From assembly GCA_016185425.1 (NCBI GenBank), contig JACPNQ010000015.1, positions 1 to 64,000 of the forward strand: DNA of 64,000 nt. The letters are read 5' to 3'. Origin of the DNA: Acidobacteriota bacterium (lineage in GTDB: Bacteria; Acidobacteriota; Terriglobia; Bryobacterales; Bryobacteraceae). The notes under the pieces were generated by a model. It was given only the letters and a program-made list of their open reading frames with translations. It made no database searches and was not told where the DNA came from. This document shows, piece by piece, positions 1-64,000 of the stretch. Positions within the stretch are counted from its first letter, which is position 1. Each line of letters begins with the position of its first letter. The position numbers and the translations under genes are program-made.

Positions 1-1
1 C

Positions 2-271
2 CAGATCGGTCTATTCCATAACATCTGGCACGACCAAAAACTCACGAAATGGCTCCGCGTCAAAGCCACCATCGAGGACGCGCCCTACGCCACACCCGAG
101 TTCATCGAGGAGCAGCGCCGTCTGTTCCCCTTCAATTTCCGTCAAGACTTCTACTGCGAATTCACTCCGGCAAAGGGCCGCCTTCTCAGCCGCGAACGGA
201 TCGAACGCATGATCGATCCCTCGATTCCGCACATCCATTTCCCGCGCCTCCACAAGGAGAACAACGGATAG
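2..271 (+). pseudogene. Terminase-like protein, 3' fragment cut by window edge
   Basis: An open frame enters from the left edge and stops at TAG 269-271, giving 89 residues. The segment with WLRVKATIEDAPYATPEF and FRQDFYCEF resembles the end of the ATPase half of phage large terminase-like proteins, where a conserved Trp/acidic stretch is followed by an F-x-Q-E/D-Y/F-x-C-E-F block. The frame ends soon after RLLSRERIERMI, so the RNase H-like nuclease half expected after it is missing. I read this as the remains of a phage-derived or terminase-like gene, though a short natural relative cannot be excluded because the 5' part is outside the window. Positions 272-466 hold no gene that I can support. 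Confidence 0.4.
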
Positions 272-466
272 CACCGCGAAAATGCCGGCGAACGCGAAAT
301 ACCCCACGACGCCGCAATCCACCGCAACCAATTAGCCGCCGGTCCTCCGTCTTGGCTCGAAGCCATCGCGGAAAGACCGGCACAGGTCCTTGCCAACCGC
401 ATATACCACTCAACCCCGCCTACCCGAAGTGTATCCGGCCATCGGGTAGGCGCCGGAGCCGGAGTC

Positions 467-1861
467 CTACACCAGCATCTTCTGGACGATGTTACCCTCC
501 AGATCCGTCAACCGGTAGTCGCGCCCCATGTGGCGATACGTCAACTTCAAATGGTCGAGCCCCAGGCAATGTAGCATCGTCGCCTGCAGATCGTGGACAT
601 GGATCTTGTCCCGCGTAATTGCAAAGCCCAACTCATCCGTCTCGCCGATCGTCTGGCCGCCCTTAATGCCACCGCCGGCTAGCCACATCGAGTAGCCCGT
701 CGGATGATGATCGCGCCCCGCATTATCCGGGTCCGACGTGTTGCGGATCTCGCAGATTGGTGTCCGCCCGAACTCGCCGCCCCATACCACCAGCGTCTCG
801 TCCAGCAGCCCGCGCCGCTTCAAATCCTTGATCAGCGCCGACGTGCCCTTGTCCGTCGCATCGCACTTCTCCTTCAGCTTCTTATTCAGATTGGTGTGCG
901 TATCCCAGCTCGCATCCATCATCAGCACGAATCGCACTCCGCGCTCCACCAGCCGCCGCGCCAACAGCGCATTAGTCCCGAACTGGTTCGTGGGCTCCTT
1001 CCCGATCCCGTACATCTCCAGCGTCTCCTGCGACTCATTCGAAAAGTCCAGCAGCTCCGGCGCGCTCATCTGCATGCGGAACGCCAGCTCATAGCTCTGA
1101 ATCCGCGATGCAATCTCCGGGTCGCCGTTCTGCCGCAGCCGCTCTTCATTCAACTCCTTGATCGCGTCTAACGATGTCCGCTGCGTGGCCTTCGAAATCC
1201 CCTCCGGGTTCGACAGATACAGAATCGGGTCGCCCGCATTCCGGAAAATCGTCCCCTGATAAGTCGACGGCAGGAACCCGCTCATGAAGTTTGAGGCGCC
1301 GCCGCTCGTACCTGCCCCGCTCGAAAGGGCGACAAACCCGGGCAAGTTCTGCGACTCGCTGCCGAGCCCGTATGTTACCCACGCCCCCGCCGTCGGCCGG
1401 CCGAACTGAATGCTGCCGGTAAAAAGGAGCAACTGCCCCGGATGATGATTCACAGCGTCCGTATGCATCGACCGGACAACGCACAAATCGTCCGCCACCT
1501 CCCGCAGCCCGGGCAAATAATCGCTGATCTCGATCCCGCTCTGTCCACACCGCTGGAACACGCGCGGGCTCGCCAGCGCCGCCGCATTCGGCTTCGTAAA
1601 CGCCAGCTTCAAATCTTTCGTGAACTCCGCCGGCAGCGGCTTTCCATTGTGTTTCAGCAAGGCGGGCTTCGGATCGAACAGATCCATCTGGCTCGGACCG
1701 CCCTCCATGAACATAAAAATCACGCTCTTCGCCTTCGGTGCGAAATGCGGCTTCTTCGCCGCCAATGGATTCGGTACCGCGCCGTGTAACAGGTCGGCCA
1801 ACGCCATCCCGCCCACGCCGTAAGCAAAAGTATTGAGCAAATCGCGCCGTGAGTAGATCAT
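467..1861 (-). CDS. DUF1501 family exported protein
   Basis: 464 residues of the DUF1501 family, in the alkaline phosphatase/sulfatase-like superfamily, function unproven. The N terminus carries a twin-arginine motif (SRRDLL, residues 4-9) followed by a hydrophobic stretch, suggesting Tat export. The family hallmark [14 protein letters not shown] is near residue 53, and GGEFGRTP and a DHHPTGYSMW stretch are found in the C-terminal half. It starts 5 bases downstream of the DUF1553 cytochrome gene, the standard pairing in Planctomycetes and Solibacter-type bacteria, where such pairs are thought to act outside the cytoplasm, perhaps in polysaccharide use. A paralogous copy of the pair lies at 47809-51759. 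Confidence 0.93.
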   Translation of the reverse strand: MIYSRRDLLNTFAYGVGGMALADLLHGAVPNPLAAKKPHFAPKAKSVIFMFMEGGPSQMDLFDPKPALLKHNGKPLPAEFTKDLKLAFTKPNAAALASPRVFQRCGQSGIEISDYLPGLREVADDLCVVRSMHTDAVNHHPGQLLLFTGSIQFGRPTAGAWVTYGLGSESQNLPGFVALSSGAGTSGGASNFMSGFLPSTYQGTIFRNAGDPILYLSNPEGISKATQRTSLDAIKELNEERLRQNGDPEIASRIQSYELAFRMQMSAPELLDFSNESQETLEMYGIGKEPTNQFGTNALLARRLVERGVRFVLMMDASWDTHTNLNKKLKEKCDATDKGTSALIKDLKRRGLLDETLVVWGGEFGRTPICEIRNTSDPDNAGRDHHPTGYSMWLAGGGIKGGQTIGETDELGFAITRDKIHVHDLQATMLHCLGLDHLKLTYRHMGRDYRLTDLEGNIVQKMLV

Positions 1862-1866
1862 CTCAG

Positions 1867-4338
1867 TTACTCCCTGTTGATAAATTCATCGAGGTTGAAC
1901 AGCACCCGCGCCAAGCCGCTCCACGCCGCCTGCGTCAATAGGTCGCCCGTCTTCCCCTCGGCACGAAGAACATCGGTCTGCTTGTCCACATACCGCGCCA
2001 GCGCCTCGCGCTCCGTCTCCGTCGGCGGACGCCCCAATGCCTGCGCAAACATCCGCGGTATCCGGTCCTGCGCGGGCAGTGCCAGCGCCTGCACCGCGAA
2101 CGCGTTCGACGCTTCCATAAACACCGGATCGTTCAACAGATTCAACGCCTGCAGCGGTGTATTCGATGGCCGTCTCCGCGAACAGGCCACGTTCGAATCC
2201 GGCGCATCGAAGTTCACCAGTAGCGGATACGGCGTCGTCCGCTGATAGTGGATATACAGTCCCCGGCGGTACGCCTCTCTCCCAAAGGACTCCTTCCACT
2301 TCGACCCTCCATAGCCCAACTCACCCACGCCCTTCGGCAGAAACGGCATCACCGACCGGCCCCCAATCTCCGGATCGAGAATCCCCGCCACCTGCAGCGC
2401 CGTGTCGCGGATCAGCTCCGCCGGCAGCCGCAGCCGCGATTGCCGCGACAGCAGCGAGTTGTCCGCATCCTTTTCCGCCGCGTCGGGCCGGTATTTCGAC
2501 GCCTGCCGGTACGTCGCCGACAACACGATCGTCCTGTGGAGCTTCTTCAGGCTCCACCCGTTCTCCATGAAATCTGCGGCCAGCCAATCCAGCAGCTCCG
2601 GATGGGTCGGCTTCTCGCCCGTCGCGCCGAAATCCTCGGAGGTCCGTACAATCCCCCGCCCGAAGAACTCTTGCCAGGCGCGGTTCACCGCAACCCGCGG
2701 AGTCAGCGGATTCTCCTTCGAAACCAGCCACCGTGCGAACGACCGCCGCACCGGCTCGCCATCCTTCCGCTCCATCGGCGGCAGCACCGAAGGCGTCCCC
2801 GGCTGCACGGCAATGCCCAACGAGCGGTAGTCTCCGCGAATCGTGATGTGCGTCTTCGGATGTTCCGGATGCTCACCCATCGCATATGCCTGCGTCAAAA
2901 ACGGCGTCGACTTCTTCAACTCAGCCATCTTTGCCCGTAGTTCTTTTAATTTCGCCGTCAGCTCCTTGTCGCGGCCATTCTCCGGCCCCGGATTCGCAAT
3001 GAAGTAATCGGTCAGAATATCGGCTTCGCGCTGCGTCCGCTCAACAGGCTTCTTGTGCATCAGCCGCATCGCGTGGTCCACCATCGCCGACATCGATGTG
3101 ATCCAGAAATCGAACTCCGCGTCTTTACCCGGGTTCGCATACGCCGTGCGCATCTTTTCTTCCCACCGCGCCTGCAATTCCGGAATCTTGTACTCCGCCA
3201 GCAGCTTGTCCCGATCCCTCCGGTACCCTGGCAGCGCCTTCAAATACGGGCCCATCTCGCCCGCCATCGGCGCGTCGATATCGACATCGTCGGCCTCATT
3301 GAAAAACGCGAAGAGCTGATAGAACTCCCGCTGCGAGAACGGATCGTACTTGTGGTCGTGGCACTGCGCACAGCCCACAGTCAGGCCCAGCCACGTCGTA
3401 CCCAGCGTGTTCGTCCGGTTGATCAACTGCTCGTACCGCGCCTCCGCCCGGTCCACGCCCGCTTCGCGATTCGTCAACACATTGCGGTGAAACCCCGTCG
3501 CTACGCGGTCTTCAACAGTCGCGCCCGGCAGCAGGTCGCCTGCCATCTGCGCGATCGTGAAACGGTCAAACGGCATGTCGTCGTTCAACGCGTCGATCAC
3601 CCACTGCCGGTACCGCCACGCATACGGCCGCACGTTGTCCTTTTCATATCCATCCGAATCCGCATACCGCGCCAGGTCCAGCCACGGACGCGCCCAACGC
3701 TCCCCGTAATGCGGCGACGCCAGGAACTTGTCCACTAAGCGCTCCAGCGCATCCGGCCGCTTGTCATTCACGAATGCCTGCACCTCCTCCGGCGCCGGCG
3801 CCAGGCCGAGCAAATCCAACTTCACCCGTCGAGCCAGCGTCCCCCGGTCCGCCTCCGCGGAAAGCGCCAACCCCTCTTTCTTCAACCGCTCTCCAACGAA
3901 GTAGTCAATCGGATTCGCACCCTGCGGTACGGCCGGCTTCCGCACCGGCTGAAACGCCCAATGGCTTGACGGGCGCCGCGCCGGCCCAGCCGCGGAAGCA
4001 ACGGGCACTCTCGCACCGCCCGCAATCCACTTGGTAATCGTCGCGAGTTCATCGGCACTCAACCGCGCCCCCGCCGGTGGCATCATGAAACCCTTCTCGG
4101 AACTCGTCAGCCGCGCGAGCAGCTTGCTCTCGCCCGGTTTTCCGGGGATCACCGCGGCGCCCGAGTACCCGCCCTGAATCAGCGCCGCGCCATCATCCAC
4201 GCGCAGCCCATTCGTCTGCATCGCCGCCCCGTGGCACGCCACACAACGCCGCTTCAGGATCGGCGCCACTTCGGTCGTGAAAGTCTCCTGCCCCCACGCC
4301 GCGCCGGCGCAGATCACGATCCAAAGAGTGACTCTCAT
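1867..4338 (-). CDS. PSCyt1/DUF1549/DUF1553 multidomain cytochrome protein
   Basis: 823 residues with a Sec signal peptide (MRVTLWIVICAGAAWGQ). A planctomycete-type cytochrome C domain follows, with the haem motif CVACH near residue 33, then DUF1549 with a second CxxCH (CAQCHDHKYDP) in mid-protein and DUF1553 in the C-terminal third. The protein is predicted to be exported and to bind c-type haem; the substrate is unknown. It is first in a two-gene operon with the DUF1501 gene (gap 5 bases). It is divergent from the membrane protein gene at 4379, leaving only 40 bases between the two starts. Confidence 0.93.
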   Translation of the reverse strand: MRVTLWIVICAGAAWGQETFTTEVAPILKRRCVACHGAAMQTNGLRVDDGAALIQGGYSGAAVIPGKPGESKLLARLTSSEKGFMMPPAGARLSADELATITKWIAGGARVPVASAAGPARRPSSHWAFQPVRKPAVPQGANPIDYFVGERLKKEGLALSAEADRGTLARRVKLDLLGLAPAPEEVQAFVNDKRPDALERLVDKFLASPHYGERWARPWLDLARYADSDGYEKDNVRPYAWRYRQWVIDALNDDMPFDRFTIAQMAGDLLPGATVEDRVATGFHRNVLTNREAGVDRAEARYEQLINRTNTLGTTWLGLTVGCAQCHDHKYDPFSQREFYQLFAFFNEADDVDIDAPMAGEMGPYLKALPGYRRDRDKLLAEYKIPELQARWEEKMRTAYANPGKDAEFDFWITSMSAMVDHAMRLMHKKPVERTQREADILTDYFIANPGPENGRDKELTAKLKELRAKMAELKKSTPFLTQAYAMGEHPEHPKTHITIRGDYRSLGIAVQPGTPSVLPPMERKDGEPVRRSFARWLVSKENPLTPRVAVNRAWQEFFGRGIVRTSEDFGATGEKPTHPELLDWLAADFMENGWSLKKLHRTIVLSATYRQASKYRPDAAEKDADNSLLSRQSRLRLPAELIRDTALQVAGILDPEIGGRSVMPFLPKGVGELGYGGSKWKESFGREAYRRGLYIHYQRTTPYPLLVNFDAPDSNVACSRRRPSNTPLQALNLLNDPVFMEASNAFAVQALALPAQDRIPRMFAQALGRPPTETEREALARYVDKQTDVLRAEGKTGDLLTQAAWSGLARVLFNLDEFINRE

Positions 4339-4378
4339 ACCCCTATATTATCCGGGCTTGGTGTGCCACAATTACCCC

Positions 4379-5182
4379 ATGTCGGGTCCACAATTCCCAC
4401 AACAACCGCAGTATCCCCAGCAACCGCCACAGCAGGGCTACCCGCAACAACCCGGCTATCCCCCGCAGCAACAAGGCTATCCGCCCCAACAAGGCTATCC
4501 ACCGCAACCGGGTTACCCGCAACCGCCGGTGCCCCCGAAGAAGGGTCTTCCGATTTGGGCTTGGTTTGTCATTGGGTTCATCGTCTTCACCATGCTCATT
4601 GGCATCGGCCTTACCCTTGTCACCTACTATTTCGTCAACAAAGCCACGGAAGTAGCCAAGAACCCGCTCTCGGCCATCGTGCGCATCGCCGCCGCCGCAA
4701 ACCCCGACGTGGAAGTTATCGACGTCAATGAATCCACCGGCAAGGTCACAATCCGCGACAAGAAAACCGGCAAGACCGTCACAATCGACGGCGATGCGAT
4801 CAAGGACGGCAAAATCAGCATCGACACCGATGAGGGTCGCGCCGTGATCGGCTCCGCCGCAAACATAAAAACGCCCAATTGGGTAATCCTACCGCCAAGC
4901 GTCAAAGTCACTGGCGGTATGACCGCGAGCGCCAACGGCGGCGAAGGCGGCACCGTCGTCTTCACCTCTACCGATTCCCTCGAAAATCTCAAGGTCTTCT
5001 TCGAGGACAAGTACAAATCCGCCGGCTTCGACCAATCCGTATCTTCCGTCACTTCGACAAACGGCGAGCAAGGACTTAGCCTCGTATTCACACGCGACGA
5101 ACGCAAGCGCAGCGTCACGATCGGCGTCGCCAAAACAGGCGACGGCACCACCGGAAGCATCATCTACGGCGAGGGCCAGTAG
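4379..5182 (+). CDS. Single-pass membrane protein with Pro/Gln/Tyr-rich N terminus
   Basis: 267 residues. I start at ATG 4379 rather than the longer in-frame start at 4277, because the extra 34 codons lie inside the signal-peptide region of the divergent gene. Residues 1-53 are low-complexity tandem units of the GYPPQQ type. One transmembrane helix spans about residues 57-85 (IWAWFVIGFIVF and following). A soluble domain of about 180 residues follows, with DKKTGKTVTIDGD near its start. The layout of a cytosolic disordered tail, one helix and an outer domain is common in Acidobacteria and Actinobacteria proteins of unknown function. I do not recognise the outer domain. Its stop abuts the stop of the convergent propeller gene with no gap. 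Confidence 0.8.
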   Translation: MSGPQFPQQPQYPQQPPQQGYPQQPGYPPQQQGYPPQQGYPPQPGYPQPPVPPKKGLPIWAWFVIGFIVFTMLIGIGLTLVTYYFVNKATEVAKNPLSAIVRIAAAANPDVEVIDVNESTGKVTIRDKKTGKTVTIDGDAIKDGKISIDTDEGRAVIGSAANIKTPNWVILPPSVKVTGGMTASANGGEGGTVVFTSTDSLENLKVFFEDKYKSAGFDQSVSSVTSTNGEQGLSLVFTRDERKRSVTIGVAKTGDGTTGSIIYGEGQ

Positions 5183-6262
5183 CTAGGCGCCAAAGCAAAA
5201 GACGCGTCCATCCTGCGACGCGATAACTACTTTCCCATCGCTAATCGCCGGGGACGCCGACAAGGCGGACCCGGCCTCGTATTCCCATAACTTCTTCCCC
5301 GACCCCGCGTCCAACACATACAACCGCCCATCGTTTGACCCGATAAACACACGATTTCCCGCCACCGCCGGCGAGCTCTCCACCCGGCTCCGCGTCGCAA
5401 ACGTCCAGGCGCTCTTCCCCGTCTTCACGTCGATCGCATGCACCATCTTGTCCCGCCCGCCCAGAATGACCTTCCCCGCCGCAATCGCTGCGCTCGAATA
5501 AAACGGAAACTTCCGCACCGGATGCTCATACCTCCACACGATCTTCTTCGTCGCCATGTCCAGGCCAAAGACTTCGTTTCCAAACGTGCCAAAATACGCC
5601 ATGCTCCCAATCAAGAGAGGGGACGCACCCGTGTATGCCCCGCTCGACACCTGGAACACTTCCTTCCCATCGCTGATCCGAATGGCGCGGAAATGCTCAT
5701 CGCAACCCGTCACGTAAGCCACGCCATTCGCAATCCCCGGTGTCGCATGAACCGGCCCCGCCGTCTCAAACTTCCAGAGTTGCTTGCCCGTCTTCATGTC
5801 CAACGCGTACAAGTTCTGATCATAAGAACCGACCAGCACGCGGTCGCCAACAATCACCGGCGACGACTTGATCTCCGACAGCGTCTTAAAGGTCCACAGC
5901 ACCTTCCCCGTCGCCGCGCTCACTGCATGGAACCCGCCGCGCAAATCGCCAATGAATACAGCCCCGCCGCCCACCGCCGGTGTCGACTCCCCGAGTTCGG
6001 CGCCCGTCTTGTACTTCCACTTCGTCTTCCCCGTCGCCATGTCGATCGCGACTAGGTCGCCGTTCCCTGCCCCGATATAAACCGTCCCGTCCGCAATCAC
6101 CGGCGAGGACTCAAACGACTCGCCGCCCTCCCACGTCCACAACAGTTTCAGGTTGTCCGGTGGCAGCGCGCCCGTCGCCACACCTGTCAGCGAAGGATTC
6201 CCGCGGAACTGCGGCCACTCCGCGAAAACCGACAGCGAAAGTAAGACAATCAATAGGCGCAT
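5183..6262 (-). CDS. Exported PQQ-like beta-propeller protein
   Basis: 359 residues with a short signal peptide (MRLLIVLLSLSVFA), then WPQFRGNPSLTG, the typical opening of exported PQQ-repeat proteins in this phylum. At least seven blades follow, each with a form of the signature A-x-D-x-x-T-G-K-x-x-W (for example AIDMATGKTKW and ALDMKTGKQLW). The whole length is propeller, with no catalytic domain. It resembles the BamB-like/PQQ_2 group, so a scaffold or ligand-binding role is more likely than dehydrogenase activity. It is last in a minus-strand run and its start overlaps the end of the alcohol dehydrogenase gene by 13 bases. Confidence 0.85.
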   Translation of the reverse strand: MRLLIVLLSLSVFAEWPQFRGNPSLTGVATGALPPDNLKLLWTWEGGESFESSPVIADGTVYIGAGNGDLVAIDMATGKTKWKYKTGAELGESTPAVGGGAVFIGDLRGGFHAVSAATGKVLWTFKTLSEIKSSPVIVGDRVLVGSYDQNLYALDMKTGKQLWKFETAGPVHATPGIANGVAYVTGCDEHFRAIRISDGKEVFQVSSGAYTGASPLLIGSMAYFGTFGNEVFGLDMATKKIVWRYEHPVRKFPFYSSAAIAAGKVILGGRDKMVHAIDVKTGKSAWTFATRSRVESSPAVAGNRVFIGSNDGRLYVLDAGSGKKLWEYEAGSALSASPAISDGKVVIASQDGRVFCFGA

Positions 6263-7344
6263 CGATACAGCTCCAAGGCGGCCGCGGCATCGAACGGCCG
6301 CGGATTGAACCTACCAGTCCATTGTCGCGCAGCCGCGGCAGCCAACTCCGGGAGCCGATCCTCCTCCACGGGTAACTCACGTAACAAGCCCTTCAGCCCC
6401 GCCGCCGCCGCCAACTCCCGCAGCCGCCCCGGCAAGTCCGCATGCAATTCCGCGTACTCCGCCTGCGCATTCCAGCGCACTACGTGCGGCAGCATCACCG
6501 CGATCGCCTGCCCGTGCGTCGTGCCATACGTGGCCGTCAGCGGATTTGCCAGCGCATGCGTTGCGCCCAACATCGACGCTTCAATCGCGCATCCCGCGAA
6601 CCACGCGCCCAACTGCATGTCCGCCGCGGCGCCCAGGTCGCGCCCATCGCGCAACAGCCGTTCGAAGGAACCGTTCATCAGCCGCCACGCCTCCCGGGAA
6701 TAGCACCCCGACACCGCGTTCCGCTTCGTCGTCACCAGCGTCTCCACGGCATGTGAGATCGCGTCATAGCCCGCTGTCGCGCGAACACCAAAAGGCTGCG
6801 TCAGCGTCACCTCCGGGTCCAGCACCGCGACCGCGAACGCGGCCTTGTCGTCCCCGATCGCCATCTTCACGTGCGTCTCGGCATCGGAGATCAGCGCAAA
6901 GCTCTGTGCCTCGCTCCCTGTCCCCGTCGTCGCCGGTACACCGATCATCGGCAGCATTGGCCCAGGCACCTTCCCGTGCCCCCAGTAGTTTTTGATCGCC
7001 CCGCCGTTTGTCAGCACGATATTGATCGCCTTCGCGCAGTCCATCGACGATCCGCCGCCCAACCCGACAATCGAATCCGCCTCCAACTTGGCCGCGAAGT
7101 CGCGCCCGTGCTCCACCATCCGCGAATCCGGATTCGCGTCGAAGTTCGACCAAGGGGACGATTCGATCCCCTCCCCCGCCATCGCCGACAGAACCGTCGC
7201 GACGTGTCCCGCCTTGTGCATCCCCGCATCGGCCACGATCAGCGTGCGCTGGAATCCCAGCTCCCGCGCGATGCGGCCCACCTGGTGAATCGTCCCCGGC
7301 CCGAAAACCAGCCGCGTCCGCGATACGTGCTCAAACGAAATCAT
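6250..7344 (-). CDS. Iron-containing alcohol dehydrogenase
   Basis: 364 residues of the group III, Fe-dependent alcohol dehydrogenase family. The NAD(P)-binding loop GGGSSMDCAKAI is near residue 96. The expected metal ligands lie in DAISHAVE and in the HALANPLTATYGTTHGQA stretch. Family members reduce or oxidise small alcohols or maleylacetate with NAD(P)H; the substrate cannot be read from the sequence. There is no signal peptide, so it is cytosolic. The start overlaps the stop of the upstream amidohydrolase gene by 4 bases (ATGA), which indicates translational coupling. Confidence 0.9.
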   Translation of the reverse strand: MISFEHVSRTRLVFGPGTIHQVGRIARELGFQRTLIVADAGMHKAGHVATVLSAMAGEGIESSPWSNFDANPDSRMVEHGRDFAAKLEADSIVGLGGGSSMDCAKAINIVLTNGGAIKNYWGHGKVPGPMLPMIGVPATTGTGSEAQSFALISDAETHVKMAIGDDKAAFAVAVLDPEVTLTQPFGVRATAGYDAISHAVETLVTTKRNAVSGCYSREAWRLMNGSFERLLRDGRDLGAAADMQLGAWFAGCAIEASMLGATHALANPLTATYGTTHGQAIAVMLPHVVRWNAQAEYAELHADLPGRLRELAAAAGLKGLLRELPVEEDRLPELAAAAARQWTGRFNPRPFDAAAALELYRCAY

Positions 7345-8762
7345 TTCGCGCGGCTAGCCTTCGCTACCATCGTCTTGATCTCCTCCATCAACTGCGGCAC
7401 CGAATAAGGGATGCCCCCTTTGATCGTCCACTCCACACCCGGCTTCACGCCCGCGTTGGCGGGATACGGATACAGCACCTTGAAGTCCTCCAGCGGGTTG
7501 CCGTTCACAATCAACATATCCGCCGCCCAGCCTGCGCGCACGCGTCCCAGCTTGTTCTCCTGCCCTAGTATCCGTGCTCCATTGGAGGTCGCCTGCTGCA
7601 CAATCTGCAGTGGATGGAACCCCGCCTCCTGATGCAGTTCCAGATTCCGAATAAACCCGAACCCGTACATCTGGTAGATATACCCCGCGTCCTCCCCGAT
7701 GCCGATCAAGCCGCCGCGCCTCCCGAACTCACGCACCGCGCGCATCCAGATCTGGTAGTTCTCCTTCCAATACGCCTCGTCCGTCGACGACCAGCTCAGG
7801 AAATACGAGCCATGGTTCTCCAGATTTGGCTTGAAGTAGTCGTAGAGCACCGGGTGCAGATAATCGCGGAACCACGGCTGCGTCTGGGCTCGCTGCAGGT
7901 CGCGGCTGGCCTCGTAGATTTCCAGAGTCGGGTCCCACGCAACGCCATTCGCGATCATCGCGTCGAACACCTTCATCAACCTGTCCCAATCGGCCTCCCG
8001 CCACAGCCGCCCGGCATACCGGAACCGGTCCGCCTCATTCAAGTAGTTGTAGGACGAAGGAAAGTTCTGCACTCCACCAGGAATCGCCGCATCGGGAATG
8101 CCGTACCAATGCTCGATGCTCCGCACCCTTTGCTCGATCGCATCGCCGGCTCGCGTCTCTTCGACTCCGATGTGAACGGCCACAGGAAGCCCGAGCTGAT
8201 GTGCCGTAGTCACTGCCGCGCGCAACGTGTCCCGCCACGCGCCTACGATCTTCATCCCATCGGCGCCGGCGCTCTTGATCTCCTGCACTCTCCGCGCCGC
8301 CACCTCGGGATTGCGAACGCGCCCCAGCATCGGATAGATGAATAATCGTGGCGCCGCGATCTCTCCCTTCTCTCCCTTTGCCCGCACATCGATCGCCTGC
8401 TGCAGCGGACTGCCCACATCGCGCACCGTCGTAATGCCGCATGCGAGCCACAGCTTCAGCACATAGTTCGGATCCATGTATGCGCCGGCGCGCTCATTGT
8501 GCAAATGCCCGTGCAGGTTAATGAAGCCGGGCAGGACGTATTTCCCCTTCGCCTCAATCTCCACATCGCCGGCTTGCGACTGCACACGTCCCACCGACGC
8601 GATGAGTCCATTCTCAATGAGAATGTCCACCGGCCCCTGTGCCGGCGTACCGTTCCCCTCGACCACGGTCGCGCCGCGAATAATCATTCGCTGCGGCCGC
8701 TCCCCATGCCGGGGCTGCGCGCCAAGCGCCGCAATACAAGCCACTGCCAGCAAGATTCGCAT
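7341..8762 (-). CDS. Exported amidohydrolase family protein
   Basis: 473 residues with a signal peptide (MRILLAVACIAALGAQ). This is a metal-dependent amidohydrolase of the imidazolonepropionase/prolidase-like type. The metal site HGH sits in GFINLHGHLHNE near residue 82. Later pieces fit the family: a Lys in DGMKIVGAW, His residues in AVHIG and SIEHWYG, and an Asp in IGEDAGY. Substrates in this family range over cyclic amides and peptides, so none is assigned. The gene follows the glucosidase gene by 6 bases and overlaps the alcohol dehydrogenase gene by 4, forming one transcription unit with both. Confidence 0.9.
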   Translation of the reverse strand: MRILLAVACIAALGAQPRHGERPQRMIIRGATVVEGNGTPAQGPVDILIENGLIASVGRVQSQAGDVEIEAKGKYVLPGFINLHGHLHNERAGAYMDPNYVLKLWLACGITTVRDVGSPLQQAIDVRAKGEKGEIAAPRLFIYPMLGRVRNPEVAARRVQEIKSAGADGMKIVGAWRDTLRAAVTTAHQLGLPVAVHIGVEETRAGDAIEQRVRSIEHWYGIPDAAIPGGVQNFPSSYNYLNEADRFRYAGRLWREADWDRLMKVFDAMIANGVAWDPTLEIYEASRDLQRAQTQPWFRDYLHPVLYDYFKPNLENHGSYFLSWSSTDEAYWKENYQIWMRAVREFGRRGGLIGIGEDAGYIYQMYGFGFIRNLELHQEAGFHPLQIVQQATSNGARILGQENKLGRVRAGWAADMLIVNGNPLEDFKVLYPYPANAGVKPGVEWTIKGGIPYSVPQLMEEIKTMVAKASRAK

Positions 8763-8768
8763 TCCCCA

Positions 8769-11381
8769 TTATTCCCCGTTCTGAGTCAGTAGCTTCGCGA
8801 TAAGCGCCGTCCACCCCGTTTGATGGCTCGCCCCCAGCCCTGCTCCGGTGTCCCCGTGGAAGTACTCATAAAACAGCACGTAGTCCCGGAAGTTCGGATC
8901 GCTCTGAACCTTCGTATTCGGCCCCAACCCAGCCCGCCTCCCTTCCTTGTCCCGAAGGAACAACGCCGACATCCGATGCGAAAGCTCCGTCGCCACCTCC
9001 CACAGATCCAGCTTGTTCCCGCTTCCCGCCGGAAACTCCACTTTGAAATCCTCGCCGAGGTAATGATGAAACCGCTGCAGGGACTCGATTAGCAGGTAGT
9101 TCACCGGAAACCAGATCGGCCCGCGCCAGTTCGAATTCCCGCCGAATAACCCCGTGCTCGATTCCGCCGGTTCATACTTCACCTCATACGAAGCCCCGTC
9201 CACATTCAAGGAATACGGATGCTCAGCGTGATACCTGGACAGCGCCCGCACCCCATACGGCGACAGAAATTCCCTCTCATCCAGAACCCTCTCCAGGATC
9301 CTCCGGAGTCTCCGCGGACCCACCAGCGACAGCATCCGCCGTTCACCCATACCGCGTTCCGCCATCGACGCGATGTTGCCGCAGAGATCCGGCCGGTTCC
9401 GTAAGAACCACTGCATCCGCCGCCGGAACCCCGGCAGCGCGTCGATCACCGTCGGCTCGATATTCTCCATAGCGAACAGGGGAATGATCCCCACCATCGA
9501 CCGCACCTTCATACGGAACCACTCGCCGCTCGGCAACCGCAGCATGTCGTAGTAAAACCCGTCTTCTTCATCCCACAACCCGTCGGTCGTTCGTCCGTTG
9601 GCGGCACTCGCGATGTAGAGAAAGTGCTCGAAGAACTTGCTCGCAATGTCCTCGTAGATGTGATTGCTCTGCGCAAGCTCCAGCGCGATGGTCAGCATGT
9701 TCAGCGAGTACATCGCCATCCAACTGGTGCCATCCGACTGCTCGATCGTCCCACCCGTCGGCAGCGGCGCGGAGCGGTCGAAGACACCGATGTTATCGAG
9801 CCCAAGAAACCCGCCCTCGAATACGTTGTTCCCCAGCTCGTCTTTCCGGTTGACCCACCACGTGAAGTTCATCAGCAGCTTATGGAAGCAGCGCTCCAGA
9901 AACGCCAGGTCGCGCTCCCCGTTCAGCCGCCGGTCAATCTGGTAGATCCGCCAGCAAGCCCACGCGTGTACCGGCGGGTTCACATCGCCCAGCGCCCATT
10001 CGTACGCGGGAATCTGCCCGTTCGGATGCATGTACCATTCGCGCAGAAACAGAGCCATCTGCTTCTTCGCGAAGCCGGCGTCGATCATTGCGAGAGGGAT
10101 CATATGGAACGCAAGGTCCCACGCCGCGTACCACGGATACTCCCACTTGTCGGGCATCGAAATGATGTCTTCGTTGAACAGGTGCGGCCATTCCGAGTTG
10201 CGTCCGTATCGCCGGCCGGGCGGCGGGGGCGTCGTCGTCGGATCGCCGCGCAGCCACTCTTCCACGACATAGTGAAAGTACTGCTTCGTCCACAAAAGCC
10301 CGGCGAACGCCTGGCGGCACACCGCCGATCCATCGGCCGAAAGCGGCACCGACGCGATCGACGCGTAGAACTCATCCGCCTCCTTCAACCGCAGCGCGAA
10401 TACATCCTCTGGTCCCATCGGCCCGGCGGCGCGGGGCGCCAGGCGCAACGTCACGCTCCGCGTCTCGCCCGGCTGCAGGTGCCACGTGTATATGCCGCAC
10501 GCTTTCGTACCCCTATCGTCCGGATGGACAGCGGCCACGTTCCCTTCGATCAGATACTGCCCAAATGCGTCTTTTGCATAGCTGCGATTCGGCACACCCC
10601 ACAACCGAAGACTATTCCCCTCGTTCTCGGTGAATAACAACGCCTCCGTCCCCGGACACGTGAACAGGTAGTCGCCGAGCGTCGACTCAAACAGTCCAAC
10701 CGACTCCTCCGTCTCTCGCGTCATCGCTGGCGGCAGGTCCCGCGACCATCCCCACGTCCACGTGTTCCGGAACCACACTTGCGGCAGGACCCAAAGCGTC
10801 GCCGCGACGGGTCCGCGATTCACTGCCGTCACTCGAATGCGGGTGTCGTTGGCATCGGCCTTCGCGTACTCGACGGTCACGTCGAAGTAGCGGTCATCAT
10901 TGAACACGCCGGTGTCGATCAGCTCATACTCGGCATCCAGCCGGGTCCGGCGCTTATTCTCCTCGGCGAGCTGCGCGTACGGAAACGCCGCCTGTGGGTA
11001 CTTGTACAGTCCCTTACAGTAGGAATGCGTCGGCGTCGCGTCCAGGTAGTAGTAGAGTTCCTTGACGTCCTCCGAATGATTTCCCTGCGGACCGCTCAGT
11101 CCGTACAGCCGCTCCTTGAGAATTGCGTCCTTCCCGTTCCAGAGCGCAATACCGAAGCAGACCCGCTGATGGTTGTCGCACCACCCGAGTAGTGCATCCT
11201 CACTCCAGCGGAACGCCCGCAGATGGGCATGTTCAAACGGGAAGTAATCCCACGCGGTTCCGTTTGGGGAATAGTCCTCGCGAACGGTTCCCCAGGCTCT
11301 GTCGGATACGTAGGTCCCCCAACGCCGCCAATGCTCCTCCTGCTTCTCCGCCTGCGCCAGCCTGGCCTTCTCCGCGTTCAT
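8769..11381 (-). CDS. GH63-like (MGH1-type) glucosidase
   Basis: 870 residues matching bacterial mannosylglycerate-hydrolase-like/GH63 glucosidases. The opening [20 protein letters not shown] is characteristic. The (alpha/alpha)6 catalytic domain carries [12 protein letters not shown] near residue 415 with the likely catalytic acid Asp, and the C-terminal part has [14 protein letters not shown]. No signal peptide is seen, so it probably acts on cytosolic oligosaccharides or glycosylglycerate-type solutes. It is the first gene of the minus-strand run reaching down to 5183. The specific glycosidic bond cannot be told from the sequence. Confidence 0.88.
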
Positions 11382-11459
11382 CTTGTTAGCATAAACGCTC
11401 GACCTCGCCTCAACCGGCGAATACCGACTGCATCAGGTGATTTCCGCCGGCGACGAAGA

Positions 11460-11842
11460 CTAACTGCATCCTTCCGGCGCCCGATGCCATCGTTCCCGGC
11501 TGCCATGAGCGGCCAGCGCCGGCGCCGCTTTGCTCCGCTGATTGTGAACCGTTACATTGGCGATCCAAGTGCCGCCGTCAAAGACCGAGTACCAGATGTC
11601 GTTCGAGCTATCGCCGAGATGCACCATGTGCAATTCGGCGCCCTCCGCGGCGAGAGCCGGAGACGCTTTGCTTTTTTGATTCGGATCCATTGCGGCCGGA
11701 ATTGGAGCGTCGTGGAGACAGCGTTGAAGTTAGCCACCGCCATATCGATGATTCCGCGCTCCGGACTTCCGGCTGGAAACACAGCGGCGTCCACCTCAAA
11801 CGGCACCACGCCGGAAAGCCAGCGGCGATCCGAATTTGTCAA
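11460..11842 (-). pseudogene. Decayed astacin-like protease / lectin-like repeat gene
   Basis: Two frames carry pieces of one protein. From TTG 11842 the first frame reads RRWLSGVVPFEVD and then AVANFNAVSTTLQFRP, matching the start of astacin (M12A) proteases. Near 11690 the signal switches to another frame with NQKSKASPALAAEGAELHMV and, about 40 residues on, NQRSKAAPALAAH. That is two copies of a repeat found C-terminal to such proteases. The HExxH zinc site that should lie between is absent, so an internal deletion plus frameshift has removed the catalytic core. The remnant begins 8 bases after the ABM monooxygenase stop. The rest of 11382-11459 holds nothing I can support. Confidence 0.65.
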
Positions 11843-11849
11843 CGTTTCG

Positions 11850-12146
11850 TCACAAGATCCGCTTGGCCACCTGCACCCAACTCGGTCCGGCGAGCTTGCC
11901 GTTCATCTTCGCACGGCCTGCCGCGATATGCGCCGACTGCGAATGCCTCTCGAGCGCGGCCGGGCTTGCCCATTCCTCAATAAACGTGAACTTCAGCGGA
12001 TCGGAGACATCCTGGAACAGGTCATACCGCAAGCAGCCTTCCTCCTTCCGCGTCGGCTCAACAAAGCTCTCGAGCGCCTCGCGCACGACCCCCTCATTTC
12101 CTTCGCCGGCGTGTATGTGCGCGATGACGTCGATCTTCTCATCCAT
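11850..12146 (-). CDS. Putative quinol monooxygenase (ABM domain)
   Basis: 98 residues, the full length of an antibiotic-biosynthesis-monooxygenase (ABM) domain of the YgiN type. The pattern IDVIAHIHAGEG, then CLRYDLFQD, KFTFIEEW and SAHIAA follows the beta-alpha-beta order of this dimeric ferredoxin-like fold. Family members oxidise quinols or related aromatics without a cofactor, or act as small-molecule binding proteins. It lies 9 bases downstream of the sulfatase gene on the same strand, so the two are probably co-transcribed. Confidence 0.88.
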   Translation of the reverse strand: MDEKIDVIAHIHAGEGNEGVVREALESFVEPTRKEEGCLRYDLFQDVSDPLKFTFIEEWASPAALERHSQSAHIAAGRAKMNGKLAGPSWVQVAKRIL

Positions 12147-12155
12147 TCTGTGTCC

Positions 12156-13469
12156 TCATTCTCCGTGACGGCCCGGATACGGCACCCGGTCGCCGGTCTT
12201 GATAATCCATCGGCGCATCAGCGCCAGCAACTCTTCCTGACGCCGCACTGTCGCGCGGTCGACTGTCAGGTTGTCCGCTTCGTAGGGGTCCTGCGCCAAA
12301 TTGTAAAGGTGGGTAGGCTTCAGCTCGCGATTCACGACGAGCTTGTCCCAACCGCGAACCACCATTCGCCACTCGTTGTCCGTCCCCAACGCGCCTTCCA
12401 CGTACAGGGACTCGGGCCGCTCTCCGGCGCCTTTGTTGCGGATCAGAGCCGAACGATCATCGCCCTGCGCCTCCTCGATCGGCGGCAGTCCACAAAGCCC
12501 GCGCAACGTGGGCGCGACATCGACGTTGTTGAACAGCCAGTCCTGCTGCGTTCCGGCCGCTAACTTCCCAGGCCATCGCATCAGCATCGGCACCCCAGCC
12601 GACTCCTCATACCAGAACTCTTTGTACTGCAAACCATGGCTGTACAGCATGTCGCCGTGATCGGCCGTGAACACTACGATCGTGTTCCCGGCGAGCCCCT
12701 TCTGATCGAGAGCCATCAAAAGGCGGCCTATGTTGTCGTCAATCGAGGTACACAGTCCGAGATATTCCGCCATGTCTTTCTTTGCCGCGGCGCGGTTCGC
12801 CGCAGGAACGTTATCTCGCGGAGTAAGCTCGGCAGGCGTGTACATTTTGGCGTACTTCCCGGGCGGCCGGTCAGGACCGTGCGGCGGGCCATAGGAGAGA
12901 AAAAGCAGAAAGGGCGAGCGCTGATTCCTGTCGATAAAATCCAGGGCTAGATCCGTCTGATGCTCCGGCTCGTAGCCGCTCATCCTCACGGGCGCCGGGT
13001 CGTCCCGGTAGTAGTAAAAGTTGTAGTAGTCGTGGTTGTGGTTGAAAGCCGCCCAGAACTGGTAACCGCGCCTTCGAGGCCCAGGCGGCGTGAAACCGCC
13101 TGGATCTCCGCCGTCGAGATGCCATTTACCTATGTAGCCGGTCTTGTACCCGGCTTCGGCGAACGCGTGCGAGAGGCACGGATATTCCAGTGGAAGCAGG
13201 CGGCCGTTCCACGGCATCGACGCCGCATGCGGATAGCGGCCCGACTGCAGCGCGGCGCGGGACGGCCCGCAAACCGGGTTCGCCACGTAGGCGCGCGTAA
13301 ACTCGACGCCTTCCTTCATCAGCCGCGCCAGGTTTGGCGCGATCAGATTCCTGTCCGCCGCACCGGGCAGCGTCTGGCGGCGCCACGCGTCGCAATGAAG
13401 GAACAACACGTTCGGCCTGCGCTGGGTTTGCAACGCCGCGGCGAAGCCGAATTGACGCCTTGTCAGCAA
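12156..13469 (-). CDS. Sulfatase (formylglycine type)
   Basis: 437 residues. The sulfatase signature C-x-P-x-R appears as VCGPSRAAL near residue 65, followed by SGRYPH, so the Cys would be converted to formylglycine by a maturase encoded elsewhere. A metal-site segment FTADHGDML is near residue 273, and GYIGKWHLDGG is near residue 114. The N terminus (TRRQFGFAAALQ) is a twin-arginine-like signal, although short. It probably cleaves sulfate esters from organic or polysaccharide substrates outside the cytoplasm. It is divergent from the CpaF gene with 39 bases between the starts. Confidence 0.92.
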   Translation of the reverse strand: MLTRRQFGFAAALQTQRRPNVLFLHCDAWRRQTLPGAADRNLIAPNLARLMKEGVEFTRAYVANPVCGPSRAALQSGRYPHAASMPWNGRLLPLEYPCLSHAFAEAGYKTGYIGKWHLDGGDPGGFTPPGPRRRGYQFWAAFNHNHDYYNFYYYRDDPAPVRMSGYEPEHQTDLALDFIDRNQRSPFLLFLSYGPPHGPDRPPGKYAKMYTPAELTPRDNVPAANRAAAKKDMAEYLGLCTSIDDNIGRLLMALDQKGLAGNTIVVFTADHGDMLYSHGLQYKEFWYEESAGVPMLMRWPGKLAAGTQQDWLFNNVDVAPTLRGLCGLPPIEEAQGDDRSALIRNKGAGERPESLYVEGALGTDNEWRMVVRGWDKLVVNRELKPTHLYNLAQDPYEADNLTVDRATVRRQEELLALMRRWIIKTGDRVPYPGRHGE

Positions 13470-13508
13470 CTTCTCATGCTACCTTGGGTTTGAGAATTTT
13501 TCCCGCGC

Positions 13509-14999
13509 GTGTCCACCGACCCCAAAGCACCCGAATCCGGGCCGCCACCAACGGCGCGTCCCTCATTGGCCCAGTTGATGGCCACGAAGGCGACGCAGAC
13601 GGTGACAAAGGCTCCGCGGACTCATGTCCCGGCGGCTAAGCGGCCGGGCGCGGCGGCTCCGCCGGAGCGAGAACAGCCGCGCAAGCGCCACCCGGCGACT
13701 TCGGGCGCTGCCGCCCGCACCACCGACCGCTACTTTGAACTTAAGTCCGAGATCCATAAGAAGCTGATTGGCGTGCTCGACGTCGATCGCGTTTCGTCGA
13801 TTCCGAAAGAGCGAGTCCGCACGGAGATCGGCCGTGTCGTCGAACGGCTGCTCGACGATGAGCGTGTGCCGATGACAACCGCCGAGCAGAACACCATCGT
13901 CGAAGAGGTCCTCGACGAGGTGCTCGGTCTCGGCCCTCTGGAGCCGCTGCTGAAGGAGCCGAGCATTTCCGACATCCTGGTGAACTCCTATAACAAGGTC
14001 TTCATTGAGCGCCAGGGCCGTCTGCAATTGACCCCGGTTCGTTTTCGCGATAACGCGCACCTCCTCCATATCATTGAAAAAATCGTGGCTCAGGTCGGCC
14101 GCCGCGTCGATGAAGCGCAACCGATCGTCGATGCCCGGCTGAAGGACGGCTCGCGCGTCAACGCGATCATTCCTCCGCTGGCCCTCGATGGGCCCTCGCT
14201 ATCGATTCGCCGATTCGGCCGTCACGTTATTACGAGCGACGAGATGATCGGCAATCAGACGATCATGCCGGCGATGCTCCAGTTCCTTGCCGCGTGTGTG
14301 CAGGCCAAGACGACCATTCTTATCTCCGGCGGTACCGGCTCCGGCAAGACCACCACGTTGAACGCAGTGTCCCGCTTCATCCCTTCGGACGAGCGGATCA
14401 TTACGATCGAGGACACCGCCGAACTGCAGCTCCAGCAGCGCCACGTTATTAAGTTTGAAACGCGTCCGCCGAACCTCAACAAGGAAGGCGGGATCAATCA
14501 GCGCCAACTCGTGCGAACGGCGCTCCGCATGCGTCCGGACCGCATCGTCGTCGGCGAGTGCCGCGGGGCTGAAGCGCTCGACATGCTGCAGGCGATGAAC
14601 ACTGGTGTTGAGGGATCGATGACAACGATCCACGCAAACTCACCGCGCGACGCCTTCTCCCGTCTGGAAGCGATGATCCTGATGGCCGACCTCGAGATCC
14701 CGACGAAGGTCATCCTGCAGCAGCTTGCCAGCGCCATCAAGATGGTTGTCCAGGTTTCGCGCCTGCAGGACGGCTCGCGTAAGATCATCAACATCGCCGA
14801 AGTCGTCGGTATCCACAACGACCACATCGAAGTCCGCGACATCTTCCGCTTCCGGCGTATCGGCGTTTCGGCGGAGGGCAAGGTGCAGGGACGCTTCGAA
14901 TGGAGCGGCGAAACCCCGGCCATTCTCGATCGCCTTCGCATCAGCGGGATCACGTTACCCGAGGGCATCTTTGATGAAGCGCTCGGCGTAAACATATAA
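13509..14999 (+). CDS. cpaF: CpaF/TadA-type secretion ATPase
   Basis: 496 residues from GTG 13509; an internal ATG at 13578 is the other possible start. The first ~75 residues are low-complexity, Ala/Pro/Arg-rich. An N-terminal helical domain follows (DRYFELKSEIHKKLIGVL), then the type II/IV secretion ATPase core: Walker A GGTGSGKTTT near residue 276, the acidic box TIEDTAELQL, and the His box TTIHANSPRDAFSRLEAM. Such ATPases power Flp/Tad pilus assembly or related secretion. No tad/flp/cpa partner gene is in the window; the only companion is a 46-residue membrane peptide directly downstream. Confidence 0.93.
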   Translation: MSTDPKAPESGPPPTARPSLAQLMATKATQTVTKAPRTHVPAAKRPGAAAPPEREQPRKRHPATSGAAARTTDRYFELKSEIHKKLIGVLDVDRVSSIPKERVRTEIGRVVERLLDDERVPMTTAEQNTIVEEVLDEVLGLGPLEPLLKEPSISDILVNSYNKVFIERQGRLQLTPVRFRDNAHLLHIIEKIVAQVGRRVDEAQPIVDARLKDGSRVNAIIPPLALDGPSLSIRRFGRHVITSDEMIGNQTIMPAMLQFLAACVQAKTTILISGGTGSGKTTTLNAVSRFIPSDERIITIEDTAELQLQQRHVIKFETRPPNLNKEGGINQRQLVRTALRMRPDRIVVGECRGAEALDMLQAMNTGVEGSMTTIHANSPRDAFSRLEAMILMADLEIPTKVILQQLASAIKMVVQVSRLQDGSRKIINIAEVVGIHNDHIEVRDIFRFRRIGVSAEGKVQGRFEWSGETPAILDRLRISGITLPEGIFDEALGVNI

Positions 15000-15008
15000 A
15001 CTGAAGGA

Positions 15009-15149
15009 GTGATACTCCTACCCGCGTTGGATTGGCTGATCGCCGGCGGTATGATTTTTGCCGTGATCTTTGTTGTGCTGATCGCGCTTTTGGTGAACCC
15101 TCCGACTGCGCTGGTCAACAAGATCCAGAATCACAACGACAAGGAGTAG
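15009..15149 (+). CDS. Small membrane peptide after cpaF
   Basis: A 46-residue frame from GTG 15009 to TAG 15147-15149 reads LDWLIAGGMIFAVIFVVLIA and ends NKIQNHNDKE. It has one transmembrane helix (about residues 9-29) and a polar tail. The AAGGAG at 15004-15009 overlaps the GTG, so the start is uncertain: TTG 15027 and ATG 15051 are also in frame. It lies 9 bases after cpaF and 5 bases before the esterase gene, so it fills an otherwise unexplained gap. It could be a small assembly partner of the ATPase or an unrelated membrane peptide. I do not recognise a family. Confidence 0.5.
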   Translation: MILLPALDWLIAGGMIFAVIFVVLIALLVNPPTALVNKIQNHNDKE

Positions 15150-15154
15150 TGCCA

Positions 15155-16312
15155 ATGCCCGCCAAAGTCAATCGCCGCCAGTTCGGACTGGCGGCCGCCG
15201 CGCTTTCGACCGCAGCCGCCGCGCCAGCCGCCGAGACCGTCTACACTGGCGCTCTCGACGGGTTCGAGAGCAAGGTTTCGCTGCCCGCCTTCGATCCGGT
15301 GCAGTGGACTATCGAACGCCATGCGCGCGCGCCGCTCGCCCTGACCTACAAGCCGGGCAGCAAGAAAGCGACCGAGGCCTGGCAGAAGAAACTGCGGGCG
15401 AAACTGCTTGACCTCATCGGAGGATTTCCGAAGGACAAGACTCCGCTGCAGGCGGTCACTTTGGAAGTCCGCGATTTTCCCGGCTACCGCCGCGAGAAGT
15501 TCGTTATCCAGACCCAGCCCGGGATGGCGCAGCTCGGCTACCTGCTGACCCCGCTGAACGCCAAGGGTCCGCTGGCGACGATGATCTGCGTGCCCGGCCA
15601 TGGGCGCGGAGTGGACGATGTGATCGGCGTCGACGACAAGGGCCGCGATCGGACCGACAAGGCGGGCTATCAACACGACTTCGCCATTCAAGTGGTGGAA
15701 GCCGGCATGGCGGCCGTTGCCGTGGAGCCGATGGCGTTCGGCTGCCGCCGCGATGCTCGAACCGCCAAGCGCGGCCTCGGCACATCAGCGTGCCAACCGG
15801 TGGCCGGCACCGCCCTTTTGCTGGGTGAGACAATTATCGCCTGGCGGTCGTACGATGTTGTGCGAACCGTCGACTGGATTGAGACCCGAAAAGAACTGGA
15901 CGCCTCCCGCGTGGGCCTGATGGGCATTAGCGGCGGAGGCATGACCACCTCCTTTGCGGCCGCCCTCGAACCGAGAATCAAGGCCGCGATGATTAGCGGA
16001 TATTTGAACACTTTCAAGTCTTCCATCGTTGCGTTGTCCCACTGCATGGACAACTATGTGCCGGGCATCCTGAACTGGTGCGAGAACTACGATGTGGCGA
16101 GCCTGATTGCGCCGCGGCCGCTCTACTGTGAGAGCGGCGAGCGCGATCCGATTTTCCCAATCGCCGCCACCAGGGAGGCGTTCGGCCATGTGAAGCAGGT
16201 CTACACCGCCCTGGGCGTTCCGGACCTTGCGCAACTCGAAGTCTTCGACGGCGAGCACCTCTTTCATGGAGGCGCCGGCATTCCGTTTCTGGCCAAGCAT
16301 TTGAAGGCATAA
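15155..16312 (+). CDS. Acetyl-xylan-esterase-like alpha/beta hydrolase, Tat-exported
   Basis: 385 residues from ATG 15155, chosen because AAGGAG lies 8 bases upstream; the longer in-frame start overlaps the small peptide gene. The N terminus NRRQFGLAAAALS is a twin-arginine signal. The nucleophile elbow GISGGG lies in GLMGISGGGMTTSF, an acid sits in ESGERDPIFP and the likely catalytic His in DGEHLFHGG, completing a Ser-Asp-His triad. The protein resembles the dienelactone hydrolase/acetyl esterase families found beside sugar-degradation genes. It probably deacylates carbohydrates or small esters outside the cytoplasm. Confidence 0.85.
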   Translation: MPAKVNRRQFGLAAAALSTAAAAPAAETVYTGALDGFESKVSLPAFDPVQWTIERHARAPLALTYKPGSKKATEAWQKKLRAKLLDLIGGFPKDKTPLQAVTLEVRDFPGYRREKFVIQTQPGMAQLGYLLTPLNAKGPLATMICVPGHGRGVDDVIGVDDKGRDRTDKAGYQHDFAIQVVEAGMAAVAVEPMAFGCRRDARTAKRGLGTSACQPVAGTALLLGETIIAWRSYDVVRTVDWIETRKELDASRVGLMGISGGGMTTSFAAALEPRIKAAMISGYLNTFKSSIVALSHCMDNYVPGILNWCENYDVASLIAPRPLYCESGERDPIFPIAATREAFGHVKQVYTALGVPDLAQLEVFDGEHLFHGGAGIPFLAKHLKA

Positions 16313-16314
16313 CT

Positions 16315-16836
16315 GTGATCCCTTTGCTGTTTGCGTTTTTGGCCACTCCCGACCCGTGCTCCTACCTGCCGGAGCAGGAGGTGCGGCAAGTGTTCGAGAT
16401 TCACGAGATGACGCCGATCCGCGTTGTCCGGGCCGATAGCTGCAGCTATCTCTGGATGGGGCTGCCGCCGACCGGCCAGCAGTTACGCGAAGCGCTGATG
16501 GCCGGCCGGCACGTGCCGCCGAGAGCCAACGAGTCGCTGAGCATCCGCATCGAGCCGGTTGCTCATGCGATCAAGGAACTCGATGCACGGTTTGAGAAGT
16601 TGTTGAAAGGCTACTCGGTTGACCGGGATGGCCAGGAGCTGAAGGTGAAGCCGCAGAATCTCCAGTGGGTCCCGAATGTCGGCGAGAAGGCCTTCTGGAA
16701 CGACTCGCTGAATCAGCTTGTCGTCGCCCGGAAGAACGAGCTGGTTTCGTTTGTCGTTAAGAAACCCGGCAAGCCGCAAGCCGACGTGATGAATCTTGCG
16801 ATCACGGCCGCGCAAGCGGCGATGCGCAAGCCTTAG
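16315..16836 (+). CDS. Secreted protein of unknown function
   Basis: 173 residues from GTG 16315, 2 bases after the esterase stop, so probably co-transcribed with it. A short hydrophobic N terminus (MIPLLFAFLATP) is a weak signal peptide. The next segment, DPCSYLPEQEVRQVF followed by SCSYLW, has two Cys pairs and resembles the opening of DUF3558-like secreted proteins (C-x-L-L-x-x-x-E-V). The C-terminal part (VGEKAFWNDSLNQLVV, then LVSFVVKKPG) also fits that plan. No enzyme motif is visible and the assignment is tentative. Confidence 0.7.
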   Translation: MIPLLFAFLATPDPCSYLPEQEVRQVFEIHEMTPIRVVRADSCSYLWMGLPPTGQQLREALMAGRHVPPRANESLSIRIEPVAHAIKELDARFEKLLKGYSVDRDGQELKVKPQNLQWVPNVGEKAFWNDSLNQLVVARKNELVSFVVKKPGKPQADVMNLAITAAQAAMRKP

Positions 16837-16926
16837 CGGACTAGCGCGCGGCGTCCGCCGACAACGCGGCCCTTCGTTTTGTCTTTGAGCTCGAGCGGAC
16901 CGTGATTTGAAACACGGGCGAGGGCA

Positions 16927-17511
16927 TCACGAGTGGGTAAGAGGCAAGGACGGTTGGCTGAGCGTTACGCCTAGCGCCCGACTCGCCGCTTCAATGCTTT
17001 TCCTGTCACAGTGGGCCAGCAAAGTCTGCAAGTCCTGATTGCTTGCGAGAACGTGAAAATCCTTGGATGGGGCGAAGTAGACGAGGGCTCTTTTTCCGGC
17101 AGCCATCAGATTCAGTACATTCTGAAGCGTACCTTTGCTTCTTCCGTCCCAGAGCATCACGCCGCATCCGGCCTCTTGCGCCATGACGATATCTTTGGCG
17201 GCGTAGTAGCTGAACTCTTTCCTGCCGTTCGGGGGGGCGATGCTGCGTGCCGGCCAGATGCCTACATTGTTTCGGCACTCCTCCATGCAAAAGACCTCGA
17301 CGTTCGAATAATCGCGCTCCGCGAAATACTGTTGCACCGCCTTGTCCGCACCGTTCGCGTCCCCGATCAGGAACGAACACCGGCGCCGGATAAGATCATC
17401 CAGCCGGGCGTGGATAACCGGGTTCCGCGAAGAACGGGTTGCAGTTTTCGCGCCTGTGATGGGAGCACAAGTACGATAGCATCGACTTTCAATTGCCAAA
17501 TCTTCTTGCAA
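16927..17511 (-). CDS. SLOG-like (YAcAR) nucleotide-binding protein
   Basis: 194 residues. The core LIGDANGADKAVQQYF near residue 48, then VEVFCMEECRNNVGIWPAR and MAQEAGCGVMLWDGRSKGT, matches the Rossmann-like SLOG/YAcAR group related to DprA and LOG, which bind or process nucleotide-derived ligands. The first ~20 residues do not look like a natural start and overlap, in another frame, the end of a truncated phosphoribosyltransferase fragment. The first strand of the fold may therefore have been rebuilt after a deletion. SLOG proteins of this kind often pair with phosphoribosyltransferases, as here. Product function is inferred only from the fold. Confidence 0.6.
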   Translation of the reverse strand: MQEDLAIESRCYRTCAPITGAKTATRSSRNPVIHARLDDLIRRRCSFLIGDANGADKAVQQYFAERDYSNVEVFCMEECRNNVGIWPARSIAPPNGRKEFSYYAAKDIVMAQEAGCGVMLWDGRSKGTLQNVLNLMAAGKRALVYFAPSKDFHVLASNQDLQTLLAHCDRKSIEAASRALGVTLSQPSLPLTHS

Positions 17512-17729
17512 AAGCTCGCCGCCGCCTGGGCAAGCTGATCGGCCGCCTTATTTTCCTGCCGGTATTTCAACTGGTACAGCAACTCCCCGACCGGCGAGCG
17601 AGTTGTAGAGTACCTCGCATGGCCCCACTCGTCTTCCCCAAGATAGGTGCTCGATAACGAGTGGACATGGAGCGCGAACCCTGAAGCCCATCGACCGCGC
17701 AAAGTATGCGGTTTGATTTCGACGCTCAT
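17430..17729 (-). pseudogene. Truncated ComF-like phosphoribosyltransferase
   Basis: The frame from ATG 17729 gives about 100 residues that look genuine: MSVEIKPHTLRGRW, then SSTYLGEDEWGHARY, then GELLYQLKYRQENKA, then VLVLPSQARKLQPVL. These match the N-terminal half of ComF-type phosphoribosyltransferases, whose P-S-x-x-R-x-x-Q-P-V motif is present. After residue 100 the similarity ends, the frame stops at 17367, and the PRPP-binding loop of the C-terminal half is missing. The SLOG frame takes over at this point, which suggests a deletion joining the two genes. The region 17730-17923 upstream holds nothing I recognise. Confidence 0.6.
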
Positions 17730-17923
17730 AGACCACTTTTCTTCGACCTTGTCAGCAAGGGCCAGCGTGGAGGCCGTGGCCTCGCCCTGTCAACCGTAAA
17801 GATTCGCGTCCGATGCGCCACTCGGATCTTCGATGGCCACGCATATCTGAAAGTTTTCAGGGCCAGTGTTCAAAAACAGAAAGGCTACAGGGCCCCACAC
17901 GCTCGAGTATGGCGGCGTTGAGG

Positions 17924-19447
17924 TCATCCAGTTGAACCAGAAGCGCGTTGTTCTGACGACGGGGCGCCGAATCCAGAAGGAATGGCATCGGGCGCCGGGT
18001 TTCTTCCAAGCTTTGCTTTGGAAGTCTTATCGTTCGGCCCGCGGCGCACGTCGACGGCGAGCGGCTTCGGTGTTTGGAAGCAATAGAGCCCTTGTTGTGT
18101 CCGGACGTAGAGCGCATTGCCGACGATGGCCGGTGTGGCGAATATCTCCTCTTCCATTGGTATGGTAGCGGTGATGCGCCCTTCGGCCCCCGCTTCCATT
18201 ACCGTGATCTTGCCCTCCATGCTGGCGAAGTAGACGTGCTTGCCGGCCGCGACCGGCGAGGCGTAGTAATCACCAAGCGCGCCGGGCAGGCGGAATTCCT
18301 TCTTCACCTCGCCGGTAGCGGCGTCGGAGATGCCGGCCACTCCACCGTTGCGGACGGTGTAGACAAGTCCGCCGGCGATGAGCGGCGAGGGCACGTTGGG
18401 TACAGCGCGAAGCACTCTCCATTCGACGGCCGTCTTCGTGATATCCCCGAGTCCCCGCGGCCGGATGGAGACGGTGGCGGACGGCTGCAGAGCCTGCACC
18501 CGGAAGTCGTTCCACTCCGTTTCGTCGATTTGGTTGTCACGGTTTCGATCTACGGCCGGGAAGACAGCGAGCGGGACACCCTTCGCTTCATTGCGGTCGA
18601 GCCGTCTGTTGTTGTTGGCATCACCGGCCAGCAGCGCGGCGAAGACGGGAATTTGCGACTCTTCCGCCATCGCGTTGACCGACATGACGATCCGGTCGCC
18701 GGCGACTGCGGGCGATGTTTTGGCTTGGCTCGGGAGACCGGAGACCCACCAGACGCGTTCGCCGGAAGTCAGTGCGTAGGCTGAGAACTCGATATCGCCA
18801 AGGACGCCGAGAACCGGTTCCGGGCCGCCGGTGAAGATTACCGGCGAGGAGTAGATTCCGCCAACGGCGTCCGGCCGCGGCGTGCGCCAGCGCGTTTCGC
18901 CGTTGGCGGCGTTGACCGATAGGACGTAGGAATTGCGCGCCTGATCGACCACCAGGTAGACCGAGCCATCGTGGAGCACAGGAGAAGCCGAGACGCCCTG
19001 CATACTGCTCATTTCGTCCAGCGGTAAAGTCCATTCCACTTTGCCGTCGAGCGTATAGCTCGCGAGGCCGAACTCGGTGAAGAAGACGACCACGCGGTTA
19101 CGGTCGGCAGCCGCAGTTGGAGCGGCGGGGTCATTGAGTTTGTGCCGCTTCTGGATGTTGCGGCGCTTGACTTCGCGACGCCATAGCTCAATTCCAGACG
19201 CGGCATCATAGGCCACGGTGAGGAAGCGGTCGCCATCGTGGCCGGTGAGAATCAGTTTGCCGCCGGCCACGATGGGCGACGATTTGCCGGCGGGCGGAGA
19301 GACTCTCCAAGCGAGATTCCTGGCCGGGCCGAAATCGACCGGCGGAGTGCCTTCCGCGACTCCGGCACCGTTGGGACCGCGGAATCGCGGCCAATCGGCT
19401 TGCGCGAAAAGGCCCGCCGAAGCGGCCAAAAGTAACGCGAGGCGCAT
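17924..19447 (-). CDS. Exported PQQ propeller protein with EF-hand insert
   Basis: 507 residues with signal peptide (MRLALLLAASAGLFAQ) and the same WPRFRGPNGAG opening seen in other exported propellers of this phylum. PQQ-type blades run through most of the protein. A calcium-binding insert of two EF-hand-like loops lies near residues 275-315: DANNNRRLDRNEAKG, then VDRNRDNQIDETEWNDF. The last ~45 residues after the final blade (LYCFQTPKP) are Arg/Pro/Ser-rich and unlike a propeller. They run into the decayed phosphoribosyltransferase area, so the natural stop may have been lost. It is divergent from the MFS gene, with 37 bases between starts. Confidence 0.85.
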   Translation of the reverse strand: MRLALLLAASAGLFAQADWPRFRGPNGAGVAEGTPPVDFGPARNLAWRVSPPAGKSSPIVAGGKLILTGHDGDRFLTVAYDAASGIELWRREVKRRNIQKRHKLNDPAAPTAAADRNRVVVFFTEFGLASYTLDGKVEWTLPLDEMSSMQGVSASPVLHDGSVYLVVDQARNSYVLSVNAANGETRWRTPRPDAVGGIYSSPVIFTGGPEPVLGVLGDIEFSAYALTSGERVWWVSGLPSQAKTSPAVAGDRIVMSVNAMAEESQIPVFAALLAGDANNNRRLDRNEAKGVPLAVFPAVDRNRDNQIDETEWNDFRVQALQPSATVSIRPRGLGDITKTAVEWRVLRAVPNVPSPLIAGGLVYTVRNGGVAGISDAATGEVKKEFRLPGALGDYYASPVAAGKHVYFASMEGKITVMEAGAEGRITATIPMEEEIFATPAIVGNALYVRTQQGLYCFQTPKPLAVDVRRGPNDKTSKAKLGRNPAPDAIPSGFGAPSSEQRASGSTG

Positions 19448-19484
19448 GCAGGAATCGTAACACCTGTGAAAGAATGGACGGCTA

Positions 19485-20762
19485 ATGCCGTATCGCTACC
19501 GGATTCTTTCGCTGCTGTTTTTGCTTTCGATCATCACTTACCTCGACCGGGTCTGCATCAGCGTCGCGGGCAAGCGGATGCAGGACGAGCTTCTGATCGA
19601 CCCCAAAGGCTGGGGGTGGATCGTCGGTGCTTTTACGCTCTCGTACGCCGTATTTGAAATCCCCGCCGGCGTTTGGGGAGACAAGTACGGGCCGCGCAAC
19701 ATTCTGACCCGTATCGTGCTGTGGTGGTCGGCTTTTACGGCGCTGACCGGCACCGCTTCGAATTTCTATGTGCTGCTTGGGACGCGCTTCCTGTTCGGCG
19801 CCGGCGAAGCGGGCGCGTATCCGAACATTTCCGCGGCGGTGTCCCGGTGGTTTCCGACGGGGGAACGGGCGCGCGCGGTGGGTATCGTATGGATGGCCTC
19901 CCGTGTGGGCGGGGCATTGTCGCCACTGTTAGTGGTGCCGATCCAGCAGATGTACGGCTGGCGGACGACGTTCTATGTTTTCGGCGCAATTGGAGTGGTG
20001 TGGTGCGTCTGGTGGTGGCTCTATGCGCGCGACAACCCTCGCGATAAGGCCGGAATCACGGAGAACGAGTTGGACCTAATCGGTGTTCCGAAGCAGGCCG
20101 CGGCGCATGTTTCGCTGCCCTGGAGACAGATCATGCAATCGCGGAACTTTTGGATGATTCTGTTGATGTACCACACCTATTGTTGGGGCTCGTACTTCTA
20201 CCTGAGCTGGCTGCACACCTATCTTCAACGCGGCCGCGGTTTCTCCGAGGACGAGATGAAGCTATGGTCGACGCTGCCGTTCCTATTCGGCGCCTGCGGC
20301 AACCTGATCGGCGGAGTGTCGAGCGATTTCCTTTGCAAGAAGTACGGATTGAAGATCGGGCGGCGCGTGATTGGCTCGGCGGGACTGGCGCTTTCCGGGA
20401 TGTTTATGCTGGCCACTTCGCAGGTGGCAAGCAAGGAGATGGCGGTGGTGTGCCTGGCGTTGGGTTATGGAAGCATGGACTGCATGCTGCCGGTATCGTG
20501 GGCCGTTTGCATGGACGTCGGAAAGAAGTATGCGGGGTCGATGAGCGGGTCAATGAACATGGCAGGGCAGCTTGGAAGTTTCCTGAGCTCGGTGCTGTTC
20601 GGCTACATGGTGGATTGGTTTGGCGGCAATTACAACAAGGCGCTGATTCCGCTTGCCTGCTGCCTGCTGGTGGCGGCGTTCCTGTTTACGCAGATCGACC
20701 CGACACAGCAACTGGTTGAGGAGAAGGCTGTCGCGCCGAGTCCGGAACCGGTGCCGGCGTAG
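19485..20762 (+). CDS. MFS transporter, anion:cation symporter (ACS) type
   Basis: 425 residues with about twelve hydrophobic segments. The first helix ends in SIITYLDRVCIS, and loop 2-3 carries GDKYGPRN, the major facilitator signature. GAGEAGAYPNISAAVSRWFP is the motif typical of the ACS family (hexuronate, glucarate and phthalate symporters). It therefore probably imports an organic acid or sugar acid. The C-terminal tail is short and charged. The gene is not tightly linked to others; the divergent neighbour encodes the EF-hand propeller. Confidence 0.92.
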   Translation: MPYRYRILSLLFLLSIITYLDRVCISVAGKRMQDELLIDPKGWGWIVGAFTLSYAVFEIPAGVWGDKYGPRNILTRIVLWWSAFTALTGTASNFYVLLGTRFLFGAGEAGAYPNISAAVSRWFPTGERARAVGIVWMASRVGGALSPLLVVPIQQMYGWRTTFYVFGAIGVVWCVWWWLYARDNPRDKAGITENELDLIGVPKQAAAHVSLPWRQIMQSRNFWMILLMYHTYCWGSYFYLSWLHTYLQRGRGFSEDEMKLWSTLPFLFGACGNLIGGVSSDFLCKKYGLKIGRRVIGSAGLALSGMFMLATSQVASKEMAVVCLALGYGSMDCMLPVSWAVCMDVGKKYAGSMSGSMNMAGQLGSFLSSVLFGYMVDWFGGNYNKALIPLACCLLVAAFLFTQIDPTQQLVEEKAVAPSPEPVPA

Positions 20763-20870
20763 GTTTCGCCGGCGCCGGTTGCGGGCAGGTTTTGGGTTGG
20801 CGGACACACGCATCTGCGCCCGCTTTGCGGGTCCGGCGCGAGTGTCCCGTGGGGTTCAAGTGTTGCGTTG

Positions 20871-20895
20871 GGGGACACAGCTTCGCTATGTCCCC
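20871..20895. terminator. Hairpin between convergent genes
   Basis: GGGGACACAGC (20871-20881) can pair with GCTATGTCCCC (20885-20895), leaving a TTC loop and one C-A mismatch. It lies between the convergent MFS and ribbon-helix-helix genes and has no run of T on either side. It may act as a weak two-way terminator or be a copy of a dispersed palindromic repeat. Confidence 0.4.
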
Positions 20896-20905
20896 GGTTG
20901 TTGCT

Positions 20906-21199
20906 TTAACTCGGGGCTGTGGCGGCCATCATGGATGGCGCCGGGGAGTCGTGCAACATGCGGGCAATCAGTAGCAGTTTGGCATCGACTTCGCCCATCT
21001 TCTCTTCGATCAGCGCCAGACGGAGGCGGAGGATTTCGTCCTTCTCTCCTGTCCCGCCTTGGCCCGTGAGGACGGCGCAGCGGGCAAAGTCGGAAATACT
21101 ACGGGCTCCGCCCGATTCAGAAGCCTCTCGCAGGCTATTAAACTCGTCTTCGCTCACACGGAAGTTGACCAACCGGTTGCGCGGTTTTGTTATTGCCAT
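20906..21199 (-). CDS. Ribbon-helix-helix-type DNA-binding protein
   Basis: 97 residues. The segment RLVNFRVSEDEFNSLREASES followed by SISDFARCAVL fits a ribbon-helix-helix domain: a short strand, then two helices with the turn at the Gly/Ala. Similar proteins include MobC-like accessory factors and antitoxin-type repressors. A C-terminal helix rich in Glu, Leu and Lys (residues 55-85) could form a coiled coil. No toxin gene is beside it. It is divergent from the metallo-beta-lactamase-fold gene, so the region 21200-21321 holds both promoters. Confidence 0.65.
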   Translation of the reverse strand: MAITKPRNRLVNFRVSEDEFNSLREASESGGARSISDFARCAVLTGQGGTGEKDEILRLRLALIEEKMGEVDAKLLLIARMLHDSPAPSMMAATAPS

Positions 21200-21321
21200 G
21201 ATCGTTACCTCTCAATTGATTAGTGGGTGGCGGCAAACAAAACTCTCACCGATGTGCACGAATTGTGCGGAATCGGTACTACAACGGAGCGCGGTAATCT
21301 AATAGGACAAGGCGGCTCCCA

Positions 21322-22092
21322 CTGAAGTTCTGCGTCCTGGCGTCATCGAGTTCGGGCAACTGCGTGTTTATCGGCACGGAACGGACGCGGATATTGATCG
21401 ACTGCGGACTGAGCCGGCGCGAGACGGCGGCGCGTCTGGCATCGATCGGTGAAAGTCTCGAACGGATCGACGCGATCCTGATCACCCATGAGCATTCCGA
21501 CCATATCCTTGGATTGCCGGTGATTGCCCGGTCGGCGGGCAAGCCAGTGTACTGCACGGAACTGACGGCGCAGGTGTTGGACTGGGAAGAGATCCGGGCG
21601 GAAAAAGAAACTTTCCCGGCGGGTACCGGCTTCACGATCGGCGACCTGGAGATCGGCAGTTTCACCATTCCGCACGACGCTGTGGATCCGGTTGGGTTTA
21701 CGGTGCGGGCAAATGGCGTCCGGGCGAGCGTGGTGACCGATTTGGGCTATATGCCGGACTCGATCAAGATGCACTTACGCGGAACGGACCTGCTGCTGCT
21801 GGAATCGAACCACAACGTCGAGATGTTGAAGGTGGGTCCGTATCCGTGGGCGATTAAGCAGCGAATTATGGGACGGAAGGGGCACCTTTCGAACGATGCC
21901 GCGTACGACTTCATTACGCAGGACATGGACTCGACGGTATCGACGCTGATCCTGGGACATTTGAGCGAGAACACTAACTATCCCTCCCTTGTGGAGCAGA
22001 TGGCATTACAGGCGCTGGGCACGCGCGGGATGTTTCAACCGAAGCTGCACGTGGCGGAGCCGCGGAAGCAGACGCCGGTGTTCAACTACTAG
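21322..22092 (+). CDS. MBL-fold metallohydrolase (YycJ/WalJ-like)
   Basis: 256 residues from CTG 21322. The metal motif THEHSDHILGLPV (H-x-H-x-D-H) is near residue 64, and the C terminus has a late His in ILGHLSENTN. The family normally starts M-K-F-x-x-L-A-S-x-S-S-G-N-C; here the frame reads LKFCVLASSSSGNCVFIG with CTG where ATG is expected, an in-frame stop at 21295 and no other start until GTG 21364. An AAGG at 21309-21312 is suitably placed for the CTG. The family includes the DNA-linked exonuclease-like WalJ. It is probably co-transcribed with purB, 13 bases downstream. Confidence 0.85.
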   Translation: MKFCVLASSSSGNCVFIGTERTRILIDCGLSRRETAARLASIGESLERIDAILITHEHSDHILGLPVIARSAGKPVYCTELTAQVLDWEEIRAEKETFPAGTGFTIGDLEIGSFTIPHDAVDPVGFTVRANGVRASVVTDLGYMPDSIKMHLRGTDLLLLESNHNVEMLKVGPYPWAIKQRIMGRKGHLSNDAAYDFITQDMDSTVSTLILGHLSENTNYPSLVEQMALQALGTRGMFQPKLHVAEPRKQTPVFNY

Positions 22093-22105
22093 ACTGGAAG
22101 AACGA

Positions 22106-23416
22106 ATGATTGCACGGTACACGCGGCCGGAAATGGGCCGTATTTGGAGCGATGAGAACAAGTACGCCTGCTGGCTGGAGGTGGAAGTCGCCGCAAGCGA
22201 AGCGCTGGCCAGCCTGGGAGAGGTGCCCGTGGAGGCCGCGGCCGCGCTGCGAGCCCACGCCGCGGTGGACGTGGAACGGCTCTTTGCGATTGAGCGCGAA
22301 GTAAAGCACGACGTGATCGCCTTTACGACGGCCGTCGCCGAGAAGATGGCGGCGGCCGGTAAAAGCGAAGCGTCGCGCTGGTTTCATTACGGGATGACGT
22401 CGAACGACGTTGTGGATACAGCGCAGGCGCTGCAGGTGAAGCAGGCGGCGGAGTTACTGCTGCTGGGTGTGGAGAAGCTGATGGCCGCGTTGCAGACGCG
22501 GGCCTACGAGTTTCAACATACGGTGCAGATGGGCCGCACCCACGGCATCCATGCCGAGCCCTATACGTTCGGATTGAAGCTGGCGCTGTGGTACGACGAG
22601 CTGCGGCGGAACCGCAAGCGCCTGGCCGACGCGGCCGAGGACATGCGCTGCGGGAAGATCTCCGGCGCGGTGGGCACGTTTGGGCATATCGGCCCGGAGG
22701 CCGAGGAGAAGATTTGCGCGCGGCTGGAATTGCGCCCGGCGGCGATTGCATCGCAGGTGATCAGCCGCGATTCCCATGCGGCCCTGTTGAACGCGCTGGC
22801 GCTGGTTGCGGCGACGTGCGAGAAGATCGCACTGGAAGTGCGGCACCTGCAACGGACCGAGGTGCGGGAAGCCGAGGAGCCGTTCGCGCCGGGCCAGAAG
22901 GGCTCGAGCGCGATGCCGCACAAGCGGAATCCGGTGACGTGCGAGCAGATCTGCGGGCTGGCGCGGGTGGTCCGCGGCAATGTGCAGGCGGGCTACGAGA
23001 ACATTGCGCTGTGGCATGAGCGCGACATCTCCCACTCCTCTGTGGAGCGCGTGGTGCTTCCCGATTCGTGCATTTTGACCGACTACCTTCTTGCGAAGAC
23101 GATCTGGCTGGTTGAGGGGATGCGGGTGAATCCGGAGCGGATGCTGCGCAACCTGAATATGACACAGGGCTTGATCTTCAGCGGCCAGTTGCTGCTGGAC
23201 CTGGCTTCCGCCGGGATGCTGCGCGAGCAGGCCTACAAACTGGTGCAGAGCCATGCGATGCAAGCCTGGGAAACCGAGACAAGCTTCCGCGACGCGATTG
23301 AGAACGACCCGGCGGTGCGGCAGCATCTAAGCCTGGAGAAGATCGCGGCGGCATTCTCGATGGACCGGCAGTTAGCCAACGTCGATAAGATCTTCGAACG
23401 GGTATTTGCCTCATGA
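22106..23416 (+). CDS. purB: Adenylosuccinate lyase
   Basis: 436 residues from ATG 22106 with GGAAG 7-11 bases upstream; the longer frame start overlaps the upstream gene. The fumarase/aspartase superfamily signature GSSAMPHKRNP lies near residue 267, with HYGMTSNDVVDTA near residue 93 and GRTHGIHAEPYTFG near residue 140. The enzyme splits fumarate from SAICAR and adenylosuccinate in purine synthesis. Length is normal for the B. subtilis-type enzyme. The next gene starts inside its stop codon. Confidence 0.96.
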   Translation: MIARYTRPEMGRIWSDENKYACWLEVEVAASEALASLGEVPVEAAAALRAHAAVDVERLFAIEREVKHDVIAFTTAVAEKMAAAGKSEASRWFHYGMTSNDVVDTAQALQVKQAAELLLLGVEKLMAALQTRAYEFQHTVQMGRTHGIHAEPYTFGLKLALWYDELRRNRKRLADAAEDMRCGKISGAVGTFGHIGPEAEEKICARLELRPAAIASQVISRDSHAALLNALALVAATCEKIALEVRHLQRTEVREAEEPFAPGQKGSSAMPHKRNPVTCEQICGLARVVRGNVQAGYENIALWHERDISHSSVERVVLPDSCILTDYLLAKTIWLVEGMRVNPERMLRNLNMTQGLIFSGQLLLDLASAGMLREQAYKLVQSHAMQAWETETSFRDAIENDPAVRQHLSLEKIAAAFSMDRQLANVDKIFERVFAS

Positions 23417-24039
23417 TTGTGAACCCCGCGCTGGAACAGTACATCGCCGATCTGCTGGAGCCGAGGGACGCGGTGCTGGCGGAGATGGAGGCGTATGCGT
23501 TGGCGCATCGAGTGCCGATTATCGGTCCGGGATGCGCGACGATTTTGGCGCAGCTTGTCCTAATGACCGGCGCCAGGCGGATCTTCGAGCTGGGCTCGGC
23601 GATCGGGTATTCGACCATCTGGCTTGCGCGGGCGGCAGGCGCGGGCGCCGAGGTGCACTACTCCGACGGCGACCCCGCGAACGCGGCGAAGGCCCGAGGC
23701 TATTTCGAGCGGGCTGGCGTTGCCGGCCGGATTACGATCCACACGGGCGATGCCCTAACGGCGTTGGCGTCGACACCGGGCGAGTTCGACATGATCTTCA
23801 ACGATGTCGACAAGGACGGCTATCCGGACGTTCATGCCGCGGCACCGGAGCGGATCCGGGTAGGCGGCGTTTTCGTGACCGACAATACGCTGTGGAAGGC
23901 AAAAGTCCTGGATCCGCAGGACGCCGAAACGGAGGGGGTGGATACGTTTAATCGCCGTATCTTCGCCGATCCGCGGTTTTTGACGAGCCTGATTCCGTTG
24001 CGAGACGGCATGACTTTGGGAATCAAAATAGGGCTTTGA
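23413..24039 (+). CDS. O-methyltransferase, family 3 (COMT-like)
   Basis: 208 residues. The SAM-binding segment IFELGSAIGYSTIWLARA is near residue 56, followed by an acidic SDGDPANAAKARGYF strand end and the metal-binding FNDVDKDGYPDV. This is the class of Mg2+-dependent O-methyltransferases that act on caffeoyl-CoA or catechols. The start ATG overlaps the purB stop by 4 bases (ATGA), so translation is likely coupled although the functional link to purine synthesis is unclear. Confidence 0.9.
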   Translation: MIVNPALEQYIADLLEPRDAVLAEMEAYALAHRVPIIGPGCATILAQLVLMTGARRIFELGSAIGYSTIWLARAAGAGAEVHYSDGDPANAAKARGYFERAGVAGRITIHTGDALTALASTPGEFDMIFNDVDKDGYPDVHAAAPERIRVGGVFVTDNTLWKAKVLDPQDAETEGVDTFNRRIFADPRFLTSLIPLRDGMTLGIKIGL

Positions 24040-24270
24040 TCCTACTCCCGTGCGATCAGTTGTGGTACCCGGAATTTTCCGGCGTGCCGGATGCGCAAAT
24101 TTTTGTATTTGAGATGTAATTATCGTTAGCTTGGAAGTCCTTTTTTTTCAGTGTCATGGCCCAGTCGTATTACATTGGTAACGAAACCGGCAAACGAAGA
24201 ACCTAGTCCTTCCAGTAATTTGGTACTTGGAAAAAACTCTATATCTCCTACACTGGTGATGGAGATTCTG

Positions 24271-24714
24271 ATGGCAGCCGCCAAGTGCCCCGTTTTACCG
24301 GCCCCGATCGCCTACGAGATGGCACGTGTATTACTTGTCGATGACGATCCGGCGTCGCGCTTAACCCTGCAGACGGTTCTGCGGGCGGGCGGATACGGTG
24401 TCGATACGGCCGCATCGGCGGCGGAGGCCATCGCGAAGATGGACGACAAGGAGTACTCCTTGGTATTAAGCGACTTGCACATGGAGTCGTTCGAGTCGGG
24501 CCTTCGGGTCGTGGCCCATGCGCGAGCGCTCGATTACCGTCCGGCGACGGCGATTTTGTCTACGTGGCAGCCGGAGCAGTATGAGACCGCGAAGATGGCG
24601 GGCACGATGCTGATCGAAACGGAGAACATTCCGGAGTTGCTCGGGCAGGTGGCCGGGATGATATCGGGGCGGGCGCTCCGGCTTCTGAGCCGGAGCATGC
24701 GGGCGCGGAATTAG
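24271..24714 (+). CDS. Stand-alone response regulator receiver protein
   Basis: 147 residues if started at ATG 24271, which has GGAG six bases upstream; ATG 24319 would start right at the domain and also fits. The receiver domain opens MARVLLVDDDPASRL, has the phosphoacceptor Asp in LVLSDLHMES and ends around the final helix, with no output domain. It may relay a signal from a kinase elsewhere. It precedes the seven-gene cluster from 24847 by 132 bases and could control or belong to it. The region 24040-24270 is AT-richer than its surroundings and contains CCGGAATTTTCCGG at 24069-24082. Confidence 0.8.
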   Translation: MAAAKCPVLPAPIAYEMARVLLVDDDPASRLTLQTVLRAGGYGVDTAASAAEAIAKMDDKEYSLVLSDLHMESFESGLRVVAHARALDYRPATAILSTWQPEQYETAKMAGTMLIETENIPELLGQVAGMISGRALRLLSRSMRARN

Positions 24715-24717
24715 GCC

Positions 24718-24731
24718 CCGCTTTTAAGCGG
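24718..24731. terminator. Small hairpin after the receiver gene
   Basis: CCGCTT (24718-24723) can pair with AAGCGG (24726-24731) around TT, 4 bases after the receiver stop. There is no T tract, so if it terminates transcription it is weak, and the seven-gene cluster could be partly read from the receiver promoter. Confidence 0.3.
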
Positions 24732-24846
24732 CTGAGAAACGGGGGGGCGGTGGTGCGCCTGCCGCAGGAGTGTCCATTGGGGCTGCGCAACGATTTTCTT
24801 CGCAGGTTGCCGGCAAGGGAAGGTATACTTTCGCTTGTATCCCTCT

Positions 24847-25236
24847 ATGCTGCGGATTCGGCAGGTTCAACTTGATGCGTTATCCCAGGCCGAGATGGAT
24901 CGGTTCGTGGGGCAGTTGGTGGTCCGGATTGGCCATGAATTCCCGGAGAAGTTTGAGGAGTTAGGGGAAGGACGGGTCCGGGAATTTGTGCGGCGCGGTG
25001 TGGATGATGGACAAAAGTTCCGTATCCGGCTGGAGGGCGCACTCGCAACCTTCGTGGTCTTGCGCTGGCAATATGGGGAGCAGTTCGAGTTGTCACCCGA
25101 CCGGCTCTGGGCACGCGACGTGCTGGAGCATCCGCAATTGCCCGATGCGGTGAAAATTTCGCTGATCGCCGATCGTTTTGAATCGCGTGTGAGGGGCAGA
25201 ACGATTGTGAAGGAGATACCGCGTGGCGTTTCCTAA
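24847..25236 (+). CDS. Short acidic protein of T6SS/eCIS-accessory type
   Basis: 129 residues from ATG 24847; TTG 24835 is a possible start, better spaced from AAGGGAAGG at 24815-24823. The sequence MLRIRQVQLDALSQAEMDRF, then LGEGRVREFVRRGVDDG, WARDVLEHP and ISLIADRF follows a pattern I recognise from small proteins encoded beside PAAR, VgrG and LysM genes of type VI and contractile-injection loci: an R-x-x-Q-x-x-A opening, V-x-x-G-V near the middle, and a W-A-x-x-x-L motif. Biochemical function is unknown. It opens the cluster to 37109 and is 18 bases before the next gene. Confidence 0.7.
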   Translation: MLRIRQVQLDALSQAEMDRFVGQLVVRIGHEFPEKFEELGEGRVREFVRRGVDDGQKFRIRLEGALATFVVLRWQYGEQFELSPDRLWARDVLEHPQLPDAVKISLIADRFESRVRGRTIVKEIPRGVS

Positions 25237-25254
25237 TCGACACCGGAGGACGTT

Positions 25255-25830
25255 ATGCATCTGATCTGCAGGCGTTGCGGCTCGGAAGTAGAACATGCAT
25301 GCTCGCCGTCCAAAGCGATGGGCGAATCGGTGATGCCGTGCGCGTTAAAGGGCGCGCTCTGGGTTTATGTCACCGATATGGCGGGAAACGGGATTGAGGG
25401 AGTTGGCGTGAGCGTGGACCGAACCAACAAACGGACGGACAAGATCGGGTTTGCCGGATTCGATCCTTTGGAGCCGGGGACAGCGCGGGTGGAACTGACA
25501 GAATTGACGGGTTCGGCGGCGGTGGAATTTGAGCTGCCGGAGGTGAAGACGTTCGAAGCCTCGATCGCCAACGGGCAGATTTCGATGGTCGAATTTCAGC
25601 TTTCGAGCTGGATTGAGATCTACGTGCAGGATAAGGCGGGCAAGGCGGTCTTTGATCTGACGGTGAAGATCAAACTGCCAAACGGGGAAGAGCGGACCGA
25701 GAAACTGACGCGCGATAAATTGACTTCGAAGAACGTGTTCCGGATTGGAAAGATCTGGCGGGGCGATTGCCAGATATCGTTCCCCGAGGTGTGCGACGCG
25801 GAATGGGCGGAATTGGTGGAGGGGATCTAA
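25255..25830 (+). CDS. Cys-motif Ig-like protein of unknown function
   Basis: 191 residues from ATG 25255 with GGAGG a few bases upstream. The N terminus LICRRCGSEVEHAC has C-x-x-C and one further Cys, a possible metal-binding knuckle. Two beta-sandwich-like units follow: ALWVYVTDMAGNGIEGVGV and later SWIEIYVQDKAGKAVFDL. Both have the shape of carboxypeptidase-regulatory or SdrD-B domains. No signal peptide or membrane helix is seen. Its stop directly abuts the ATG of the LysM gene, so the two are translated together. It may be an adaptor or chaperone for the large protease two genes on. Confidence 0.6.
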   Translation: MHLICRRCGSEVEHACSPSKAMGESVMPCALKGALWVYVTDMAGNGIEGVGVSVDRTNKRTDKIGFAGFDPLEPGTARVELTELTGSAAVEFELPEVKTFEASIANGQISMVEFQLSSWIEIYVQDKAGKAVFDLTVKIKLPNGEERTEKLTRDKLTSKNVFRIGKIWRGDCQISFPEVCDAEWAELVEGI

Positions 25831-26580
25831 ATGGCTACTGTCATCGACGGGGATTGCATTCTGAGTATCGCGAAGGCGCTGGGAATTCGGGATTATCAGA
25901 CGCTTTGGGACGCGAATGGCACGTTGAAAGCGACGCGGCCGAATCCGAACATGCTGGTGGAGGGCGATACGGTGGTGGAGCCGCCGAAGACCAAGAAGGA
26001 AGTCCGAAAGACCGGGAAGCGCTGGACATTTGTCGTGCCGGACGAACAGAAGGCGTCGCTCCATATCGTTCTTCTCGGCGCCGACGCGAAACCGCTAGCG
26101 GAGGCCGTGTGGGCTCTGAGCGAGCCCCTGACGGCGAATGGAACGACGGGGGCGGATGGGGCGATCAAGGTTGATAATCTGCCGGTGGACAAAAAGAAGG
26201 GCGTGTTGAAGGTGACGCCGAAAGCGGCTGCCTCAACGCCGGCTACGACGACCACTACGACATCCACTTCGGGTCCGCCGCCGTATCCCGCTCCGATCAA
26301 GGCGGCCGATTTCAAAGATCCGGTCCGCGCCGCCGATCCATCGGATGCATTTGTGGAGTGGGAGTTAAAGATTGGCAGCCTGCCATCGCACAAGCACGAG
26401 TCCGGTGTGCTGGCGCGATTGCACAATCTGGGCGCGGGCTGCGACGCGGGCGATAACGGAGCCCGTACGGCGATCTCCGTGAAAGCCTATCAGCGCGCGT
26501 TTCTGAATCAGTCAGCGCCATCCGGAGCACCTGCCGACATTCAAGACTCCATTCGCGACCGTCACGATAAGAAGACCTAG
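25831..26580 (+). CDS. LysM-domain protein with C-terminal PG-binding-like region
   Basis: 249 residues. Residues 1-50 form a LysM-like domain (DGDCILSIAKALGIRDY, LWDANGTLKATRPNPNMLVE, then GDTVVEPP), which binds N-acetylglucosamine polymers. A beta-rich middle and a Thr/Pro linker follow. The C terminus (residues ~180-249, VLARLHNLGAGCD, VKAYQRAFLN) resembles the peptidoglycan-binding-like part of LysM proteins seen next to contractile-injection genes. It has no signal peptide, as in those relatives. It starts on the base after the previous stop and ends 9 bases before the metzincin gene. Confidence 0.75.
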   Translation: MATVIDGDCILSIAKALGIRDYQTLWDANGTLKATRPNPNMLVEGDTVVEPPKTKKEVRKTGKRWTFVVPDEQKASLHIVLLGADAKPLAEAVWALSEPLTANGTTGADGAIKVDNLPVDKKKGVLKVTPKAAASTPATTTTTTSTSGPPPYPAPIKAADFKDPVRAADPSDAFVEWELKIGSLPSHKHESGVLARLHNLGAGCDAGDNGARTAISVKAYQRAFLNQSAPSGAPADIQDSIRDRHDKKT

Positions 26581-26589
26581 GAGCCCGCC

Positions 26590-29500
26590 ATGAAACGCAC
26601 AGTCCGGGTCGCGCGGACGGCCCACGACCTCGATCACGTCAACCGCCTTCGCTTTCCCGCGTTCCACGTGCTCGATCTGCATTTGAAGGCAGGCGCGAAG
26701 ACGAGCAAGAGCTATCTGGCGCCTGAGACGCCGGCGCCGAGCGCGCCCGATAGCGGATCGGACGGTTTTCATTTCGTCCCGGAGAAAGAGACGATCGAAA
26801 TCCACTACGAGATCGACGATAAGTTCGGGATCGCCGATGGCGGCAAGATTGAGTTCTTCACACGGTTTGACGATACACCGCTGTGGACGCTGGACCTGAC
26901 CGTGTTGGGCGCGGACTGGGTTTCGCATGGGAAGCATATCGTCAAGTGGGACGGCCGAACGGTAAAGCCGACGACCGCGCAAACCGGTACGTCGACCGGC
27001 GCCGGGATGACTCACGACCTGACGGCGCTTACCGTGGACACGACACAGCACGCCGATTTTCCGGATGGGTACGTGACAATCCAGCACGGACCCTACAAGG
27101 TGAAGCTGACTGTGACGACGACGGCGGAGCCGGAACTGGCGACGCGCGTGCCGTACGCGTGGACGCATTTCCATATATTGATCAAGAGCATCGAACTGGC
27201 GCTAGGGGAAAAGGAACTGGTACCGGCGGCGACTGTGGACGACGATCAACACAAGCGCGACGAGGCGGTGCGGAAGCAGATTGAGACCGATGGCGGGCTT
27301 CCGGCGGACACGGCAACCGATCCGCGGAAGGTCATTCTAATCAGCAATGTGTTTAAGACAGCCGCGACCCAGATGGACGACGACACAGGCTTTACCGAAT
27401 ACAAGGCGATGTGGGGCAAGGGCCCGAGCATCCCGGTTGTCGCGAAGATCCGGCTGGCGGCATCGGATGACAGCGAGGTGAAGCTGGACGAATCCGACAA
27501 GGGGGCGGTGGCGCTGGGGAAGGCGAAGTTTCTGTGGGATTGGGAAGATCCGGACGAGGCGAACACACAGACGAGCTTTCCGAAGAACTTCATCGACGCG
27601 GCGATCGATTACGACAAAGCGACGACGGGGCCGAAGGGCGACAACTGCCACGTCGACCGGGGCGGTAAGCGCGGTCCCAGCGCCGATCCGGTATTTCCGG
27701 TGCAAGCGGGGTATGCGGCGAACGCGACGCTGACGAACGGGAAGTTCCCTTTCAAGGTGGAAGCCGCGGCAACGCGGAAATGGGCGTCATTGAGCGAAGG
27801 ATGGACGAGCGGGAAACTGAAGGGCTGCACGGGGGCCGTGTTTCAGCCGAGCCGGATGGCTGGCGATAACTATGTGATTCAGGTGTATCTTGCCTACGAT
27901 AAGCCGGCGAAGGATAAGTTAACGCTCGATGCGGATACGCAGCCGCTGGTTGCGCCGGATGCTATCAAGAAAAAGACCGGCACATTTCAAGTGTGGCGGG
28001 AAGTGCATATTGCGCGCTACATCAGAAAGAAAACGTCGATCAGCGATTTTTCCACGCAGTTCGGAGCGGCGAAGACGGACTATATGAACGCTTATTTGAA
28101 CTTGAAGGATATTACGACCGCCGACGACAAGTACTTAATCGCGGCGCACAAGAATCCGGTCACAGCGACTACGGCGATCGACTATAACCAGGTTTGCAAG
28201 GACGCCATGACGGGTACGGGGTCGTGGATATTCACGAATCATATTGTCGTGGACCCGGACGCGGATCACACCACGACTGAGGCGGCGTTTTTGCTGCGGC
28301 TGTACGAAAAGATGGTGAAGCGGGCGCACTTCGCATTGAACTCCGCGGCGGCTGGCTACGGGATCGGCGCGATCAGCAGGGCGGGCAATGTGGTGACTGT
28401 TCAAATCGGCAGCGGCCACGGTTACGAAGTAGACGACTGGGTGATGACTACCGGCGTGACGGACGGTTCTTACGATGCGCGGTCTAAAGTGACTGGAGTG
28501 ACGGCGGACTCCATTACGTTCGCCAATACGGGAACCGACGGCTCTTCGACCGGAGGCGACGTCTACTATGCGCACGCCGATCGGGATTTTCGGGAACTTG
28601 CGGCGGCGGCGAGTTGCACGGAAAAAGACCTGGCGTGGGAGGTGGGAACAACGACTTTACCGGCACCATCGACACCAGCGTTCACCATTGACGCTAAGCC
28701 ACCGGTATTCCGCATTGGAGGAGAGATCACATTCACGACGACCACCGGGCACGGGCTGTCGACCGGGAAGAGCATTACCATCAGCGGCGTGGGCGATTCG
28801 AGTTTTGACGGTACCTTTACCGTAAAGGACGTGAAGTCGGCAACGGTGATCACCGTTGCCAAGGCGGGAGCGACGGCGCAATCGGGCGGCGGCGAACTGA
28901 AGTACCAAGAAAACGTTACCGCGACCATCACCAAAGTGAAGCGTGCCATGGTGGATGTGGCGACATTCACAACATCGGCGGCGCATGGCCTGGCGGTGAG
29001 CGACCAGATCACGATATCCGGCGTTGTGCAGCCGGGGTTCAACGGAAGCTATGCAGTGAAGGCGAAGACGACGACAACGTTCGATGTGGATTGCACAGGC
29101 GCCGTCCTTGCGGAAGCAGCGGCGACCGGAACGATTGTCAAGGAAATCAAGCGGACCATCGCGCCAGCGAAGGAGGCCGGGGCTTCAAAGATTTCGAACA
29201 CAACGAAATTCTGGACAACCGCCGACCATGGATTTGCGGCGGACAATATGGTCGTCGTAACCGGGGTGGGCGAGAGCTCGATGGATGGAACTTACAAAGT
29301 CCTGACGACGCCAACAACGAAGAGCTTCACGGTGAACATGGGCGGGGTGGAGCGGATCTCCGGGGGAGGGACCGTACAAAAGTCCGATGACGAACGCATG
29401 GCAAGGTTTGGGCGTACGCAGACCTGGCTGAAGGACTGGAAACTGCACACGCTGGTGCAATATTCGAAGAACATGAATTTCCAGATGCCCGGAACCGACC

Positions 29501-29958
29501 TTGTCAGCCGGTTAAGCCTGATGGCGGGAGGCAAGACAGCCGCGTCGAAAGACGGGGTCGTCATCATGCACTTCGAGAATGTCCATTCGATTGTGGACGA
29601 GGTGAACGGCGCTTCCCCGGCACCGGCGGATATCGGGGATATGATTTACCTGCTTGGGGAGGCGATTGATGTGTCGGACGCGACACGAAACCGGTGCGCA
29701 TTCGTTTTCTATCGAAGCGATGTGCAGACGTTTGTCCATGAAGTGGGCCATCACTTGTTCCTGCCGCACGCGAAGTATCCGACGACGGGGAATACACCGG
29801 GAGGATTCCAGGTGGACCGGCATGACGATGACGACGACAAGTGCACGATGTCCTATAACCATCCGACGCGGAGCTTTTGCGGGTTATGCCAACTGCGGCT
29901 TCGGGGATGGACCGCACTGCAATTGAAGAAAGACGATGCGCTTAACAAGAAGCCATAG
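26590..29958 (+). CDS. Giant metzincin-like metalloprotease with tail-fibre-like repeats
   Basis: 1122 residues. The C terminus holds a zinc site H-E-V-G-H-H-L-F-L-P-H at residues 1050-1060, giving three His ligands with metzincin spacing, and a Met-turn CTMSY at residues 1085-1089. The Gly common at the eighth position is Phe here. Residues ~600-930 contain four degenerate repeats with the pattern H-G-x-x-x-x-D/K-x-I-x-I-x-G-V, then F-D/N-G-x-Y/F-x-V. These look like beta units of phage tail proteins (E1_FCCH-like). The first 600 residues have no family I recognise. The N terminus lacks a Sec or Tat signal, so export, if any, would use another route. The next gene overlaps its end by 23 bases. 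Confidence 0.75.
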   Translation: MKRTVRVARTAHDLDHVNRLRFPAFHVLDLHLKAGAKTSKSYLAPETPAPSAPDSGSDGFHFVPEKETIEIHYEIDDKFGIADGGKIEFFTRFDDTPLWTLDLTVLGADWVSHGKHIVKWDGRTVKPTTAQTGTSTGAGMTHDLTALTVDTTQHADFPDGYVTIQHGPYKVKLTVTTTAEPELATRVPYAWTHFHILIKSIELALGEKELVPAATVDDDQHKRDEAVRKQIETDGGLPADTATDPRKVILISNVFKTAATQMDDDTGFTEYKAMWGKGPSIPVVAKIRLAASDDSEVKLDESDKGAVALGKAKFLWDWEDPDEANTQTSFPKNFIDAAIDYDKATTGPKGDNCHVDRGGKRGPSADPVFPVQAGYAANATLTNGKFPFKVEAAATRKWASLSEGWTSGKLKGCTGAVFQPSRMAGDNYVIQVYLAYDKPAKDKLTLDADTQPLVAPDAIKKKTGTFQVWREVHIARYIRKKTSISDFSTQFGAAKTDYMNAYLNLKDITTADDKYLIAAHKNPVTATTAIDYNQVCKDAMTGTGSWIFTNHIVVDPDADHTTTEAAFLLRLYEKMVKRAHFALNSAAAGYGIGAISRAGNVVTVQIGSGHGYEVDDWVMTTGVTDGSYDARSKVTGVTADSITFANTGTDGSSTGGDVYYAHADRDFRELAAAASCTEKDLAWEVGTTTLPAPSTPAFTIDAKPPVFRIGGEITFTTTTGHGLSTGKSITISGVGDSSFDGTFTVKDVKSATVITVAKAGATAQSGGGELKYQENVTATITKVKRAMVDVATFTTSAAHGLAVSDQITISGVVQPGFNGSYAVKAKTTTTFDVDCTGAVLAEAAATGTIVKEIKRTIAPAKEAGASKISNTTKFWTTADHGFAADNMVVVTGVGESSMDGTYKVLTTPTTKSFTVNMGGVERISGGGTVQKSDDERMARFGRTQTWLKDWKLHTLVQYSKNMNFQMPGTDLVSRLSLMAGGKTAASKDGVVIMHFENVHSIVDEVNGASPAPADIGDMIYLLGEAIDVSDATRNRCAFVFYRSDVQTFVHEVGHHLFLPHAKYPTTGNTPGGFQVDRHDDDDDKCTMSYNHPTRSFCGLCQLRLRGWTALQLKKDDALNKKP
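28384..29378 (+). repeat. Four tandem tail-fibre-like repeat units in the metzincin gene
   Basis: Units near 28384-28570, 28684-28905, 28909-29140 and 29141-29378. Shared features are SGHGYEVDDW, TGHGLSTGKS, AAHGLAVSDQ or ADHGFAADNM, then a G-V step, then a D/N-G-x-Y/F-x-V turn and a Thr/Val-rich strand. Identity is low, so they are old domain copies rather than recent DNA repeats. Confidence 0.6.
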
Positions 29959-31456
29959 CCGCGCGGCGGTATTTTTCGCGCTGTTGTGCACGGCGTGCGA
30001 TTTGGCACGCGGGTTTCCGCAAGGAGCTGGGAAGAAAATGATTCAGTACGAACTCAAAGCCCGCAAGGCCCGGTTCGCTCCGGATGAGCCGGTACAATTG
30101 GAACTGCGCATTGCAAACAACGGCTCCGCGGCAGCAGACCTACCTAATCCGGCGGGACGGGGAGCGGACCCCGTCTATTTGATTACGCCGGATGGCGCGC
30201 AAAAGCCGGAGCGAATCGCGGCGCGCGACCTGAACGGCGTTTCGAAATTCATAGCGGCGCCCGCGGAGCGGATTCACATTGGAGCGGGCGGCGAGTGGAC
30301 GGGATCCGTCCGGATTCCGGCGTCGAGAGTACATTCGCCGGGCGTATACCGGGTCGCATCGCAGTTCCAAGGAGGAGCCGCCGTGATCGAAAGCAATGTC
30401 ATCGAGATCGCGGTGGACCGGTTCCAGCCATCGCTTGCGGCGGCGGGCTATGGGATTGAGACATCGCGGGCCGGCAATGGACAGCTTTTGTTTTTGCAGG
30501 GCGGCACCGCAGTTTACAAGACACGATACGTGGAAACGCGTCCTTCGATCGCCGAGACCCGCGTGGAACCGCCGTCCTTGCTTGAGATACTTCCGGCGGA
30601 GGCCTCCGACATCGGACTTCCGCATCGCAACGGGCCTTTTTATGACGAGATGGCGCAATGGGTGATGTGGCGGCAGAAGCACGAGGTACATTTGCTCTCG
30701 TCGGCGGGGGAACGGCGGGCGACGACGGTTAAGGCAAATGTGACGCGCCTGGCTCAGCCACCGCTAAAGACGAGCGGCGGCGGGATTCACGTTCTGGCGC
30801 TGGCGAATAACCCGGCGGAAGTGACCCTTCTGCTGTTCCCGCCTGGAAAGGGCGCGGCCGGTGAGATGGCCTGGACGCTGCCACTCGATGCACGGGCAGA
30901 CGGGATCGGCGCGACGTTGGGACCGGCCGCAAACAATGTGGAGGGGCACGTGGCGGCGGTGGCGTCGACGAAAGAAGGCGCTCTGGTGCAGCATGTGCGG
31001 TACAAGGACTTTCGAATTCCGGATGCGTTCAACAGCGTGTTGCTCCCAGGCTATCGGCCCGTGGAGGGCGCGGCACTTGGGATGCACGGGAACGGGGACG
31101 GTTCGGGGCGTGTGGGACTGTTCGTGATGTCCGATGCGGGTTTGGCGTTTGCGGAGCTGTTGTTTCCGGTGGGATCGAGCGGGAGAGTGTTATCGATCAC
31201 GCTGTTGGGGAAACTGGAGCGAGCGCCGACCGGTAGCGCGGTACATTACTTTACGCCGGCAGGGGCCGCGGAGCCCAGGATGGCAGCGGTTGTGGCGACC
31301 CCGGACAAGGGGCTCCTGCGCCTGTTTGCAGGAGCGCTGCGTCCGGTCTCCGTGCAGGGGCAAGCGACCAATCCGATTCTGCTTGTGCCAGGGAAGGATG
31401 TGACGTTTATCGTTTACTTGCGGGCGAACGGTATGCCGTACTTAGAGCCGCTGTAG
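29936..31456 (+). CDS. Exported protein of unknown function in the cluster
   Basis: 506 residues from ATG 29936, overlapping the protease gene by 23 bases. The N terminus has basic residues, a hydrophobic run and ALLCTAC, a signal peptide that could be a lipoprotein signal, though Cys at -3 is unusual. An Ig-like region follows (VQLELRIANNGSAAADLP). From about residue 170 there are repeated beta strands such as HVLALANNPAEVTLLLFPPG, which could form a propeller. No catalytic motif is visible. Position between the protease and the Clp ATPase suggests an envelope component of the same system. Confidence 0.65.
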   Translation: MRLTRSHSRAAVFFALLCTACDLARGFPQGAGKKMIQYELKARKARFAPDEPVQLELRIANNGSAAADLPNPAGRGADPVYLITPDGAQKPERIAARDLNGVSKFIAAPAERIHIGAGGEWTGSVRIPASRVHSPGVYRVASQFQGGAAVIESNVIEIAVDRFQPSLAAAGYGIETSRAGNGQLLFLQGGTAVYKTRYVETRPSIAETRVEPPSLLEILPAEASDIGLPHRNGPFYDEMAQWVMWRQKHEVHLLSSAGERRATTVKANVTRLAQPPLKTSGGGIHVLALANNPAEVTLLLFPPGKGAAGEMAWTLPLDARADGIGATLGPAANNVEGHVAAVASTKEGALVQHVRYKDFRIPDAFNSVLLPGYRPVEGAALGMHGNGDGSGRVGLFVMSDAGLAFAELLFPVGSSGRVLSITLLGKLERAPTGSAVHYFTPAGAAEPRMAAVVATPDKGLLRLFAGALRPVSVQGQATNPILLVPGKDVTFIVYLRANGMPYLEPL

Positions 31457-33717
31457 TGAAAGCGATGGGAGAGAGATCGCCTGGAATCGAGTTAGCGTGG
31501 CGCGTCGCGGCTATTGAGGCGGCACAGAGTTGCTATTCCCAAATCGAACCTGCGCATTTTCTGATCGGAATCTGCTCGATTGACAAGTGCCTGACCCAGA
31601 CGGCGATGGAGCGGCTGCGGCTTTCCGCAAAGGATGCCGAAACGGCGAAGGCGGAATCCGAAGCCGCGTGCGCACTGATAACAAGCGCGGGAGGCGAGGT
31701 CACCGAGTTGCGGCGAAAGCTGCGGAAGCAGTTGGGTAATGGAGGGCGGCCGCCGGAAGATGGAAAAAAGATCGGGCGTTCGGCAGCCAGCCACGCCGCG
31801 TTTGAACGAGTGGCGGCATGGACGCCAGATCCTACGCTGACGCACTTGCTTATGGCGCTGGCGGAGGAAGACGCTCTTGCCGGCGTGCTCAAGGAATTCG
31901 GCGTGGACGCCGCAGTGATTCGGAAGGGCTCTGTTGCGGCGGCGCCTTTGCTGGCCAAGTATGGCCGCGATCTGACGGAGTTGGCGCGCGACGGGAAGTT
32001 GCATCCTTGCATCGGACGAAGGGATGAGTTGCTGCAGATGGTGCGGTCACTGAGCCGCGCGACGAAGAATAATCCGCTGCTCATCGGCGAGGCGGGAGTG
32101 GGGAAGACGGCGATCGTTGAGGGACTGGCGTGGCGGATCGCACAGGGGAAGTCGCTGCCGGGGAAGCGGATTGTTCAGTTGCAGATTGCAGAGCTCGTTA
32201 GCGGAACGAAGTATCGCGGGGAGTTTGAAGAACGGCTGATGGGCATTCTGCGGGAGGCGGCGCAGGACGCGGGACTGATCGTGTTTATCGATGAGATCCA
32301 TGGCGTGGTGGGCGCGGGCGATAGTTCCGGAAACATGGACGCGGCCAACATCATGAAACCGGCGCTGGCGCGCGGAGAATTGCGCTGCATCGGCGCCACG
32401 ACGATTGCCGAGTACAGAAAGTACATCGAGAAAGACCCGGCGCTGGAGCGGCGGTTCCAGGTTGTGAGTGTGGACGAGCCATCCATGGAAGAGGCCGTGG
32501 CGATTCTGGAGGCTGGATACCTGGAGCGCTTTCAGAAGCGGCACGGCGTGCCAATTGAAGCCGCGGCGGCGAAGGCAGCCGTGGCGCTGTCGGCGCGGTA
32601 TCTGCCGGACAGGAGGCTTCCGGACAAGGCGATCGATTTGTTGGATGAGACATGCGCGATGGTGGCGGTGCCGGTGCTGAGCGCAATGCCGGGAGAGAAG
32701 CCGGACACCGTTAGCGGCGTGGTAACGGCGGAGTCCGTGGCGGAAGTGCTCTCCAGGTGGACGGGCATTCCGGTGGGACGGATGGGCGAGGGCGATCGGG
32801 AGCGATTGCAGCACATGGCCGAGGAGTTGCAGGAACGGGTGATTGGGCAGGATCATGCGTGCGAACAGGTATCGCGCGTGGTGCAGAGGGCACGGGCCGG
32901 GTTGAAAGCGGCGACGCGGCCGATTGGTGTCCTGCTGTTCACAGGCCCGACTGGTGCCGGCAAAACCGAATTGGCGAAAGCGACGGCGGCGTTCCTGTTC
33001 GACAGCGAGCGGGCGATGTTGCGAATCGACATGAGCGAGTTCATGGAAAAGCACAGTGTGTCGCGGCTGATCGGAGCGCCGCCGGGGTACATCGGGCACG
33101 ATGAAGAGGGACAATTGACGGGCGCGCTCCGGAGGACGCCCTACTGCGTTGTACTGCTCGATGAAGTGGAGAAAGCGCATCCGGATGTCTTAAACCTGTT
33201 TCTGCAAGTGTTCGACGATGGGCGGCTGACGGACAGCAAAGGGCGCACGGTGGACGCGACGAATGCGTTGTTCATTCTGACGTCGAACGTGGGCGGCGCG
33301 GCGGGAAGGGTTCCGATCGGTTTCCGGCCGGAGGAGATTGCGGCGACGTCGGCGGCAGCACGGGAAGAAGTGGGGAAGGCGTTCCGGCCGGAGTTTGTGA
33401 ACCGGTTGGACGAGGTGGTGGTATTCTCGCCGTTGTCGCCGGAGGACGCGGCGCGGATTGTGCGGTTGATGCTGCGCGGGTTGGAGAAGTCACTGCAGGC
33501 GCAGGGGATTGGCTTGGAGGCAACCGAGGACGCGGTGGCCTGGTTATGCCGGACGGGATATGACCCGGTGTACGGCGCGCGGGCGTTACGGCGGGCGATC
33601 GCGCAGCACGTGGAAGACCCGGTGGCGGATGCGATTTTGGGTGGGACAATCCGGGCGGGGTGCTCGGCGATCGTGGATTATTCGGACGGCGCATTGCGGA
33701 TTGTCGCCGACAAATAG
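31456..33717 (+). CDS. Clp/Hsp100 AAA+ ATPase, ClpA/ClpC-like
   Basis: 753 residues from GTG 31456, sharing bases with the upstream stop (TAGTG); ATG 31465 is also possible. A Clp-N-type domain (residues ~8-150) is followed by AAA-1 (Walker A GEAGVGKT at 211-218, Walker [11 protein letters not shown]) and AAA-2 (GPTGAGKTE at 497, [20 protein letters not shown]). The long ClpB/ClpV coiled-coil M domain is missing, as in ClpA. An I-G-F tripeptide at residues 621-623 (VPIGFRPEE) sits where ClpA/ClpX/ClpC carry their ClpP-binding loop. It could feed a ClpP-like protease or act like ClpV on a protein assembly. The kinase gene follows after 44 bases. Confidence 0.9.
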
Positions 33718-33761
33718 CACCGGGCATTGCTTGTGCGCGACAGGAGTAGGATACTTCGGCA

Positions 33762-36700
33762 ATGTCACGCGAATGGAAGATCGGCGACCGGCTGGAGGCG
33801 CGCTGGGAGATCCACAAGATCATGAAAGGCGGGATGGGCGTGGTGTATGTTGTCCACGACCACGACTGGAACGAGGCGCTTGCCGCGAAGACGTTTCAGG
33901 ATGCGGTGTTCGCGCGAAATCCCCGGACGAAGCCGATGTTCACGCGGGAGGCGCTGGCGTGGGTGCAATTAGACATGCATCCAAACATTGCCCAGGCGCT
34001 GTTTGTGCAGGAGATTGAAGGCAAGCCGGTGCTGTTCCTGGAGTATGTCAGCGGCGGCGATTTGAGCGAGTGGATCGGGACGCCGCGTCTACTTGAAGAC
34101 CTCGGGCAGACGCTGCGATTCGCGGTGCAGTTCTGCGACGGGATGATTCATGCGCGAGCGAAGGGCGTGGAAGTGCACCGCGACATTAAGCCGCAGAATT
34201 GTTTGATCGCCGCCGATGGCACGCTGAAGGTGACGGACTTTGGGCTGGCGAAGGTGTTGGACGTAGCGGATGAGCCGGGGGAGGAAGGCGACTTTCAGCC
34301 GGGATCGTTATCGTTGAGCCGGACGGGAAACGCGGCGGGGACGGTGACGCATATGCCGCCAGAACAGTTCACCGATTCCAAGCATGTGGGGGTGACGGCG
34401 GACATCTACTCGTTTGGCGTGATGCTGTTTCAGATGCTGACCGGGAGGCTGCCGTTTTCGGGGCGGAACTGGGATGACTTTGAGCAGAAGCATCGTTATG
34501 AGGCGGCGCCGGTTGCCGAACTGCAACCGCCGGGAATGCGCATGGTGGTGGAGCGGTGCCTGGCAAAAAGGCCGGAAGACCGGTGGCAGGACTTCGGCGA
34601 AGTGCGGGCACCGCTGGCGCACATGTACGAGGTGCTGACGGGGAAGCCGGCGCCGAAGCCCTACGATGGTTTCAATCCGGATGTGCGGGTGTGGCTAAAC
34701 AAGGGCGTTTCTCTAGCAGCGCTGGGCCTGCGGAAGCAGGCGTTGCAGTGCTATGAACAGGCGCTGGCGATTGATCCGAACTATGGGGAGGCGTGGTCCA
34801 ACAAGGGGAACATCCTGCGCGAGGATGGCATGCTGCAAGATGCGCTGGCCTGCTACGACAAGGCGCTAAACGGGAATGATGGGTTGGACCTGGCGTGGTA
34901 CAACAAGGGCGCGACGCTTGAGATGTTGGGAAGGCAGGGGGAGGCTCTCCAGTGTCTGGACCGGGCGCTGGCGATCAATTCGAAGTTGGCGCGGGCGTGG
35001 TCGAGCCGTGGCGTGGCGCTCGAGGCGCTGGGGCAGCGGGCGGAGTCGATGGCGAGCTATATGCGGGCCGTCGCGCTGGACCCGCGGCTGACGGCGGCGT
35101 GGTCGAACCATGGGAACCAACTGCGGAACATGGGCCAGTTGGAAGAGGCGCTGCAATGCCACGAGAAGGCGTTGGGCTTGCAGGAGAATTTGCCGGAGTG
35201 CTGGTACAACAAGGCGAATGTGCTGTCGGATTTGAAGCGGTATCCAGAGGCGCTGGCCTGCTTTGACCGGGCGCTGGCGATTCGGGAAGACTTTGCATTG
35301 GCGTGGGGAGGCAAGGGAAACGTCTTCATGGCGCTGGGGCAGTTAGAGAAAGCGCTCTCCTGCTATGAGCGAGAGGTCGCCGCGGACGGGAGCAACGCGA
35401 CCGGCTGGTATAACAAGGCCGTAGCGCTCCAGAGGCTGGGGCGGCTTCCGGAAGCGCTGGAGGCACTGGACAAAACGCTGGACCTGAACGGGAAGGACAC
35501 TGAGGCATGGATGCGGAAAGCGGCTGTACTGGCGGCGTTGGGCCGGGACGATGAAAGCGATGCCTGTTACGTCGCGGTGATCTCGATCGATCCGAAGAAC
35601 GCTCTGGCATGGCATAACCGCGGGGTGAAGGCGAAGGCGATGGAACGCCTGGAAGAAGCGCTGCACTGCGAAGAGCAGGCGGTGATGCTGGATCCGAAGT
35701 TGGACGAGGCATGGCTTGGAAAAGCGAATTTGCAGGCGGACCTAGGGAAGACAGACGAGGCGCTGGCGACTTACGACCAGTTGCTGCGGTTGCACCCGAA
35801 GTTCGTTTCGGGGTGGTTCAGCAAGGGCGCGACGCTGGGGAATGCGGACCGTTTCGCGGAGGCGCTGGTTTGTTTTGAACGGGCGGGGGAGCTGGGGCAT
35901 CCAAAGGCAGCAGCGGCGGCGGCGCAATGCCGCGCGGCGTTGGAGCCTGAGCCGGAAGAACCAAGTCTAACGGTGGAACAGTGGCACAACACCGGCGTCG
36001 ATATGGCGAACAAGGGGAAACTGGCGGAGGCTCTCATCTGCTTCGACAAAGCGATTGAGAAGAGTCCGAACGCGGCGGAGTCCTGGTATGGGAAAGCAAT
36101 CGTATTAAACAAGCTGGGGCGGCAGGCGGAGTCATTAGCCAGTTACGACAAGACGATCGCGCTTTCCCCCGGGTACGGGCCGGCGTGGCTCAGCAAGGGA
36201 ATCGTACTATCGACGGCGTTCCAGCGGCATCAGGAAGCGCTGGAGTGTTTTGAAAAGGCGCAGCAGTTGAATTATCCGGCGGAAGAGGCGATTCGACTGT
36301 GCAAGGAGGAGTTGGCGAAGGGCGGTTCGTGGCATCAGAGAGGCATCGACCTGGATGCGCAGGGGAAGCCGGCGGAGGCGTTGGAGTGTTTCGAGAAGGC
36401 ACTGCAGGCGGCGCCGCAACAGTCGGTGTCATGGTTCGGCAAGGGAGCGGTGCTGGGGAAGTTGGGGCGGCACGAGGAAGAGATCGCGGCGTATGATGAG
36501 GCGCTGCGAATTGCGCCGGGATTTGCGCCGGCGTGGTACAGCAAGGGCCGTGCGGTGGCCGGATATTTGAAACGGTATCGTGAGGCGCTGGAATGCTTTG
36601 AGAAGGCCAATCAATTGGGGCACGCACACGCGGCGCAGGGGATTGCGATTTGTCAGCGCGCGTTGGCGGAGGAGGAGGCGAAAGCGGCGCCACCACCACC

Positions 36701-37109
36701 ACCACCACCTCCTCCTCCACCGCCGGCTCCTGTTGTGGATGCGGCAGAGTGGCACAGGCGGGGGCACGCGATCGTATCGCAGGGCGGGAATCCGGCGGAG
36801 GCGCTCGCGTGTTTCGAGAGGGCGCTGGCGATGGAGCCAGGGATACCGGAGTCATGGTGGGGAAAGGCAGTGACGCTGCTGAACTTGGGCAGGCTGGACG
36901 AAGCGTTGATGGCGTATGACCAGACGATCCGGCTGAACCCTTCGGCATCGGGGCCATGGGTCAGCAAGGGCGCGGCGCTTTACCAGGCAGGGCGCTATCG
37001 GGACGCGTTGTGGTGTTACGAGCGCGCGAGGGAGTTAGGAGACTTGCAGGCCTGGCAAGGTTCGTATCTGTGCAAGCAGGCGCTGGGAGAGTTGAAGCCG
37101 CCGAACTAG
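33762..37109 (+). CDS. Ser/Thr protein kinase with 21 TPR repeats
   Basis: 1115 residues. A Hanks-type kinase covers residues 1-285: Gly loop MKGGMGVVY, Lys in ALAAKTF, catalytic HRDIKPQN (H139, D141), and DFG at 159-161, so it should be active. No transmembrane helix follows. From residue ~307 to the end I count 21 TPR units of about 34 residues, each starting with Trp (W-x-x-K/R-G). The last twelve form four three-TPR modules. Residues 977-988 are twelve prolines in a row. It probably binds partners through the TPR solenoid and phosphorylates components of this cluster. It is the last gene; its stop shares CTAG with the convergent gene. Confidence 0.93.
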   Translation: MSREWKIGDRLEARWEIHKIMKGGMGVVYVVHDHDWNEALAAKTFQDAVFARNPRTKPMFTREALAWVQLDMHPNIAQALFVQEIEGKPVLFLEYVSGGDLSEWIGTPRLLEDLGQTLRFAVQFCDGMIHARAKGVEVHRDIKPQNCLIAADGTLKVTDFGLAKVLDVADEPGEEGDFQPGSLSLSRTGNAAGTVTHMPPEQFTDSKHVGVTADIYSFGVMLFQMLTGRLPFSGRNWDDFEQKHRYEAAPVAELQPPGMRMVVERCLAKRPEDRWQDFGEVRAPLAHMYEVLTGKPAPKPYDGFNPDVRVWLNKGVSLAALGLRKQALQCYEQALAIDPNYGEAWSNKGNILREDGMLQDALACYDKALNGNDGLDLAWYNKGATLEMLGRQGEALQCLDRALAINSKLARAWSSRGVALEALGQRAESMASYMRAVALDPRLTAAWSNHGNQLRNMGQLEEALQCHEKALGLQENLPECWYNKANVLSDLKRYPEALACFDRALAIREDFALAWGGKGNVFMALGQLEKALSCYEREVAADGSNATGWYNKAVALQRLGRLPEALEALDKTLDLNGKDTEAWMRKAAVLAALGRDDESDACYVAVISIDPKNALAWHNRGVKAKAMERLEEALHCEEQAVMLDPKLDEAWLGKANLQADLGKTDEALATYDQLLRLHPKFVSGWFSKGATLGNADRFAEALVCFERAGELGHPKAAAAAAQCRAALEPEPEEPSLTVEQWHNTGVDMANKGKLAEALICFDKAIEKSPNAAESWYGKAIVLNKLGRQAESLASYDKTIALSPGYGPAWLSKGIVLSTAFQRHQEALECFEKAQQLNYPAEEAIRLCKEELAKGGSWHQRGIDLDAQGKPAEALECFEKALQAAPQQSVSWFGKGAVLGKLGRHEEEIAAYDEALRIAPGFAPAWYSKGRAVAGYLKRYREALECFEKANQLGHAHAAQGIAICQRALAEEEAKAAPPPPPPPPPPPPAPVVDAAEWHRRGHAIVSQGGNPAEALACFERALAMEPGIPESWWGKAVTLLNLGRLDEALMAYDQTIRLNPSASGPWVSKGAALYQAGRYRDALWCYERARELGDLQAWQGSYLCKQALGELKPPN
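35610..37106 (+). repeat. Four three-TPR modules in the kinase gene
   Basis: The twelve C-terminal TPRs form modules at residues 617-740, 741-856, 857-996 and 997-1115. Each module starts W-H-x-x-G, continues with a W-x-G-K-type TPR, then W-x-S-K-G. The third unit ends with a longer helix of the type CFEKAxQL followed by a late Cys (x-x-C-x-x-x-L). The polyproline run lies at the end of the third module. Confidence 0.75.
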
Positions 37110-38356
37110 TTCCTGCCGAGATGTTTGAGCACGGCGTTGGTGAGATCGTCCGCGGCCTGGGCCGTGTAGGGCGAGACGCGGGGCTCGTAACCGCCGAGTT
37201 TCAGCTCCTTCGGGGTGAGCAGGTAGCCAAGCCATCCGTTGGTGTAACCGAAGTAGAACGTGTTCTTGATCTTCGAGCGATCGCGGATCCGCATGGCGAT
37301 TTCACAGAAGAGCTCGATGGGCGCCGACCAGACGGCGATGTCCTTGTTGATTTTGAGGAAGCGAACGGGCAGGCGGACGTTCTGGCCAGGAGCGTAGCTG
37401 GCGAGTTCGGCGGGAAAAGTGAGGCCGGCGCGGCGGGGCGTTTCGACAACATCGGCGGCGGTAGAAAGCGTGACGTTGGCAGAGGTTGTTTTTAGCTGGC
37501 GATTCGTCTCCAGAATGCGATCACCGAGGAGGACACGGAACTGCGAGAGACGGCCGGCTTGGAAGGTGGGCTGCGTTGTGTAGATAGGGGCCTGGTCGCC
37601 AGCGGCGCCGTTCAGAAAGAGGAGCGGCGCGCCGGTTTTTTGCTCGACATATTCGCTGACGACGCCTGGAGCGTCACCGGTGATGAGTAGGTTCTGGCCG
37701 CCGAGAACCGTGCCGTGGATGGGGTAGTTGGCGAGAAGGACCAGCGGAGCGCCATCTGCCTTGTCGATGCGAATGAGGCCGAGACGACGGTCGACGGGGC
37801 CGTCGGGATTGAGGCCGAGGAAGGTTTCTCCTTCAACGTCGCGCGCGCGCCGATTGATGTTGGCATTGGCCGTGCCCCAAGCGGCGCCGAGTTTCGCGGG
37901 CTGGAGTTTTTCGCGGGCTTCCGCGACGGCGTCGATGAGCGCCGCCTCGACCATTTCGGTGTAGGCGGTTTCGACCTTGTGCGTGTATCGATCACCGAGA
38001 AAAGCAAGGGCGAGGCCAGGCGGACCGACTTCGGGCGCGGAGTGCGTGTGGGTGAAAGACCACCAGAAATTGACGGGCTTGATGCCGGTGCGCTTTTCGA
38101 GGGCGGCGGCGACCTTTTCGTACTCGGCGGGAGAGATGAGGCAGATGTCCGAGCTGACGAGAGCGAACTGCGTGCGGCCATCGTCCACGAGGACGACGCG
38201 GTGGTAGATCTTATCGTGAACGCCAGTGGATTGGCGGGCGGCATAACCGAGGAGCCATTGGGGCGTCGCCGGCGTGATGTCGACCTTGACAACTGCAGCG
38301 CGGAACGCAGCGCCGAAGGTCAGCGGCGCTAACGCAAGCGCGAGGAGGAAGCGCAT
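37106..38356 (-). CDS. Neutral/alkaline ceramidase-like exported protein
   Basis: 416 residues with signal peptide (MRFLLALALAPLTFGA). The start of the mature part, VVKVDITPATPQWLLGYA, is the opening of neutral/alkaline non-lysosomal ceramidase N-terminal domains. The zinc-site region has WWSFTHTHSAPEVGP near residue 96, and later YPIHGTVLGGQNLLITGD and FLNGAAGDQAP, all expected in this fold. It lacks the separate ceramidase C-terminal domain, so it may hydrolyse another amide. It is convergent with the kinase gene; the two stop codons share CTAG. The next gene upstream on the same strand encodes a DsbA-like protein, one base away. Confidence 0.85.
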   Translation of the reverse strand: MRFLLALALAPLTFGAAFRAAVVKVDITPATPQWLLGYAARQSTGVHDKIYHRVVLVDDGRTQFALVSSDICLISPAEYEKVAAALEKRTGIKPVNFWWSFTHTHSAPEVGPPGLALAFLGDRYTHKVETAYTEMVEAALIDAVAEAREKLQPAKLGAAWGTANANINRRARDVEGETFLGLNPDGPVDRRLGLIRIDKADGAPLVLLANYPIHGTVLGGQNLLITGDAPGVVSEYVEQKTGAPLLFLNGAAGDQAPIYTTQPTFQAGRLSQFRVLLGDRILETNRQLKTTSANVTLSTAADVVETPRRAGLTFPAELASYAPGQNVRLPVRFLKINKDIAVWSAPIELFCEIAMRIRDRSKIKNTFYFGYTNGWLGYLLTPKELKLGGYEPRVSPYTAQAADDLTNAVLKHLGRN

Positions 38357-38357
38357 G

Positions 38358-39215
38358 TTATTTGCCTTTTAGCTCTTCGGCGATGATGGGGCCGATCTGA
38401 GCAAGGTCGAGCGCGCCTTGGTATTTCTTGCCGTTGATGTAGATGGTTGGCGTGGCGGCGACTCCGGCGCGGCTGCCGTCGGCGATGTCGCGAGTGACGC
38501 TGGATTGCGTCTCGGCGGCGTCCATCACCTTTGTGAAACTGGGGATGTCGAGATCGAGTTCGTTGGCCCAGGCGAGGATCTGCTGCCGACTGATGGCCCG
38601 GCTGTTCGAGTACATCTTGTCATGCAGCGGCCAGAACTTACCCTGCGCGTGGGCAGCGAGGCTGGCGCGAGCAGCGAGGGCGGCCTGAGAGTGCTGGTCG
38701 AGCGGGAACTGCTTGTAGATGAGGCGAACGTCGTTGGGGAATGCCTTCATGACCGCTTCGAGCTGGGGGATGGCTTTGACGCAGTAGGGACACTGGAAGT
38801 CGGAGAATTCGACGAGGGTTACTTTGGCGCCGGTGGGGCCCTTGACCGGGGCGCCGAGGACATTGATGGTGACGGGATCCAGGAGGATGCGGTCTCGCTG
38901 CGAGGCGGCTTTGACGAGTGGGGAGTCGGCAATGATCTTGCGGATCTGATTGGCGGTTTTACCGGCCTTGGCGGCTTCGACGACGATGGTGGCAAGACTG
39001 AGGCTCTGACTGCATGCGGGGTCTTCGACCCGGCATTGCGCAATTTGCATCGGGCAGCCGCAGGGGCATGTGGAGTCGCGGAGGACGGCGAGGGCTACGT
39101 TCTGCTGCGCGGGGGTGAGGGTTTTGAGATCGACGCCGGGCAGAGTAGTCGCGGTTTGCCAGGTGGGTTGAGCGTAGATCTGCGCGGCTAGGAGAAAGAC
39201 GAGCGTCCGAAGCAT
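38358..39215 (-). CDS. DsbA-family thiol-disulfide protein
   Basis: 285 residues with signal peptide (MLRTLVFLLAAQIYAQ). An N-terminal helical segment has several Cys (CPCGCPMQIAQC, then DPAC). A thioredoxin-like fold with FSDFQCPYCVKAIPQL near residue 140 follows; CPYC is the redox active site. The cis-Pro region is VAATPTIYINGKKYQG. It probably forms or isomerises disulfides outside the cytoplasm. It is the first gene of a two-gene unit with the ceramidase-like gene. Confidence 0.9.
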   Translation of the reverse strand: MLRTLVFLLAAQIYAQPTWQTATTLPGVDLKTLTPAQQNVALAVLRDSTCPCGCPMQIAQCRVEDPACSQSLSLATIVVEAAKAGKTANQIRKIIADSPLVKAASQRDRILLDPVTINVLGAPVKGPTGAKVTLVEFSDFQCPYCVKAIPQLEAVMKAFPNDVRLIYKQFPLDQHSQAALAARASLAAHAQGKFWPLHDKMYSNSRAISRQQILAWANELDLDIPSFTKVMDAAETQSSVTRDIADGSRAGVAATPTIYINGKKYQGALDLAQIGPIIAEELKGK

Positions 39216-39235
39216 AACTTTATTATTGAACGGCG

Positions 39236-40677
39236 TTAGTGTCCGCGGAGGCCGGCAAACGCGGATTCGACGATATCTTCGATGGCCGAAACTTCTTGCG
39301 GCGTGAGTTCATACCACTCGCGTTCGCGGCTTTTTTTCCGAGCTTTCCGTTATTTTCGCGGATTAGGCGAATCAGCCGAGTGACCATGTTATCGGGCATC
39401 TCGACCGTATCCATGATCCGCCATACGGCCTCGTCGTGACGGCGAAGAAAATCAATCTCTCGAGGGAGATCGTGTTCGACTGTGCGACGGACGCAGCCGT
39501 AAAGGAATTCCGCGGCTTGTGTGCAATCGAAGTACCGGTAAAGGTCCACAGTGTCGTTGACGACCTCGACATTTTGTTTTGGCGTTGGATTCTATTCGAT
39601 GAAATCCATGAGGAGTGTGCGCGCGCAGAGTAGCGCGGTATTTGTCAATCTGGTCGAGCATGACCGATGACACCGGGAATACCAGTCCGGGCGGCGTGAA
39701 GCGACGTTCCGCCAGCACATGGTGGATCAAGCAGCGGTGCAGCCGGCCGTTTCCATCCTGAAATGGATGCACGTATACGAACCCGAAAGCGGTAGCGGCA
39801 GCCTGGAGTACGGGATCGAGTTGCGCATCGCGCATGCGTTCATTTGTTTCCAGTAGTCCAGACAACAGGGCGGTCAGATCCTCGGGGCGCGCGCCTATGA
39901 ATTCCGGCAACGGGTATCCTTGATGATCCCGTTCACCGAGGAAAACCCCATCCGGCCGCAACCCAATCCGCACAAACCGGGAATCCTGAATGAGCACGCC
40001 CTGCAGGCGCCGTAATTCTTCAGGAGATAGCGTGTGACGGCCCGCCTCCACAACGGCTTGGCTCCAGGGTTCCAGCCGGCCGCGCGGCGGCCGCTCTTCT
40101 TCGATCTGAAAGCTTGCCTGTATATCCGCCAGCAGGAGGAAGCTAGCTGCACGGGCGACGAGTTGCGTGCGGGTGGCGCCCACGACCTTCGCGGCAGGGG
40201 CGGCAAGTTGCAGTTCAATCAGTTCGTCCAGTTCAGGCGTACGGCGAATCATGGGGCAGAATCGTGGTGTACCCAGCAGATTTTTTGAACGCGGTGACCA
40301 CTGGACAACGTCGCCTTACCCGCAAAGTAGCGTTTGCGGTCCAGAACGTCGACAGCAGTGAGCGGCTGTGAATCGGGTAGGTCCAGTGTCGTTTCGCGGA
40401 GGAACTCGAACAGGAACCATACGATCCGGTTGGGCAGTCCCAAGGGCGCGGCCCGGACATAATTCTCGATGACCGCGGGTTCCAGACGATCGAAGATTCG
40501 CCATTCGGCAGTGGCGCGGCGGCTCCCTTTTACGTGGGAATTTGAGATGCAACATGGCTCCCGGACAGGACAAGGGGCAGAGAGTTCATTAACGATGCCA
40601 GCCCAGCCAACGAGCCTGGAATCTGGCGGGACAGTCTTATGCTGGAAGACCTTTTGTGGGGCCGAATTGATCCGCAT
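39236..40677 (-). pseudogene. Fic family AMP-transferase gene broken by several lesions
   Basis: The protein is split across frames. The first piece (ATG 40677) has VNELSAPCPVRE and an interval of about 45 residues missing before IENYVRAAP. Near 40280 the A-run in CAAAAAATC shifts the frame into the Fic core, with SFQIEEERPPR (inhibitory-helix-like, Glu where Gly is usual) and the intact catalytic HPFQDGNGRLHR. Near 39605 a second shift leads into a frame with a TAG that probably replaces a Trp codon, then VDLYRYFDCTQAAEFLYGCV. At 39331-39337 a run of seven T marks a third shift into WYELTPQEVSAIEDI, ending at TAA 39236-39238. The catalytic site survives but the gene cannot give a full product. 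Confidence 0.8.
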
Positions 40678-40791
40678 GGTCGAAAACCAGTTCGCGCTGG
40701 TCGAAAAGCGCTCCGTTTTGCATCATTAGGTCGAATATGATTGCATCACTTCGACCAATTGTGGCTGGCTGGCCTGGCATATAGTCTAGGG

Positions 40792-41604
40792 ATGCGAATT
40801 CTAAGTGCGCTGTTAGCGGCTGGCGCATTGTGTGCCCAACCAACCGTGAATAACGTGAAAGCGCCGGAGAGAAGCGTTCCAGCGCATGTCGCATCAAAGC
40901 TGAGCGCGGCGGACCGCGTACTGTTCGACAAGCTAATGCGAGTGGGATTGGAGGCTGCCTGGTCGGCGGTGACACAGGAAGGCTATCCGCTGTGTTTCAT
41001 CAATGAACTGACGCCGCTCCATGGTGATCGGCGGCTGGTAGGGCGGGCACGGACGGCGCGGTATCTGCCGAATCGCAAGGACCTGCGGGAGAAATTGTAC
41101 GGGGCCGGGCCGCAGTTGAATTACAGGACAGCGGAGGAAGCGCAGGCGGGAGATGTGCTGGTGTTCGATGCGGGCGGGGAGACGAAGTCGACGGTATCGG
41201 GGGCGATGGTGACGACAAGGTTTCTAATGAAGGGTGGCGCCGGGATTCTGGTGGATGGATGTATGCGCGATGTGCCGGACCTGGCGGTGATGCCGGCGAG
41301 TATCTATTTGCGTTGCGGCCATGCTTCGAGTGTGAGTCCGCTGCTGATGAGCGTGGATTACCAGGTGCCGGTGCGAATTGGCGGCGTGACCGTGATGCCG
41401 GGGGACTATCTGGTTGGAGAGCGGCACGGAGTACTGGTGATACCGGCGTCGATTGTCGAGAAGGTTTTGGAGAAGGTGATGGAGCACGACCAACAGGAGG
41501 AGTTCCAGCGGAAGCTGCTGTTGGAAGGAGAGCCGATTTATGGCGTCTATCCGACTCTCAATGAGGCGAATCGGAAGAAGTTTGAGGAGTGGAAGAAGAA
41601 ATGA
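40792..41604 (+). CDS. RraA family protein with signal peptide
   Basis: 270 residues from ATG 40792, which gives a clear signal peptide (MRILSALLAAGALCAQ); an upstream in-frame start adds 17 residues that spoil it. The core GAGILVDGCMRDVPDL carries the V-D-G-x-x-R-D motif of the RraA/HMG aldolase family. Most members are cytosolic aldolases, decarboxylases or RNase E inhibitors, so an exported version is unusual. The C terminus is Lys/Glu-rich (EEWKKK). It is convergent with the oxidoreductase gene at 41607, 2 bases away. Confidence 0.85.
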   Translation: MRILSALLAAGALCAQPTVNNVKAPERSVPAHVASKLSAADRVLFDKLMRVGLEAAWSAVTQEGYPLCFINELTPLHGDRRLVGRARTARYLPNRKDLREKLYGAGPQLNYRTAEEAQAGDVLVFDAGGETKSTVSGAMVTTRFLMKGGAGILVDGCMRDVPDLAVMPASIYLRCGHASSVSPLLMSVDYQVPVRIGGVTVMPGDYLVGERHGVLVIPASIVEKVLEKVMEHDQQEEFQRKLLLEGEPIYGVYPTLNEANRKKFEEWKKK

Positions 41605-41606
41605 GC

Positions 41607-43109
41607 CTATAGCTTCAGTTCCCACCCTTTGCGGAAGACGGGTTGGAGCAGTTTGTTCGCTTCCTCGCTGTTAGTGAAGCGCATGGCTTTGCTGTCCCAC
41701 ATGAGCTTGCCGGGGACGCGGAAAGCGATGACGCCGAGGAGCACCCACTCGGTGTAGGGAACGGAGATATTGAAATCCGAACAGGACTGCTCCCCGCCCT
41801 TGCACGCGCGTACCCAGTCCATCATGTGGCCGGGGGAACGCGGGAGCAACTGCGGGGGAAGGGTGTAGTCCTTCCACTTGCTTTCCGGGAGGAGCTTAAC
41901 GCCTTCGCCGCGCTCAACGGTGGAGAGGATGCCTTTCGATCCGATAAAGACGGCGCCATTTCCAGTGAGGATTCCAGGCTTGGGTGGAGGCAGCGGCTCC
42001 TGGGAACCGTAGACTTTTACGTCCGGCCCACCGGCGCCGACGCGACGGGCGCTTGGATTGCGGTTGGGTGCGCCAGCCGCCGGGCGGGGTGCCGGGCCGC
42101 GGCCCCTTTCGCCGAGATTGCCGCTGCGGGGGAGAAGGAGTTCTTCTTCGATGCCGGGGACTTTGTAAGCGTTGGGATCATCGGGCGTGGCCGAGTCGTG
42201 CCAGTAGACCGATACCGGAGGCAGACCGCCGCGATGCGGAAAGTCGTAGCGGATGACCGCGCGGGTGGGGAATGTCCATTTGCTCTGGTTTTCCTGCGTG
42301 AGGAGTTCGACGCTGACGGGTGCACCGAGCTGGAGAGCGAGGTTGACCGGACCGAGCGCATGGATGCCCCAGTTGCCGAGTTGGCCGGTGCCGAAATCGA
42401 AGAAGCCACGCCAGTTGTAGGGGACATAGTCCGGGCTAAATGCGCGCATGTTTGCCGAACCGATCCAGAGATCCCAATCGATGTTGGAAGGTACGCCCGC
42501 CTCGTTCGCGGGCTGCTGGAGTCCGGTGGGATGCGTGCCCGGCGTGGACGACGCGTGGACCTCTTTCACCTCGCCGATGGCGCCGGACCAGACCATTTCG
42601 GCCGCCGCGCGGATCGCTTCGTGGGAGTAGCCCTGGTTTCCCATCTGCGTCGCCACTTTGTACTTTGCCGCGGCATCGCGCAGTAGGCGGGCCTCCCAGA
42701 CGGTACGGGTAAGCGGCTTTTCGACATAGACGTGTTTGCCGCGCTGCATGGCATTGAGCGCCACGGTAGCGTGCATATGGTCCGGGATGCCGATGGTGCA
42801 GGCGTCGATGTTCTTCCCCTCCTTGTCGAGCATGACGCGGAAGTCCTTGTACTTGGGGGCGGCGGAGAACTTCGTGAAATTGGCGGCGGCGCGCTTTTCA
42901 TCGACATCGCAGAGAGCGACGATATTTTCGGTTTGCGCGGCCTGATTGAGAATGACGCCGCCCTGGCCGCCGCACCCAATGGCCGCGACATTGAGCTTGT
43001 CGTAGTAGGGCTTGTAGCCGAGTGCACGCAATGATGGGACGCTCCCGAAGCCGGCGGCGGGCACTGCGCCGGCGAGGACGGAGCCGAAGAAGAAATAGCG
43101 GCGGTTCAT
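41607..43109 (-). CDS. Gfo/Idh/MocA family oxidoreductase, exported
   Basis: 500 residues from ATG 43109. The 31 codons in front of it give no plausible protein and it starts with a good signal (MNRRYFFFGSVLAGAVPAAG), so the shorter start is chosen. The nucleotide-binding strand LNVAAIGCGGQGG is near residue 45, the substrate-binding EKPLTRTVWEARLL near residue 129, and GTGQLGNWGIHALGP later. The family oxidises or epimerises sugars and derivatives using bound NAD(P). It is divergent from the DHDPS-family gene, with 35 bases between starts. Confidence 0.92.
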   Translation of the reverse strand: MNRRYFFFGSVLAGAVPAAGFGSVPSLRALGYKPYYDKLNVAAIGCGGQGGVILNQAAQTENIVALCDVDEKRAAANFTKFSAAPKYKDFRVMLDKEGKNIDACTIGIPDHMHATVALNAMQRGKHVYVEKPLTRTVWEARLLRDAAAKYKVATQMGNQGYSHEAIRAAAEMVWSGAIGEVKEVHASSTPGTHPTGLQQPANEAGVPSNIDWDLWIGSANMRAFSPDYVPYNWRGFFDFGTGQLGNWGIHALGPVNLALQLGAPVSVELLTQENQSKWTFPTRAVIRYDFPHRGGLPPVSVYWHDSATPDDPNAYKVPGIEEELLLPRSGNLGERGRGPAPRPAAGAPNRNPSARRVGAGGPDVKVYGSQEPLPPPKPGILTGNGAVFIGSKGILSTVERGEGVKLLPESKWKDYTLPPQLLPRSPGHMMDWVRACKGGEQSCSDFNISVPYTEWVLLGVIAFRVPGKLMWDSKAMRFTNSEEANKLLQPVFRKGWELKL

Positions 43110-43144
43110 AGCGTCGGCTATCGTATCAAACGAGGCGATAATGG

Positions 43145-44089
43145 ATGACGATGCTTCTCGACAACACCGCCCAGGGCGTGTATCCGATTGCGCCGACACC
43201 ATTTTTGGCCGATGGCCGGATCGATTTCGACTCGATTGACGGGCTCACCGATTTCTATTTGCGGGCGGGAGCCACAGGGCTTACTGTGCTTGGGATCATG
43301 GGCGAGGCGCCGAAGCTGGAGCAGAGCGAGGCGATCGCGGTAGCGGCGCGCTTCATTCAGCGAGCAAAGGGGATTCCAGTGATTGTGGGGGTGTCATCAC
43401 CGGGATTTGCGGCGATGACTTCGTTGACCAAAGCGTCAATGGACGCAGGAGCCTCGGGAGTGATGATTGCGCCACCGCCGTCGCTTCGGACCGACGACCA
43501 GATTACGACGTACTTCCGGCAGGCGGCGGAGGCGATTGGCCCCGGCGTGCCCTGGGTATTGCAGGACTATCCGCTGACGCTGTCGGTGATCATGACGCCG
43601 GGGGTGATCCGGAAGATTATCACGGAGATTCCGTCATGCGTGATGTTGAAGCACGAAGATTGGCCGGGGCTTGAGAAGATTTCGGCGTTGCGCGGGTACA
43701 GCAAAGACGGATCAATGCGGGAGATATCGATTCTGTGCGGAAACGGAGGACTATTCCTGGATTTCGAAATGGAGCGCGGGGCGGACGGAGCGATGACGGG
43801 GTATGCGTTTCCCGACATGCTCGCGGACGTGGTGCGGATGCAGAAGGCGGGGGAACGAGAGGCGGCGCACGATCTCTTTGACGCCCATTTGCCGCTGCTG
43901 CGATATGAACAACAGCAGGGCGTGGGACTGGCGGTGCGGAAGTACGTGATGATGCGGCGCGGGATGATCGCGACCGATGCGCAGAGAAAGCCGGGGGCGG
44001 GTTTGACGGCGTTGGCGAAGCAAGAAGTGGAGTACCTGCTGGGGCGTGTGGGACGGGTGGATGGGAGAGCGCGGCTGGCCGGGGAATAG
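43145..44089 (+). CDS. Dihydrodipicolinate synthase-family aldolase
   Basis: 314 residues. The opening GVYPIAPTPFLADGRID is typical of the DHDPS/NAL class I aldolase family. The catalytic Tyr is in VLQDYPLTL and the Schiff-base Lys in CVMLKHEDWPG near residue 164. Because the true dapA is usually in a lysine operon and this one stands beside a Gfo/Idh/MocA gene, it more likely acts on a sugar acid or related keto acid. It starts at ATG 43145; 43151 is also possible. Confidence 0.9.
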   Translation: MTMLLDNTAQGVYPIAPTPFLADGRIDFDSIDGLTDFYLRAGATGLTVLGIMGEAPKLEQSEAIAVAARFIQRAKGIPVIVGVSSPGFAAMTSLTKASMDAGASGVMIAPPPSLRTDDQITTYFRQAAEAIGPGVPWVLQDYPLTLSVIMTPGVIRKIITEIPSCVMLKHEDWPGLEKISALRGYSKDGSMREISILCGNGGLFLDFEMERGADGAMTGYAFPDMLADVVRMQKAGEREAAHDLFDAHLPLLRYEQQQGVGLAVRKYVMMRRGMIATDAQRKPGAGLTALAKQEVEYLLGRVGRVDGRARLAGE

Positions 44090-44125
44090 GTTGATTTTGT
44101 CAATGGATTGAGGCCATCTATTTAC

Positions 44126-44154
44126 TTGCCTTGGCCATAAACCAATGCTAGTCT
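44126..44154 (+). promoter_or_regulatory. Sigma-70-like promoter before the SAM-II riboswitch
   Basis: TTGCCT (44126-44131) and TAGTCT (44149-44154) are separated by 17 bases. Transcription would start near 44161, right at the 5' end of the riboswitch, which supports both calls. Confidence 0.5.
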
Positions 44155-44160
44155 GATGGC

Positions 44161-44230
44161 ACGTGGAGTGATTTAGGAATCAGCTTTCGGCTGACCCAAG
44201 CTACTTGCAACCACGGTAAAAAGTGCTAAA
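44161..44230 (+). promoter_or_regulatory. SAM-II-type riboswitch
   Basis: Helix P1: CGTGG (44162-44166) pairs with CCACG (44211-44215). The conserved TGATTT (44169-44174) follows P1, as in SAM-II. An extra hairpin, TCAGC (44180-44184) with GCTGA (44190-44194), sits in the loop. The pseudoknot helix is AGC-T-ACTT (44199-44206, one bulged T) with AAGTGCT (44221-44227). The typical GTAAAAAG and GCTAAA blocks are present and TTGCA (44205-44209) precedes P1's 3' strand. SAM-II RNAs bind S-adenosylmethionine and repress translation of methionine genes. Here the next start is 44308, with its ribosome site 68 bases downstream, so the read-out mechanism is unclear. Confidence 0.8.
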
Positions 44231-44307
44231 CGCGAATCGCGCCTCCCTCAGGACCTACCTCTTTTTTCTCCCTGAAAGCCGGTTTGCAGCGTTTCAAGGA
44301 GATAGGT

Positions 44308-44571
44308 ATGTCGAGCGTTTTGACCTCGCGAGAGGAAGGCGAGCTTTTGCTGGTGCGGTTGCGCGTGGAGTCGCGGCATTTGGAGGAGGTATTGGAAGCA
44401 CTGGCGGATTTGCCGTTCCCGGTGAATCCTGACCTCCAGCATGTAGGGCTGCATAGCGTGGTGGAGTTTCCGGCGTATGAGCATCGTCTGGCGGCAGTGC
44501 AAGAGGCGTTAAAGCCGTTTGAACTTTCCGTTGAAACACGGCGGATGATGGATGCGATTCGGGCGCAATAG
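44308..44571 (+). CDS. 87-residue protein downstream of SAM-II riboswitch, unknown function
   Basis: From ATG 44308 with AAGGAG (44297-44302) five bases ahead; the longer frame lacks such a site. The order of strands and helices (LLLVRLRV, then HLEEVLEALADL, then SVVEFP, then HRLAAVQEALKPF) suggests a beta-alpha-beta-beta-alpha-beta ferredoxin/ACT-like fold. No catalytic residues can be named. Given the riboswitch in its leader, it may act in methionine or SAM metabolism, perhaps as a regulator. Its end overlaps the start of the serine hydrolase gene by 20 bases. Confidence 0.7.
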   Translation: MSSVLTSREEGELLLVRLRVESRHLEEVLEALADLPFPVNPDLQHVGLHSVVEFPAYEHRLAAVQEALKPFELSVETRRMMDAIRAQ

Positions 44572-45764
44572 TTGCGTGTGCCTATTGCTGGCGGGCGTGT
44601 GCCTCCTGGCCGAAGAGTTGAAGCCTGTTGCACCGCGCGCGGACTGGGAACAGGCGAAGCCGGAGGCGGCGGGCTATTCGAGCGCACGGCTGGAGGCGTT
44701 GCGGGGCTGGCTGAAGACGCAGCAGACGACGGCGATGATGCTGGTCTACCGGGGCCGGGTCATTTTCGAGTACGGCGATTTGCAACGAGTTAGTAAAGTA
44801 GCGTCGGTGCGGAAGAGCATTCTGGCAATGTTATTCGGCAACTATATCGCAGCCGGTAAGGCGGACCTGGACAAGAAGGTGGAGGCATTGGGACTGAAGG
44901 ATGTGCAACCCTTCCTCGACATCGAGAAGCACGCCACACTGCGGCACTTACTGACGGCACGCTCGGGAATCTATCATCCGTCGGGGAACGATGGCCTGAC
45001 GTCGCTCTCGCCACGACGGGGCGCCCGAGTTTCCCGGGACGCGATTCCAGTATCAGAACTGGGACTTCAACGCTGCGGGGACGGCGTTTGAGAAGATTTC
45101 CGGGAAAGACATTTTCGATGCGGTGGAAACGGAGTTGGCGAAGCCGCTGGGGATGCAGGACTTTGACCGGAAAAAGCAGCGAAAGAACAGTTCCCTGCCC
45201 GATTCGGTGCACCCGGAGTACGCGATGTATCTGTCCACACGGGACATGGCGCGGCTGGGTGCGTTGATGTTCTTCGACGGCAATTGGAATGGGACACAAG
45301 TGATGCCCAAGGGCTGGGCGAGGGTTTTGACGACCCTGGTGACGCCGCACCACGAAATGCATCCGACGCAGCTTCACCTGCGAACACGCCAGGGTCTTTG
45401 GGGTTACGGGATGTTGTGGTGGGTTTGGGACGCACCGGAGGCGATGGCCGATGCGATGACCGGGCCGCTCCACGGAGCCTACAGCGCGATGGGCGCAAAC
45501 GGCCAGTACATCACTGTGCTGCCCGCGATGGAGATGGTGCTGGCGCACAAAGTGGATTTCGATACGGATGGCTCCCGTCAGATTTCGCCGGAGGAGTTCC
45601 ACGCCATCTTGAGCATGGGATCGCCTCCGGCTGTCCGGGCGGGTGCAAGTAGTTACTACTGCATCGGAAGTGTGACTGCGTTCGAAATGCGGCCGTTCGA
45701 TTCGACGCGGAGCGGGGTGCTGTCGTCCGGCCCGGGGACGGCGGGAGCCATGAAGTTGATTTGA
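44552..45764 (+). pseudogene. Frameshifted serine hydrolase (beta-lactamase/class C fold)
   Basis: ATG 44552 opens a signal peptide (CVCLLLAGVCLLAEE) and then the class C beta-lactamase-like core: SxxK motif in SVRKSILAMLFGNY and GIYHPSGND. Around 44990-45005 the reading frame changes; the following frame continues PEFPGTRFQYQNWDFNAAG (the Y-x-N motif), ETELAKPLGMQDF and a late AMGANGQY. So one product is split by a single indel. The tail after SPEEFHAILSM runs ~45 residues further than expected, to 45764. The last 109 bases lie antisense to the C terminus of the convergent hydrolase gene. Sequencing error remains possible for the indel. Confidence 0.75.
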
Positions 45765-47380
45765 TCTAGACCGGCGAAGCCAGGGGCGCGGCCAGCGTAC
45801 AGAACTTGCGCTTCCAGATCGCCAACAAAAACCTTGGGCGCGATTTTGGCCCATTGCAGGCCGTCGCGGGATTCGGTGGCACCGAGCCCGGTGAGATAGA
45901 GGCTGATGACGTCGCCGGCGCGGGCTTTCGACTGCGCGGTGATGACAACCCCCGAGACGGCGTTGAGCGCGGAGGCGGGTCCGGCGCCGGTTCCCGTTTG
46001 AGTGAAGATGGCGGGAACTGCGGGCTCAATGAGGATATTGAGCCTGTGGGAACCCGCCTCGCTCTTGACTGTGAGGGTGACAAGGCCAGACGCATCCTCA
46101 GGGAGGATGGCATTGATCTGCGTGGGTCCGGCAAATTGCAGGCCGAGCTGTTTGCCGGCGGCGAGAAGTTGGGCTCCGGCGAGCGTTGGGGGAAGCGGGA
46201 GCGATTGCGCGGCGGCGCTGGCGGCTGTGAGGCCGGCGCCGTAGAGGCTGACGAACATACCGGGAGCGAGGGTGCGTGTGGGCACACGCCCGGCGGCGGG
46301 GAGGACGGCGGCCGCGCGCGGACCGGGTTTGACGATGGCGACCGAGTAAAGGCCGGCGGTGATGGACTGGGGCACCGTCGCGCTGCCGGCAGGAGAGGTA
46401 ATTGCCAGGGTTTGCGTTCCGGCGGCGATCTGCTCAGCGTAGAAATAGTCGAGGACTTTCGGCAATTGCGTCGTCCCGGCGGCGATAGCTGTGACGCCGG
46501 TAACGGGATTGTCGTCCTTATCTCGAGCGGAGACGAGCAGCCCGCCACGCGTGGACCCGATGGGGTCGGCGCTCAGAGCCGTACCGAGGTTGCCCCATTC
46601 GTCGGTGCCAATGAGGAAACTGCGAACGATGCGCCAGCTTAGGTGGTCGTCGGAGTTGACCTTGGCAATGAAGGGGGGACGGCTACAGCCGGCAGCGAGC
46701 AGAGCCAAAACGCCGACGTCGGTGTGGCAGTAAGGGACAACGCGGGTACGTTCAGCGGAGGCGGCAAACGAAAGCGACGCCGAGGGAACGGGAACGAGAC
46801 CGTCGGTACCGTTAGAAACGTTTCCGATGACGGCGACGGAATCGACGCCTCGGAGATCGTCGCCGCCCTGGTTCCAGGTGGCGAGATCAAAAATGAACTG
46901 GCTGCCAGGAAGGATGGCGCGGACCTGGGGATCACTGCCGCCGGCCGCGAGCAGTGTAGCGGCGAGGCCGGGGCCGAATTGCGGCGTGGCGAGATAGACG
47001 GCCCTGCGAACCTTATGGTTGGACGGCGGATTGAACGCGCCTGGAGTGGTTTGCTTTCCGGCGAGGTAAGAGCGAAGAATCAGACCGCCCATGGAGTGGG
47101 CGACAACGTCGACCTGGGGAGCGTTGACCTCGGCAATGCGCTGGCCCAGAGCGGCGCCGAGGGCCTCCAGGGTTGGGCGCGTGAAGCCGGCGGGAGCGGT
47201 AACAGAGCAGTTATTGAAGAAAATAACTTCGCGGCCGAGGTCGCGGAGTTTCTGGGGGAGTTGGCCGAAAGTTGCTTCGGCAGTAACTGAATCGCAGGGG
47301 GGAACCTGATAACCGTTAATTAAAATGACGGGCTGGGCAAAGGCGATTAGGGCGAAGAGCAATAGAAATACACAGCGCAT
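45656..47380 (-). CDS. Lipase-like hydrolase with Solibacter-type C-terminal domain
   Basis: 574 residues with signal peptide (MRCVFLLLFALIAFAQ). Residues ~20-230 are an alpha/beta hydrolase: oxyanion-type VILINGYQVPP and nucleophile VVAHSMGGLILRSY, with later NGTDGLVPVPS and a His in YCHTDV. An Ig-like middle follows. The final ~220 residues (PGMFVSLYGAGLT, PTQINAILPEDASG, ISLYLTGLGAT, GFAGLDQINF) match the C-terminal domain seen in many Solibacter exported proteins (TIGR03437-like). That domain is thought to be structural or for surface sorting. The 3' end overlaps the convergent serine hydrolase frame by 109 bases. Confidence 0.88.
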   Translation of the reverse strand: MRCVFLLLFALIAFAQPVILINGYQVPPCDSVTAEATFGQLPQKLRDLGREVIFFNNCSVTAPAGFTRPTLEALGAALGQRIAEVNAPQVDVVAHSMGGLILRSYLAGKQTTPGAFNPPSNHKVRRAVYLATPQFGPGLAATLLAAGGSDPQVRAILPGSQFIFDLATWNQGGDDLRGVDSVAVIGNVSNGTDGLVPVPSASLSFAASAERTRVVPYCHTDVGVLALLAAGCSRPPFIAKVNSDDHLSWRIVRSFLIGTDEWGNLGTALSADPIGSTRGGLLVSARDKDDNPVTGVTAIAAGTTQLPKVLDYFYAEQIAAGTQTLAITSPAGSATVPQSITAGLYSVAIVKPGPRAAAVLPAAGRVPTRTLAPGMFVSLYGAGLTAASAAAQSLPLPPTLAGAQLLAAGKQLGLQFAGPTQINAILPEDASGLVTLTVKSEAGSHRLNILIEPAVPAIFTQTGTGAGPASALNAVSGVVITAQSKARAGDVISLYLTGLGATESRDGLQWAKIAPKVFVGDLEAQVLYAGRAPGFAGLDQINFMAPAVPGPDDSTPLRVESNGRISNAVTLPMQ

Positions 47381-47392
47381 GGCCTATTGAAA

Positions 47393-47425
47393 CACGAAGG
47401 CCGCCCGGCGGGGGCGGCCTTCGTG
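47393..47425 (-). terminator. Strong hairpin terminator after the cold-shock gene
   Basis: CACGAAGGCCGCCC (47393-47406) pairs perfectly with GGGCGGCCTTCGTG (47412-47425), a 14-bp stem with a 5-base loop. On the minus strand it follows the cold-shock stop by 21 bases and is trailed by only TTTC. It probably ends cold-shock transcription before the lipase-like gene, whose start (47380) lies just beyond. Confidence 0.75.
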
Positions 47426-47446
47426 GATCTTACGATGCGATCGGTG

Positions 47447-47650
47447 TTAGGGGCGACCGACGTTTTCGGCCTGCAGGCCCTTAGGGCCAGTCTTGACCTC
47501 GAATTCCACCTCCGTGCCCTCATCGAGGGTCTTGTAACCATTCATTTGAATGGCGGAAAAATGGACGAAGACGTCCTCACCGCTGGCACGCTGGATAAAG
47601 CCGTAGCCCTTCGCAGCGTTGAACCATTTCACGACACCTTTTTCTCTCAC
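47447..47650 (-). CDS. Cold-shock domain protein
   Basis: 67 residues from GTG 47650, with AGGAG six to ten bases upstream, instead of the longer in-frame ATG. Both RNA-binding motifs are present: KGYGFIQ (RNP1) and VFVHFSAIQ (RNP2). The sequence ends at the usual place (QAENVGRP). CspA-type proteins are RNA chaperones binding single-stranded RNA and DNA. The leader 47651-47808 is unusually long for so small a gene, as is common in cold-shock genes where the 5' RNA regulates expression. Confidence 0.93.
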
Positions 47651-47808
47651 TACCGATCTCCTAATGCTAAACACCAAGCCGCGCCAAAGGGCCGTCAGGG
47701 CGAAACCCTTCGGCCGGATGGTGAGTATGCGGATGGCTTCTTGCTCGGAGTATTTTCTCAGAAGGACCGCTAGAAGGCAAACTATTTTTTCACACAGGTG
47801 AAAGATTC

Positions 47809-49230
47809 TTAGGAGATTAGCTTGCGGACGATCTCGCCGTGGACGTCGGTCAGGCGGAATTCGCGGCCCATAAAGCGGTAGGTAAGGCGGGTATGGTCGA
47901 AGCCCAAGAGGTGGAGGATAGTGGCTTGCAGGTCGTTAATATGGACCTTGTCCTCAAGGATATTCAGGCTGAAATCGTCTGTTTTTCCAATGACCTGACC
48001 GGTCTTGACGCCGCCGCCGGACAGCCAGATGGAGAAGCCGTTCGGGTTGTGGTCGCGGCCCGCGTTATCGGCATCCTCCGGGCGGCGCATTTCGGACATT
48101 GGGGTACGGCCGAACTCGCCGGCCCAGACGACTAAGGTTTCGTCGAGCAGGCCGCGCTGCTTCAGATCCTTAATGAGCGCGGCGGAGGGCTGGTCGGTGG
48201 TTTTGGTTTGCTTGGGCAGGTTTTGGTTAATGCTCGAATGGTGATCCCATGAGGCGTGCATCAGCAGGACAAAGCGGACGCCGCGTTCGATCATGCGGCG
48301 GGCGAGCAGGCAGTTAGTGGCGTAGGCGTTCGGTTCCTTGCCGATACCGTACATGTCGAGGGTTGCCTGGGACTCCTTGGAAAAGTCGAGGAGTTCCGGC
48401 GCGCTGGCTTGCATCTTATAGGCAAGCTCATAGGAATGGATGCGAGCGTTGATTTCATCGTCCCCGGTCTGCGCCTGATGCATCTGGTTCATGTCCCGGA
48501 TGGCATCGAGGCGGGCGCGCTGGGTCTGGTTACTAATTCCGGTGGGGTTGGAGAGATAGAGAATCGGGTCGCCGGAGTTACGGAACTGGGTGCCGGCGTA
48601 AGTAGAAGGTAAGAAGCCGGAGGAGAAGTTATCGGTGCCACCGCTGGTGCCGACACCGCTGGAGAGAACGACGAAGCCGGGAAGGTTCTCGCTCTCGCTG
48701 CCTAGCCCATAGAGGGCCCAGCTTCCCATGCTGGGACGGCCAACCTGATTGTGGCCAGTGAAGAGCTGGAGCTGGCCGGGGTGGTGGTTGAACTGGTCGC
48801 TCTGCATAGAGCGGACCAGGCAGATATCGTCGGCGATAGACGCGGTGTGCGGCAAGAGATCGGAAAGGTCCATGCCGGCCTGGCCGTATTTTTTGAAGGT
48901 GCGCGGACTGCCGAGGACGGCCGCGGTCGGCTTGATAAACGCCAGCTTCATGTCCTTGGTGAGCGACGGCGGGAGCGATTTGCCGTGCCATTCTGTGAGC
49001 AGAGGCTTGGGATCGAAGAGATCCATCTGGCTGGGGGCACCTTCCTGGAAAAGGAAGATGACGCGTTTGGCCTTGGGAGCATAGTGCGGCTTACGGGGCG
49101 CCAGGGGGTTGGTCGCGGCGGTGGCGCCGTAGCCGTTGCGGGCGAGGAGGTCGGCGACGGCGATCGTGCCGAGACCGCCGGTGATTTTCTGAAGGAACTC
49201 GCGGCGTTTTTGGATGGCGAGAAGGTTCAT
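47809..49230 (-). CDS. DUF1501 family exported protein (second copy)
   Basis: 473 residues and clearly paralogous to the protein at 467-1861: [34 protein letters not shown] and [14 protein letters not shown] repeat the same plan. The N terminus has [13 protein letters not shown], a twin-arginine-like signal. Function is unproven; the fold is that of alkaline phosphatase/sulfatase relatives. It lies 6 bases after its DUF1553 partner and at the end of a run that begins with ruvA. Confidence 0.93.
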
Positions 49231-49236
49231 CGGGAA

Positions 49237-51759
49237 TTACTCACGGTTGACGAATTCGTCGAGGTTGAGAAGGACACTGGCGAGGCCGGTCCAGGCGGCA
49301 TGCTCGGCGCGATCGATGCCGGGGACGATGGGAACCGGAAGCGCTTTCTCGTTTGCAAAGAGAGTGCGCTGCTGATCGAGGTACTTGGAGAGGCGTTCGA
49401 TCTCGGCCGGGCGCGCGTCGCGGTTGAGGACGAGCCGCGCGGCAACTTGAATGCGGTCCTTATTGCCGGCGGGACCTTCGCGGAGGACGCGGAGAGCAAG
49501 GATTTCGGCGGCTTCGAGGAAGACGGGATCGTTGAGGAGATTGAGCGCCTGGAGAGAGGTATTCGAGCGGAGGCGGCGGCAGGCGGCAGTAGTGGAGCGA
49601 GGCGCGTCGAAGTTCATTAGCAGCGGGTAGGGGGTTGTGCGCTGGAAGTGGATGTAGAGACCCCGGCGGTACTGGTCAGTGCCGCTCGATATCTCCCACT
49701 TCGTTCCGCGCGCATAGCCGATGGAGGTGACGCCATCGGGCTGCGGAGGCTTGATGCTGGGACCGCCAATTTTACTCAAGTCGAGGAGACCGGCGGCAAA
49801 GAGAGCCGCGTCCCGGATGGTTTCCGCGTTGAGGCGCGTGCGCGACTGACGCGCCAACCACTTATTTTCGGGGTCCTTTTCGACGAGCTCTTTCGAAGCG
49901 CCGGAGGACTGCTTGTATGTCGCGGACGTGACGATGGTGCGGATGATCTGTTTGCGGCTCCAGCCGCTGTCACGGAACTGGGCAGCGAGGTAATCGAGGA
50001 GTTCGGGGTGCGACGGCCGCGCACCCATAACGCCGAAATCTTCGGGGGTCTTTACGATACCCTGCCCAAAAAGTTCCTGCCAGATGCGGTTGACGGTGAC
50101 GCGGGCGGTGAGCGGATTTTCCGGTGCGGTGAGCCAGGCGGCAAGGTCGAGGCGAGTGGCGCGGGCACCCTGTTTTTTGAGCGGCGGGAGGAAGCTGGGT
50201 GAGTCGGGCTCAACAGGGATGCCGAGTTGTTTGAAGTCGCCGCGGATACGGAGGTGAGACTGATGCGGGGCCGGGTCCTCGAGAATTGTATAGGCCTGGG
50301 TGAGCTGTGGATAAGCGCCTTCGAGCTCACGGAGTTTTTTGTCCAGCTCGTCGAACTTCAAATCCTTATACACCTTCTGGCCGACCGCAAAGTGGTAGTT
50401 ACGGATGAAGTGTGTTTCGAGAATTCGCTGTTCGCGCGGGGTGCGCTGCGCGTCAGACTTTTTGATGATGCGTTCGCCATCACCGCCCTCGGTGAGCTTG
50501 AGCAGGCAGTCCCAAGCCAAATCCCAATCGGTGCGGCGGCCCGGGTTCTTGAAGGCGTCGAGCATATCGACTTCCCAAGCAGGCTGCTTCTCGCGAACCT
50601 TGTACTGCGCGATCAACTCAGCGCGCTTCTTTTCAAACTCCGCGGCTTTGCGCATCCACAGGCCTGTTTCGCCAGGGAGAGGCGCGTCAATGTCCTCTTC
50701 GTCGGCGTTGTCGAAGAAGGCGTAGAGCTGATAGAAGTCCTTCTGCTTGGTGGGGTCGTACTTGTGATCGTGGCACTGGGCGCAACCGACTGTGAGGCCG
50801 AGCCATACCGATCCGACGGTGCTGGAGCGATCGGCTACATTTTCGAAGCGGAACTGGTTGTTGTCGATGCCGCCTTCCCGGTTGGTGAGGGTGTGGCGGT
50901 GGAAGCCGGTGGCGACTCGTTGTTCGACCGTCGAGTTGGGGAGCAAGTCACCGGCGATCTGCTCGCGGGTGAACTGATCAAACGGCATGTCGCGGTTGAT
51001 GGCATCGATCACCCAGTTGCGCCAGCGCCACGACCAGGGCCGGGCCCAGTCCTTTTCATAGCCGTCGGAATCGGCATAGCGAGCCTGATCCAGCCAGTGG
51101 CGCGCCCACTTTTCCCCGTACTGTGGGGAGGCGAGCAGGCGGTCGACTTGCTTTTCGTAGGCGTTGGGCGAGGCATCGTCGAGGAACGCGGCGAGTTCGG
51201 CAGGAGCCGGCGGAAGGCCGGTGATATCGAGCGACAGGCGGCGAAGGAGGGTTGGTTTATCGGCTTCGGGCGACGGGGAGAGCGACTGCCTGGTGAGTTG
51301 GTCGCGAACAAAGAAATCGATAGCGCCGGCTGGAGCGCCGGGCCTGCGAATCGGCTGGAAGGCCCAGTGGCGCGACTGGGACGGCTTGACTTGGGCGGCA
51401 TCGCGAACGGGGTAGTTGGCGCCTTGCTCGATCCATGCTTTTATAAGCGCAACCTGATCGGCGGGGAGTCCTTTCGAACCCATCGGCATGGGACGCAGGC
51501 CGTTGGCGCCGGTGACGCGCTGGACCAGCAGGCTTTCATCCGGTTTGCCGGGGATGATGACTTTACCGCCATAGCCGCCGGCGAGGGCGGCGGCGCGTTC
51601 GTCCAGGCGGAGACCGGAAGTTTGCTGCGACGGGCCGTGGCAGGCATAACATTTCGCGGCGAATATGGGCTCGATGTTCTTGATGAAATCGACCGGTTGC
51701 GCGGGGAGAGAGCAAGCCGCGAGCAGGCTATAGAGGAGAGTGCGTGGCACTTCTTTCAT
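49237..51759 (-). CDS. PSCyt1/DUF1549/DUF1553 cytochrome protein (second copy)
   Basis: 840 residues with signal peptide (LLYSLLAACSLPAQ). Haem motifs are CYACH near residue 36 and CAQCH (GCAQCHDHKYDP) in DUF1549; DUF1553 follows. It shares blocks such as YGEKWARHWLDQARYADSDG with the first copy at 1867-4338, so the two loci arose by duplication. The ATG is one base beyond the folK stop, which joins it to the ruvA-ruvB-folK run. Confidence 0.93.
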   Translation of the reverse strand: MKEVPRTLLYSLLAACSLPAQPVDFIKNIEPIFAAKCYACHGPSQQTSGLRLDERAAALAGGYGGKVIIPGKPDESLLVQRVTGANGLRPMPMGSKGLPADQVALIKAWIEQGANYPVRDAAQVKPSQSRHWAFQPIRRPGAPAGAIDFFVRDQLTRQSLSPSPEADKPTLLRRLSLDITGLPPAPAELAAFLDDASPNAYEKQVDRLLASPQYGEKWARHWLDQARYADSDGYEKDWARPWSWRWRNWVIDAINRDMPFDQFTREQIAGDLLPNSTVEQRVATGFHRHTLTNREGGIDNNQFRFENVADRSSTVGSVWLGLTVGCAQCHDHKYDPTKQKDFYQLYAFFDNADEEDIDAPLPGETGLWMRKAAEFEKKRAELIAQYKVREKQPAWEVDMLDAFKNPGRRTDWDLAWDCLLKLTEGGDGERIIKKSDAQRTPREQRILETHFIRNYHFAVGQKVYKDLKFDELDKKLRELEGAYPQLTQAYTILEDPAPHQSHLRIRGDFKQLGIPVEPDSPSFLPPLKKQGARATRLDLAAWLTAPENPLTARVTVNRIWQELFGQGIVKTPEDFGVMGARPSHPELLDYLAAQFRDSGWSRKQIIRTIVTSATYKQSSGASKELVEKDPENKWLARQSRTRLNAETIRDAALFAAGLLDLSKIGGPSIKPPQPDGVTSIGYARGTKWEISSGTDQYRRGLYIHFQRTTPYPLLMNFDAPRSTTAACRRLRSNTSLQALNLLNDPVFLEAAEILALRVLREGPAGNKDRIQVAARLVLNRDARPAEIERLSKYLDQQRTLFANEKALPVPIVPGIDRAEHAAWTGLASVLLNLDEFVNRE

Positions 51760-51760
51760 T

Positions 51761-52177
51761 CTAGCCTCGGGGCACGAGATGAGGCGCGATTTCGGCGAGA
51801 GGAATGAGAACGAACGGGCGCTCGTGGATGAGTGGATGCGGGATAGTGAGATGGGGCGTTTTCAAGATCAGATCACCGAAGTAGAGGATGTCGATGTCGA
51901 TATTACGCGGGCCTTTGTCGATGATCTTGCGGCGGCCCATGGCGCGCTCGATGCGCTGCGTTGTGCGGAGGAGCTGCGTGGCGAAGAGGTTGGTCCGCGC
52001 TTCGAGGACCATATTGAGGAATTTCGGTTGATCGAGCACATAAGCGGGCTCCGTTTCAATGACGCTGCTGCAGCGGACCACCTCAATATGTTCGTAATTG
52101 AGGAGTGCGATCGCCTGGTTGAGCGCAGCCTCACGGTCGCCGAGGTTGGAGCCGAGTGCGAGGTAGACGGTGGTCAA
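51761..52177 (-). CDS. folK: 6-hydroxymethylpterin pyrophosphokinase
   Basis: 138 residues. The family opening ALGSNLGDREAALNQAI and the signature GPRNIDIDILYFGD with later HPLIHERPFVLIPLAEI are all present. The enzyme transfers pyrophosphate from ATP to 6-hydroxymethyl-7,8-dihydropterin in folate synthesis. The start is TTG 52177, overlapping the ruvB stop by four bases (TTGA); no ATG is available. Its stop is one base from the next gene. Confidence 0.95.
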   Translation of the reverse strand: MTTVYLALGSNLGDREAALNQAIALLNYEHIEVVRCSSVIETEPAYVLDQPKFLNMVLEARTNLFATQLLRTTQRIERAMGRRKIIDKGPRNIDIDILYFGDLILKTPHLTIPHPLIHERPFVLIPLAEIAPHLVPRG

Positions 52178-53196
52178 AACAAGTTCTGCTGCGCGGTGGG
52201 CGGTGGCGGGATCTTGAAGTATTCGAAGGCGCGGCGGGTGGCGACGCGGCCGCGGGGCGTACGGTCGAGGAAGCCGAGCTGCATCAGGTACGGTTCATAG
52301 ACGTCTTCGATGGTTGCCTCTTCCTCGTCAATGGACGCGGCTATGGTTTTGATGCCGACGGGGCCGCCGGAGTACTTTTCGAGCACGGTGGTCATGATCT
52401 TTTGATCGATCTCATCGAGGCCGTAGCGGTCGACTTCGAGGAGGTCGAGCGCGGTGACGGCGACTTCGTGACTGACGTGTCCCTTCGCGCGAACCTGGGC
52501 ATAATCGCGGACACGGCGGAGAAGGCGGTTGGCGATACGCGGCGTGCCACGGGCGCGGCGTGCAATCTCCGCGGCACCCGGTTCGTCGACGGCGATCCGC
52601 AGGAGGCCGGCGCTGCGAAGAACGATGCTGGTAAGGTCGTTGATGTCGTAGGGGTTCAACCGCAACACCAGTCCAAAGCGGCCGCGAAGCGGAGCGCTGA
52701 TTAGACCTTGCCGCGTGGTGGCGCCGATGGCCGTGAAACGGTTGATGTTCATCGAGTGTGTGCGGGCGCCGGCGCCGGTGCCGATCATGATGTCGACACG
52801 GAAATCTTCAAGCGCGGAGTAGAGAATCTCTTCGATGTCGGGCAGGAGCCGATGAATTTCATCGATGAAGAAGACTTGCTTTTCGCGGAGGTTGGTGAGC
52901 ACTCCGGTGAGGTCGAGCTTCTTTTGAAGGATAGGCGCGGCGGTTTGATCGAAGGCGACATCGAGCTCGCCGGAGATGATGTTGGCGAGGGTGGTTTTGC
53001 CGAGACCGGGAGGACCGTAGAGGAGGACATGGTCGAGCGCTTCGCCGCGTTGACGCGCGGCCTCGATGGCGATCGAGAGGTTTTCTTTCAGGCGATTCTG
53101 GCCGGTGAATTCTGCGAGCCGGCTGGGGCGCAGAGCCGTTTCGAACTGGCGTTCGCCTTCCATAACGGCGCCGGAGATGAGCTCGCGGTCGCGCAT
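52174..53196 (-). CDS. ruvB: Holliday junction branch migration helicase RuvB
   Basis: 340 residues. Walker A is LYGPPGLGKTTLANI near residue 59, Walker B FIDEIHRLLPDIEE, with ATTRQGLISAPL (sensor 1) and GTPRIANRLLRRVRDYAQ (sensor 2/Arg finger region). The winged-helix C terminus is LMQLGFLDRTPRGR. RuvB hexamers drive branch migration at Holliday junctions with RuvA. The start overlaps the ruvA stop by one base (TGATG), the classical ruvAB arrangement. Confidence 0.98.
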   Translation of the reverse strand: MRDRELISGAVMEGERQFETALRPSRLAEFTGQNRLKENLSIAIEAARQRGEALDHVLLYGPPGLGKTTLANIISGELDVAFDQTAAPILQKKLDLTGVLTNLREKQVFFIDEIHRLLPDIEEILYSALEDFRVDIMIGTGAGARTHSMNINRFTAIGATTRQGLISAPLRGRFGLVLRLNPYDINDLTSIVLRSAGLLRIAVDEPGAAEIARRARGTPRIANRLLRRVRDYAQVRAKGHVSHEVAVTALDLLEVDRYGLDEIDQKIMTTVLEKYSGGPVGIKTIAASIDEEEATIEDVYEPYLMQLGFLDRTPRGRVATRRAFEYFKIPPPPTAQQNLF

Positions 53197-53798
53197 CAGC
53201 GGACGATCTCCATGGCCTTACGGAAGAGCGCTTCAAAGCCGGCATTGGGCAGCGCGGCGCGCGCTTTGCGGGCAGCGGCTTCGGCGGCGGGACGCTGCGA
53301 GCCGAGGTTGACGAGGGCGCTGATGAGGTCGAGATCGAGCTCAGTGAGCAGAGGGCCTTTGTCGAGAGATACCGGAATGGGCACGCCGGCAATCGCGATG
53401 TCGAGCTTGTCACGAAGCTCGACCACCATGCGTTCCGCGGTCTTCTTGCCGACGCCGGGGATGCGGGTGAGCTGCACGAGGTCGCCCGTTCGGATGGCTT
53501 GCACGAGATCGGCGGGAGCAATCCCGGAAAGAGCAGTGAGCGCTACCTTGGGACCTATGCCGCTGACGGTGATGAGCTTTTCGAAGAGCATTTTTTCTTC
53601 GGGCGTGACGAAGCCGTAGAGGAGGAACGCGTCCTCGCGGACGTGCGTGTGGATGCGGAGTTTCGCTTCGGCGCCGGTATCCGGGAGGCGCGTGAAGGTC
53701 GAGACGGGGATATGGACTTCATAGCCCACGCCGCCCGCTTCCACGATCACCAGGTTCGGGTGCTTCTCGAGCACGCTGCCGCGCAGATGGGCAATCAT
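53196..53798 (-). CDS. ruvA: Holliday junction branch migration protein RuvA
   Basis: 200 residues from ATG 53798, the standard family start MIAHLRGSV; the longer in-frame start adds 51 residues that run into the divergent rsmE gene. Domain I is an OB fold (VIVEAGGVGYEVHIP). Two helix-hairpin-helix motifs follow (VSGIGPKVALTALSG, then IPGVGKKTAERMVVEL) and a C-terminal RuvB-binding domain. It binds four-way junctions and loads RuvB. It is divergent from rsmE with 18 bases between the starts. Confidence 0.97.
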   Translation of the reverse strand: MIAHLRGSVLEKHPNLVIVEAGGVGYEVHIPVSTFTRLPDTGAEAKLRIHTHVREDAFLLYGFVTPEEKMLFEKLITVSGIGPKVALTALSGIAPADLVQAIRTGDLVQLTRIPGVGKKTAERMVVELRDKLDIAIAGVPIPVSLDKGPLLTELDLDLISALVNLGSQRPAAEAAARKARAALPNAGFEALFRKAMEIVR

Positions 53799-53816
53799 CG
53801 TAAACTCACATTCTAC

Positions 53817-54542
53817 ATGGCAAGGCGAATGTTCTACGTTCCGGAAGTGCGGCGGGACGAGGCCGAATTGACCGGAGACGCCGCCCAGCACCTGGTACGT
53901 GTACTGCGCGTGGAGGAGGGGCAGCAGTTTGAGATTTCCGACAACCGCCACCGGTATCTGGCGACTGTAACGACCGCGCGGAAGAGCTCAGTGGTATTTC
54001 GCGTGACGGAGCGCCTGGAGGATGCCGGCCCAGTGCCCGACGTGACGCTGTTGGCGAGCCTGTTTAAGTTCGATCACTTTGAATGGCTGCTCGAGAAAGC
54101 GACGGAGCTAAACGTTGCGCGTATTGTTCCGGTGGTGGCGGAACGGAGCGAGCGAGGGCTGGACCAGGCGGCGCCGAAGCGGAAGGAGCGGTGGGAGCGG
54201 ATACTACTCGAGGCGAGTCAGCAGTGCCGGCGGATGACGCTCCCTGTGCTGGACGCTCCCCAGAAGTTGAAGGATGCGGCCGCCGTGGTTGCGACGCATA
54301 GGGTGCTGTTGGACGAGTTGCGGCAGGGGCCACCACTGGCTGGGCTAGCGGTAAGGCCAATCGACAGCGTGGTGCTGCTGTTAGGACCGGAGGGCGGTTG
54401 GGCGGACCGGGAACGAGAGCTTCTGGTGGAGTCGAACTGGTCGCCGATGAGCCTGGGACCGAATGTGCTGCGAGCGGAGACGGCAGGGATTGCGGCCTTG
54501 GCGACGGTGTCGCAGAGATTCCTGCTGGCGAAGCCCGATTGA
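53817..54542 (+). CDS. rsmE: 16S rRNA (uracil-1498-N3)-methyltransferase
   Basis: 241 residues from ATG 53817, after which MARRMFYVPEV fits the family start. A PUA-like N-terminal part contains AAQHLVRVLRVEEGQQF. The SPOUT methyltransferase part has KATELNVARIVPVVAERS and LLLGPEGGWADRE, the SAM-binding deep-knot motif, then LGPNVLRAETAGIAAL. It methylates N3 of U1498 of 16S rRNA. A longer frame start at 53499 is antisense to ruvA and rejected. Confidence 0.96.
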   Translation: MARRMFYVPEVRRDEAELTGDAAQHLVRVLRVEEGQQFEISDNRHRYLATVTTARKSSVVFRVTERLEDAGPVPDVTLLASLFKFDHFEWLLEKATELNVARIVPVVAERSERGLDQAAPKRKERWERILLEASQQCRRMTLPVLDAPQKLKDAAAVVATHRVLLDELRQGPPLAGLAVRPIDSVVLLLGPEGGWADRERELLVESNWSPMSLGPNVLRAETAGIAALATVSQRFLLAKPD

Positions 54543-54853
54543 CAATGCGATAAGCGCGTGGTTACATTCAAGTGTTTCAGAGGTCTAGAAGGTTCCAGGA
54601 TCCGGGGCAACGATTCGGGACGCCCGCTCCAAGTGTCGAGTCGGTAGCAACGCATCCTAAAATCGCAAGAATCTTTTTCGGAGCGCGCCCGAATTCTCTA
54701 GCCGCCGGGGGCGCGCCTAGCCGACGCGCATCGCATTGCGCGTTTGGCTTTTACCGACTCGCCCAACCGCAGTCAATTTCCCAGCAAGGGCACTTCCGTA
54801 GAGAAGGACGCACTGGCTATAGTGCATCCAGGCAAAACAGGAGAGGTTGGCAA
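54543..54853. other. Intergenic region between rsmE and TonB-dependent receptor
   Basis: 311 bases with no gene I can support. A TATAGT at 54818-54823, 30 bases before the receptor ATG, could be a -10 element, but no clear -35 box is paired with it. GAGAGG at 54841-54846 is the likely ribosome site of the receptor gene. Confidence 0.5.
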
Positions 54854-57800
54854 ATGATCAAACGTATTTTTGCAATGCATTCACTCTGCATGCTTTTCGG
54901 CATGGCGGCTTACGCGCAGTTGGCCTCCACGACATCGCTGGTGGGCACTGTTACCGATCCGAGCGGCAAGTCCGTTCAGGGCGCGAAGGTAACGGCCGTC
55001 GAAGCCGGCACACTCACTACGTATTCGACAGCTACGAATGAAGCAGGGTACTTTTCGATCGATTTCGTCAAGGTGGGCAATTACAATATCACCGTGGAAC
55101 AACCCGGTTTCCAGAAAGTGACCAAGACCGGGGTCCAGGTGAGTATTAACCAGATTGTCCGCACCGATTTCAAGATGGCGATCGGCGCTATATCGCAAGC
55201 GGTGACCGTGCAGGCGGAGGCAACGGCTATCAAAACGGACGATGCCACGGTATCGGAAAACATCAGCACCCGCGCGGTCGCCGAACTGCCGTTAAGCGGC
55301 CGGGACGCGATGCAATTGGCCGTACTCACGCCCGGCGTGCTGCGTGGGCCAAAGTCCTCGGATACGGCTACTCCGCCCGGAAACGATTTCGTCGGCGCCG
55401 GGACTCGAGAGATCTCGAACAGCCTTTCGCTCGATGGCATCAGCGTGATGAATAATCTGATCACCAACACGCCGACAAGGCCGATGGTGGAAACGATCCA
55501 GGAGGTTGAGGTCCAGACAGGTACTTACTCCGCCCAATATGGCTCCTACATGGGTGTCCACATTAACGAAGTGACAAAGGCTGGTACGAACAGCTTCCAT
55601 GGCGCCGCGGTAGAGTTTCTGCGCAACCAGGTGCTGGACGCGCGAACCTTCTTCACGCTGCCTACACCCGCAAACCCGACAGCATCCAAGCCGCCGCTGC
55701 GACAGAACCAGTTCGGCCTGGAGTTCGACGGGCCGGTAGCGATCCCGAAACTTTACAACGGCAAGGACAAGACGTTTTTCATGGCGTCCTACGAGGGCTT
55801 CCGTAACGTCGCGCAGTCGACTTCGTTATCGACACACATGCCTGCCGTGTTTTTCACCGGCAATTTTTCGGGAGTGCCAACGGGCAGTATCACTGGCGGG
55901 GCGATCAAGGATCCCTTCAACAGCAACACTCCATTCCCAGGCAACATCATTCCCACGTCCCGTCTGTCGCCAATCACCCAGAAGCTGCAGCAATACTTCC
56001 CGCCGACGAACCTCCCGGGACTTACCAGCAACTTGTCCGTACCGGTTCCGAGCACTGGCAGATACAACCAGACTTTGGATCGTCTGGACCAGAATATCGG
56101 CGATAAAGTCCGTCTCTATGCCCGGGCTCATTGGCAGGAGTGGGCGGGGTTTGGCGGCAGCGCGATCCCGGTCAACGCTACGACCACGCCTACCACCGTG
56201 ACGAACTACACCGTAGGCTACACGCATACGCTAACGCCAAATATCGTGAACGACTTGCGCGTGGGTAGAAACTTCTTCAACACGGCGACAGTGAACCCGT
56301 TCTCCGTCAATAATCAGAAGACCGCCGGCACGGACCTGGGCATTCCGGGTTTCAATGGAGACTCGCTTTACAATAATCCCGGTATACCGGATTTCGGCAT
56401 CACTGGTTTCAACGGGTTGGGCAGTGGCGGAACCAACTGGTACCAGAACGACAGCACGGTGCAACTCTCCGAACAGATCAGTTGGAGCCACGGCTCGCAC
56501 AACATCATGGCCGGGATGGAATTCCGCAGGTTGGCGACCGGAAGGGCGGCCGTCAACAGCGCGCGCGGTACGTTCTCGTTTAACGGAACGCAGACCGGAT
56601 ACGCGCCCGCCGATTTCGTGCTTGGCGTGCCGGTGAGCTTCGCCACTTCCGGGCCGGAAATCCGCGGGCGAGTTGCAACGTGGCGGGATGGCTTTTTCGT
56701 GCTCGACAAATGGCAGGCGACCCGCAAGCTGACGCTCAACTACGGGATTCGCTACGAACTGCCGACGGTACCCTACACGATCAATGGAGTTGCCAGTATC
56801 CTAAGCCCGGATCAGAGTACGCTGCAAGTGGCGACGCCAGGTTTCAAGTTCGTCAAACCGCAACATAAACTCTGGGCGCCCCGTTTCGGCTTCGCCTACC
56901 GCATCTCGGACAAGACCGTTTTTCGCGGCGGCGCCGGGATCTACTACAATCCGAACCAAACCAATACCTACACTTTCCTTAACACGAACCCGCCGTGGAG
57001 CCCGATTTTCCAGTGCAATTGGTCCGCGGGACTTCCGCCAATCCCGTTGTCCAATCCCTTCAGCGTCCCCGCGGCATGCCCGCTTCCGGGAAGCAACAGC
57101 GGCGCGTTAATCGTCACACCCTATTTCAATCTGCCTCCCGGACGAATGAATCAGTGGAGCGCCAGTTTGGACCGGCAATTGTGGAACGGCGGCGGTTTCG
57201 AATTGCAATACCTGGGCTCGCATAGCTACCATCTGGATCGGAGTTTCTACAACAACACTCCTTTACCCGGACCGGGCGCGGTTAACTCGCGGCGGCCAAA
57301 CAGGAATTTTGGGCCGATCCGCACGATCGCCAACGATGAAATCGCCAATTACGAGAGCATGAGCGCGATTTTCCGCCAGCGCATGTCGAAGGGTCTCCAA
57401 ATGCAGGCCAGCTACACCTGGTCGCACACGATCGACGTCTCCACCGACTCGAACGGGGGCGGTACGCCTATGAATCCGTACTGGTGGAAGGCCGATTACG
57501 GCAATTCCAACTGGGACGTCCCTCACCGCTTGATCGCCTATTTCGTCTATGACATCCCATTCTTTGCAAATGCCCATCCTGTCTTGAAAGGCGCATTGGG
57601 AGCTTGGCAGACGAATGGCACGATGATTCTTCAGAGCGGCCTTCCCTTCAACGTCACAACGGGTACCGACACCGCGAATACGGCCGCCAGCGGCTCTTAC
57701 CGGCCGAACCTGGTTCACGCAGCGTCGGCAGACTGCGGACGCGGACACCTGGTTGGGTGCATAGACGCGACGGCGTTCACCGTCGCCGATCTGTACCCGA

Positions 57801-58063
57801 TCAATCCGACCAACTTCGCATACGGAAATGCCGGCCGCAACATCCTCCGTGGCCCAGGATCGCAGGTAGTTAATTTGTCCGTGTTCAAGAACTTCCCGAT
57901 CAAAGAGTGTTTCAAGTTCTCTCTCCGATTCGAGATGTTCTCCATCTTGAACCGGGCGAACTTCAGCAATCCGTCGGCAACGATTAACACCGGTGCCTTC
58001 GGGAACATCACCGGCGCCAGCGGCGGCCGCACGATACAGATTGGCAGTAAGCTGCAATTTTAG
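54854..58063 (+). CDS. TonB-dependent receptor with carboxypeptidase-regulatory domain (1)
   Basis: 1069 residues from ATG 54854. Signal peptide (SLCMLFGMAAYAQ), then a carboxypeptidase-regulatory-like domain with GTVTDPSGKSVQGAKVTA, then a plug (ELPLSGRDAMQLAVLTPGV, YGSYMGVHINEVTKAGTN) and a long outer-membrane barrel ending in QIGSKLQF, a typical aromatic C terminus. This is the Oar-like receptor type common in Acidobacteria. The ligand is not readable from the sequence. It is the first of two tandem receptors; the second starts 182 bases downstream. Confidence 0.93.
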   Translation: MIKRIFAMHSLCMLFGMAAYAQLASTTSLVGTVTDPSGKSVQGAKVTAVEAGTLTTYSTATNEAGYFSIDFVKVGNYNITVEQPGFQKVTKTGVQVSINQIVRTDFKMAIGAISQAVTVQAEATAIKTDDATVSENISTRAVAELPLSGRDAMQLAVLTPGVLRGPKSSDTATPPGNDFVGAGTREISNSLSLDGISVMNNLITNTPTRPMVETIQEVEVQTGTYSAQYGSYMGVHINEVTKAGTNSFHGAAVEFLRNQVLDARTFFTLPTPANPTASKPPLRQNQFGLEFDGPVAIPKLYNGKDKTFFMASYEGFRNVAQSTSLSTHMPAVFFTGNFSGVPTGSITGGAIKDPFNSNTPFPGNIIPTSRLSPITQKLQQYFPPTNLPGLTSNLSVPVPSTGRYNQTLDRLDQNIGDKVRLYARAHWQEWAGFGGSAIPVNATTTPTTVTNYTVGYTHTLTPNIVNDLRVGRNFFNTATVNPFSVNNQKTAGTDLGIPGFNGDSLYNNPGIPDFGITGFNGLGSGGTNWYQNDSTVQLSEQISWSHGSHNIMAGMEFRRLATGRAAVNSARGTFSFNGTQTGYAPADFVLGVPVSFATSGPEIRGRVATWRDGFFVLDKWQATRKLTLNYGIRYELPTVPYTINGVASILSPDQSTLQVATPGFKFVKPQHKLWAPRFGFAYRISDKTVFRGGAGIYYNPNQTNTYTFLNTNPPWSPIFQCNWSAGLPPIPLSNPFSVPAACPLPGSNSGALIVTPYFNLPPGRMNQWSASLDRQLWNGGGFELQYLGSHSYHLDRSFYNNTPLPGPGAVNSRRPNRNFGPIRTIANDEIANYESMSAIFRQRMSKGLQMQASYTWSHTIDVSTDSNGGGTPMNPYWWKADYGNSNWDVPHRLIAYFVYDIPFFANAHPVLKGALGAWQTNGTMILQSGLPFNVTTGTDTANTAASGSYRPNLVHAASADCGRGHLVGCIDATAFTVADLYPINPTNFAYGNAGRNILRGPGSQVVNLSVFKNFPIKECFKFSLRFEMFSILNRANFSNPSATINTGAFGNITGASGGRTIQIGSKLQF

Positions 58064-58097
58064 GATTGTTTCAATCCTGCGAATCGATCGACTCGGG

Positions 58098-58120
58098 AGC
58101 GCCGGCGGTTTGCCGGCGCT
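58098..58120 (+). terminator. GC-rich hairpin after the first receptor
   Basis: AGCGCCGGC (58098-58106) pairs with GCCGGCGCT (58112-58120), nine perfect base pairs around a 5-base loop. No T tract follows, so termination may be partial. It lies between the two tandem receptor genes. Confidence 0.5.
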
Positions 58121-58245
58121 ATCCGTCGTGTCCCCGCATCATTGCGGAAATACATACCTTAGCCAATCCGTGCAGCGCTCCGGCAGGGCGAGCTATCGCG
58201 CTGGATGAGGTAAAATTTAGCTAATTCTCAGCTCAGGAGGTATTC

Positions 58246-61200
58246 ATGCAGAAGTTTTTTCTGAGGGCCGCTTTGACCCTCGCTTTTGTCTCGAGTGGGT
58301 TTGCTCAAACCACCTCGACGACTATTCTGGGAACGATCACCGATCCCTCCGGCGCGGCCGTAGCCGGCGCCAAAGTAACCGCAACCAACATCCGCACTCA
58401 AGTGAAACGTGAGGATGTCTCGACGTCGACCGGTGACTATAGTTTTCCGCTCCTCGATATTGGAGAGTATTCCGTCAGCGTGGAGGCGCCGGGATTCAAG
58501 ACGGCGACGCGCACGGGATTGGTACTACAGATCAATGAAAAGCTCCGCGCGGACGTCACTCTGCAGGTGGGCCAAGTGTCGGAGCGTGTGGAAGTAACCG
58601 GCGCCGCAACGGCGCTGAAGACCGATGAATCGTCGATCGGGGATGTCATCGAGCAGAAACGTATTGTCGAATTGCCGGTGAACGGCCGCAATGTGGGCAA
58701 CCTGGCTGTGTTGCAGGCGGGCGTCATGTTCGGCAGCCGCGGCGGCCTGGACGGACAGAGCGGCGGCGGCGGCGGCATCCCGATTCCCGGCCAGACAATC
58801 GCGATTGTGGCGAACGGCCAGCGCGAGACTAGCCAGCATGCAACGCTCGATGGCGTGGTCGCGACCGAAGCGCGCGTGAATACAGTCCCCTTCTCCCCCT
58901 CGCCCGAAGCCATTGAAGAAGTGAAGGTGTTCACCGGTAATTACTCGGCCGAGTACGGATTTAACTCCGGCGCCCAATTGATTATGGTGATGCGCTCGGG
59001 CACGAACGATTTCCACGGCTCGCTCTTCGAGTTTCTGCGCAACGACAAATTCGACGCCGAGGATTATTTCCAGAACTACTTCAATACGTCGTCGGTGCGC
59101 CTGCCGAAGCAGGGCGTACGCCAGAATCAGTTCGGTGTCGTTGTCAACGGTCCCGTGCTGATTCCGAAACTCTACAACGGCAAGGACAAGACCTTCTTCA
59201 TGTTCAACTATGAGGGTCGGCGCCGCCGTTTGCCGGGCGCCGCGTCATCCACACTGGTTCCGACTACGGAGTTCCGCAACGGCGATTTCAGTCAGTTGCT
59301 ACGTATTGCGAATCCGGTGCAGATCGTGGACCCGTTCAACGGTACGCCGTTCGCCGGGAACATTATTCCGGCCTCTCGCATCAGTTCCACCGCCAAGGCG
59401 TTGCTCCCTTTCTGGGAACAGCCGCAGGTGGCGGTAGCCAATCCGCAGACCGGCTTCAACTACACAGGTACGGGCCCGAACTCGATCAACGACAACCAGT
59501 ACTTCGCCAAGGTCGATCACAGCATCTCCACCCGCGACAAAATAATGGGCCGTTATGCGACCAACAGCGTGGACTGGCTTACCTACGCGGGGACCTCGCC
59601 GCAGTTCTCGTACCTGGTGCTGGGGCGTAACGATAACGTTGCCACACAGTGGATTCACGTCTTCTCGCCGGCTGCCGTCATGGAAACCCGCTATGGCTTC
59701 ACTCGGTCCAAGGACGACAGCTTCAATCCGCGCGCGAACACGGACTTCAACCTCGCCGCTCTTGGCATGGACGGCTTCCGCGTGGTCAATGATAGTAACC
59801 GTCCGCTCACGAAGCGCGAAGTTGGCCTGCCGTCGATCAACCTCGCCAACGGACTGCAGAGCCTGGCGGAACGCGATGGCGGCAACGGCTTCGACGATAA
59901 CAAACTGCACCAGATCAGCAGCAGCCTGAACTGGAGCTTCGCCGCGCACAATGTGAAGTTCGGCGGCGAATACCGTCGTGTCTCGCTCTTCCGCGGGGCG
60001 GCGAACGTGCCGCGCGGCGCGTTCAATTTCACCGGCAACCTAACCGGACATAGCTTCGCCCAGTTCCTGCTGGGGCTGCCGAGTTCGACCGATACACCGG
60101 AAGGCTTGCCGCTGACGGACGTGCGTCAAAATCGTCTGGGCTTCTACGTGACGGACGACTGGAAGATATCGAAGAAACTCACGATGAACATCGGCGTCCG
60201 CTGGGAATACAACACAATGGCCACCGACGTCCAGGGCCTGTGGCGCAGCGCCGAGCTTCGCAGCGGCACATGGACCTTCGTACCGGAGAAGATTCGAACG
60301 CTCTACGACTTCTACAGTCCACAAAAGGGACTCGTCATGCCTCGGATCGGCATGGCCTACCGCGCCAGCGAAAACTGGGTTATCCGCAGCGGGTTCGGCA
60401 TCTACTATAACGTTCACCAGTTGAACAACTACACGATCCTGAACCTGAATCCGCCCCTTTCGGGGAGCGCGAACTTCTCGAACGATGCCCGGAACAACAC
60501 ACTGGTATCGACGACAAATCCGTATACGTTCGCCAATCCGTTTGGCGTTGTCAGCCCCACCCTGGGCACCAGCGCCAACGTACTCAACAAGGACAACTTC
60601 CAGCCGCAAGTGGCGCAATGGAGCTTCGACATCCAGCGCCGGCTGCCATGGGATATGGCATTGAATGTTGGCTACGTCGGTTCAAAGACCTCGCATCTGG
60701 ATAATACCGTGGAAGCGAATTCGCCCGACCCCGCCTTCAACACGGCGACCTCCACGCTGCAGGGCCGCCGCCCGTATCAGTTCATCAACGATAACGGCGT
60801 GCTCCGTCCGCTAACCCGGCTGCGCTTCCTCGATTCCGGCGGCAATGGCTGGTATCAGGGCCTCCAGTTGACGTTGCAGAAACGATTCCGCAACGGCTTG
60901 TCCTTCTCGATCGCCCACACCTTCTCCAAATCGCTGATGGAGGGCTACGGCCGGAATGAGGGCGACGGCTATAACCCGAACGCTTATCAGAATCCGCGCA
61001 ATCGCCATGCGGACAAGGCTCGCGTCGGTTTTGACGTCACGCACAATACGGTGGCCAACTTCGTCTATGAAATGCCGTTCTTCAAGAGTGGCAATGCCAT
61101 CGCGAAGGCGGTTCTCGGCGGCTGGCAGACGAACGGCGTGTTGACGTTCCGCACCGGTTTCCCGCTGACGGTAACCCAGGGCGCCATCACCAATACGGCC

Positions 61201-61644
61201 AACGTGACGATCCGCCCGGATCGTGTTGGTCCGGGGTTCGTCTCCAATCCAACAGTCAACCAGTGGTTCAATCCGAACGATTTCCACGTGGTGAGTTGCC
61301 AGAACACCGCACTGCCGGAACTTTGCCGTTACGGCAATTCGGGCGTCGGAATTTTGGAGGGGCCGGGCGCAAAGATCGTGGACTTTTCGCTGTTCAAGAA
61401 CTTCCAGATCGCAGAACGCGTGAAGCTCCAGTTCCGCGGGGAGATGTACAATCTCTTCAACACCCCACAGTTTGCCCGTCCAAATGGCACGTTGAACACG
61501 GGAGGCAGCTTCCTGCCGGTCCGCAATGCAACAGGCGGGATTGACTTCCCGAGCCAGGCAAATCAGGTTCGCGGGCCGGGCGCAATCACCAGTCTCGTTT
61601 CCCCAATGCGGCAGATCCAGTTCGGGTTAAAGCTGCTCTGGTAA
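58246..61644 (+). CDS. TonB-dependent receptor with carboxypeptidase-regulatory domain (2)
   Basis: 1132 residues from ATG 58246, with AGGAGG five bases ahead. Signal peptide (LRAALTLAFVSSGFAQ), then GTITDPSGAAVAGAKVTA, a plug with VELPVNGRNVGNLAVLQAGV and a Gly-rich loop (GGLDGQSGGGGGIP) that the first receptor lacks, then a barrel ending IQFGLKLLW. Several barrel blocks are shared with the neighbour, for example KLYNGKDKTFFM, so the pair are paralogues. Substrate is unknown; a strong terminator follows. Confidence 0.93.
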   Translation: MQKFFLRAALTLAFVSSGFAQTTSTTILGTITDPSGAAVAGAKVTATNIRTQVKREDVSTSTGDYSFPLLDIGEYSVSVEAPGFKTATRTGLVLQINEKLRADVTLQVGQVSERVEVTGAATALKTDESSIGDVIEQKRIVELPVNGRNVGNLAVLQAGVMFGSRGGLDGQSGGGGGIPIPGQTIAIVANGQRETSQHATLDGVVATEARVNTVPFSPSPEAIEEVKVFTGNYSAEYGFNSGAQLIMVMRSGTNDFHGSLFEFLRNDKFDAEDYFQNYFNTSSVRLPKQGVRQNQFGVVVNGPVLIPKLYNGKDKTFFMFNYEGRRRRLPGAASSTLVPTTEFRNGDFSQLLRIANPVQIVDPFNGTPFAGNIIPASRISSTAKALLPFWEQPQVAVANPQTGFNYTGTGPNSINDNQYFAKVDHSISTRDKIMGRYATNSVDWLTYAGTSPQFSYLVLGRNDNVATQWIHVFSPAAVMETRYGFTRSKDDSFNPRANTDFNLAALGMDGFRVVNDSNRPLTKREVGLPSINLANGLQSLAERDGGNGFDDNKLHQISSSLNWSFAAHNVKFGGEYRRVSLFRGAANVPRGAFNFTGNLTGHSFAQFLLGLPSSTDTPEGLPLTDVRQNRLGFYVTDDWKISKKLTMNIGVRWEYNTMATDVQGLWRSAELRSGTWTFVPEKIRTLYDFYSPQKGLVMPRIGMAYRASENWVIRSGFGIYYNVHQLNNYTILNLNPPLSGSANFSNDARNNTLVSTTNPYTFANPFGVVSPTLGTSANVLNKDNFQPQVAQWSFDIQRRLPWDMALNVGYVGSKTSHLDNTVEANSPDPAFNTATSTLQGRRPYQFINDNGVLRPLTRLRFLDSGGNGWYQGLQLTLQKRFRNGLSFSIAHTFSKSLMEGYGRNEGDGYNPNAYQNPRNRHADKARVGFDVTHNTVANFVYEMPFFKSGNAIAKAVLGGWQTNGVLTFRTGFPLTVTQGAITNTANVTIRPDRVGPGFVSNPTVNQWFNPNDFHVVSCQNTALPELCRYGNSGVGILEGPGAKIVDFSLFKNFQIAERVKLQFRGEMYNLFNTPQFARPNGTLNTGGSFLPVRNATGGIDFPSQANQVRGPGAITSLVSPMRQIQFGLKLLW

Positions 61645-61662
61645 TCGGTTAACCAATGTGTG

Positions 61663-61692
61663 AAAAGGGCCGCCCTTCGGGATGGCCCTTTT
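61663..61692. terminator. Rho-independent terminator after the second receptor
   Basis: AAAAGGGCC (61663-61671) pairs with GGCCCTTTT (61684-61692), and an inner CCC-TTC-GGG is possible. On the plus strand the stem is followed by T and C; on the minus strand, by the A-run of the other arm, which reads as a T tract. It can serve both the receptor gene and the convergent methyltransferase gene. Confidence 0.8.
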
Positions 61693-61693
61693 T

Positions 61694-62689
61694 CTATTTG
61701 TCCGGGAACTTGAAATCCAGCAGCAGGGACCGCCGCAATTCGTTGTCCGGCAAGTCCCCGTTGGCTCGCCTTTCGTGCATTTTTCTGGTGTCGATCATGT
61801 AAAGAATATGCCCGGCGCCGGTTTCGACGTACTTCACGATATCCTCATTACGGATGCCAAACAGTTTGAGGTAGGAGCAAAGTAGGCCGTCGCTTATCTG
61901 AAAGTTTAAGAACCGCAGATTCTGCGCGTCTCGCGACCAGCCGGTAGAGAGTTCCAATCCGTGCCTTGTCGTGTCGAACACGCCGGTGTCTAGAAGGAGC
62001 ATTTCTCTCGCCAGGCTCACCAAACGGGCGATCGCCCACATTGGGCAAAGCAGATGGTTGACGACCTCGGAGACGAAAACAACATCATGGGGTTCGATGG
62101 TGAAGTCGACCAGAAAGTCAGAGTGGCGAAACTCGATGTTGCGCCATCCCAGAACGCTATTCGCCCAGACAGCGGACTCGAATTTCCTTTTCTGCACTTC
62201 AACACCGGTGACACGTGCCGCTCCTAATTCGGCGAATCGCACGGGGAAGAACCCGTTGTTGGACCCAATCTCCATGATCGACTTCCCGCGAAGATCCGGA
62301 AGCAGCGGTCGTATGTACATCCACTTCGGCCACGGCCGCAGCAAACAGGCCTCCTCGCTCGTCAGGTTCCGGCCGAGTGTATTGACTCCGCCTTCATCGC
62401 TGGGAACAGGCCATGACCGGTCCGACGTCGTGGAGATACCGTGCTCGGGAAAGTCTAACCGTTGAAACCATTGCCGCGCAAAACTTCTGATGCCATCCGC
62501 TACGGGGCCTCGCAGACGCCCGGGACTGAGATTCTCCTGATCGCGACGCAGGATCTCCCTCAGCTCCGCCAAGGCCACACGGAGAGAATCGGCTGAAAAC
62601 AAGGGGCGCGTAACGGGCACTTCGTCCCCTAAGTCTCGCCCTTGTGCGTAAACATAGTTCTCGAACTCGTATAAAATCGGATCTCGCAT
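61694..62689 (-). CDS. SAM-dependent methyltransferase (DUF1698/CmoB-like)
   Basis: 331 residues. A charged N-terminal region contains WFQRLDFPEHGISTTSD, typical of CmoB-related methyltransferases. The SAM site IMEIGSNNGFFPVRFAELGA is near residue 139. Later VVFVSEVVNHLLCP and LLLDTGVFD complete the fold. CmoB itself modifies tRNA wobble uridine, but this protein has no tRNA-specific features that I can identify, and its neighbour makes pyruvylated polysaccharide. A role in polysaccharide or lipid methylation is therefore equally possible. Confidence 0.8.
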   Translation of the reverse strand: MRDPILYEFENYVYAQGRDLGDEVPVTRPLFSADSLRVALAELREILRRDQENLSPGRLRGPVADGIRSFARQWFQRLDFPEHGISTTSDRSWPVPSDEGGVNTLGRNLTSEEACLLRPWPKWMYIRPLLPDLRGKSIMEIGSNNGFFPVRFAELGAARVTGVEVQKRKFESAVWANSVLGWRNIEFRHSDFLVDFTIEPHDVVFVSEVVNHLLCPMWAIARLVSLAREMLLLDTGVFDTTRHGLELSTGWSRDAQNLRFLNFQISDGLLCSYLKLFGIRNEDIVKYVETGAGHILYMIDTRKMHERRANGDLPDNELRRSLLLDFKFPDK

Positions 62690-62776
62690 CTCATCGACTC
62701 ACGGGCAAGCAGGCAGCGACTGGCGTCGGGCGTCTACTAATGGGTTGAGGCGCATGCCAGTATAACGCACAACCGG

Positions 62777-64000
62777 CTAGGACCCTTTCTGCGCGGCGCG
62801 AAGACAGAACTGGCGTAGCGCCACCCCCAATGTGCGGCCATCGCCTTCAGGCTGTATCGTGCTGCTTTTGATCTCGATTTGTTGGACGACACGAGGATCA
62901 AACGCGACTCCGCCGGACCACGCCCCGTCGGCGCCGGTCTGCCCCTCAAAGATAGTCTGGCCATCGATAAGGATGGCAAACCCGTGCCCCGGCGGATGAA
63001 CGCCCCAAAGGGAGGCGTCGATACGATCCGAGAGTATTCCCAACTCGCCAGGTATCGTCAGGGAAGCATGGCCGTTGGTCCAGCGCAGCGTGGAACCATC
63101 ATAGGGTTCCGGCGAGTGGAACCCTGATTCGCCTATAACCCATAACGGTTCAATCCCGATCCGAGTTGGCCAGTTGCTGTTTTCCGGACTGCGGTGGAGC
63201 CAACGGACAATCGGTGCTTCGTCGTCTTTCTTATCAATGCCTTTCGGAGCGCGGGGGGCGATAGAGTTCAAAATCGGCGCAAGCAACTGGACATACCGAG
63301 ACACCGTTTCCTCGCGGAGATTCAGCAGGCGCTCGCTTTCTGCGTCTCGTACACGCAACAGCGTTGCCATTCGCTCCGCCACCCATGACGGCTCCAAGGT
63401 ACGCGCCTCAAGGACGTCCAGCCCAATCCATTCGCCAATTCTCGCCCGCGTGTCGGTACCGGCGATGATCGCGGGGATACCAAATCCCGCCGCGGTGACG
63501 GCTGCGTGAACGCGATTGGCAAAGATGCAGGCGAGCGATCTGTACAAGTCCAGATAATCGCGGTAGGCCTTCGATAGGAATATCCGCTCTCCCGCCGCCG
63601 CGAGATACTCAGCGTATTGCTGCTCTTCCATGTCATGGCAAATGAAGATCACTTGTCCCATTTGCCGAAACGCCTGCAGCAACTTGTGCATGCGCTGTGT
63701 CCACGAGTAGGAATCGAAGGAGTGAGCAAAATCGTAGTGTCCACCCTTCCCCATAAGATTCACGCCGATCAGGCCGGCAGGTGCGGGAACCGCCTGCTGG
63801 CGCCCGGCCGCCAACAGTGCCGGACAGGGCAAGCACTCGTGAGCAACCCTCAGGCGGCTGAGAATCTGACTGGCCAGCGGATCGCGAACAGTGGTGAGGG
63901 CAGCCCGCGCGCCAGCACGGACGGCGAAATCCGCGCACACCCGGTCGTCGACGAATGCGCTTCCGTCGCCCCCCCACGGTTGGCAACTGCCGGCGCCGAG
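62777..64000 (-). CDS. Polysaccharide pyruvyl transferase family protein, 5' end outside window
   Basis: 408 codons run in frame to the right edge, so the start lies beyond it. The first visible part LGAGSCQPWGGDGSAFVDDR continues into FAVRAGARAALTTVRDPLAS, and then FANRVHAAVTAAGFGIPAII; these match the polysaccharide pyruvyl transferase fold. The last ~130 residues form an extra beta-rich domain that the core family does not need. The enzyme would transfer pyruvate ketals onto sugars of exported polysaccharides. The methyltransferase gene lies 87 bases downstream on the same strand. Confidence 0.85.
   Translation of the reverse strand, partial: LGAGSCQPWGGDGSAFVDDRVCADFAVRAGARAALTTVRDPLASQILSRLRVAHECLPCPALLAAGRQQAVPAPAGLIGVNLMGKGGHYDFAHSFDSYSWTQRMHKLLQAFRQMGQVIFICHDMEEQQYAEYLAAAGERIFLSKAYRDYLDLYRSLACIFANRVHAAVTAAGFGIPAIIAGTDTRARIGEWIGLDVLEARTLEPSWVAERMATLLRVRDAESERLLNLREETVSRYVQLLAPILNSIAPRAPKGIDKKDDEAPIVRWLHRSPENSNWPTRIGIEPLWVIGESGFHSPEPYDGSTLRWTNGHASLTIPGELGILSDRIDASLWGVHPPGHGFAILIDGQTIFEGQTGADGAWSGGVAFDPRVVQQIEIKSSTIQPEGDGRTLGVALRQFCLRAAQKGS

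What the first reader, a model, noticed from the sequence alone, without database searches (positions are those of the whole stretch)
24847..37109. Seven-gene orphan system: LysM/Ig adaptors, giant metzincin, Clp ATPase and TPR kinase
The sequence shows seven plus-strand genes with gaps of 18, 0 and 9 bases, two overlaps, then 44 bases, so one transcription unit is likely. Parts resemble accessory genes of type VI or contractile-injection loci (short acidic protein, LysM protein, Clp-type ATPase, Ser/Thr kinase), but no sheath, tube, baseplate, VgrG, PAAR or membrane-complex gene lies in 64 kb. Inference: an effector and regulatory module that works with a distant apparatus, or a separate proteolytic system controlled by phosphorylation.
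Basis: partly seen in the sequence, partly recalled or inferred. Interest (0 to 1): 0.88.

Follow-up and report, generated by a model that had tools for sequence, protein, structure and literature searches.

The report
Type VI injected metalloprotease cargo module
Five of these seven genes form a set that recurs, whole or in part and in the same order, in several bacterial phyla, mostly in genomes with a type VI secretion (cell-to-cell injection) machine, and they likely load and deliver a metal-dependent protease into neighbouring cells, while the last two genes, a Clp-type ATPase and a kinase, were seen beside the set only in this strain.

Summary
In detail: seven plus-strand genes at 24847-37109, gaps 18, 0 and 9 bases, overlaps of 23 and 1, then 44. 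It is not one orphan system. Genes 1-5 are a conserved cargo module: gene 5 follows gene 4 in 24 of 25 loci from four phyla, a gene-3 relative precedes it in 20 of 25, and VgrG or PAAR spike genes lie beside it in 4 of 25. TssK, a type VI secretion (T6SS) core protein, is in 21 of 23 gene-4 genomes checked, twice in the host. Gene 2 resembles the VgrG tail of two congeners; gene 3 resembles the LysM/peptidoglycan-binding protein beside that VgrG. Gene 4 is a metzincin-like protease (HExxHxxxxxH, Met-turn; serralysin closest, E 2.4e-4) with an FCCH-like insert. Gene 5 is an Ig plus beta-propeller protein, my immunity candidate. Genes 6-7 are a ClpA/ClpC-type unfoldase (not TssH) and a kinase-TPR protein; neither matched beside gene 4 in 33 distinct related stretches. 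Not shown: secretion, toxicity, immunity. The host assembly shows TssK (and, by eye, TssL and TssM) but no TssF or VgrG core, so its apparatus is incompletely seen. Verdict: new variant of a known kind.

The parts
24847..25236 (+). g1: 129-aa protein of no known family; most relatives are about 230-265 aa and look like two copies of it by eye (L031 has one); possible cytosolic chaperone/adaptor (inferred from position only)
   Evidence: 10 members scanned, one chance-level match; in front of the module in 10 of 25 loci
25255..25830 (+). g2: transthyretin/carboxypeptidase-regulatory-like protein; C-terminal part 118-186 (25606-25812) resembles the C-terminal tail of the T6SS VgrG of two congeners
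   Evidence: fused to the front of g3 in several relatives, similar domain on a PAAR protein in L018
25831..26580 (+). g3: LysM-like start, Ig/TTR-like middle, peptidoglycan-binding-like end; predicted spike-effector tether
   Evidence: homologue directly after vgrG in congeners; relative of the family directly after vgrG in NZ_CP020372.1
26590..29958 (+). g4: metzincin-like metalloprotease, predicted effector
28345..29388 (+). insert in g4 (about residues 586-933), absent from most relatives; four FCCH-like copies by eye
29737..29769 (+). g4 zinc motif HExxHxxxxxH (residues 1050-1060); Phe1057 where classical metzincins have Gly
   Evidence: at least 90% conserved in 89 aligned sequences
29842..29856 (+). 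g4 Met-turn (residues 1085-1089), followed by conserved C1097 and C1100
29936..31456 (+). g5: Ig-like domain plus beta-propeller, export-signal-like start (start uncertain, 29936 or 30038); immunity candidate
31456..33717 (+). g6: HSP100 Clp ATPase without M domain; not TssH
33316..33324 (+). g6 IGF loop (residues 621-623), aligned with the IGL loop of a ClpA segment; predicted ClpP docking
33762..37109 (+). g7: Ser/Thr kinase domain plus about 21 TPR matches

Best explanation
Genes 1-5 (24847-31456) are a conserved cargo module that is predicted to work with a type VI secretion system encoded elsewhere in the genome: gene 4 is a likely delivered metzincin-like protease, genes 2 and 3 would tether it to the VgrG/PAAR spike, and gene 5 would be its immunity partner. 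Proposed cycle: gene 1 (role inferred only from position) keeps the large cargo soluble. The TTR-like gene 2, a free-standing copy of what is the C-terminal tail of VgrG or PAAR in relatives, and the LysM/PG-binding gene 3 dock gene 4 on the spike. Contraction carries it into a neighbour, where the PG-binding and LysM parts would hold it in the periplasm while the zinc site cuts an unknown protein. Gene 5, export-like at its start in 18 of 28 readable members, would cap or sequester the protease in the producer's own envelope. Genes 6-7 are a local addition, gene 6 overlapping gene 5 by one base: a ClpA/ClpC-type unfoldase, likely feeding ClpP, and a kinase-TPR protein that could clear or time unsent cargo (weakest part). 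Shown: gene order and conservation, motifs, homology to spike-linked genes, T6SS co-occurrence. Predicted: folds. Inferred: delivery, protease activity, target, immunity, roles of genes 1, 6 and 7.
For: Conserved set: in the 25 loci (Acidobacteria, Myxococcota/Deltaproteobacteria, Alpha-/Beta-/Gammaproteobacteria, Bacteroidota by record title) gene 5 directly follows gene 4 in 24, a gene-3 relative precedes it in 20, gene 1 in 10. Spike genes in the same stretch in 4 of 25: PAAR and a weak tail-hub match (PF05954 below its cut-off) in L013; TssC, TssG, VgrG and PAAR in L018; VgrG and PAAR in L032; VgrG in L033. TssK in 21 of 23 gene-4 genomes searched (23 of 25 counting two genomes taken for gene 6); the two misses are those of L013 and L018. 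In 150 genomes of the host family 12 carry gene 4, 110 carry TssK, all 12 carry both; Fisher p 0.02. Host: TssK twice (C29, C30), with TssL-, TssM- and kinase-like ORFs by eye behind one. Congeners G004 and G135: TssB-TssC-Hcp-(TssA/TssE-like)-TssF-TssG-TssH-VgrG-LysM/PGB-large protein by eye, TssF, VgrG, PG-binding and (G004) PAAR by Pfam. VgrG tail 741-804 against g2 118-186: E 2e-8; VgrG-linked LysM protein against g3: E 2e-8. Searching the host with that VgrG rings only by its tail, at g2 and four other places. Published: LysM proteins bridge VgrG and effector by co-IP (PMC10673891, passages); a TTR-tailed adaptor delivers a cargo effector with an immunity gene, in modules also found fused to VgrG or PAAR (PMC10435454, passages). 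Protease: motif and Met-turn conserved; serralysin match E 2.4e-4.
Against: No experiment shows delivery, toxicity or immunity. In the host assembly (93.7% complete) neither TssF (found in the five congeners searched) nor a VgrG core rings, and the only TssC-like hit is an isolated ORF. thiG, beside the T6SS core in both congeners, is missing too (no positive control), which fits an assembly gap but also a loss. TssK is common in this family (110 of 150), so the association is modest. In 21 of 25 loci no spike gene was recognised in the stretch held (many flanking ORFs judged by eye only). Gene 5 was not found beside the divergent gene-4 relatives of two congeners (L066, L068) nor in L036: 30 of 33 distinct stretches have it. 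Gene 5 is large for an immunity protein; two members (L030, L033) have an in-frame stop just upstream and cannot carry a signal, eight more are unclear, and database starts of the window's gene 5 and of five close relatives lie at the core Met, after any signal. The zinc motif lacks the classical metzincin glycine. Gene 1 matches no family.
Confidence: 0.7

Rival explanations
1. The seven genes are one separate, phosphorylation-controlled proteolytic system without a secretion machine: kinase, Clp unfoldase and metalloprotease act together.
For: Tight spacing and a 1-base overlap between g5 and g6; same strand; a g6 relative (42%) lies beside a kinase and TPR genes also in G090 (L065), so genes 6 and 7 do belong together.
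Against: No g6 or g7 tblastn match (E <= 1e-10) in 33 distinct gene-4 stretches, some short; the exceptions I know are a Clp fragment in the T6SS locus of L018 (E 2e-9) and a short kinase-like ORF by eye upstream in L012. Genes 3-5 travel together and with spike genes; the Clp loop points to ClpP, not to the metalloprotease.
Confidence: 0.12
2. The cargo belongs to an extracellular contractile injection system (phage-tail-like particle) or other contractile device rather than to a T6SS.
For: LysM proteins are core parts of such systems (PMC10673891, passages); the g4 insert resembles folds of phage endosialidase and tail-tube entries.
Against: TssK in 21 of 23 gene-4 genomes; T6SS-type TssC, TssG and VgrG in L018; VgrG-tail homology in T6SS loci of congeners. 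Phage-type sheath genes in the host were not searched.
Confidence: 0.08
3. Genes 1-5 are T6SS-linked but not a toxin-immunity pair: gene 4 is a released protease or matrix protein and gene 5 a co-delivered, perhaps glycan-binding, partner.
Against: Gene 5 on the same strand directly behind gene 4 in 30 of 33 distinct stretches is the usual effector-immunity layout; the HExxH effector VgrG2b has a periplasmic immunity protein (PMC6899460, passages).
Confidence: 0.25

Closest known systems
RIX/TTR secreted-adaptor modules (Rte1-Rti1; PMC10435454, passages seen)
   Same: TTR-like adaptor, then cargo effector, then immunity gene; the same adaptor-effector modules occur fused to VgrG or PAAR
   Different: no RIX domain was looked for here; two adaptor-like genes plus g1, a metzincin-like effector, and carriers outside Vibrionaceae
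LysM / PG_binding proteins of vgrG loci (PMC10673891, passages seen)
   Same: stand-alone LysM or PG-binding protein just upstream of the effector; there co-IP showed that LysM proteins bridge VgrG and effector
   Different: the window module has no vgrG beside it; [quoted passage not shown]
VgrG2b / Tpe1-Tpi1 metallopeptidase effector-immunity pairs (PMC6899460, passages seen)
   Same: HExxH zinc peptidase effector with an envelope-located immunity protein downstream
   Different: window protease has HExxHxxxxxH plus Met-turn, is not fused to VgrG, and its partner is an Ig-propeller protein; no VgrG2b entry among the 6 profile matches at E <= 1
Serralysin / alkaline protease (metzincins)
   Same: best solved-structure match of the gene-4 profile, over zinc motif and Met-turn (1kap, E 2.4e-4)
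   Different: Phe for the motif Gly; N-terminal domains not shared; no export signal or RTX repeats seen by eye
Listeria metzincin plus TIMP-like lipoprotein pair (PMC8235301, abstract and outline seen)
   Same: metzincin encoded beside an envelope lipoprotein partner
   Different: phage-derived secreted pair without an injection machine; partner is TIMP-like rather than Ig-propeller

Membership tests
T6SS cargo-effector module | carriers encode a T6SS | tested here: met
   TssK in 21 of 23 gene-4 genomes, the two misses carrying TssC/TssG/VgrG/PAAR (L018) or PAAR (L013) beside gene 4; 12 of 12 in the host family against 110 of 150 overall
T6SS cargo-effector module | genetic linkage or homology to spike components (VgrG, PAAR, Hcp or loading domains) | tested here: met
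   4 of 25 loci with VgrG/PAAR; g2 against VgrG tail and g3 against VgrG-linked LysM protein, both E 2e-8; none in the window itself
T6SS cargo-effector module | complete T6SS in this host | tested here: inconclusive
   TssK x2 and TssL/TssM-like ORFs by eye found; TssF, VgrG core and canonical TssC not found in a 93.7% complete assembly
T6SS cargo-effector module | T6SS-dependent delivery, toxicity and neutralisation by the partner | not testable with these tools
   needs experiments
metzincin peptidases | HExxHxxxxxH zinc motif and Met-turn | tested here: met
   H1050, E1051, H1054, H1060 and M1087 each conserved in at least 90% of 89 sequences
metzincin peptidases | Gly at the eighth position of the zinc motif (HExxHxxGxxH; recalled consensus) | tested here: not met
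   Phe1057, at least 90% conserved; hence called metzincin-like, not filed as a metzincin
TssH/ClpV | curated TssH score and M domain between D1 and D2 | tested here: not met
   TIGR03345 637 bits against cut-off 885; 39 residues between D1 and D2 marks against 140 in TssH of a congener
ClpB disaggregase | curated ClpB score and M domain | tested here: not met
   TIGR03346 812 bits against cut-off 1232; M domain absent
ClpP-partner unfoldase (ClpA/ClpC type) | xGF/xGL ClpP-docking loop in D2 | tested here: met
   IGF in g6; xGF in 15 of 15 relatives aligned (three of them PGF), absent in the TssH row
ClpP-partner unfoldase (ClpA/ClpC type) | curated ClpA score | tested here: not met
   TIGR02639 666 bits against cut-off 993; so not filed as ClpA
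extracellular contractile injection system | phage-type sheath and baseplate genes in the genome | not tested

The most novel reading that the evidence does not exclude
Gene 4 founds a family of type VI-delivered, serralysin-like proteases (with Phe for the motif Gly) spread over at least four phyla, neutralised by an Ig-beta-propeller inhibitor unlike known immunity proteins; in this strain the module has recruited its own ClpP-docking unfoldase and kinase-TPR switch, so that unsent protease cargo is cleared under phosphorylation control: a secretion cargo operon with built-in regulated disposal.
Probability: 0.2. Interest if true: 0.75.

Novelty: new variant of a known kind. Interest (0 to 1): 0.52.

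Why it matters
Protease effectors of the T6SS are a small group (recalled), and the searches here found no paper on T6SS effectors of the acidobacterial lineage to which the host seems to belong (none; 18 papers hold both terms, none of the 12 listed is about it by title). That placement is inferred: genomes of its family hold the same contigs or places as records titled Solibacteraceae and Bryobacterales. A cross-phylum module with a recognisable signature (TTR, LysM and PG-binding adaptor genes, metzincin-like protease, Ig-propeller partner) gives a way to find T6SS cargo far from vgrG, the hard case for effector discovery, and makes delivery and immunity directly testable in laboratory strains.

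Tried and rejected
Gene 6 as the T6SS sheath-recycling ATPase: rejected (no M domain, ClpP-type loop; congeners have a separate TssH in their T6SS locus). Seven genes as one conserved system: rejected. The isolated TssC-like ORF at G000:C3 as the apparatus locus: no T6SS neighbour recognised by eye among ORFs of C3:1-60000. Phage origin: the viral-contig scan gave 6 pattern matches and no relative. Plasmids: a gene-1 relative found nothing, a gene-3 relative one plasmid place beside vgrG. Whole-model fold searches of g4 were filled by the FCCH insert, so the protease domain was not tested by fold; no serralysin is in the rows shown. The g5 profile gave only weak matches, best residues 36-135 of a toxic extracellular endopeptidase (E 0.0013), suggestive but not relied on. 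A broad g6 search rang in 49 of 396 genomes of the phylum; of the 13 neighbourhoods looked at, most appeared by eye to be ordinary ClpC/ClpA settings. DNA repeats in the g4 insert: none found. Base composition: third-position GC of g1-g5 (0.66-0.73) is a little under most neighbours (0.70-0.82), no clear sign of foreign origin. Papers holding T6SS with metzincin (10 listed), with serralysin-like, effector and immunity (9 listed) and with metalloprotease effector (5 listed) show no such module by title and abstract start; this is no proof that none is in print. Passages of PMC11148199, PMC13373197 and PMC3482391 did not show it either.

Full report
1. The observation. Pfam over 26 other ORFs of the window shows a Fe-alcohol dehydrogenase, DUF1501/PSCyt pairs, RuvAB, an MFS transporter, a type II/IV secretion ATPase, outer-membrane barrels and the like, three without a match, and no T6SS part. 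So the module stands alone in its neighbourhood.

2. Genes 1-5 are a conserved module. The gene-4 search gave 93 proteins at E <= 0.001, the window's own included; the last eight match only 10-22% of it. A scan of species genomes gave 25 loci (records of the host genome may be left out there): Acidobacteria including Solibacteraceae and Bryobacterales, Myxococcus, Pyxidicoccus, Paraliomyxa and unnamed Deltaproteobacteria, Acetobacteraceae, Rubrivivax, Colwellia and other Gammaproteobacteria, and one Bacteroidota. ORF calling, iterative profiles and tblastn give: gene 5 directly behind gene 4 in 24 of 25 (not in L036, where gene 4 is only partly matched); a gene-3 relative in front in 20 of 25 (not seen in L024, L032, L033, L034, L036; L034 starts inside gene 4); gene 1 in 10 of 25. 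Ten more stretches from the host family were taken, two of them repeats of L016 and L012; over the 33 distinct stretches gene 5 follows gene 4 in 30 (not L036, nor the congener loci L066 and L068, whose gene 4 is divergent and larger). In several Bryobacterales loci gene 2 is fused to the front of gene 3; in L070 the order is g1-g2-g3-g4-g5 as in the window. One relative of gene 4, P0074, carries a LysM-type start and a peptidoglycan-binding-like stretch as a natural fusion in front of the protease (by eye).

3. The module belongs with type VI secretion. Beside gene 4 lie PAAR with a weak tail-hub match (PF05954 below its cut-off) in L013; TssC, TssG, VgrG and PAAR in L018; VgrG and PAAR in L032; VgrG in L033: 4 of 25, the other flanks having been judged by eye. 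TssK was searched in 25 genomes, 23 of them gene-4 carriers (L017, L029 and L030 share genomes with other loci and were not given again): 23 of 25 ring, 21 of 23 carriers, the misses being the genomes of L013 and L018. In 150 genomes of the host family 12 have gene 4 (E <= 1e-10), 110 have TssK, and all 12 have both; Fisher p 0.02, or 0.026 in the more complete genomes. As TssK is common there, this is support, not proof. The host has TssK at C29:1615-2904 and C30:1663-2946, both near contig starts, with TssL-, TssM- and kinase-like ORFs behind the first (by eye).

4. The homology link. Congeners G004 and G135 carry, by ORF order and by eye, TssB, TssC, Hcp, TssA- and TssE-like genes, TssF, TssG, TssH, VgrG, a LysM/PG-binding protein and a 673-aa protein; a PAAR protein follows in G004 and was not among the ORFs picked in G135. 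TssF rests on Pfam in both, and VgrG, PG-binding and PAAR of G004 on Pfam. The last 64 residues of this VgrG match g2 118-186 (E 2e-8) and the LysM protein matches g3 1-113 (E 2e-8) in two-sequence BLAST. When the whole VgrG is searched in the host it rings at five places, always by its tail: g2, one on C35 and three on C25. The two outer-membrane proteins of this window with a carboxypeptidase-regulatory domain do not ring, so the link is not just that common domain. At C35 the tail is fused to a LysM/PG-binding protein, at C25 the two are neighbours on opposite strands. So the host holds several scattered relatives of spike-linked genes. In a named record, a Thiodictyon plasmid, a relative of gene 3 (found with the gene 3 of L022) is annotated directly after vgrG.

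5. What is known of such domains. LysM proteins of vgrG loci were shown by co-immunoprecipitation to bridge VgrG and effector, with an immunity gene beside them (PMC10673891, passages). TTR domains at the ends of VgrG, PAAR or a RIX protein load cargo effectors, and adaptor-effector-immunity triplets occur (PMC10435454, passages; review PMC10433429, passages). A different HExxH effector, VgrG2b, acts in the periplasm and is met by a periplasmic immunity protein (PMC6899460, passages). Metallopeptidases among polymorphic toxins are described in PMC3482391 (passages).

8. Genes 6-7. Gene 6 falls short of the curated ClpB, ClpA and TssH cut-offs. It has no M domain and has a loop IGF aligned with ClpA's IGL, with xGF in all 15 relatives aligned and not in the TssH row. 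Neither gene has a tblastn match (E <= 1e-10) in the 33 distinct gene-4 stretches; some stretches are short, L018 holds a weaker Clp fragment in its T6SS locus, and L012 a short kinase-like ORF by eye. In 150 family genomes only the host and two others have a gene-6 match at E <= 1e-150; in one of these, G090, it stands beside a kinase and TPR genes without genes 1-5, and the other contig is too short to tell. So genes 6-7 look like a separate unit that has joined the cargo operon here; the 1-base overlap with gene 5 suggests coupling. A disposal or timing role is a guess.

9. Limits. The host assembly lacks TssF, found in the five congeners searched, a VgrG core and a canonical TssC. thiG, next to the T6SS core in both congeners, is missing from it too (without positive control), which points to an assembly gap but does not prove one. 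No phage-type sheath was searched. Nothing here shows delivery, activity, target or immunity.

Noticed in passing
window 24151-24714 (+): Response-regulator receiver protein 132 bases upstream of gene 1; may or may not belong to the unit.
   Followed up: partly
G000:C3:28461-29957 (-), locus L003: Isolated TssC/VipB-like ORF (PF05943, E 2.1e-59) with no other T6SS gene recognised beside it.
   Followed up: partly
G000:C35 (L092 8782-10002) and G000:C25 (L093 10564-11851 and 19470-19997): Further dispersed copies of the VgrG-tail domain, two of them with LysM/PG-binding parts, in the host far from any vgrG seen; possible additional cargo modules.
   Followed up: partly
L066 8317-14622 (-) and L068 9136-15406 (+), same genus as the host: Much larger gene-4 relatives: one ORF of 2101 aa in L066; two overlapping ORFs (918 and 1183 aa) in L068 behind g1-, g2- and g3-like genes; no gene 5 found beside either.
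   Followed up: no
L069 15577-19524 (-): 1315-aa protein with a weak OmpA match next to a gene-4/gene-5 pair whose gene 4 has an extra N-terminal part.
   Followed up: no
L020 and L021, behind gene 4: Two gene-5-like ORFs in tandem, the first without a clear signal, the second with an export-like start by eye.
   Followed up: no
window 39452-40252 (-): Fic/DOC-domain protein a few genes beyond the end of the unit on the other strand.
   Followed up: no
window 467-4338 and 47809-51759 (-): Two copies of a DUF1501 plus PSCyt/DUF1553 gene pair in one window.
   Followed up: no
window 13509-14999 (+): Type II/IV secretion ATPase (PF00437, E 4.7e-61) in the window, not a T6SS gene.
   Followed up: no
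G000:C30:1-1623 (L039): Proline-rich protein with a repeated motif at the contig start next to tssK.
   Followed up: no
gene 4 residues 350-361 (window 27637-27672): Second strongly conserved block (GDNCH...GGKR) in the N-terminal half of gene 4, function unknown.
   Followed up: no
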